Source of the DNA: Candidatus Zixiibacteriota bacterium
GTDB lineage: Bacteria > Zixibacteria > MSB-5A5 > GN15 > FEB-12
Direction of reading: 5' to 3'
Length of the DNA: 32,192 bases
Assembly (NCBI GenBank): GCA_024275255.1
Contig: JAJRZL010000330.1
Coordinates: 1-32,192, forward strand
Shown here: positions 1 through 32,192 of the stretch, one piece after another
Position numbering within the stretch: the stretch's first letter is position 1
Layout: every line of letters begins with the position of its first letter
The notes under the pieces: generated by a model
Database searches by the model: none
Seen by the model: only the letters and a program-made list of their open reading frames with translations
What the model was told of the DNA's origin: nothing
Program-made: the position numbers and the translations under genes

Positions 1-2791
1 ACAGTGTCGCCTGAGCTGCTGCCAGCCGGGCGATTGGCACTCTGAAAGGTGAACAGGAGACATAATCAAGTCCCACCTCATGGCAGAAATGGATAGAATC
101 CGGGTCGCCACCATGTTCACCACAGATACCGACTTTCAAATCAGACCGGGCAGCGCATCCTTTTTCTTTCCCCATACGAACCAATTGCCCCACCCCTTCC
201 TGGTCGATGGAAATAAACGGGTCTTTTGGAAGAATCCCATTATCGAGATAATAGGCAAGAAACTTCCCGGCATCATCACGAGAAAATCCCATGGTCATCT
301 GGGTAAGGTCATTGGTTCCAAAGCTGAAAAATTCCGCTTCGGTGGCAATCTCATCCGCGGTCAAGGCTGCACGAGGGATTTCAATCATTGTACCGACTTT
401 ATATTCCAATTTCTTGATACGATGTTTTACAATCACTTCATTGGCAACCCGCACCACTACTTCTTTCTGGTTCTTGAACTCGTTGACATGCCCGACAAGC
501 GGAATCATGATTTCCGGTAAAACTTCTTTCTTTGCCTTGACCAATTCACAGGCAGCGGTAATAATTGCCCGCACCTGCATCTCGGTTATCTCCGGATACA
601 TAATCCCAAGACGGCAACCACGATGCCCCAGCATGGGGTTGACCTCGGAAAGCTCCTCAAGACGCTGAATAACTTTCTTGTACTTTTCGAGCTTCTCTTC
701 GTACTCATCATCCGTTTTTTCCAACGCTGCAATTTTCGCTTCCACTTCTTCCCTTCGCGGCAGGAACTCATGGAGTGGAGGGTCGAGTGTACGAATAGTT
801 ACCGGCAATCCCTGCATAACATCAAAAATTGCCTTGAAATCTTTCTTCTGGAACTTGAGCAGTTTGTCAAGGGCAGCCTGACGTTCTTCGGCAGAGTCGG
901 CAAGAATCATCTCCTGCACAATAGGAATACGGTCTTCAGCAAAGAACATGTGTTCTGTCCGGCAAAGACCAATACCCTCTGCACCAAATTTTATTGCCTG
1001 CTGGCAATCGCGAGGTGTATCCGCATTCGTTCGTACTTTCAGTTTGCGGTATTCATCAGCCCATTTCATAAACTCGGAAAACTCGCCGGATAATTCAGGA
1101 TCTATGGTCGGAACCTGCCCCAGTATCACCTCACCGGTAGAGCCGTTCAGCGTGATGACTTCGCCTTCCTTGATAATCAATTTCCCGACTTGGAACTGCT
1201 TCTTCTTGGCACTTACGCGAATCATCTCTGCACCGGCGACACAGCATTTCCCCATACCGCGGGCAACAACAGCGGCATGTGAAGTCATTCCTCCCCGCGC
1301 TGTCAGAATACCGGCAGCAGCGTGCATTCCTTCGATATCATCGGGGTTCGTTTCTTCCCGTACCAAAATAACCGAATTTTTTGCGCTCGCCTTTACTGCA
1401 TCTTCAGCCGTGAAATACACTTTCCCGGAAGCCGCTCCCGGTGATGCCGGCAGTCCTTTTGCCAGTACTTCATATTTCGCCTTGGGGTCAATACGCGGAT
1501 GCAACAGTTGGTCCAGTTGGCTTGGCTCCACCCGAAAGAGCGCCTCTTCCTTATTGATAAGTTTTTCTTTCACCATATCCACCGCAATCTTGATTGCCGC
1601 CTGCACCGTACGTTTTCCGGTACGGGTCTGCAACATGTACAGTTTGTTTTCCTGAACGGTAAATTCAAAATCCTGTACATCACGGTAGTGTTTCTCAAGA
1701 CGGGTGGTGATTTCTTTGAGCTGCTTATATGCTTCGGGCATTTCCGTTTTCATTCGGGAAATCGGCTGTGGGGTACGAATACCGGCAACAACATCTTCAC
1801 CCTGAGCATTGATAAGGTATTCGCCGTAAAATTCCTTTTCCCCGGTAGCAGGATTACGAGTAAAACCGACCCCTGTTGCCGAGTTGTTCCCCATATTTCC
1901 AAAAACCATAGCCTGTATATTAACAGCGGTTCCCAATTCCGACGGGATATTGTGCATACGACGGTATGAGATTGCCCGTGGGTTGTTCCAACTGCGAAAG
2001 ACAGCATCCCGAGCCATGCGAAGCTGAACATACGGGTCATCGGGGAACGGCTCACCGGACTTCCGTTTACAAATCTGTTTGAACTTCTTGATAATATCTT
2101 TCAGATCACCTTCACGAAGCGAACTGTCCTGCTTGATACGCTTTTCGGCTTTTTTCTTGGTGATAACATTTTCGAACAAATCCTTGTCAATACCAAGTAC
2201 CACATTACCAAACATCGCGATAAAACGCCGGTAATTATCCAGTGCAAAACGGATGTTGTTAGTCTCTTTTGCCAGTCCTTCTACTGTTTCTTCGTTGAGT
2301 CCCAGGTTTAGAACCGTATCCATCATTCCCGGCATGGAAAACTTTGCTCCTGACCGTACAGAAACTAACAACGGCTTTTCCGGATCGCCAAACTTTCTTC
2401 CGGTAGCTTTTTCAATAACCGCCATGTGAGCTTCCAGCTCTTTGTCAATTTCACGAGGGACTTCCATCCCGTTTTCATAAAAAAGGCGGCAGACTTCCGT
2501 GGTAAGAGTAAATCCCGGAGGTACCGGAATACCAGCACGACTCATTTCTGCCAGTCCGGCTCCCTTCCCCCCCAGAAGCTCTTTCATATCCCCGGTGCCA
2601 TCGGCTTTCTTATCTCCAAAATGGTAATAATATTTCCCTTTAGAGACGGATTTTTTTGATTTTGTATTTTTCACAGTTGTTTTCTTCTTAGTAATTTGTT
2701 TGGCGGTAGTCTTTTTCGCAGATTTCGTAGTTTTGGCTTTTGCTTTCGAAGCCGTTGATTTCTTTTTTGTGGAAGTCTTTTTCGTAGGCAT
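1..2791 (-). CDS. ppdK: Pyruvate, phosphate dikinase (3' end outside window)
   Basis: Reverse-strand reading from ATG at 2791 gives [27 protein letters not shown]...[51 protein letters not shown]..., typical PPDK N-terminus; continues open to the window edge. Not listed in the ORF track, presumably because no stop lies in the window. Confidence 0.93.
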
Positions 2792-2936
2792 ATCTATTAT
2801 TCCTCAATTTAAAATACTATTCAAGCAATTGAAGGAATGTATATAAAAAACTATCCGGGGGCAATACAAAAGGCGACCGGTTTGAGACACTCTTTCCAGC
2901 CGCCTTCAAATTTGAAGCGTTTCTGACAGAATACAA

Positions 2937-3284
2937 TTACATAGTGAAGAACCGTTCACCTTTGATTATTTTCTCCAGCATAGCCAGTGTTTTTTCAACC
3001 GGTGCATGCATGAGATCAGCGGTGTTAAACGTTGTTTTCACTACTTCACGCGGACAAGTAAATCCTGTTCGTCCCCGTCCTCCCCGCGCTTTTTTCTTGT
3101 GGGTCAGGTTATACTGCCTTTGATACTCTTTCGCTTTCTCTTTGTGCATCTGGTAATAGCGCCTCTGATACTCACGCCGCGCTTCAGCAGTAGACAGTTT
3201 CCCTGTTTTCCTTTCTTTCACCTTTGTCTTTGTAGCAGGAGCCGTGGACTCATCGGCTTTATCAGTCCTTGAAACCCGAGCCAT
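2937..3284 (-). CDS. Small basic protein of unknown function with tandem REYQRRYYQMHKEKA/KEYQRQYNLTHKKKA repeats
   Basis: 115 aa ORF, ATG start with purine-rich upstream sequence; very Lys/Arg-rich; same strand as and directly upstream of ppdK. Confidence 0.65.
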   Translation of the reverse strand: MARVSRTDKADESTAPATKTKVKERKTGKLSTAEARREYQRRYYQMHKEKAKEYQRQYNLTHKKKARGGRGRTGFTCPREVVKTTFNTADLMHAPVEKTLAMLEKIIKGERFFTM

Positions 3285-3691
3285 GTTCCTACCTCACTTT
3301 CCCTGTTTTTAAGGTGACTACCCTTTGCCTACCAAGGCAGATGGTGTGCAAATCCAGCTTTTTGGTTCCTCCGGAAATATGATAGGAAATTTTATCTGTA
3401 TGTCAAGCATTATTTTCCAATTATCTGAAAAATTTTTCTGATAATTTTCAGTCATATAATGAGTTACCAAATCTAAAATTCGACGTACTTATATCCTCCT
3501 ATTAAACAAAAAGTTATGCGTAACAGCTTATAGCAATGCAACTAACTGTCACACAACAGATAGTGAGATGTAGTGTATTTCGTCCACATACACCTACTCA
3601 CTTCTCGTTTAATGGTGTAATGAATGAGACGGATTTCCCCCTGCTTGATTCCACCTTATTATACAAAAAAACATAAGGTTTTGCCATAAAA

Positions 3692-3720
3692 AAACCTGCT
3701 AAATATTGTTTAGCAGGTTT
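3692..3720 (-). terminator. Rho-independent (probably bidirectional) terminator at the end of the 12-gene operon
   Basis: Perfect 12-bp inverted repeat AAACCTGCTAAA-TATTG-TTTAGCAGGTTT, flanked by A-run on the left (T-run on minus strand) and T-run on the right; located 20 nt past the stop of the 3741-4562 gene. Confidence 0.88.
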
Positions 3721-3740
3721 TTTTATTTTCTGATTCGATC

Positions 3741-4562
3741 TTATGCCTGGGTTTGTGCTTTCGACTTAGACGAAAAGTGCTGGACTATTTCTTTGATAAT
3801 ATAGACAACAATAATAAGCACCATTCCCCAGAAAACAACCAAAAACCAGTTGCTGTAATTCGGGTTTGGTTCCACTGTGGAGTTCCAGGCAACCTTCCCC
3901 CAATCATCGACATCCTGAATCCGGTTTACAAACAGGGAAATACGAGCCATAACCGTATAACCGAATGAGGCTCCAAATCCAATCATAAGGGTCCAGATTC
4001 CTAAATCAGCTACTCTGCCAAACCAGCCTTCATGAGCCTTGGAAAAGAAGAAATAGATAAGAGCGGAAATAACCCCAACGAAAATAATCAAGTTGGAAAG
4101 TCCGCTATATGGGTCAAGCAGGTTGAACCCGCCATGTCCCCAGAAATTATCAAAGCTCAGAGTCATGGTAGCATAGAGCTGTTTATTGATATAGGTGGAC
4201 ATTGTCAAGGGGATAGCAATACCGGTTGAAATACCGATATACATCGCCATGGGCCAGCGGGAGACCCAGGCATATTCTCTAGAAAATCTTGTCCACATGA
4301 GCATACCAAGAATAGCCGGCACAATGTACCAGGGCTCGGAGGAGTTTAACCAGAGATAATACCAGTCGCCATCGGCAAGCTTCTGAAAGAGATTGGGGAC
4401 CAAGCCATTGTGCCAAAGGATAATAACAAAGTACCCGGCAGAGACCCCGACCACAAGATGTTCAGCAAACTTGTAAAAAGGGTTATCCTTATACAGGAAG
4501 GAAAACGTTGCCAGTGTAACAAAGACCCCAAATGTCATCCACAAAAACGTAGTGAAATCCAT
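3741..4562 (-). CDS. Cassette 3, family D multi-TM membrane protein, unknown function
   Basis: 273 aa; contains SFLYKDNPFYKFAEHLVVGVSAGY and FFFSKAHEGWFG...GFGASFGYTVMARISL shared with 7724-8536 and 11435-12106. Confidence 0.88.
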   Translation of the reverse strand: MDFTTFLWMTFGVFVTLATFSFLYKDNPFYKFAEHLVVGVSAGYFVIILWHNGLVPNLFQKLADGDWYYLWLNSSEPWYIVPAILGMLMWTRFSREYAWVSRWPMAMYIGISTGIAIPLTMSTYINKQLYATMTLSFDNFWGHGGFNLLDPYSGLSNLIIFVGVISALIYFFFSKAHEGWFGRVADLGIWTLMIGFGASFGYTVMARISLFVNRIQDVDDWGKVAWNSTVEPNPNYSNWFLVVFWGMVLIIVVYIIKEIVQHFSSKSKAQTQA

Positions 4563-4567
4563 AACTC

Positions 4568-5446
4568 TTATACCTCCTCACGTTTCTTGCGGCGTTGACT
4601 GGCAAAGTACCCGATATTACCCATAATAATGAAAAAGATAATCACCAGGTGTGCAAACAACTGAACCCGCATACCATCGATAGCCCTACCGGGATTATCT
4701 GCCAGACTTTCATACTCAGCAGCGCCAAGCAACCCCCCCATAAGACCGAATATCTGACCGGAACCGAGATACGGATAATACTGGGCAGTCATAACTCCGG
4801 TTAACCCCAAAGCAAGGGGGAATCCAAACTTGCCCTGTCCGAAGGCAATCCAGGCATCGGTAATACTGCCTCCTGATAAGTCAATCACACATGCCACCTG
4901 GTCATAGTTGATAACCCCCTTCATCATCGGCAACGAATCCAGCGGGGTACCGTAATAATCATTCGGGAATGGTAATCGGAAATTTTGTCCCATACCAAGG
5001 ATAACCAGCCCATAGTAGGGTTTATACCCCAGGAAACAGTAATCGACACCGTTTTTGATTTCCCTTCCCTTATATAGCACGCCATTGTACTCTTTATCAA
5101 CCTTCATGGAATCGCTTATATCACGAATCGCCTGGTCAGCCATACCGGGACCGTTTTGTGATAATGCTGAAAATATCACTTTCAAGTTTTTTCGCCAACA
5201 GTGCTCGACTATCGCATAGGTCATGGGATGCAACTCGGCAAGGTTATTGGGATCATAATCTATGGCGATAAAAACGATATCTCCCGGCGGCAGGCTGTCA
5301 ATAAAGTCATAGATACTTCTCGTCTCATCCTCAATAAGAATAGGGATGGTGAACTTTGCTTTATAAGCCCAGACACAAATAATAACCAGCAGGAGAAATA
5401 TCCACCGACGATCCAGTTTCATAAATTTTTCAAATATACTATTCAT
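4568..5446 (-). CDS. Cassette 3, family C membrane-anchored protein with predicted extracytoplasmic domain, unknown function
   Basis: 292 aa; IDYDPNNLAELHPMTYAIVEHCW and GQIFGLMGGLLGAAEYE shared with 8536-9477 and 12141-13151; C-terminal TM. Confidence 0.88.
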   Translation of the reverse strand: MNSIFEKFMKLDRRWIFLLLVIICVWAYKAKFTIPILIEDETRSIYDFIDSLPPGDIVFIAIDYDPNNLAELHPMTYAIVEHCWRKNLKVIFSALSQNGPGMADQAIRDISDSMKVDKEYNGVLYKGREIKNGVDYCFLGYKPYYGLVILGMGQNFRLPFPNDYYGTPLDSLPMMKGVINYDQVACVIDLSGGSITDAWIAFGQGKFGFPLALGLTGVMTAQYYPYLGSGQIFGLMGGLLGAAEYESLADNPGRAIDGMRVQLFAHLVIIFFIIMGNIGYFASQRRKKREEV

Positions 5447-5458
5447 CAGTAGTCCTCC

Positions 5459-6274
5459 TTACCCTTTCCCCATGTAGCCGCGCTCAATTCCGAGGATTAC
5501 TTTCAGCGCTGTTGCAATCACACCCAAACCAATACCCATAACAATTGCTCGTTGGGCGGCAAGGTTGGGAACATTCATCAACCAGGTCGATGCCTTGGCA
5601 ACATATTCCGCACCCGGTATCCAGGGATTAAATCGTGACATCACCAGCAATGCTGCAAACAGCAGTAACGTGGCCATAAGATTACGTGCCCGGAAGGCGC
5701 GATATGCCGCGGAGGCAATGAAAAATGCCAGCAGGGCAAACATCGTTGACAGGATAGGAATCATGATATAATCGAAGAAATTTCTAAACAGGGTATTTTC
5801 AAGACCTTCTGAGGTATAAAAATGAAAGCTCCAGGTGTTATCGAATATGCTAATAGCCACTGTTGCAGCTAATAAAACAAGGGATACCACGAAGTACATC
5901 TTTTTCCTGCCGGTATTAGTCTCTGCACGAACCTGCATAATTGCCCCTAAACAAAGCAACCCAAGAATCCACCAGAGATGGTACAGTCCCCAGGCATCTC
6001 CATTTCGCTTTGTAAATCCAAAAGCAATCATGACAAACAGCCCGGCAAGAGTCACATACGAATACCCCCATCCGGGACGGTGCATTTTAATTTTATCAAC
6101 AGACACCTTAAACAGGGACCAGATACCCAGAGCAAGGGCAAAAATACCAATGATAATAGTCCATGCCAGGAAAAATTCATACACCCACTCAGATTTCTCA
6201 TGCGGTACGAAATACTGAAGCAGCATAAACATACCGAATATAAAAACTAAAACAAATGGTAATTCTCGCTTCAT
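5459..6274 (-). CDS. Cassette 3, family B multi-TM membrane protein, unknown function
   Basis: 271 aa; SAAYRAFRARNLMATLLLFAA and QRAIVMGIGLGVIATALKVILGIERGYMG shared with 9479-10156 and 13155-13805. Confidence 0.88.
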   Translation of the reverse strand: MKRELPFVLVFIFGMFMLLQYFVPHEKSEWVYEFFLAWTIIIGIFALALGIWSLFKVSVDKIKMHRPGWGYSYVTLAGLFVMIAFGFTKRNGDAWGLYHLWWILGLLCLGAIMQVRAETNTGRKKMYFVVSLVLLAATVAISIFDNTWSFHFYTSEGLENTLFRNFFDYIMIPILSTMFALLAFFIASAAYRAFRARNLMATLLLFAALLVMSRFNPWIPGAEYVAKASTWLMNVPNLAAQRAIVMGIGLGVIATALKVILGIERGYMGKG

Positions 6275-6288
6275 ATAATAAACTCCTC

Positions 6289-7698
6289 TTAACTGGTTAC
6301 ATGGAAAAATTCTGTAAACCAGGTGAACCCTAATACCGTTGCAATTATTCCCAGTATAGACAGAATAATGATAGCCGCTTTTGCATAATCCTGTGCCTTG
6401 AGCGAACCCAGCAGTATCGGTTCCCGACCAAGGTATGCTGAAGCGGCATATAATTCTTCACCAATTAATGTGTAGTCACAAGCCACAATAAAAAACGGCA
6501 TCTGGGCAATTTCATCTGTTCCGGAAATCTGAATCGAACCAGCTAACGCTCCCGTTTCAGCAAGAAGCAGCGATTCAGCATAGAACTTACCCATATATAC
6601 ATTTGTTGCCGGTAAATCACGTAACATGATTCCGTTCACAGCGGCAACATACGCAAACTGCGACTGGGTAACAAAGAATACCGAATCTTCTTTATATGTA
6701 TCAGCACGACCGGCATCATAATACGCAGATTTCACAACATCCTGGGCAACTGACATCACAATCGGATCATAAGTCGGAACGATGAGGTCTGTTTGGTATT
6801 CTGCAACCTTCTTTGCCACTCGCTGCAAAATTGTAAATGCTGCAATGGTAGCCACATCGGAAACAGAGCCCAAACCAAGAACATAGAGAATCGGCTTTCC
6901 CATCTCTGTAGCTCGTCCGATAGCATCGTCAACAGCTTCAATACCACCTATCGGGCGAACATAAATTTCTTTTCCCTTTCGAGCCAGCATGACAAAGTAA
7001 AGTATGAGCACTCCGAAAAGAATTACCGTGATAAGCACCGGTACTTGCTCAGTATTAAACCACTGACCATAACACTGTACCGGACCAACCACGACTGATG
7101 GTGTTTTCACCACGGAGTCGGCAGTGAGAGCATCCACACGATAATATAAGTCGGTATAGTCGGGAATATAGCCCTCGGCGAGCTTTTCTTTACTTCCCAA
7201 GTGTACATAGGTTTCAGTACCTGCCGGGACTTTGTCAACCAGTCGCCATTCTCCACCTTCAGGATACCCGGCATGTGCAACAGTTAACTGTTCCAATAAG
7301 ATATCATACTGATCTTTGAGTGTACGTATCTTTTTCTTCAGATCCTCACCGGTTTTTTTTCCACCATAAATGGCAGCACGCACCTGATCGATTTCGGAAC
7401 GCAGTTGCGCCATGGAATCGACCATGTTCGGTTCCCAGGTATAGATTTCGTAACCGATAACAGAATTGTTGCCTGCGCCATCATCGGCGGATTTTTTCCA
7501 TTTCAACGTAATAGAATGACCATGGTCATTTCTTGTATCAAATGCTTGTAAATCAGTAACCGGAGCGGGTGGGGGGATTGACTGGGATATGGTATCGATA
7601 TTCGCACTATCCGGGGGCACACCACTTTCCTGGGCGGTTGCCATACCACAAAGACAAAAAATGAAACCAAGAACAAAAAACCATTTATATAATGCCAT
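6289..7698 (-). CDS. Cassette 3, family A: signal peptide, FN3-like domain with coiled-coil insertion, TM, conserved cytosolic domain (DUF6754-like), C-terminal TM
   Basis: 469 aa; GGIEAVDDAIGRATEMGKPILYVLG...FFIVACDYTLIGEELYAASAYLGREPILLGSLKAQDYAKA shared with the two other family A proteins. Confidence 0.88.
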   Translation of the reverse strand: MALYKWFFVLGFIFCLCGMATAQESGVPPDSANIDTISQSIPPPAPVTDLQAFDTRNDHGHSITLKWKKSADDGAGNNSVIGYEIYTWEPNMVDSMAQLRSEIDQVRAAIYGGKKTGEDLKKKIRTLKDQYDILLEQLTVAHAGYPEGGEWRLVDKVPAGTETYVHLGSKEKLAEGYIPDYTDLYYRVDALTADSVVKTPSVVVGPVQCYGQWFNTEQVPVLITVILFGVLILYFVMLARKGKEIYVRPIGGIEAVDDAIGRATEMGKPILYVLGLGSVSDVATIAAFTILQRVAKKVAEYQTDLIVPTYDPIVMSVAQDVVKSAYYDAGRADTYKEDSVFFVTQSQFAYVAAVNGIMLRDLPATNVYMGKFYAESLLLAETGALAGSIQISGTDEIAQMPFFIVACDYTLIGEELYAASAYLGREPILLGSLKAQDYAKAAIIILSILGIIATVLGFTWFTEFFHVTS

Positions 7699-7723
7699 AT
7701 TCTTCTCCTTTTTGAGAAACGGC

Positions 7724-8536
7724 TCAACTTATCAAACTCAACCAGTCCTTAAATAAAAACGTTATGCGCCCAACAAGCAAGGAAATACGTCCCATAACAG
7801 TATATCCAAATGACGCACCGAATGTAATCATCAATATCCAGATACCTATCTTTGATGCTCCTCCAAATACTCCTTTATGTTCTTTGGAAAAGAAGAAATA
7901 GATAATACCACACAACACCCCGAAAAATATCACCCAGTTTGACAGCATTGCAACAAATTGTCCGGTTGAAGAAAGACTGAGATTGGAAAAGAAATGTCCA
8001 ATTCCCTGCCAATCCACCAGCAATGGGACAAATGTAGCCGATACCTGTTCGATAAAATCCGAGCGTAAGTAACGGATGAAGTTAAACCCGGCTGTTGTCC
8101 CGACAATAAATGCCAGGGGCCACCGTGAGACCCAGCCAACCTTTCGAGACAAACGCAGCAACAGCAAAATTCCAAGAAATACCGGCAAGAAATAAAAGGG
8201 GTTATACGATTCGGGATGATACGGGACTTTGAAATAATTTGACAATGTTTCCGAGACACGGGGAATCAAATTTCCGACGATAGTGCTCCAAAATCCCATC
8301 GACATCCAGAATGCCGCCGAAACACCGACAAAGAGATGCTCCGCAAACTTGTAAAACGGGTTATCCTTATAAAGAAACGAAAAAATGCACAACGTCAGAA
8401 ACGCAGCAAAGGTAATGGCAAACCCTTTGGCAATATAATGGTCGGTGGTGGAAGTCAATGACATTGATTTCAACACCCAACTGATGCCGAAAATCACTAT
8501 TGCCCCAACCATAACAAGGACTGTGGTTCGCTTCAT
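7724..8536 (-). CDS. Cassette 2, family D multi-TM membrane protein, unknown function (extra N-terminal TM)
   Basis: 270 aa; SFLYKDNPFYKFAEHLFVGVSAAF, FFFSKEHKGVFGGASKIGIWILMITFGASFGYTVMGRISLLVGRI; ATG overlaps upstream stop (TAATG). Confidence 0.88.
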   Translation of the reverse strand: MKRTTVLVMVGAIVIFGISWVLKSMSLTSTTDHYIAKGFAITFAAFLTLCIFSFLYKDNPFYKFAEHLFVGVSAAFWMSMGFWSTIVGNLIPRVSETLSNYFKVPYHPESYNPFYFLPVFLGILLLLRLSRKVGWVSRWPLAFIVGTTAGFNFIRYLRSDFIEQVSATFVPLLVDWQGIGHFFSNLSLSSTGQFVAMLSNWVIFFGVLCGIIYFFFSKEHKGVFGGASKIGIWILMITFGASFGYTVMGRISLLVGRITFLFKDWLSLIS

Positions 8537-9477
8537 TACTGACGGTCCTTTCGTTTTTTGATGAAAAACGATAAATTGCCAATAAGAATGAACGTAATAA
8601 TCACCATGTGTGCCAAAGTCTGCGGTCCCATCATCCGCAGACCGGGGGTATCGACATCCTTGAAACGGGGATAATTATGAATAAGCTCGGATTCATATTC
8701 CGCAGCGCCTTTTATTCCTCCCAATAATCCGAGTAATTGCTTGGGATAGTAAGGATACATCTGTGGCGCCACTACCGCTGCAACCCCACACGCCACCGGC
8801 ACTCTGCCCGGATCACCGACAAACAACACCCATTCTTTCACTCCCGGTTTTCCACCGCCGATAGAAACAATCAGGTCCACATCTTTACAGGAACTCACAT
8901 CATCGAGTGCAGGAATACTATCATACGGGATATTGTTGACATCGGTCGGAAACATTTTCTTGAAGTCGGAGATAATGACATTCAGCACCCCCTCGTTCCC
9001 GGCTTTATAGCCGAGGTTTACGTAATCGACTTCTTCTTTTTTATCAGGAAATTCTGTTTCCACCACATCACGCAACGTTTGGGTCAATAATGCCTGCCCG
9101 GTAGCAAACAACGACATGAAAATAATCTTGTGCCCTTTTACCAGACAATGCCGTGTAATAGCATTTGCCATCGGCTGCACTTCCGGAGCCATCGCCGGGT
9201 CAAAATCAAACGAGATTATTACTGTTGAGCCGGCAGGCAGAGATTCTATTTTATCATAGACCGCTTTTACAACCCTGGTTGCTTTCTCACCAAAGGTGAT
9301 GGGAAATAAAATCGGGGTAGCAACGGCAATAAAAATAAACAAGAAAATAACCCGTCTATCGACCTCTTTTCCCTTCAGTGCCCGGATAAAAAGCCAGAGC
9401 AATCCACCACCAATAATAACAAGCGAAATCGTCCTGCCAATATCGACCAGCGCTACCAATGGACCGGGGTAAAACAT
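8536..9477 (-). CDS. Cassette 2, family C membrane-anchored protein with predicted extracytoplasmic domain, unknown function
   Basis: FDFDPAMAPEVQPMANAITRHC and KQLLGLLGGIKGAAEYE motifs. ORF track starts at a TTG (9498); the internal ATG at 9477, just after the preceding stop, is the more likely start. Confidence 0.85.
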   Translation of the reverse strand: MFYPGPLVALVDIGRTISLVIIGGGLLWLFIRALKGKEVDRRVIFLFIFIAVATPILFPITFGEKATRVVKAVYDKIESLPAGSTVIISFDFDPAMAPEVQPMANAITRHCLVKGHKIIFMSLFATGQALLTQTLRDVVETEFPDKKEEVDYVNLGYKAGNEGVLNVIISDFKKMFPTDVNNIPYDSIPALDDVSSCKDVDLIVSIGGGKPGVKEWVLFVGDPGRVPVACGVAAVVAPQMYPYYPKQLLGLLGGIKGAAEYESELIHNYPRFKDVDTPGLRMMGPQTLAHMVIITFILIGNLSFFIKKRKDRQ

Positions 9478-9478
9478 A

Positions 9479-10156
9479 TCAGCTCTTATCCTCACCAAGA
9501 TAGGTTCGTTCGATTCCGAGAATAACCCGCAATGACATCGACACTACTCCTAACCCAATACCAATCATAATAGCCCGCTGACCGGCAAGGTTGGGAGCGT
9601 TCATAATCCATACCGCAAGGTTCGGAACCTGCAACACATCGAATGATTCCGGTATCCATCCGGTGACAACCGTCCCAAAAGGAGTGCGACCAAGCAAAAT
9701 AATAAAAGCAGCAATCAACAAAATCGTTGCTTCCCGGTTCTTCGCCCGGAATGCACGATATGATGCTGATGCGACAAAAAATGCCAGCAGGGAATACATC
9801 GTAGCACCAAGCGGGACCAGACAATAATCAAATATCTCCTGAAATAATGAACCGGCGGCTGTCGGAGCAGCAGCAATACCTCCGGGATTTCCTATTTTGA
9901 ATAACCCGATAACCAATGTGACTGCAAATCCAAGCAAAGTAACAATTGAATACTGCCAATCACGTTTCTGCCGAGTGAGTTTTGATACATGTACGCGGAG
10001 CAGATTTCCCCCACCGAGAAAGAAGGCAAACACAGCAATAATATCAAAGAAAACAGTAAAGTCTTCCCCCAGTGACTCCATCGGAGGAATAAAGACCGAG
10101 AAAATCAGCAACATCCCGATAAAGAATGTAATAAAGAGTGGTACTTCGCGTCTCAT
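9479..10156 (-). CDS. Cassette 2, family B multi-TM membrane protein, unknown function
   Basis: 225 aa; SASYRAFRAKNREATILLIAAF and GQRAIMIGIGLGVVSMSLRVILGIERTYLG. Confidence 0.88.
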   Translation of the reverse strand: MRREVPLFITFFIGMLLIFSVFIPPMESLGEDFTVFFDIIAVFAFFLGGGNLLRVHVSKLTRQKRDWQYSIVTLLGFAVTLVIGLFKIGNPGGIAAAPTAAGSLFQEIFDYCLVPLGATMYSLLAFFVASASYRAFRAKNREATILLIAAFIILLGRTPFGTVVTGWIPESFDVLQVPNLAVWIMNAPNLAGQRAIMIGIGLGVVSMSLRVILGIERTYLGEDKS

Positions 10157-10163
10157 TATCTCA

Positions 10164-11435
10164 TCACTGGGTTGAGAATATCGTGGTTAACATATCTTTT
10201 ACATCATTCATAAATTTCACATCCCAGGCATTGCCGATAGTAACTGCTATCACCCCCACAAGAATAACAATCATGGCAATCGCTTTCCCGACATCCTGTC
10301 CCTTCAGTGAACCAAGCGCTTTTGGTTCTCCGGAAAGGTATGCCGATGCTGCAAACAGTTCCTCTCCAATGAGAGTAAAGTCACACGCGGCAATAAAAAA
10401 CGGTAACTGTGCCGGACGGGCAGTACCGGCTATCTGAATAGCACCGATAGAATTGCCGGTTTCGGCAAGAATAAGTGACTCGGCAAAGAACGCACCCAGC
10501 AAAAAGACGGTCGCCGGTTTTTCACGTACCATGATACCATCAACAGCAGCGACATATCCGAACTGCTCATCAGTAACATACGAAACCATATCATCGCTGT
10601 ACTGGTCAGGCCGTCCGGCAGTCTGGTAGGCGGTCTTAATCGTTTCCCGGGCGGCAGTCATCACCAGTGACCGGGATACCGGCATCCGTATTTTCGTATC
10701 ATAATCGGCAATCTGGTGTGCCACCCGGCCCAAAATTGTAATTGCTGCCAGTGTCTGGACATCGTCCATATCGAGAATACCGGGGATATACAAAATCGGT
10801 CGCCCCATTTCAGTAGCACGGCCAATAGCCTCGTCTACCGCTTCCAACCCCGCAATTTTCCGTACAAATAGTTTTTTCCCGCGCCGAGCCGACTGGATAT
10901 AATAAATCACCGCCCCACCAATTATCAGTGCAAGGAGAAATAAATATCCTCGCCGAAAGTTAATCCATTCCCGTTGAGGTTGAACCGGTTCGGTGGTTGT
11001 TGATAAGACTTCGTCATCACTGGCAGAAACCGCCGCGACAATATAGCGATAGGTATCATGACGATTCAAATTCTTATCTGTAAACGAATTAGAACCGGGT
11101 GGCAGTTCAGCTATCAGTTCACGGGTGGAATCATTCGTAATCCGATACACCCGATAAACTGAAACTTTGCCGTCGATAAGCTGATCATCAATAGATGGCA
11201 CCCATGACAGGTTTAACTGTTCTCCATTGTCATATTTGTAGTCATCCACCAAAAGTGAAGTCACGGGCGCTACCGAGACACCAACCGTATCGGCAGTATT
11301 TACCAAAGTATCAGCTTGAACTTGTGGAGAAGGTTCGACAGAAAAAATACGGGAGCTACCAATAAATATAAACACCGAAAGAAACAGCGTCGTATGTATC
11401 AACAGGCGCAAAATTCTTTCTCCGGCAAGTAACAC
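10164..11435 (-). CDS. Cassette 2, family A: FN3-like domain, TM, DUF6754-like cytosolic domain, TM
   Basis: 423 aa, GTG start overlapping the stop of the preceding gene by one base (TAGTG); KKLFVRKIAGLEAVDEAIGRATEMGRPILYIPGI... Confidence 0.86.
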   Translation of the reverse strand: MLLAGERILRLLIHTTLFLSVFIFIGSSRIFSVEPSPQVQADTLVNTADTVGVSVAPVTSLLVDDYKYDNGEQLNLSWVPSIDDQLIDGKVSVYRVYRITNDSTRELIAELPPGSNSFTDKNLNRHDTYRYIVAAVSASDDEVLSTTTEPVQPQREWINFRRGYLFLLALIIGGAVIYYIQSARRGKKLFVRKIAGLEAVDEAIGRATEMGRPILYIPGILDMDDVQTLAAITILGRVAHQIADYDTKIRMPVSRSLVMTAARETIKTAYQTAGRPDQYSDDMVSYVTDEQFGYVAAVDGIMVREKPATVFLLGAFFAESLILAETGNSIGAIQIAGTARPAQLPFFIAACDFTLIGEELFAASAYLSGEPKALGSLKGQDVGKAIAMIVILVGVIAVTIGNAWDVKFMNDVKDMLTTIFSTQ

Positions 11436-12106
11436 TATTTAATCAACCCCAGCCAGTCTCCAAACAAAAAGTCAATACGTCCGATAAGAAGCGACATACG
11501 ACTCATCACGGTATAGCCAAACGATGCTCCGAAAGTAATCATAATAACCCAAATACCTACTTTCGCGGTAGCACCAAAGGCGCCCCGATGTTCCTTCGAG
11601 AAAAAGAAATATACCAGACCGGCAAAGGTTCCGCCAACAATAACAATATTACCGATTATCTCATATACCGATGCCCCGTATCCAATACCGAACAAGGGAA
11701 TAATTGTCCCCTGCACCTGCCGCATAATGTTCGATGAGAAGTAATTCATTAAGTATAACCCGGAAGTACACCCGACAATAAACGCCAGGGGCCAGCGGGA
11801 AATCCAACCGACACCGGGAAGCAGACGGGCAAGCATCAAAACACCGAGTACCGCACCTACAATCAGGGCATAATCCGGGACGCCATGGCTGACAAAGTTA
11901 CCTGCTTCATCGACAACATCGGGAGGAAACACTCCCACCCAGAACTTGCCGTAAATATTATCCCAGAACAACACCACAAACCAGTACCCGGCAGAAATAC
12001 CGACAAAAATTGCCTCACTGAGTTTGTACCACGGATTATCCTTATACAGAAAGGAGATAATCCCCAAAGTGAGAAAAGCGGCTATCCAAACAGCAACATG
12101 TTCCAT
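11435..12106 (-). CDS. Cassette 1, family D multi-TM membrane protein, unknown function
   Basis: 223 aa; SFLYKDNPWYKLSEAIFVGISAGYW, FFFSKEHRGAFGATAKVGIWVIMITFGASFGYTVMSRMSLLIGRI. Confidence 0.88.
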   Translation of the reverse strand: MEHVAVWIAAFLTLGIISFLYKDNPWYKLSEAIFVGISAGYWFVVLFWDNIYGKFWVGVFPPDVVDEAGNFVSHGVPDYALIVGAVLGVLMLARLLPGVGWISRWPLAFIVGCTSGLYLMNYFSSNIMRQVQGTIIPLFGIGYGASVYEIIGNIVIVGGTFAGLVYFFFSKEHRGAFGATAKVGIWVIMITFGASFGYTVMSRMSLLIGRIDFLFGDWLGLIK

Positions 12107-12140
12107 AATAATTCGTACCGTTGACCGATTGTGTTACTCT

Positions 12141-13151
12141 CTACAGTTTCTTTTTCCTACCACTCTTAAAATAAGCGACGTTCCCGATAATAATAAAGGC
12201 AATCACAATCATGTGAGCGAATGATTGTGAGAGCATAAATTTAGTACCCTTCCCAATTTCGTTCGTCACTAACTCAAACTCCGCAGCACCGTTCATCCCG
12301 CCCAGCAGCCCGACAAGCTGCCCGGCATTGAGGTAGGTGTACATCATCGGGGCTTGAACCGCGGTATTCCCCGCTCCCATTTTCAGCCCGTAGCGATCAA
12401 CCGCCACCTGCACCCACTCCTGCGTTCCGGGATACCCGGCAGAAAGATTGAATGAATAATCTATATTGGAAAAGTTCTTTACATTACGAACAAGCGGTAA
12501 ATCATCGTAAACCGTACCGGAATAATCTTTCGGGAACATCGACTTGAAATCAGTTCCCATGCGCTGAATAACAAATTCGTTACCAACCTGGAATCCAAGA
12601 TTGACATAATCGACCCCATACTCCGGCTTTTTCGCCGCCACTTCTTTGCTCTTCAGTGCATCTTCAAGTGCAAGATTAGCTTGCTGAGGCCCCTGCGGCC
12701 AAAGTCCAATGATGATTACTTTCAAATCATGCGACAGACAATACCGTAAAAAGGCAACTGCCATCGGTTGCAGTTCCGGCGCTGAGGGTGGATCATAATC
12801 AAACGATACAAGCACTTTTGACCCGGGTTGCAATTCACTGAGCGCATCATAGAGCTGCTGTACTTCGGGAGAAACACGGAACTTTAATGTCAAGGTCATA
12901 AAGAACGGCAATACAACCGCCAACCCGACGAATAAAAATACTGTCCGCCGCCCGATAAGATGCCCCTGCAAAGTCCGCAACAGGATGTATAGCAACAACA
13001 GAAAAATAACGATAACAACCGTAAGCGATACTGCGGGAGAGAACATCAGACCATTATTCCATCCCTGTATCTTCCCTATATACACAATAACAGAAATGAC
13101 AAGTATTAGTATGACCACTGCCAGTTCACGTATTCTTGTCGTAGAACTCAT
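12141..13151 (-). CDS. Cassette 1, family C membrane-anchored protein with predicted extracytoplasmic domain, unknown function
   Basis: 336 aa; VSFDYDPPSAPELQPMAVAFLRYC and GQLVGLLGGMNGAAEFE; N-terminal TMs and one C-terminal TM followed by KSGRKKKL. Confidence 0.88.
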   Translation of the reverse strand: MSSTTRIRELAVVILILVISVIVYIGKIQGWNNGLMFSPAVSLTVVIVIFLLLLYILLRTLQGHLIGRRTVFLFVGLAVVLPFFMTLTLKFRVSPEVQQLYDALSELQPGSKVLVSFDYDPPSAPELQPMAVAFLRYCLSHDLKVIIIGLWPQGPQQANLALEDALKSKEVAAKKPEYGVDYVNLGFQVGNEFVIQRMGTDFKSMFPKDYSGTVYDDLPLVRNVKNFSNIDYSFNLSAGYPGTQEWVQVAVDRYGLKMGAGNTAVQAPMMYTYLNAGQLVGLLGGMNGAAEFELVTNEIGKGTKFMLSQSFAHMIVIAFIIIGNVAYFKSGRKKKL

Positions 13152-13154
13152 TGA

Positions 13155-13805
13155 CTAATCTCCCCCTCCCAGATGCGAGCGTTCGATACCAAGAATTATC
13201 CGCAACGAAGTCGAAACTAAACCAAGGGCAATTCCTATCATAATAGCACGTTGTCCTGCTGTTTGTGGGAACGTCATAATCCAGCTTGCCACTTGCGAGA
13301 GCTGGTATTGCTGCGGCAGGAACCCGGTAATAATATCACCGACCGGAACACGACCAAGCATGACAAAAAACGCTGACAGAAGCAGCAAAGTAGCTTCAAA
13401 ATTACGTGCCCGGAACGCCCGGTACGATGCCGAGGCAACAAAAAAGGCAAGAATGGCAAACATCGTTGCCGAAAGAGGACTATACACATAATCATATAAC
13501 CATGAGAATGTAGTGCCCGGTTCACGGAACCCCTGTCCTTCGGCAAAACCGATAATAGTAATCACGAAAAACGAGATGATAATAACAAGAGCAAAAAACC
13601 AATCCGATTTCTTATCCATTATCTTCTGAAAAGAAATTTTCAGCAGGTTCAATGCTCCCAGCCAGATAGCAAACGCCCCGACAATCGAGAACCAGTCGGA
13701 GAACCAAGTGTTCATTTTGTTAAATGGGGCATGAGGGATAAAATATTGCAGCACAAATACAATTCCGGTAATAGCAGTAATCAGAAGTGGAATCTCTCGT
13801 CGCAT
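13155..13805 (-). CDS. Cassette 1, family B multi-TM membrane protein, unknown function
   Basis: 216 aa; SASYRAFRARNFEATLLLLSAF and GQRAIMIGIALGLVSTSLRIILGIERSHLG. Confidence 0.88.
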   Translation of the reverse strand: MRREIPLLITAITGIVFVLQYFIPHAPFNKMNTWFSDWFSIVGAFAIWLGALNLLKISFQKIMDKKSDWFFALVIIISFFVITIIGFAEGQGFREPGTTFSWLYDYVYSPLSATMFAILAFFVASASYRAFRARNFEATLLLLSAFFVMLGRVPVGDIITGFLPQQYQLSQVASWIMTFPQTAGQRAIMIGIALGLVSTSLRIILGIERSHLGGGD

Positions 13806-13808
13806 ACG

Positions 13809-15092
13809 TTATTCCCCTATCACCTTGAACAAAGACGAAAATTGCCAGATATGAAACGTTTCGAGAATAGTCCCTACCAACAGGGAAATGAGTATCAGGG
13901 CTTTTCCGACATCCTGCCCTTTCAGGCTTCCGAGAAGTTTCGGTTCACGAGATAAATATGCCGATGCTGCGAACAGTTCCTCTCCTATGAGAGTGTAGTC
14001 ACACGCGGCAACAAAGAATGGCAACTGTGATGGCATGGCAGTACCGGAAATCTGGATAGCACCGATAGAGTTACCTGTTTCCGCTAAAATCAACGACTCG
14101 GCATAGAAAGCGCCCATGTAAAAAATAGTAGCCGGTCGTTCCCGAACAACCATTCCGTCAATACCTGCCGCATAGCCAAACTGGTCGTCAGTCAAATAAT
14201 GAACCTGGTCTTCACGAAACGCATCCGGGCGTCCAACTTTGGAATAGGCTTCCTTGACAATTTCCTTGGCGGTAACCAACACTAATGAACGGGAAACCGG
14301 AACCTCCAGCCAGGTATCATACTGGGCGGCAATTTCCGCTACTCGCCCCAATATGGTAACCCCGGCAATGGTCTGAACATTGTCCATATCCTGTGTACCG
14401 GGGATATAAAAGATTTTCTTCCCCATTTCCGTTGCCCGCCCGACCGCTTCATCAACAGCTTCCAGACCGGCAATCTTACGAATAAAGAGTTTTTTCCCTG
14501 ATTGTGCCTGATAAATATAATAAAGTATAAAAAACGATAGCAGTACCACTCCGACAAAAACATTGATACGCTGAAAATTGAACCATTGTGCTGAAGAACT
14601 CACCTCATCGCTGACACTTGATTGCACTGTAGTCGTCACAACCGTTGTATCATCGACTTTCAACTCATACACGGCTTCCACTTTATATACATACGTAGAA
14701 TCATCATCCGTCGAACCATCGGAAAACACCGTTGCCCGGTTGGTTGCTTCACCAACGAAGATAAACTCTCCCGGCACACTATTCTCCACTGAAGCCCGCA
14801 ATATACGGTATTTTTGAATCACCGCATTTTCGAGAACCGGTTGCTCTTCCCACCTGATAGTAACAGAACCGCCCGCATCATCAGGTGTATCTTTCACTTC
14901 TATATGTATTGGTGGTTTTAGCTGGATAGAATCCGGGATTGCAGTGCCCGGTGGGACTGATGATTCCTGCTGCGCAACACTTTCAGGCGGTAAGTACAAC
15001 AGGCCCAAAAGGATAAACAGACAAATCGACAGCATCCCGGTTTTGAATGCTATCGATTGTTCTTGCTGCATATTCAAGTTACTAATTCCCAA
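13809..15092 (-). CDS. Cassette 1, family A: signal peptide, FN3-like domain, TM, DUF6754-like cytosolic domain, TM
   Basis: 427 aa from TTG at 15092 (alternative ATG at 15071); KKLFIRKIAGLEAVDEAVGRATEMGKKIFYIPGTQ...FFVAACDYTLIGEELFAASAYLSREPKLLGSLKGQDVGKAL. Confidence 0.87.
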   Translation of the reverse strand: MGISNLNMQQEQSIAFKTGMLSICLFILLGLLYLPPESVAQQESSVPPGTAIPDSIQLKPPIHIEVKDTPDDAGGSVTIRWEEQPVLENAVIQKYRILRASVENSVPGEFIFVGEATNRATVFSDGSTDDDSTYVYKVEAVYELKVDDTTVVTTTVQSSVSDEVSSSAQWFNFQRINVFVGVVLLSFFILYYIYQAQSGKKLFIRKIAGLEAVDEAVGRATEMGKKIFYIPGTQDMDNVQTIAGVTILGRVAEIAAQYDTWLEVPVSRSLVLVTAKEIVKEAYSKVGRPDAFREDQVHYLTDDQFGYAAGIDGMVVRERPATIFYMGAFYAESLILAETGNSIGAIQISGTAMPSQLPFFVAACDYTLIGEELFAASAYLSREPKLLGSLKGQDVGKALILISLLVGTILETFHIWQFSSLFKVIGE

Positions 15093-15138
15093 CTTGCTGC
15101 CACAAAAAGAATGTCTTTCTCCATAGGGCTAAAGACGA

Positions 15139-15187
15139 ACAGATTTACAAAACTATCTAACGCTTTTTTGTACATCTGTAATTACAG
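15139..15187 (-). promoter_or_regulatory. Structured leader: imperfect 14-bp hairpin overlapping a 12-bp perfect palindrome
   Basis: Hairpin ACAGAT-g-TACAAAA / TTTTGTA-a-ATCTGT (15139-15179, one mismatch) overlaps palindrome CTGTAATTACAG (15176-15187). Confidence 0.4.
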
Positions 15188-15220
15188 AACATACATATCC
15201 ATATTCAGAAATTATCGACC

Positions 15221-15249
15221 AATGTATCCTGCCAGGGATAACAAGTCAA
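15221..15249 (-). promoter_or_regulatory. Candidate sigma70-type promoter for the 12-gene operon
   Basis: Minus strand reads TTGACT-N17-TACATT (plus strand aatgta 15221-15226 / agtcaa 15244-15249), upstream of the 15092/15071 start. Confidence 0.55.
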
Positions 15250-15315
15250 GGAAAAAAGCCCCGCTGCCATTCTCTGTATTTATTAAGTAATTACCACGAG
15301 ATAAGATAATATAAG

Positions 15316-15342
15316 GGAAGGATAACAACATGTTATCCTTCC
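15316..15342 (-). terminator. Hairpin downstream of pntB, possible terminator
   Basis: Perfect 11-bp inverted repeat GGAAGGATAAC-AACAT-GTTATCCTTCC; only a weak T-rich tail. Confidence 0.6.
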
Positions 15343-15410
15343 ATAATCATGTAAACCTTATGTCCGGTTCATCGTGAGCTTAAGTCAAAAGTTGATTGTC
15401 TTATTATCTC

Positions 15411-16799
15411 TTAAGATTCTTTAATAGCTTCAATAAGCTCAACAATTGCTTTTTTACCGTCATTAAAGAACATCAAGGTATTGTCTTTGGCGAAAAGCGG
15501 GTTTGGTATTCCCGCAAAACCGGGACTCAAACTCCGTTTAATCACCACCACATACCGTGCTTTATCGACATCAAGAATCGGCATCCCGGCAATTGGAGAG
15601 TTGCTGTCTTCACGTGCTACCGGGTTAACCACATCGTTGGCACCAATAACAATCGCAACATCTGTTTGCTGGAAGGTCGGATTAATTTCATCCATTTCTT
15701 TCAGCTTATCATATTCAACATTTGCTTCAGCAAGCAGCACATTCATGTGACCGGGCATACGTCCTGCAACCGGGTGAATAGCAAACTCCACCTCAATACC
15801 TTTACTTTCGAGAAGATTCGCCAAATCCCGTACGGCATGTTGTGCCTGAGCCACTGCCATACCATACCCCGGAACAATAACGACACGTCGAGCACCATCA
15901 AAGAGCATAGCAATCTCATCAGCGGAAGTAGCTTTAATCTTCCCTTCGTACACTTCATCAGATGTTTGTGCGCTCTCCCCGGGTTCCATAATTCCAAACA
16001 GCACATTCGTCAGGGAACGATTCATCGCCTTACACATGATATTGGTGAGAATCACCCCCGATGCTCCAACGAGTGAACCGGCAATAATGAGCACATTATT
16101 TCCCAGTACAAACCCGGTTGCCGCCGCCGCCAAACCGGAATACGAGTTTAACAATGCGATAACAACCGGCATATCAGCTCCCCCGATGGGAATAACCAAT
16201 AAAATACCGAGAGCTGATGCCACACCGACCAGAATCCAGTAGGTGTTTGTCAACTCAGGGTTTAATACCAGCCACACCGCCAGTCCAACCGAAACAATTC
16301 CCAGTACAACCTTGAGAAACTGCTGCCCCGGCAGGACAATTGATTTTTCTGTCATCACTCCCTGCAACTTGGCAAATGCGACCAAACTTCCCCAGAACGT
16401 AACAGCCCCGATAATACCGGAAGCCCCGGTTGCTATGGTGAACTCTGTTTGCGGGTGAACTCCTGCAATTATCAACTCAATCAATGCGGCACCGGCAACA
16501 AAAACCGAGGCGCCGCCACCAAAACCGTTAAACAATGCCACCATCTGCGGCATAGCTGTCATCTGAATTTTAACAGCAAAGATAGCGCCAATAGCAGAGC
16601 CGACGACAAGACCTATCAAGATTATCTCGAAACTGATAATCCGCTGATCCCATAAGGTCACGACAATAGCCAAAAGCATACCCATGGCGCCAAGGAGATT
16701 CCCTCTGACAGCCGTCCGTGGATGAGTTAACCCTTTCAGTCCCATGATAAACAGGACCGAGGCTACTAAATACGCTATATTAACAACTGAAACCGGCAT
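15411..16799 (-). CDS. pntB: NAD(P) transhydrogenase subunit beta
   Basis: 462 aa; GFGGGASVFVAGAAL, VPGYGMAVAQAQHAVRDLANLLESKGIEVEFAIHPVAGRMPGHMNVLLAEANVEYDKL, GANDVVNPVAREDSNSPIAGMPILDV, typical of PntB. Confidence 0.97.
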   Translation of the reverse strand: MPVSVVNIAYLVASVLFIMGLKGLTHPRTAVRGNLLGAMGMLLAIVVTLWDQRIISFEIILIGLVVGSAIGAIFAVKIQMTAMPQMVALFNGFGGGASVFVAGAALIELIIAGVHPQTEFTIATGASGIIGAVTFWGSLVAFAKLQGVMTEKSIVLPGQQFLKVVLGIVSVGLAVWLVLNPELTNTYWILVGVASALGILLVIPIGGADMPVVIALLNSYSGLAAAATGFVLGNNVLIIAGSLVGASGVILTNIMCKAMNRSLTNVLFGIMEPGESAQTSDEVYEGKIKATSADEIAMLFDGARRVVIVPGYGMAVAQAQHAVRDLANLLESKGIEVEFAIHPVAGRMPGHMNVLLAEANVEYDKLKEMDEINPTFQQTDVAIVIGANDVVNPVAREDSNSPIAGMPILDVDKARYVVVIKRSLSPGFAGIPNPLFAKDNTLMFFNDGKKAIVELIEAIKES

Positions 16800-16802
16800 A
16801 TA

Positions 16803-17084
16803 TCAGTCTTTCTTTCGAAACATTTTTAACATTCGATGGGTTACTAAAAAGCCACCCACTACATTAATGGTTGCAAACACCACCGCCGCCAATCCTAATA
16901 CCGTGGTCAATGTACTATGCTGTGACCCAGCGGAAATCAGCGCACCAATTAATGTTATACCGGAAATCGCATTCGAACCCGACATCAACGGTGTATGCAA
17001 TGTCGGTGGGACCTTGGTTATAATCTCGAACCCGACAAAAATAGCCAGGACAAAGATGGTAATAACCATAACGATTGAATCCAT
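16803..17084 (-). CDS. pntAB: NAD(P) transhydrogenase subunit alpha, membrane part (PntAB-type)
   Basis: 93 aa hydrophobic protein with VPPTLHTPLMSGSNAISGITLIGAL, between pntAA and pntB. Confidence 0.95.
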   Translation of the reverse strand: MDSIVMVITIFVLAIFVGFEIITKVPPTLHTPLMSGSNAISGITLIGALISAGSQHSTLTTVLGLAAVVFATINVVGGFLVTHRMLKMFRKKD

Positions 17085-17102
17085 CGACTCCTACTCCTCT
17101 AT

Positions 17103-18293
17103 CTATGAGCCCGACGTTTCTGTTTTGCCGGACAATTCCTTAACACGTTCGTTGACAACCTCTCCCTTTATCGTCAGGAGGGTTTCTTTTATAATTTCAT
17201 CTTCAAGACTCGGTTCCAGTCCGCCGTTTGCCATCAGATGTTTAATAAACGCATGAAGATTACGGGAATACATCTGGCTGGCATGATACGGAATCGTTGC
17301 CGGCAGATTAATCGGTCCCAGGATGGTAACACCATCAATGGTAACCGTTTCGCCGACTTTTGTCAGTTCACAGTTCCCCCCTCGCTCCGCTGCCAAATCA
17401 ACAATTACCGAGCCGGAAGGCATAGCGGCAACCATTTCTTTTGTAATCAAAATAGGCGCTTTTTTGCCGGGAATCGCTGCCGTAGTAATCACGACATCAC
17501 TTTCCGCAACCACACCGGTCATCATTTCCCGCTGTCGCCGGTAGAAATCCTCGTCTGCAGCTTTGGCATACCCGCTTTTATCTTCCGCATCCTCGGTAGT
17601 GAGCTCCAATTCGACAAACTTGGCTCCCAGACTTTCAACCTGTTCTTTTACCGCCGGACGGACATCATACGCTTTCACTACGGCTCCCAACCGTCGGGCA
17701 GTGGCAATTGCCTGCAATCCGGCAACCCCGGCACCGACCACAAAGACATGTGCCGGCGATATGGTCCCCGCCGCAGTCATCAAAAGCGGAAACATCTTCG
17801 GACAGGTATCTGCCGCCATCAATACCGCTTTATACCCCGCTATGGTAGCCATCGAGGACAGGGCATCCATGCTCTGGGCACGGGTAATTCGGGGTAACAA
17901 CTCAATGGCAAAACTGGTAATTCCCGTGGAGCTGATTTCTTTTACTATGTCAGCCCGGGTAAGAGGATCGAAATGACCGACAAGAAGCTGCCCGGAACGG
18001 AGAAGCGACATATCCGACTTTCCGGCATCGGGATTGGCTCCCCCGGCACGAACCATCAGGATAATATCGCTGACCTGAAACAACTCCGACCGCTCAGCAA
18101 CGATCCGCCCACCTTTTTTGACATACGCCTCATCAGGAAACCCGGCAGCAACTCCGGCACCCGATTCCAGCACCGTTTCAAGTCCCATTTTGCCGAATAA
18201 GCCAACTGTTTCGGGAACAATTGCCACCCGCGATTCCCCCGGAAATGTCTCACGGGGTACTCCTATGATAACTTTTTTCTCCTCGTCAGCCAT
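17103..18293 (-). CDS. pntAA: NAD(P) transhydrogenase subunit alpha, soluble NAD-binding part (PntAA-type)
   Basis: VIIGVPRETFPGESRVAIVPETV, VFVVGAGVAGLQAIATARRLGAVVKAYDVRPAVKEQVESLGAKF; ATG at 18293 (MADEEKK) preferred over ORF-track start 18302. Confidence 0.96.
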   Translation of the reverse strand: MADEEKKVIIGVPRETFPGESRVAIVPETVGLFGKMGLETVLESGAGVAAGFPDEAYVKKGGRIVAERSELFQVSDIILMVRAGGANPDAGKSDMSLLRSGQLLVGHFDPLTRADIVKEISSTGITSFAIELLPRITRAQSMDALSSMATIAGYKAVLMAADTCPKMFPLLMTAAGTISPAHVFVVGAGVAGLQAIATARRLGAVVKAYDVRPAVKEQVESLGAKFVELELTTEDAEDKSGYAKAADEDFYRRQREMMTGVVAESDVVITTAAIPGKKAPILITKEMVAAMPSGSVIVDLAAERGGNCELTKVGETVTIDGVTILGPINLPATIPYHASQMYSRNLHAFIKHLMANGGLEPSLEDEIIKETLLTIKGEVVNERVKELSGKTETSGS

Positions 18294-18565
18294 ATACTCC
18301 AATTCCTGAATAAGGTCCTCTCAGTATGCTTTTATTCTCTTTTTCAATCATGTTATAACAACCAATCTGCTAAAGAGTGCCCAAAAAAACAAAAAAGTTC
18401 CCTTTCTTGCCCTATCACTCCATTATTTCACAGGCAGATATTGATTTTGCTGGTCTATGTATACCACATTAAAGAGCGTACCGCAACCATATTTATTTTC
18501 CTGTTTTCCCGGATTCTTCACCAAAATGCAGGCAAAGGCAATACCCGCACAGCAGAATACTCCTG

Positions 18566-18595
18566 TTGACGAGCTTGGTGTGAATTGTGTATCTT
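18566..18595 (+). promoter_or_regulatory. Candidate sigma70-type promoter for the glycosyltransferase gene
   Basis: TTGACG (18566-18571) - N18 - TATCTT (18590-18595), just upstream of the 18611 ORF. Confidence 0.45.
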
Positions 18596-18610
18596 AATAG
18601 AAATAATTAG

Positions 18611-19699
18611 TTGCAATGGTGCTTCAAATTGCCAGGTAAAAAAATAGCGATATTCGGCTGGGCAAACTCGGTGCATATTCAGCGCTGGGTTTCCGGGCTT
18701 GTTGATCGAGGGTATCACATAAAGCTGATTTCCTTAGGTGGGGGAAAAATCAAGGGATGCGAAACTGTTATCTTTCCCCGTAAAGGAAAATTATCATATC
18801 TTACCTCTGCTTCCGCTGCTGCCCGCGAAATTGCTACTTTTCAACCGGACTTATTACATATTCACTATATCACCGGGTTTGGTGTATGGGGACTGTGGGC
18901 AAAAAAACAACCAACCCTGGTCTCGGTATGGGGAGCCGATATTGTTGATTTCCCGAATACCTGGCTGCGACGGAGCTATATCAAACGTGTTCTTGGCAAA
19001 GCAACTCATATCACCGCTACCAGTCAGTTCCTGAAAGATACGGTCATAAAACTGCTCCCCACCGGTGCGGAGAAAATATCCGTCATTCCTTTTGGAGTAA
19101 CTATTCCACCGGAAATCGTTTCTCCCCCACAACCGAAACCGATAAAATTGTGCTCCATAAAAGCTCATAGACCAAAATACGGCATTGAAGTCCTGCTTCA
19201 TGCGTTTGCTGAAGCTCTGCAAACAACACCCGATATCACCCTGACCATAGCGGGAGAGGGTGACAACACCCCACAATTGAAAGCCCTGGCACAGAAGCTG
19301 GGCATACAGGATAAGGTTACATTTCCCGGTTTTATTCCCCATGATAATATCTATGCGTTTCTTCGGGAGCACCATATCATGGTTATGCCCTCAATCTGTG
19401 AAGAGGCGTTTGGTGTTGCTGCTGTTGAGGCTGCTGCCTGTGGTCGTCCTGTCATTGCAACTCACGTTGGTGGAGTACCGGAAGTTGTCAAGCATGATAC
19501 AACCGGTTTACTGGTCCCGCCTCACGATTCACACCTTCTGGCTGATGCCATCATCAAGCTTGTACAGAACACTTCCTTAAGAGAAAAGATGGGAATAGCA
19601 GGGTACCATCTTGTCAAAGCATTATACCAATGGAGAGATGCTGTTGATGCCATGAGCAGTTTATATGAGAGGTTGATTGATGAATCAAAAAAAACGTAA
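18611..19699 (+). CDS. Glycosyltransferase family 4-like (GT-B) enzyme
   Basis: Phe-rich GT-B fold signatures: LHIHYITGFGVWGLWAKKQPTLVSVWGAD, SVIPFGV, PSICEEAFGVAAVEAAACGRPVIATHVGGVPEVVKHDTTGLLVPPHD. Start uncertain: TTG at 18611 or 18629. Confidence 0.92.
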   Translation: MQWCFKLPGKKIAIFGWANSVHIQRWVSGLVDRGYHIKLISLGGGKIKGCETVIFPRKGKLSYLTSASAAAREIATFQPDLLHIHYITGFGVWGLWAKKQPTLVSVWGADIVDFPNTWLRRSYIKRVLGKATHITATSQFLKDTVIKLLPTGAEKISVIPFGVTIPPEIVSPPQPKPIKLCSIKAHRPKYGIEVLLHAFAEALQTTPDITLTIAGEGDNTPQLKALAQKLGIQDKVTFPGFIPHDNIYAFLREHHIMVMPSICEEAFGVAAVEAAACGRPVIATHVGGVPEVVKHDTTGLLVPPHDSHLLADAIIKLVQNTSLREKMGIAGYHLVKALYQWRDAVDAMSSLYERLIDESKKT

Positions 19700-20864
19700 A
19701 CAGATACCCTTGTTTGATATCAAGATATCATCTCAGACAAAGCGGGAAGTTGCCGAGGTTCTAACTTCCGGCTGGCTCACCTCAGGACCTAAAGTGCAAG
19801 CATTTGAAAAGGGAGTTGCCCGTTTGTTGAGAGTAAAGCATGTAGCAGCGGTGTCTTCCTGTACGGTCGGCTTACATCTCACACTGGGAGCTATCGGCAT
19901 ACAACCCGGCAGATTCGGACCTGTCAAGGAAGTGATAACAACCCCTTTCACCTTTGCCGCCACGGTTGAGGCTATCATACAGGCTGGCGCCAAGCCGGTT
20001 TTTGCAGATATTAATCCCCGCACACTAAATATCGACCCTGATGAAGTCGCCCGTAAGGTCAGTAAACGAACAATTGCCGTAATTCCTGTTGATATTGCCG
20101 GGTATCCAGCCAATTATCGTATTTTGAACAAAATTTGTGAAGCCCACTCTCTTTTATTGATTGCTGATGCTGCCCATTCCATCGGGGCAACGTATCACAA
20201 GCGCACCATTCCCAACCTCTGCGATGCAGCGGTTACTTCATTTTATTCGACAAAAAACTTAACCTGCGGAGAAGGCGGTATGGTTCTATCACGGCATAAA
20301 AAACTGGTTGACCGGGTACGCTTGATGGCACGGCATGGACTCACTACCGGTACATTTGAGCGGAAAGCAAAAAAAAGTGTCCTGTATGATGCTGTGATTG
20401 GCGGCTATAAAGGGAACATGTCAGACCTGCACGCCGCGGTCGGTCTGGGGCAACTGAAGCTGTTTAAGAAAAATCAGGAAACCCGCACCTTGCTGGCGGA
20501 ACGATATATCAGTAATTTACAGCCATTATCGGAGTTCATTGAACTGCCGATTATCGAAAAAGGATATCAGCATGGCTGGCACCTGTTTATTATCAAGCTG
20601 TGTCTTTCAAAGTTAAAGATTAGCCGGGAGAAATTTCTTGCCCTGATGGCATCCCGCGGAATCGAGTGTGGGGTACATTACCAGCCTGTTTTTGCTCTTT
20701 CCTGGTATCATAAATCTTTTGGTTTATCGCCCCAGCATTTCCCTAACGCTGCGTATGCCGGACGACGTGTTGTAAGTTTGCCGTTATACCCTTCATTGAA
20801 AAAAACCGAGGTTGATTTTGTCTGTGAGAATATCACAGATATTATCAAAAAAAATCGTCGCTGA
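19680..20864 (+). CDS. DegT/DnrJ/EryC1/StrS-family PLP-dependent aminotransferase (sugar aminotransferase type)
   Basis: SGWLTSGPKVQAFEKGVARLL, VKEVITTPFTFAATVEAIIQAGAKPVFADINP, DAAHSIGATY, SFYSTKNLTCGEGGM (PLP lysine region), GGYKGNMSDLHAAVGLGQL. Overlaps the end of the glycosyltransferase gene. Confidence 0.95.
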   Translation: MNQKKRKQIPLFDIKISSQTKREVAEVLTSGWLTSGPKVQAFEKGVARLLRVKHVAAVSSCTVGLHLTLGAIGIQPGRFGPVKEVITTPFTFAATVEAIIQAGAKPVFADINPRTLNIDPDEVARKVSKRTIAVIPVDIAGYPANYRILNKICEAHSLLLIADAAHSIGATYHKRTIPNLCDAAVTSFYSTKNLTCGEGGMVLSRHKKLVDRVRLMARHGLTTGTFERKAKKSVLYDAVIGGYKGNMSDLHAAVGLGQLKLFKKNQETRTLLAERYISNLQPLSEFIELPIIEKGYQHGWHLFIIKLCLSKLKISREKFLALMASRGIECGVHYQPVFALSWYHKSFGLSPQHFPNAAYAGRRVVSLPLYPSLKKTEVDFVCENITDIIKKNRR

Positions 20865-20910
20865 CACTATTACAGAAAGCCGGTAAACAAGCTTGCTTTT
20901 TGAGCTTCCC

Positions 20911-21477
20911 TCAAGTACGGTGTATTGCTTGTATCACTATCCCTTTTTGTTGCTCAAGGACACAAACCTGTTCACAAATTCCACAACCGGTACAGACATC
21001 TTCAATAATAATAGGGCGGTTAAACTTGATTTTGATAGCACTGCGTTTAAGCGGACAAGCGTCAAAACAAGTGATACATTGACTCCCATTATATGCCAGG
21101 CACCTATCTTCTACAATATGAGCTGTCCCGATTCTGGGGAATTGTTTATCTGCCGGCATCACCAGTGCTCCCTCCGGGCAGGCATTTGTACAGGGCAGGT
21201 CCTCGCACATCACACAGGCTTTTTCAGATGGCACAATAGTCGGGAGTTTTTTCCCACTGATTTCATCCAGTACAAGTTTGATTGCCTGTTCAGGACAGGC
21301 AGCTATGCAATCCCCACAGGAAGTACATCGGTTGGGATAATTGGCTATAGCTCCCGGCGGAAAAATCGGTCGGGGAATATTCTTCACTTCATCGGGTATG
21401 CGGTTACTGATAGCCTGTGCCATCGCTCCGCTGAGAATCTTCCAGGACCGTTTCAAAAAGTTAGATCGTGTTACCAT
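20911..21477 (-). CDS. NapF/NapG-like polyferredoxin (4Fe-4S clusters)
   Basis: CTSCGDCIAACP, CVMCEDLPCTNACP, CTGCGICEQVC clusters; ATG at 21477 (MVTRSNFLKR) preferred over ORF-track start 21495. Confidence 0.85.
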   Translation of the reverse strand: MVTRSNFLKRSWKILSGAMAQAISNRIPDEVKNIPRPIFPPGAIANYPNRCTSCGDCIAACPEQAIKLVLDEISGKKLPTIVPSEKACVMCEDLPCTNACPEGALVMPADKQFPRIGTAHIVEDRCLAYNGSQCITCFDACPLKRSAIKIKFNRPIIIEDVCTGCGICEQVCVLEQQKGIVIQAIHRT

Positions 21478-21612
21478 GAAACCATAACAATTCAAGTGTC
21501 ATGTCGGGTACTGTAGTACCTATCGGTTATCTTACTGTAAAATCTATATGTATTCTCCCGCTATATCAATAGAATCACGTCGAAACAAACATGATATTCA
21601 CGTTTCTCAGGG

Positions 21613-21641
21613 GTGTGACAAAAGATTATCTTTTGCCACAC
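21613..21641 (-). terminator. Hairpin downstream of napB, possible terminator
   Basis: GTGTGaCAAAAG-ATTAT-CTTTTGcCACAC (one mismatch), 18 nt past the napB stop. Confidence 0.55.
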
Positions 21642-21658
21642 TTCAACATTGTTACTAT

Positions 21659-22039
21659 TTAACGTGTCGGGATGTATTTCTTAAACGTATTCTCTACGGT
21701 AAAGTCCTGATCGGTTGCTGATTCATTATTCATGGGAATATGGCACTGCAAGCAATTGTACCGTTCCGGGTGTGTTGTCTGGGGGGTGTCTTTTTCGTCT
21801 TTATTATCATGACAATCGAGACATGCCTGACCACCGTTTTCAAAACTGTTGATATCTTCGTTGACATCAAACGGGTGATCTTTTGGAATCATGGGCGGTG
21901 CTCCCAATAAAGCGACATTGGGTTGTTTCGCTTCTTCAAGGGCAGTCTGCTGGGCTTCTGTTAACGGTATGTTTTCACCCTTCTGCTGACAACCAAGGAA
22001 CAGCACGAATAAAACCAATAACAGGATTACAACTCTCAT
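21659..22039 (-). CDS. napB: NapB-type diheme cytochrome c, predicted lipoprotein
   Basis: Two CXXCH motifs (CLDCH, CLQCH), PPMIPKDHPF, lipobox-like VLFLGC, next to napH. Confidence 0.88.
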   Translation of the reverse strand: MRVVILLLVLFVLFLGCQQKGENIPLTEAQQTALEEAKQPNVALLGAPPMIPKDHPFDVNEDINSFENGGQACLDCHDNKDEKDTPQTTHPERYNCLQCHIPMNNESATDQDFTVENTFKKYIPTR

Positions 22040-22041
22040 CG

Positions 22042-22947
22042 CTATTTCTCCTTTATATGTTTTATACCTATTTTCAAAGCATCTTCAGGACAAATGTCCA
22101 CGCAGTTCAAGCAATTCGTACAACTGCTGCCGATCCAGGTTTCTTCACCACGAACAGGCTTGCTCAGGACTTCCGATGGTACACAAACCTCAAAGCACTC
22201 ACCACATTTAGTACAGGCAGCATGCGAAATCCTGATTCTCAGCGGCGATAGTTTTCCGACCAGGCTGTACAATGTCCCCACCGGGCAGATAAACCGGCAC
22301 CACCACCCGCGACTGACAAAGATATCAACCAGTAAAAGAATCACGAGAATCCACAGCGAATAGTTAAATAATACCCGCCATGAATCGGAAGTGGTCCCGG
22401 CAAAATTGTCAGCATACCGGTCATTACTATCTGTTTGTTCCTTCGCGCGCTCTGAGCCGAAAATTCCCTGCGGAGCATCAATCCCCAGGGCAATATTTTG
22501 AGAAACAATACCGATAGGCGATACTGTCTCAAAAACCGGTTTCGCGGTAACCAGGCTGAGTAACAGGACTGTTCCCAAAATCCAATACCGAGTGGTAGAT
22601 TTTGGCTTATACTGGAACACATGCAGTTTTGTATGCAGTTTCCTTACCATCTCAGTCAGTAAATAAACCGGACAGACCCATCCACAGAAAACCCGCCCGC
22701 CAAGAAGCAGGTAGAATACAAGAACTATTACGGCTCCCATCAACACGGGCAGGTACACAGCTTTTGTTGCCAGGATAAAATCAATCGCCGCCAGTGGATC
22801 AGTAAGCTGCACACCAAGCAAAGTCCCGGAAATAAGCGTTCCTCGGAATAGCTTTAATCCTAACAACGGCGATACCAGCAGGAATATCACAAATAATTGT
22901 ACAAACCTGCGAAGTATTTTCCGGCGATTGTTACGTATCCACGACAT
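22042..22947 (-). CDS. napH: NapH-type membrane ferredoxin/quinol dehydrogenase
   Basis: Multi-TM with FCGWVCPVYLLTEMVRK, WCRFICPVGTLYSLVGKLSPLRIRI, and CTKCGECFEVC / CTNCLNCVDICP ferredoxin motifs. Confidence 0.94.
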   Translation of the reverse strand: MSWIRNNRRKILRRFVQLFVIFLLVSPLLGLKLFRGTLISGTLLGVQLTDPLAAIDFILATKAVYLPVLMGAVIVLVFYLLLGGRVFCGWVCPVYLLTEMVRKLHTKLHVFQYKPKSTTRYWILGTVLLLSLVTAKPVFETVSPIGIVSQNIALGIDAPQGIFGSERAKEQTDSNDRYADNFAGTTSDSWRVLFNYSLWILVILLLVDIFVSRGWWCRFICPVGTLYSLVGKLSPLRIRISHAACTKCGECFEVCVPSEVLSKPVRGEETWIGSSCTNCLNCVDICPEDALKIGIKHIKEK

Positions 22948-23594
22948 CAGGATTGCTGCTCCCTGAGATAAAAGTAATGTCCGGCTTTGTCACCACGTTC
23001 AGAAGGAATCACTCGGATTGCAGTCTCATCAAGCGGGCAGGCATTTTCACAAATCCCGCACCCGGTACAAAAGTCCTTGTGAATCACCGGCTCGAACACA
23101 GTATGCCGATGGGTAATTGCCTGCTCCTGTTTGTTCAGGGTAATGGCTTTATCTATCAGCGGGCAAACCCGGTAACAGATTTCACAGCGTATCCCATTCA
23201 ACGACAAACAGGCTTCCCGGTCGGTTATGACCGCGGTACCGATGTTCATCTTGTTTACATCAGTAAGTGAATGGTCCAGTGCATCGGTTGGACAGGCAGC
23301 GATACAAGGCAAATCTTCGCACATGTAACAAGGGACAGAGCGGAACGTTATATAAGGTGTTCCGACACTGATACCATCCCGTATATCAGCCAACACAAGG
23401 GTGTCATACGGGCAATCCTGTACACATTTTCCGCATCGAATACAAGCAGCGAGGAACTCATCTTCTGGCAACGCTCCCGGAGGACGGAAATAAATTTCCC
23501 TGCTGCGTCCCATAAGATTCACCAGTGAAAACCCGCCGACAGTTCCGATTGCGGTAATAACGAATCCTTTCTTTATGAATTCGCGTCTGTCCAT
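22947..23594 (-). CDS. napG: NapG-type ferredoxin with twin-arginine signal
   Basis: MDRREFIKKGFVITAIGTVGG (Tat), CIRCGKCVQDCP, CYMCEDLPCIAACP, CTGCGICENACP; overlaps napH start. Confidence 0.93.
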   Translation of the reverse strand: MDRREFIKKGFVITAIGTVGGFSLVNLMGRSREIYFRPPGALPEDEFLAACIRCGKCVQDCPYDTLVLADIRDGISVGTPYITFRSVPCYMCEDLPCIAACPTDALDHSLTDVNKMNIGTAVITDREACLSLNGIRCEICYRVCPLIDKAITLNKQEQAITHRHTVFEPVIHKDFCTGCGICENACPLDETAIRVIPSERGDKAGHYFYLREQQS

Positions 23595-23620
23595 ACTATT
23601 ACATTATACTGTTTTCAAAA

Positions 23621-23664
23621 AGTACCTGTTGGTTGAAAGCTATATGCTTTCAACCAACTGTACT
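23621..23664 (-). promoter_or_regulatory. Strong intercistronic stem-loop between napA and napG
   Basis: Perfect 13-bp inverted repeat GTTGGTTGAAAGC-TATAT-GCTTTCAACCAAC (23628-23658), extended by AGTAC/GTACT; T5 follows on minus strand. Confidence 0.7.
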
Positions 23665-23675
23665 GTTTTCCTTCA

Positions 23676-26183
23676 TCAGACCTTTTCGACTTTCACCGCA
23701 CACTTTTTGTAGTCCGGTTCCTTCGAAATGGGATCATACTGGTCCAGCGTGATCTCATTCACCATCCGGGTTTCATCAAAAAACGGGATAAATACCAGGC
23801 CCTTCTGAGGGACGGAACGTCCCCCGATATCAGCCGGGAAGACAACACTGCCCCGACGAGAGGATATTCGCACTAAATCACCACGCTTGATACCCATTTT
23901 CCGGGCATCATCTTCATTGAGATTGACCACTGCCCGCGGTACGGCGCGACGAAGCTCCGGCACCCGCATGGTCATCGTACCGGTATGCCAGTGTTCCAGC
24001 ACCCTGCCGGTACACAACCAGAACGGGTATTCATTATCAGGTGATTCTCCCGGCGGCTCATAAGGAACTGCCAGTACCGTAGCCCGGTAATCATTTTTAC
24101 TCGCTTTGTAGAACACTATTCCATCTTTGAAACTACGTTCGGGGTGTTCCTTGATAAACTTGGCTGCATACGGGTCATACCTCGCATTGTACCGCCATTT
24201 CACCGAGACAAAGCCGTTGGGTTCTGTGTTTTCAATATCTGCCCAGACATCGCTGAAGTCTTTCTTGCCGTTGACCGCTTTTGACTTGGCAACATAGGGC
24301 CAGCACACCCCATGTTCTTCACGTATGACATTGTACGGAGCAAGATCCTTCCCGATTCCGAGAGTAAAGCTGCGGTATTCATCCCACATTTCTTCGTAGT
24401 AATTATCCGGGTTGTAATTGTAAATAATATCGGCAACGGTCCGGTTGGCATCTACTTTCAACCGTTTTGCCACTTCCCACATCTGCCATATCTCCGTACG
24501 GGCTTCACCAGGTGAATCGGCAATCTTATTCCAGTGCTGGGTCCGACGCTCCGCATTACCATACGCACCTTCTTTTTCGACCCACATAGCCGATGGCAAG
24601 ACAACATCGGCAACTTCAGTCGAACGAGTGGGATACACATCGGAAACGATGATAAAAATATCACGCTCTTTCGCTGCCTTAGTGAAACGATTCAAATTCG
24701 GCATCGAATGAAATGGATTCGTCACCTGTGTCCAGAGCAGCTTTATCTGACCGTTGTCAATAGCCCGGAACATTTCAATAGTATGCAATCCGACTTTCGG
24801 ATTAATTTTTTCTACAGGTATCTTCCAAATCTTGGCGGCAATTTCGCGATGTTTTGCCACTTTGACCACCATGTCTGCAGGCAGTCGATGTACAAATGTG
24901 CCTACCTCACGAGCAGTACCGCAGGCACTCGGTTGACCGGTCAGTGAAAACGGTCCCTGACCCGGCTTGGCAATCTTTCCGGTCAACAAGTGAATATTGT
25001 ACACCAGATGATTAACCCAGGTACCGCGCGTATGCTGGTTGAATCCCATGGTCCAGTATGAACAGACCTTACGGTTGGGATCAGAGATAAGCTTGGCGGC
25101 TTCCCTGAGTTTTTCAACCGGCACACCGGACAGTTTCGAGGTATATTTTGCCGTATAGGTAGAGACAAATTTCTTGTACTCATCGAAACTAATCTTTTCC
25201 ATCTTCCCGGCAGTTTTGGGAATATCAGCTCCTTTGTCTTTCAAACCATACCCGATATTAGTTTCACCTTTTTTGAACACAAGGTTGTCCTTGACAAAAT
25301 CTTCATCGTACAACTTGTTTTTGATAATGTAGTTTGCAAAATAGTTGGCAATCGCCAAATCAGTTTGCGGTTTGAATTCCAAATACAAGTCAGCTTCTTC
25401 CGAAACACGGGTAAACTGTGTTCCGAGATCAACTATTTTCACCCGGTCAGGGTTTTTCAGTTTCGTATCAATGATACGCGAGAACAACACTGGGTGCATT
25501 TCCGCCATGTTGGCACCCCAGGTGAAAAAGGTATCGGCATGTTCGATATCTTCGTATGTACCCATCGGCTCGTCCGATTGGAATGTCCGCATAAATGCCG
25601 CAACCGCACTTGCCATGCACATCCGCGCATTCGGGTCGATATTATTGGAGCCGACACCATCCTTGGAAATAAAGCCCAACCCCGCTTTCATGAATTTAAC
25701 AGCGGCGTACCCTTCAAAAATTGTCCACTGCCCGGTACCGAACATTGCCACCGCATCAGAGCCGTCACGCTTGAGAATCTCTTCATACTTTTTCGCAATT
25801 AAATCAAGCGCTTCATCCCAGGTGGCACTGACCAGTTTGCCATTCTTACGAATAAGCGGAGTGGTAAGGCGGTCTTTTCCATAAAGGATTTTCGAAAGGA
25901 AATACCCTTTAATACAATTCAGTCCCTTATTCGACCAGCACTCCGGATCCCCCTTGGTAGCCACTACTTTCCCGTTTTTCCTGCCTACCAGCACCCCACA
26001 ACCGACACCACAGAATCGACAAACCGACTTATCCCATTTAATACCCAGCGCATCGATTTCACCGCCTATTTTTTGTACCAGCGGTTCGCCTTTTTCCTTT
26101 TTTCCACAGGAAACCAGCAATGAGGATACAGCTAATGACGCAGCGGTGGATTTAATAAAATCCCGTCTGTCCATAGCTCCCAT
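23676..26183 (-). CDS. napA: Periplasmic nitrate reductase catalytic subunit (Mo-bis-MGD)
   Basis: MGAMDRRDFIKSTAASLAVSSLLVSCGKK Tat signal, CRFCGVGCGVLVGRKNGKVVATKGDPECWSNKGLNCIKGYFLSKILYGKDRLTTPLIRK typical of NapA. ATG at 26183 with GGAGAG upstream preferred over ORF-track start 26270. Confidence 0.96.
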   Translation of the reverse strand: MGAMDRRDFIKSTAASLAVSSLLVSCGKKEKGEPLVQKIGGEIDALGIKWDKSVCRFCGVGCGVLVGRKNGKVVATKGDPECWSNKGLNCIKGYFLSKILYGKDRLTTPLIRKNGKLVSATWDEALDLIAKKYEEILKRDGSDAVAMFGTGQWTIFEGYAAVKFMKAGLGFISKDGVGSNNIDPNARMCMASAVAAFMRTFQSDEPMGTYEDIEHADTFFTWGANMAEMHPVLFSRIIDTKLKNPDRVKIVDLGTQFTRVSEEADLYLEFKPQTDLAIANYFANYIIKNKLYDEDFVKDNLVFKKGETNIGYGLKDKGADIPKTAGKMEKISFDEYKKFVSTYTAKYTSKLSGVPVEKLREAAKLISDPNRKVCSYWTMGFNQHTRGTWVNHLVYNIHLLTGKIAKPGQGPFSLTGQPSACGTAREVGTFVHRLPADMVVKVAKHREIAAKIWKIPVEKINPKVGLHTIEMFRAIDNGQIKLLWTQVTNPFHSMPNLNRFTKAAKERDIFIIVSDVYPTRSTEVADVVLPSAMWVEKEGAYGNAERRTQHWNKIADSPGEARTEIWQMWEVAKRLKVDANRTVADIIYNYNPDNYYEEMWDEYRSFTLGIGKDLAPYNVIREEHGVCWPYVAKSKAVNGKKDFSDVWADIENTEPNGFVSVKWRYNARYDPYAAKFIKEHPERSFKDGIVFYKASKNDYRATVLAVPYEPPGESPDNEYPFWLCTGRVLEHWHTGTMTMRVPELRRAVPRAVVNLNEDDARKMGIKRGDLVRISSRRGSVVFPADIGGRSVPQKGLVFIPFFDETRMVNEITLDQYDPISKEPDYKKCAVKVEKV

Positions 26184-26220
26184 ACCAAACTCTCCTTTCC
26201 ATTGTATCTGTATATATCTG

Positions 26221-26472
26221 TTATTGATTTTCTTCCTGTTTTTGTTCGTCTTCAAAAAAATGAGAAACAAGCTCTACATTGAGTATTCCATCTAATGATT
26301 GTATTTCCGATGCAATAGTCACCGCCTCTTCGGTGGAATCCGTTTCTAAGACAATAGCCAGCTTGGAATCCTGTTTTTCAACAATTTCTATCTTGGGCAT
26401 CTTTCCAATGGAATCACAAACGGCATCAAAAGCTGTAGGGCTTGAACTTATGACAAGACTTGATATAACCAT
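26221..26472 (-). CDS. napD: NapD-type nitrate reductase maturation chaperone
   Basis: MVISSLVISSSPTAFDAVCDSIGKMPKIEIVEKQDSKLAIVLETDSTEEAVTIASEIQSLDGILNVELVSHFFED; directly upstream of napA; ATG at 26472. Confidence 0.9.
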   Translation of the reverse strand: MVISSLVISSSPTAFDAVCDSIGKMPKIEIVEKQDSKLAIVLETDSTEEAVTIASEIQSLDGILNVELVSHFFEDEQKQEENQ

Positions 26473-26589
26473 GCAGCTATTCTCCTGTTTGGTTTGTTTG
26501 CAATAAAATCGATAACGGTAAGGTGAACCGGCTAACGAGATTACCACAACTCATATACGACAAAATCGCTCTTTTATATATCAATATAA

Positions 26590-26603
26590 TTGACCTGAGT
26601 CAA
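26590..26603. promoter_or_regulatory. Candidate CRP/FNR-family operator upstream of the nap operon
   Basis: TTGAC-CTGA-GTCAA, 5-4-5 dyad resembling the FNR box TTGAT-N4-ATCAA, ~120 bp upstream of napD. Confidence 0.6.
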
Positions 26604-26659
26604 GATTTTGTGAAAAAATACACTTACTGTAGAATAAAAACCGAGCAGGAGTCAATAAA

Positions 26660-26687
26660 AAACTCTCGTCTGGGTAAACGAGAGTTT
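26660..26687 (-). terminator. Rho-independent terminator downstream of the TlpA/ResA-like gene
   Basis: Perfect 10-bp inverted repeat AAACTCTCGT-N8-ACGAGAGTTT followed on minus strand by TTTTTTATTG. Confidence 0.85.
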
Positions 26688-26717
26688 CATAGATTCACAA
26701 AGTCGGTATCGGGCTGG

Positions 26718-27287
26718 TTATAAAATAGATTCGAACGCTTTCTTAAAGGCTTCGTATCCTCGCATACCGATAAACTTCTCAACAACTTTCCCGTTGCGAT
26801 CGACAAAAATAGTCGTGGGTACACTGGAAATCTTGAACTTATAGGCAACTTCATTGTTAGCCATAAGCATCACCCATTCCATCCCGTTCTTCTTGGAAAA
26901 TGCCCGTACTTTTTCCGGGGTATCACGAACCGCCAACCCGACAATTTCCACACCCTTGGGATGATATTCCTTGTACAGACGGACCAAATCCGGGATTTCC
27001 TTCCGACAGGGCGGGCACCATGTTCCCCAGAAATTTATCACTAACGGTTGTTTACCAACCCAGGTTGAGGAGTTTTGCATATTCCCATCTAAGTCACTGG
27101 CTGTAAATTGTAAGACAGACGCATCCGATTGAGCGACAGGGGTAGTACTCGGATAGTTTTCTGTTGTAGTCGTTTTGGTCGTGTTTTTTGACTGCGCTTT
27201 TTCACTGCTGCACGAAACAACAAAAAGAGTTGCTGAAAACAGCACAAAAGCCGTTACAAGAACCTTCATCATGTTCAAACCTTTCAT
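26718..27287 (-). CDS. TlpA/ResA-like thiol-disulfide oxidoreductase, predicted lipoprotein
   Basis: VINFWGTWCPPCRKEIPDLVRLYKEY, SSVPTTIFVDRNGKVVEKFIG; lipobox-like VVSC; ATG at 27287 preferred over 27347. Confidence 0.92.
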   Translation of the reverse strand: MKGLNMMKVLVTAFVLFSATLFVVSCSSEKAQSKNTTKTTTTENYPSTTPVAQSDASVLQFTASDLDGNMQNSSTWVGKQPLVINFWGTWCPPCRKEIPDLVRLYKEYHPKGVEIVGLAVRDTPEKVRAFSKKNGMEWVMLMANNEVAYKFKISSVPTTIFVDRNGKVVEKFIGMRGYEAFKKAFESIL

Positions 27288-27294
27288 CACCAAA

Positions 27295-27849
27295 TTACTT
27301 CTTTTCTTTTTTATCTGGGGGTTGTTGCTGTGTACGGGTGGAATCATACTTGTATTCTTTCACAAACATCAGCGCATCAAGCATGATATTGGTCGGCTTA
27401 TATCCGTTTATCGCACCCAGCTTTGTACCATCGGGCTTCAAAAACCAGAAGGTCGGATAGCCACGGACACCAAACTCACGGGCAGTAAGGTTTTTTTCCG
27501 TAATTTTGTAGCCATCGATATCCAACTCCCGCTTGGAATCACCATCAACTTTGACCGGAATAAAATCATTATTGAGAATCTCGATAACTTTTGGATCAGA
27601 GAATGTTTCTTTATCCATTTTTTTACACCATCCGCACCATTTTGTACTGAAATCGATAAATACATGTTTATCTTCCTTTTTGGCGCGTTTTAACCCGACA
27701 TCATAGGATGTCCACTGGATACCTTCTTTCGATCCGGACTTTTTGGTAGTTTCTTTTTCAGCGGTAAACGTATCACCGGCAATTACCAAAAAAGCCATAA
27801 TAAAAAGAAAAAATGTTGCTGCAGATACTTTTTTCATCAAAGAATGCAT
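27295..27849 (-). CDS. Thioredoxin-fold protein (WCGWCK active site), exported
   Basis: VFIDFSTKWCGWCKKMDKETFSDPKV, GVRGYPTFWFLKPDG; hydrophobic N-terminus. Confidence 0.92.
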   Translation of the reverse strand: MHSLMKKVSAATFFLFIMAFLVIAGDTFTAEKETTKKSGSKEGIQWTSYDVGLKRAKKEDKHVFIDFSTKWCGWCKKMDKETFSDPKVIEILNNDFIPVKVDGDSKRELDIDGYKITEKNLTAREFGVRGYPTFWFLKPDGTKLGAINGYKPTNIMLDALMFVKEYKYDSTRTQQQPPDKKEKK

Positions 27850-27864
27850 TGTACGTCCTACTAT

Positions 27865-30800
27865 TTAGACATTTTCTTTCCTGTTTAATGGTCTCAAATA
27901 TGCTTTTGATTCACCTAATATTTCTTTCAAATTGTCAAGCAGACTGAAATCAGGTGTAACAGCATATTTTCGCGATTTTATATACACTTCCGAACTATTT
28001 TCTTTCGCCACCAATAAAACCGGGGTGCTTCCTCCATATTTTTCAAGCACTGTCAACGCTTCCTCAATTAAAGGCTCTGAGCACTCCGGGTCAATCTTTA
28101 TAACCAGTTGACAATTGAATCGTTCCGAAAGCTTTTCCAGTGGTAATACTTCCGTAGCGATTATCTTGGACGCTTCACCTTCCCGGGTGGAAACCCGCCC
28201 GGTAACCAAAACCATCTGATCTACATTAATATATTCTTTACTTTTATCGTAACAATCAGAGAATAAAATAAGTTCGGCAATTCCCATATAATCCTCAAGG
28301 GTAACAAACGCCATCATATTGCCTTTTTTATCCAGCATTTTTTTTACGGCAGAGATAATTCCCCCAAGGGTAACTTCCCGTCCATCAGGCACTTGCTTCA
28401 ACCGATCGGTGGACATGTTGGTGAATGATTTCAATACATCACGGTAATTATCCAGCGGATGCCCGGAAATAAAAAAGCCTAATGTAGCCTTTTCCTGGGC
28501 AAGTTTCTTGTCGTTAGGCCAGTCTTCGATATCCGGCAAAGGAGGCGCCACCCGAACAACAGCTCCACTGCCATCTGTAAATAAATCATGGGTAGCTGCC
28601 TGCTCGGCAACTTTGTGACCAAACTCCAGCACCGCTTCAACCACGGCAAATTTTTGTGCCCGAGTGCCCTCCAGCGAATCACAAGCCCCGGCGGAAATGA
28701 GTGACTCCAGGGTTCTTCGGTTTAACGACCGAATAGGTACCCTGCTTACCAAATCTGCAAGATCTCGAAAAGCACCGTTTTTCAACCGTTCCTTTACAAT
28801 AGCCATTGCCGGACCTTCACCGACATTTTTCACCGCTTGCAAGCCAAACCTAACTTTTCCATCAACAACAGAAAAGTCGGATTTTGAATAGTTCACATCG
28901 GGCGGCAAAACCTCAATACCCATTCGGCGGCATTCTTCAAGCAGCACATATACCCGGTCGGTGTCATTTATTTCCGAAGTCATCAACGCTGCCATGAACT
29001 CCTGCGGATAGTACCGTTTGAGCCAGGCTGTTTGATAAGCAATATACGCATAACAGGTCGCATGGGCTTTGTTGAAACCGTAGCGGGCAAAGGTTTCTAT
29101 CTGGTGAAATACTTTTTCGGAAATCTTCCTGTCAATATTTCGGGCATCGGCTCCCTCGAGGAATTCCTTTTTCTGGGCAGCCATCAAATCAGCATCTTTT
29201 TTCCCCATCGCCTTACGCAACAGGTCAGCTTTGCCCATGGAATACCCTGCCAGCACATTGGCAATCTTGAGTACCTGCTCCTGAAAAACAATAACCCCGT
29301 AAGTCGCCCCCAGTATTTTTTCAAGGCTCGGATGCAGATATTCTACTTTGTTTTTTCCATGTTTGCGCTCGATAAAGGTATCAATAACACCGCCATCAAG
29401 AGGACCGGGGCGGTACAACGCATTCATGACGGTTAAATCGCTGAATGTTTCCGGGTGCAACTTCCTGAGATAATCACGCATACCGGGAGATTCAAACTGG
29501 AAAATACCGATTGTCTCTCCCCGGGCAAACAGGGCATATACTTCGGCATCATCGAGCGGCACATGGTCGATATCTATCTGCGCATCAGGATAATTTTCAT
29601 GTATCATCCTGATAGCGTCATCAATCACGGTCAGGGTACGCAACCCCAGGAAATCCATTTTTAACAAGCCGATTTTCTCGACCATTTTCATGTCATACTG
29701 GGTTGTAATTTCGTTTTTACTCCCTTTGAACAAGGGAGCATAATTGGTCAAAGCCGAAGGCGCTATGACAACCCCGGCAGCATGAGTAGAGCAGTGACGA
29801 GTAAGACCTTCGAGTGTTAAAGCATATTCCAGCAACTGGTTTACCCGTTTGTCCTTTTCCCGCAACTCCTTCAGTTCCGGGACTTCTTTCAAAGCCTCGT
29901 TCAGTGTAATTCCGGGTTTTTCGGGAACCATTTTGGCTATCTTATCGACTTCCCCATACGGCATAGCCAGCACCCTGCCCACATCACGAATAACACCGCG
30001 AGCTGCCATCGTGCCGAAGGTGATAATCTGGCAAACATTCTCTTCGCCGTACTTGTCGATAACATACTTGATAATTTTATCACGTCCGCGATCGGCAAAG
30101 TCGATGTCAATATCGGGCATGGAAATACGTTCGGGATTCAGGAACCGCTCAAACAGCAGTTCAAACTTGAGGGGGTCGATATTGGTAATTTTCAGCGCAT
30201 ACGATACCAGCGAACCCGCTGCCGAACCCCGTCCGGGACCAACCGGGATACTCTGAGAACGAGCGTAGTCACAAAAATCTTTTACAATCAGAAAGTACCC
30301 GGCATAGCCCATTTGTTTAATCACACCCAGTTCATAATCAAGACGCTGCATGACTTCATCGGTCAGCTCCGGGTATCGCTCTTGCAAACCTTCTATACAT
30401 AAATGCCGCAGGTAAATATCGGCATCGGTGAATGTTTCAGGTATCGGGAAAACCGGCAACAGCAACTTGCCCATTTCCAACTCAAGGTTGCAGGCTTCAG
30501 CAATACGAACGGTATTTTCCAGCGCTTGCGGGAAGTCGCCAAAAGTCTCCCGCATCTCTTCTTCGGATTTGAAATACAACTGGTCGGTATTGTATCGCAT
30601 CCGCCCGCTGTCCCCGACCATCTTCCCGGTCTGGATACACAACAGGGCATCATGCGCTTCAGCATCCTTTTGCTGCAGGTAATGGCAATCATTGGTTACC
30701 ACCAGCGGAATACCTGTCTCGCGGGCTATGGCATCAATTTTTGGAATAAGCTGCTGCTCTTTTTCCAAGCCGTGATTTTGTATTTCAAGGAAGAAATTCC

Positions 30801-31317
30801 CCTCACCAAAGATATCCTGCAATTCGTACGCTACCGCAACCGCCGCATCAGTTTTACCCTGGAGTAAATACCAGTTGACCTCACCTTTCAGACAGGCAGA
30901 GGTAGCAATGAGCCCCTCACTGTGCTGACGCAATAGTTCCTTATCAATACGCGGTCGATGATAGAACCCTTCAAGATATCCCGCCGAACACAACTTTATC
31001 AGGTTACGATAACCGACAATATTTTTCACCAGCAGCACCAGATGGAACCCGCCATCGGGATATTGGTTTGACGGCTTTTTCTCGAACCGACTACCACCCG
31101 CTACATAGGTTTCACACCCGACAATCGGTTTGAGACCCGCTTTCTGCGCTTTCATGTAGAACTCGATTGCCCCGAACATGTTTCCATGATCGGTAATTGC
31201 CAGGGCAGGCATTTTATATTCTTTTGCCAGCTCTATTGCATTATCAAGACGACAGGCGCCATCGAGTAAAGAATACTGGCTGTGAGTATGTAAATGTACA
31301 AAATTAGCAAACGACAT
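27865..31317 (-). CDS. dnaE: DNA polymerase III subunit alpha
   Basis: 1150 aa; FVHLHTHSQYSLLDGACRLDNAIELAKEYKMPALAITDHGNMFGAIEFY, GPGRGSAAGSLVSYAL, MPDIDIDFADRGRDK, typical DnaE. Confidence 0.98.
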   Translation of the reverse strand: MSFANFVHLHTHSQYSLLDGACRLDNAIELAKEYKMPALAITDHGNMFGAIEFYMKAQKAGLKPIVGCETYVAGGSRFEKKPSNQYPDGGFHLVLLVKNIVGYRNLIKLCSAGYLEGFYHRPRIDKELLRQHSEGLIATSACLKGEVNWYLLQGKTDAAVAVAYELQDIFGEGNFFLEIQNHGLEKEQQLIPKIDAIARETGIPLVVTNDCHYLQQKDAEAHDALLCIQTGKMVGDSGRMRYNTDQLYFKSEEEMRETFGDFPQALENTVRIAEACNLELEMGKLLLPVFPIPETFTDADIYLRHLCIEGLQERYPELTDEVMQRLDYELGVIKQMGYAGYFLIVKDFCDYARSQSIPVGPGRGSAAGSLVSYALKITNIDPLKFELLFERFLNPERISMPDIDIDFADRGRDKIIKYVIDKYGEENVCQIITFGTMAARGVIRDVGRVLAMPYGEVDKIAKMVPEKPGITLNEALKEVPELKELREKDKRVNQLLEYALTLEGLTRHCSTHAAGVVIAPSALTNYAPLFKGSKNEITTQYDMKMVEKIGLLKMDFLGLRTLTVIDDAIRMIHENYPDAQIDIDHVPLDDAEVYALFARGETIGIFQFESPGMRDYLRKLHPETFSDLTVMNALYRPGPLDGGVIDTFIERKHGKNKVEYLHPSLEKILGATYGVIVFQEQVLKIANVLAGYSMGKADLLRKAMGKKDADLMAAQKKEFLEGADARNIDRKISEKVFHQIETFARYGFNKAHATCYAYIAYQTAWLKRYYPQEFMAALMTSEINDTDRVYVLLEECRRMGIEVLPPDVNYSKSDFSVVDGKVRFGLQAVKNVGEGPAMAIVKERLKNGAFRDLADLVSRVPIRSLNRRTLESLISAGACDSLEGTRAQKFAVVEAVLEFGHKVAEQAATHDLFTDGSGAVVRVAPPLPDIEDWPNDKKLAQEKATLGFFISGHPLDNYRDVLKSFTNMSTDRLKQVPDGREVTLGGIISAVKKMLDKKGNMMAFVTLEDYMGIAELILFSDCYDKSKEYINVDQMVLVTGRVSTREGEASKIIATEVLPLEKLSERFNCQLVIKIDPECSEPLIEEALTVLEKYGGSTPVLLVAKENSSEVYIKSRKYAVTPDFSLLDNLKEILGESKAYLRPLNRKENV

Positions 31318-31520
31318 GCAGGTACACTACCATAAGTTATGTATATTATACGTAAGAAATGGAGCTTTACTTGCCCCAAACTTTCCACAACATCAATATA
31401 CTATCAACTTATACAGAACCTGCCTGAGGTCAATCTCTTTTTGAAAATGGAGTTGTAAAATACGTTTTTCATACTGAATGAAACGTTAAAAAACGAAACA
31501 TACTACTCTAATATGGCTCG

Positions 31521-32090
31521 TTATTTTTCTACATGTTCCGGTCGCAATCGTGTTCGCGGCAGCTCCATATCACAGCGTACCCCATCCTGCTTGATAATCC
31601 GTGCCGGAGTCCCGGCTACAGTGCAGTTTGAAGGCACATCCCGCATCACGATAAAGCTGTTAGCACCGATTTTGACATTATCGCCAACCGTTATTGGTCC
31701 CAGCAAAGTTGCTCCTGTTCCGATATAGACATTATCCCCAAGGGTCGGGTGACGTTTGCCGTGATGTTTCCCGGTGCCGCCAAGAGTAACATTATGGAAG
31801 AGAACACAGTTTTTGCCAATTTCCGTTGTCTCACCGATTACCACCCCCATGCCATGGTCAACAAAGAACCCTGGACCAATCTTTGCCCCGGGATGGATTT
31901 CCAAACCGGTGAACCAACGATTTATCTCAGAGAGCAGACGAGGGATAAACGGGATGCCGATTCTTTCAAGAAAATGAATAAACCGATGAAAAGTGATAGC
32001 ATGGAAACCGGGATATAGTAAAAACTCGATATTCTTACATGCCGGATCATTGCGGTAGATAGCTTTGATATCTTCAATAACAGAAATCAT
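31521..32090 (-). CDS. cysE: Serine O-acetyltransferase
   Basis: Left-handed beta-helix hexapeptide repeats: EIHPGAKIGPGFFVDHGMGVVIGETTEIGKNCVLFHNVTLGGTGKHHGKRHPTLGDNVYIGTGATLLGPITVGDNVKIGANSFI. ATG at 32090 preferred over 32114. Confidence 0.95.
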   Translation of the reverse strand: MISVIEDIKAIYRNDPACKNIEFLLYPGFHAITFHRFIHFLERIGIPFIPRLLSEINRWFTGLEIHPGAKIGPGFFVDHGMGVVIGETTEIGKNCVLFHNVTLGGTGKHHGKRHPTLGDNVYIGTGATLLGPITVGDNVKIGANSFIVMRDVPSNCTVAGTPARIIKQDGVRCDMELPRTRLRPEHVEK

Positions 32091-32192
32091 AAATAAAAGT
32101 GTAATACTCCTCACCAGAATGTCAAGAACAGTGGCCTATATCAATCTCTCTTGTATTTCAAGTAAACTTATTAACCTGAATCTGAATAATAT

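Follow-up and report, generated by a model that had tools for sequence, protein, structure and literature searches.

The described family closest to the locus analysed here is DUF6754 (PF20539), a Pfam entry without a function, of which the first gene family of the locus, family A, is a full-length member. The entry does not include the other three families, B, C and D, nor the cassette that the four genes make up, nor its partners. Before this analysis only A had been named, as a domain of unknown function, and the evidence so far assigns the system to no known kind. No paper in the literature searched, which comprised no preprints and few subscription papers, mentions DUF6754; nothing relevant to PF20539, PF13941 or GlmL was found there, and no published description of the cassette either, which does not prove its absence elsewhere.

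Other known systems bear a partial likeness to the cassette and its linked proteins. GlmL is, from its annotation, an accessory of glutamate mutase. The ATPase linked to the cassettes resembles the GlmL family (TIGR01319, NF040745; PF13941) in covering PF13941 and carrying both ASKHA phosphate motifs, but it falls below both NCBIfam cut-offs, is longer and adjoins membrane cassettes. RnfC and NqrA are alike in that a soluble protein with a barrel-sandwich domain goes together with a polytopic membrane complex, whereas the membrane chains of the cassette are unrelated to theirs in sequence and B, C and D lack conserved cysteines. PilM and GspL, of type IV pili and type II secretion, are actin-fold cytosolic proteins that serve an inner-membrane assembly, and by analogy the ASKHA partner of a membrane cassette may work in a similar way. 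Among the proteins scanned, no Pfam or NCBIfam match to parts of the type IV pilus or type II secretion was obtained. Anti-phage defence was considered and rejected, given that PADLOC returned 0 families for 10 proteins and that the distribution is core and chromosomal; searches of plasmid, phage and viral collections gave no match to the cassette proteins.

A twelve-gene array in a Zixibacteria genome

The window, that is, the whole stretch of DNA that was analysed, covers 32,192 nucleotides of a Candidatus Zixiibacteriota bacterium. The sequence-only reading of it had described twelve minus-strand genes in four families, ordered A-B-C-D three times over, and coordinates, strand and order were all confirmed. 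Twelve adjoining ORFs run on the minus strand from 15092 to 3741 (TM, transmembrane; the classes are discussed below):

A1, 13809..15092, minus strand: 427 aa, TTG start; PF20539 at E 1.5e-125; class c1; predicted layout of signal/TM, fn3-like ectodomain, TM, cytosolic DUF6754 and TM
B1, 13155..13805, minus strand: 216 aa, membrane protein with about 6 TM segments, without a Pfam or PDB relative
C1, 12141..13151, minus strand: 336 aa, predicted TM-anchored extracytoplasmic alpha/beta domain
D1, 11435..12106, minus strand: 223 aa, about 5-6 TM segments, SFLYKDNPxYK motif, without a Pfam or PDB relative
A2, 10164..11435, minus strand: 423 aa; PF20539 at E 2.9e-123; weak fn3 match in the ectodomain (E 0.0012); class c2
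B2, 9479..10156, minus strand: 225 aa, family B by BLASTP; class c2
C2, 8536..9498, minus strand: 320 aa, family C by BLASTP; class c2
D2, 7724..8536, minus strand: 270 aa, N-terminal extension with an extra TM segment, as is usual in class c2
A3, 6289..7698, minus strand: 469 aa; DUF6754 (PF20539 at E 3.5e-116); longer ectodomain; class c3
B3, 5459..6274, minus strand: 271 aa, with an internal insert; the family B profile matches in two stretches
C3, 4568..5446, minus strand: 292 aa, family C by BLASTP; class c3
D3, 3741..4562, minus strand: 273 aa, extra TM segment at the C-terminal end; class c3

The intergenic distances within the array, of -20 to +34 bp, make it compatible with a single operon. 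An all-against-all BLASTP comparison of the 12 proteins resolved four separate families and no others, with within-family E-values of 1e-28 to 1e-125 and paralogue identities of 49% for A, 35-47% for B, 35-39% for C and 40-48% for D. No cross-family similarity among them was significant (best E 0.024), so the homology of the paralogues is real and exceeds what generic TM segments would give.

Domains and membrane topology

The resemblance of the cytosolic domain of A to DUF6754, also proposed in the sequence-only reading, held for all three A proteins, which match PF20539 at 387-418 bits (cut-off 27) over its full 257 positions. A structure model of A1 residues 160-427, comprising DUF6754 and TM helices, is confident (mean pLDDT 93); a fold search of the PDB with the DUF6754 model gave only generic alpha/beta matches with TM-scores of 0.2-0.5, which were treated as no match. 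Across 112 cassettes, DUF6754 has a mean identity of 61%, against 28% for the outer part of A and 40-48% for B, C and D, and it contains more than 15 fully invariant polar residues. The lysines and arginines beside the TM segments amount to 4.6 on the DUF6754 side versus 1.8 on the other, and these positive-inside charge counts suggest that DUF6754 faces the cytoplasm. With regard to the outer part of A, the single Pfam fn3 match, in A2, stays below the cut-off (19.4 bits, cut-off 25), and the family A profile matches fn3 chains of titin over the ectodomain at E 5.5e-25. This fn3-like part is missing from most A proteins of classes c4 and c5, as judged by length only. One cysteine is conserved in A and none in B, C or D.

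For B, C and D, no family scored above its cut-off in Pfam or NCBIfam and none was found in PHROG, PADLOC or the PDB, and family-wide Pfam scans yielded scattered weak matches only. The second confident domain model covers residues 60-336 of C1 (mean pLDDT 94.8), for which the PDB fold search likewise returned generic alpha/beta matches only (TM-scores 0.2-0.5), taken as no match. For none of B, C, D and the MutL-like partner described below did the PDB contain a chain convincingly related in sequence, and the search for a characterised complex, by sequence and, for A and C, by fold, found none. Around the TM segments of C, lysines and arginines number 3.7 and 4.3 on the side opposite the domain versus 1.5 and 1.8, from which the alpha/beta domain is inferred to sit outside the cytoplasm. 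Homology of B to D (profile comparison probability 0.7%) and of the alpha/beta domain of A to that of C (3.9%) were both rejected.

Distribution and copy number

In the source genome, a draft of 338 contigs, contigs C216 and C335 each carry a further full A-B-C-D cassette; the A proteins of these two are shorter, at 303 and 275 aa, and have no outer domain. The genome holds five complete cassettes, and the earlier count of three versions was too low. Nor is the array a local oddity, being a feature of the whole phylum that the window alone could not have shown: DUF6754 was present in 133 of 133 Zixibacteria-phylum genomes tested, with 4-6 matches in most, and in 0 of 14 control genomes. When copy numbers were counted by profiles in 20 near-complete genomes of the phylum, after joining split matches of one B gene, those of B, C and D were equal in all 20, mostly at five copies per genome; two genomes have 4, one has 3 and one has 2. 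The A count equals that of B, C and D in 17 of the 20, and in the other 3, which belong to one family, one cassette has two A genes; the corresponding A-A-B-C-D layout was directly observed in two loci (L115 and L117).

The order is also fixed beyond these genomes. Of the A genes in loci of other genomes, 83 had enough sequence downstream to judge, and in 81 of these B-C-D comes next, the exceptions being two A genes (L019 and L024), both in MAG chromosomes. The 113 full cassettes, found in 76 loci, have median gaps of 12, 0 and 1 bp, and the organism titles of the cassette loci span more than 12 phylum names besides Zixibacteria, including Fermentibacterota, Stahliibacteriota, Cloacimonadota, Planctomycetota, Latescibacterota, Fidelibacterota, Calditrichota, Coatesiibacteriota and Poribacteria. 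Some MAG titles seem doubtful, for example that of an "Armatimonadetes" locus, which clusters with Cloacimonadota in the tree. Planctomycetota includes cultured, genetically tractable members. A genome-wide transposon screen has been reported in Planctopirus limnophila (PMC10632474); the text of that paper, gene tables excluded, mentions neither glutamate mutase nor fibronectin (PMC10632474).

Five orthologous classes inherited as units

In a concatenated A-B-C-D tree, window cassettes 1, 2 and 3 each cluster with counterpart cassettes of other Zixibacteria and not with one another, and those on C216 and C335 form two additional phylum-wide classes. The five cassettes are five ancient orthologous classes, and each class has retained a distinct A, B, C and D. 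The source-genome cassettes nest among Candidatus Zixiibacteriota loci in the tree. Recent duplication is ruled out by the identities of 35-49% together with the presence of orthologous classes throughout the phylum, in agreement with the earlier claim that the copies are diverged paralogues. Differences between classes are themselves conserved, since the D protein of class c2 measures 269-292 aa, compared with 209-223 aa in c1, and is lengthened in 9 of 9 genomes compared. Two two-cassette loci (L028 and L030) carry types 1 and 3, as though type 2 had been lost.

The distances in the trees of A, B, C and D correlate at r 0.69-0.78, whereas shuffling cassette partners within genomes brought the mean r down to 0.26-0.35, with no value above 0.56. 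Agreement so far above the shuffled values indicates that the cassettes are inherited as units; on its own it is no proof of contact between the subunits, and linkage without recombination may explain part of it. The comparative data support the earlier suggestion of an obligate A-B-C-D unit in non-redundant versions, with no experimental data on physical assembly or hetero-oligomerisation. With regard to gene neighbourhood, in most families that were checked a sugar ABC importer is encoded divergently from class c5. Class c4 has a sugar nucleotidyltransferase gene downstream and, in several cases, a phosphosugar-isomerase-like gene upstream. No sugar-related neighbours of this kind were recognised beside c1-c3.

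A linked ATPase and a barrel protein

The picture drawn from the window was incomplete in a further respect, as an ATPase and a barrel protein shared by the cassettes belong to it as well. Directly upstream of A in several phyla, among them Fermentibacterota, Planctomycetota and Zixibacteria, lie the genes for a MutL/GlmL-like ASKHA ATPase of about 620 aa and an RnfC_N-like barrel protein of about 375 aa; in some loci two small proteins come before this pair. The ATPase and barrel are fused in two Fidelibacterota loci, as one protein of 993-999 aa immediately before A. The match of the linked ATPase to PF13941 (Pfam MutL) extends over the full profile, at E 6e-128, and its scores stay below the GlmL cut-offs (173.4 bits versus 204.05 for TIGR01319; 229.2 versus 475 for NF040745). 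The ASKHA phosphate-1 and phosphate-2 motifs, DCGSTTTK and DIGGATTD, are invariant or conserved at 90% or more in 12 sequences, and it is from these motifs, without activity data, that the protein is called a putative ATPase. In a Gimesia locus, the barrel protein scores 28.9 bits against RnfC_N (Pfam cut-off 25.6) and matches NqrA_N weakly. No mutase gene was recognised among the annotated neighbours of the linked ATPase.

Both partners appear to be present once where cassettes are several. MutL was found in 124 of 133 genomes of the phylum, usually in single copy, the barrel is single-copy in 18 of 19 genomes tested, and a WOR-3 chromosome carries 6 DUF6754 genes with 1 MutL and 1 barrel. 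MutL and barrel do not adjoin the cassette in loci of Cloacimonadota, of Stahlbacteria and in some others; one WOR-3 genome has both of them elsewhere. In the source genome, a barrel gene with 69% identity to a distant barrel lies 119 bp from a contig end and starts a run of ExbB, ExbD, TonB-like and TolB-like genes; ExbB/ExbD genes also adjoin in several phyla. MutL was not found in the 338-contig draft, and it is possible that it falls in an assembly gap beyond the end of the barrel-bearing contig, C165, where it would be expected.

A shared-module model and its alternatives

Our main reading, to which we give a probability of roughly 0.45, is that A, B, C and D form an inner-membrane complex that exists in five versions driven by one shared ATPase and adaptor. 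Physical assembly is strongly inferred, on genomic evidence only and without interaction data. The linkage of the ATPase and barrel genes is shown; that they are coupled to the complex is inferred from it, with neither interaction nor ATPase data. B and D would make up the membrane core, C would present its alpha/beta domain on the extracytoplasmic side, and A would place its fn3-like domain there too and keep the conserved DUF6754 alpha/beta domain in the cytosol. The five diverged versions, three in the window operon and two elsewhere, would differ chiefly in the outer part of A and in additional TM segments. One soluble module, made of the ASKHA ATPase and the RnfC_N-like barrel adaptor, would dock on the cytosolic DUF6754 face of all versions and drive or reset them through ATP hydrolysis. 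The output would be work in the diderm cell envelope, namely transport or assembly through the inner membrane, with a separate client for each version.

This proposal would explain why the DUF6754 face is the most conserved, why a single ATPase and barrel accompany multiple cassettes and why the outer parts diverge between classes. Topology and envelope role are inferences, and no client or substrate has been identified; the envelope role would agree with the membrane setting of the proteins, with their outer domains and with the ExbB/ExbD genes that lie nearby in several phyla, although the closeness of ExbB, TonB and TolB may be incidental. Against the coupling stand the missing MutL of the source-genome draft and the phyla in which MutL and barrel are unlinked to the cassette. 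A bolder reading, which we regard as only slightly less likely than the main one, is that of an unrecognised ATP-driven inner-membrane machine in which one GlmL-like ASKHA ATPase and a barrel adaptor power a set of paralogous complexes of four subunits; it would be core to Zixibacteria and common to many diderm phyla.

Among the alternatives, a transmembrane sensor remains possible, in which A and the outer C domain would read envelope signals and DUF6754 would relay them to MutL and the barrel, five versions serving five signals. The outer part of A is indeed the most variable and the cytosolic domain the least, and a DUF4388 gene directly follows D in Stahlbacteria; however, two polytopic subunits in fixed stoichiometry exceed the needs of known one-component sensors, and no linked kinase, cyclase or DNA-binding partner was seen among the annotated neighbours. 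It is unlikely that MutL is merely a chaperone of cobalamin enzymes like GlmL, accidentally linked to an independent A-B-C-D system. Its relationship to GlmL (TIGR01319, NF040745) and the unlinked genes of several phyla speak for this, whereas its scores under both GlmL cut-offs and the repeated MutL-barrel-A linkage across several phyla, the MutL-barrel fusion included, speak against it.

We also consider it improbable that the complex handles sugars or glycans, its versions moving or sensing sugar intermediates at the membrane. Classes c4 and c5 do have sugar-related neighbours, and the weak fold matches of DUF6754 include several phosphosugar-binding SIS proteins, but these matches are not significant (no E below 0.001; TM-score about 0.33), c1-c3 have no recognised sugar neighbours, and the kept neighbours may reflect plain synteny. 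Least likely of all is an ion-pumping respiratory complex of the Rnf/Nqr type, with the barrel in the role of RnfC or NqrA. The Gimesia barrel scores above the Pfam RnfC_N cut-off and has the weak NqrA_N match; notwithstanding, B and D are unrelated in sequence to Rnf and Nqr chains in the PDB, the linked enzyme resembles an ATPase, and, with the only conserved cysteine lying in A, there are no shared Fe-S ligands.

Implications

The reality of the four-gene system does not depend on the mechanism proposed here for the shared module. For orphan ASKHA ATPases that match Pfam MutL, a family named after the glutamate mutase accessory protein, the linkage points to an apparent role. Zixibacteria is an uncultured phylum, all 133 tested genomes of which have kept DUF6754 genes, usually in several cassettes, and genes so conserved and multiplied without a known function suggest some basic process of diderm cells not displayed by model organisms (0 of 14 controls). 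Being in every tested genome of the phylum and in more than 12 other phyla, and in several of these beside a shared ATPase, the system looks like undescribed basic machinery of the cell envelope.

Genes flanking the cassettes in the window

Three further features lie around the cassettes of the window:

2937-3284, small lysine/arginine-rich protein (115 aa), just downstream of D3, the last gene of the third cassette
15411-18302, minus strand, proton-translocating transhydrogenase in three genes (PntAA, PntAB 4TM and PntB)
20911-26547, periplasmic nitrate reductase-like cluster, ORFs judged by eye

The transhydrogenase genes are directly upstream of the cassette operon, with which they share the strand. 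The nitrate reductase-like cluster comprises, as judged by eye, a molybdopterin oxidoreductase, two ferredoxin-type proteins and NapH-like, small c-type cytochrome-like and NapD-like members. For the 115-aa protein, no family match above cut-off was found.

Neighbourhoods of the c4 and c5 cassettes

Cassettes of class c4 present a tandem A-A-B-C-D arrangement, with two DUF6754 genes per single B, C and D, in one family of the same order (loci L115 and L117, and contig C53 of genome G056). Downstream of the class c4 cassettes comes a sugar nucleotidyltransferase gene, in many cases together with metK (L006:11861-14050 and the c4 loci). Several of these loci also have a phosphosugar isomerase-like gene on the upstream side. 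Divergent from the class c5 cassettes is a carbohydrate ABC importer (L007:3103-6001; c5 loci L110-L126), represented by binding protein and permease genes, in an arrangement that spans several families of the Zixibacteria phylum.

ExbB/ExbD/TonB genes and the ATPase-barrel fusion

In Stahlbacteria/WOR-3 (L051:3037-8318, L055 and L058), ABCD is followed by genes encoding a DUF4388 protein, a roadblock-like protein (labelled by eye) and two small membrane proteins, and after these by ExbB-ExbD-ExbD-TonB. The genome from which the window comes has its barrel gene at a contig end, as the first of a series that continues with ExbB, ExbD, TonB-like and TolB-like genes (L104:349-5262). In two loci of Fidelibacterota (Marinimicrobia), L077:6927-9926 and L094:2-2983, the MutL-like ATPase and the barrel protein form a natural fusion, with A directly downstream.
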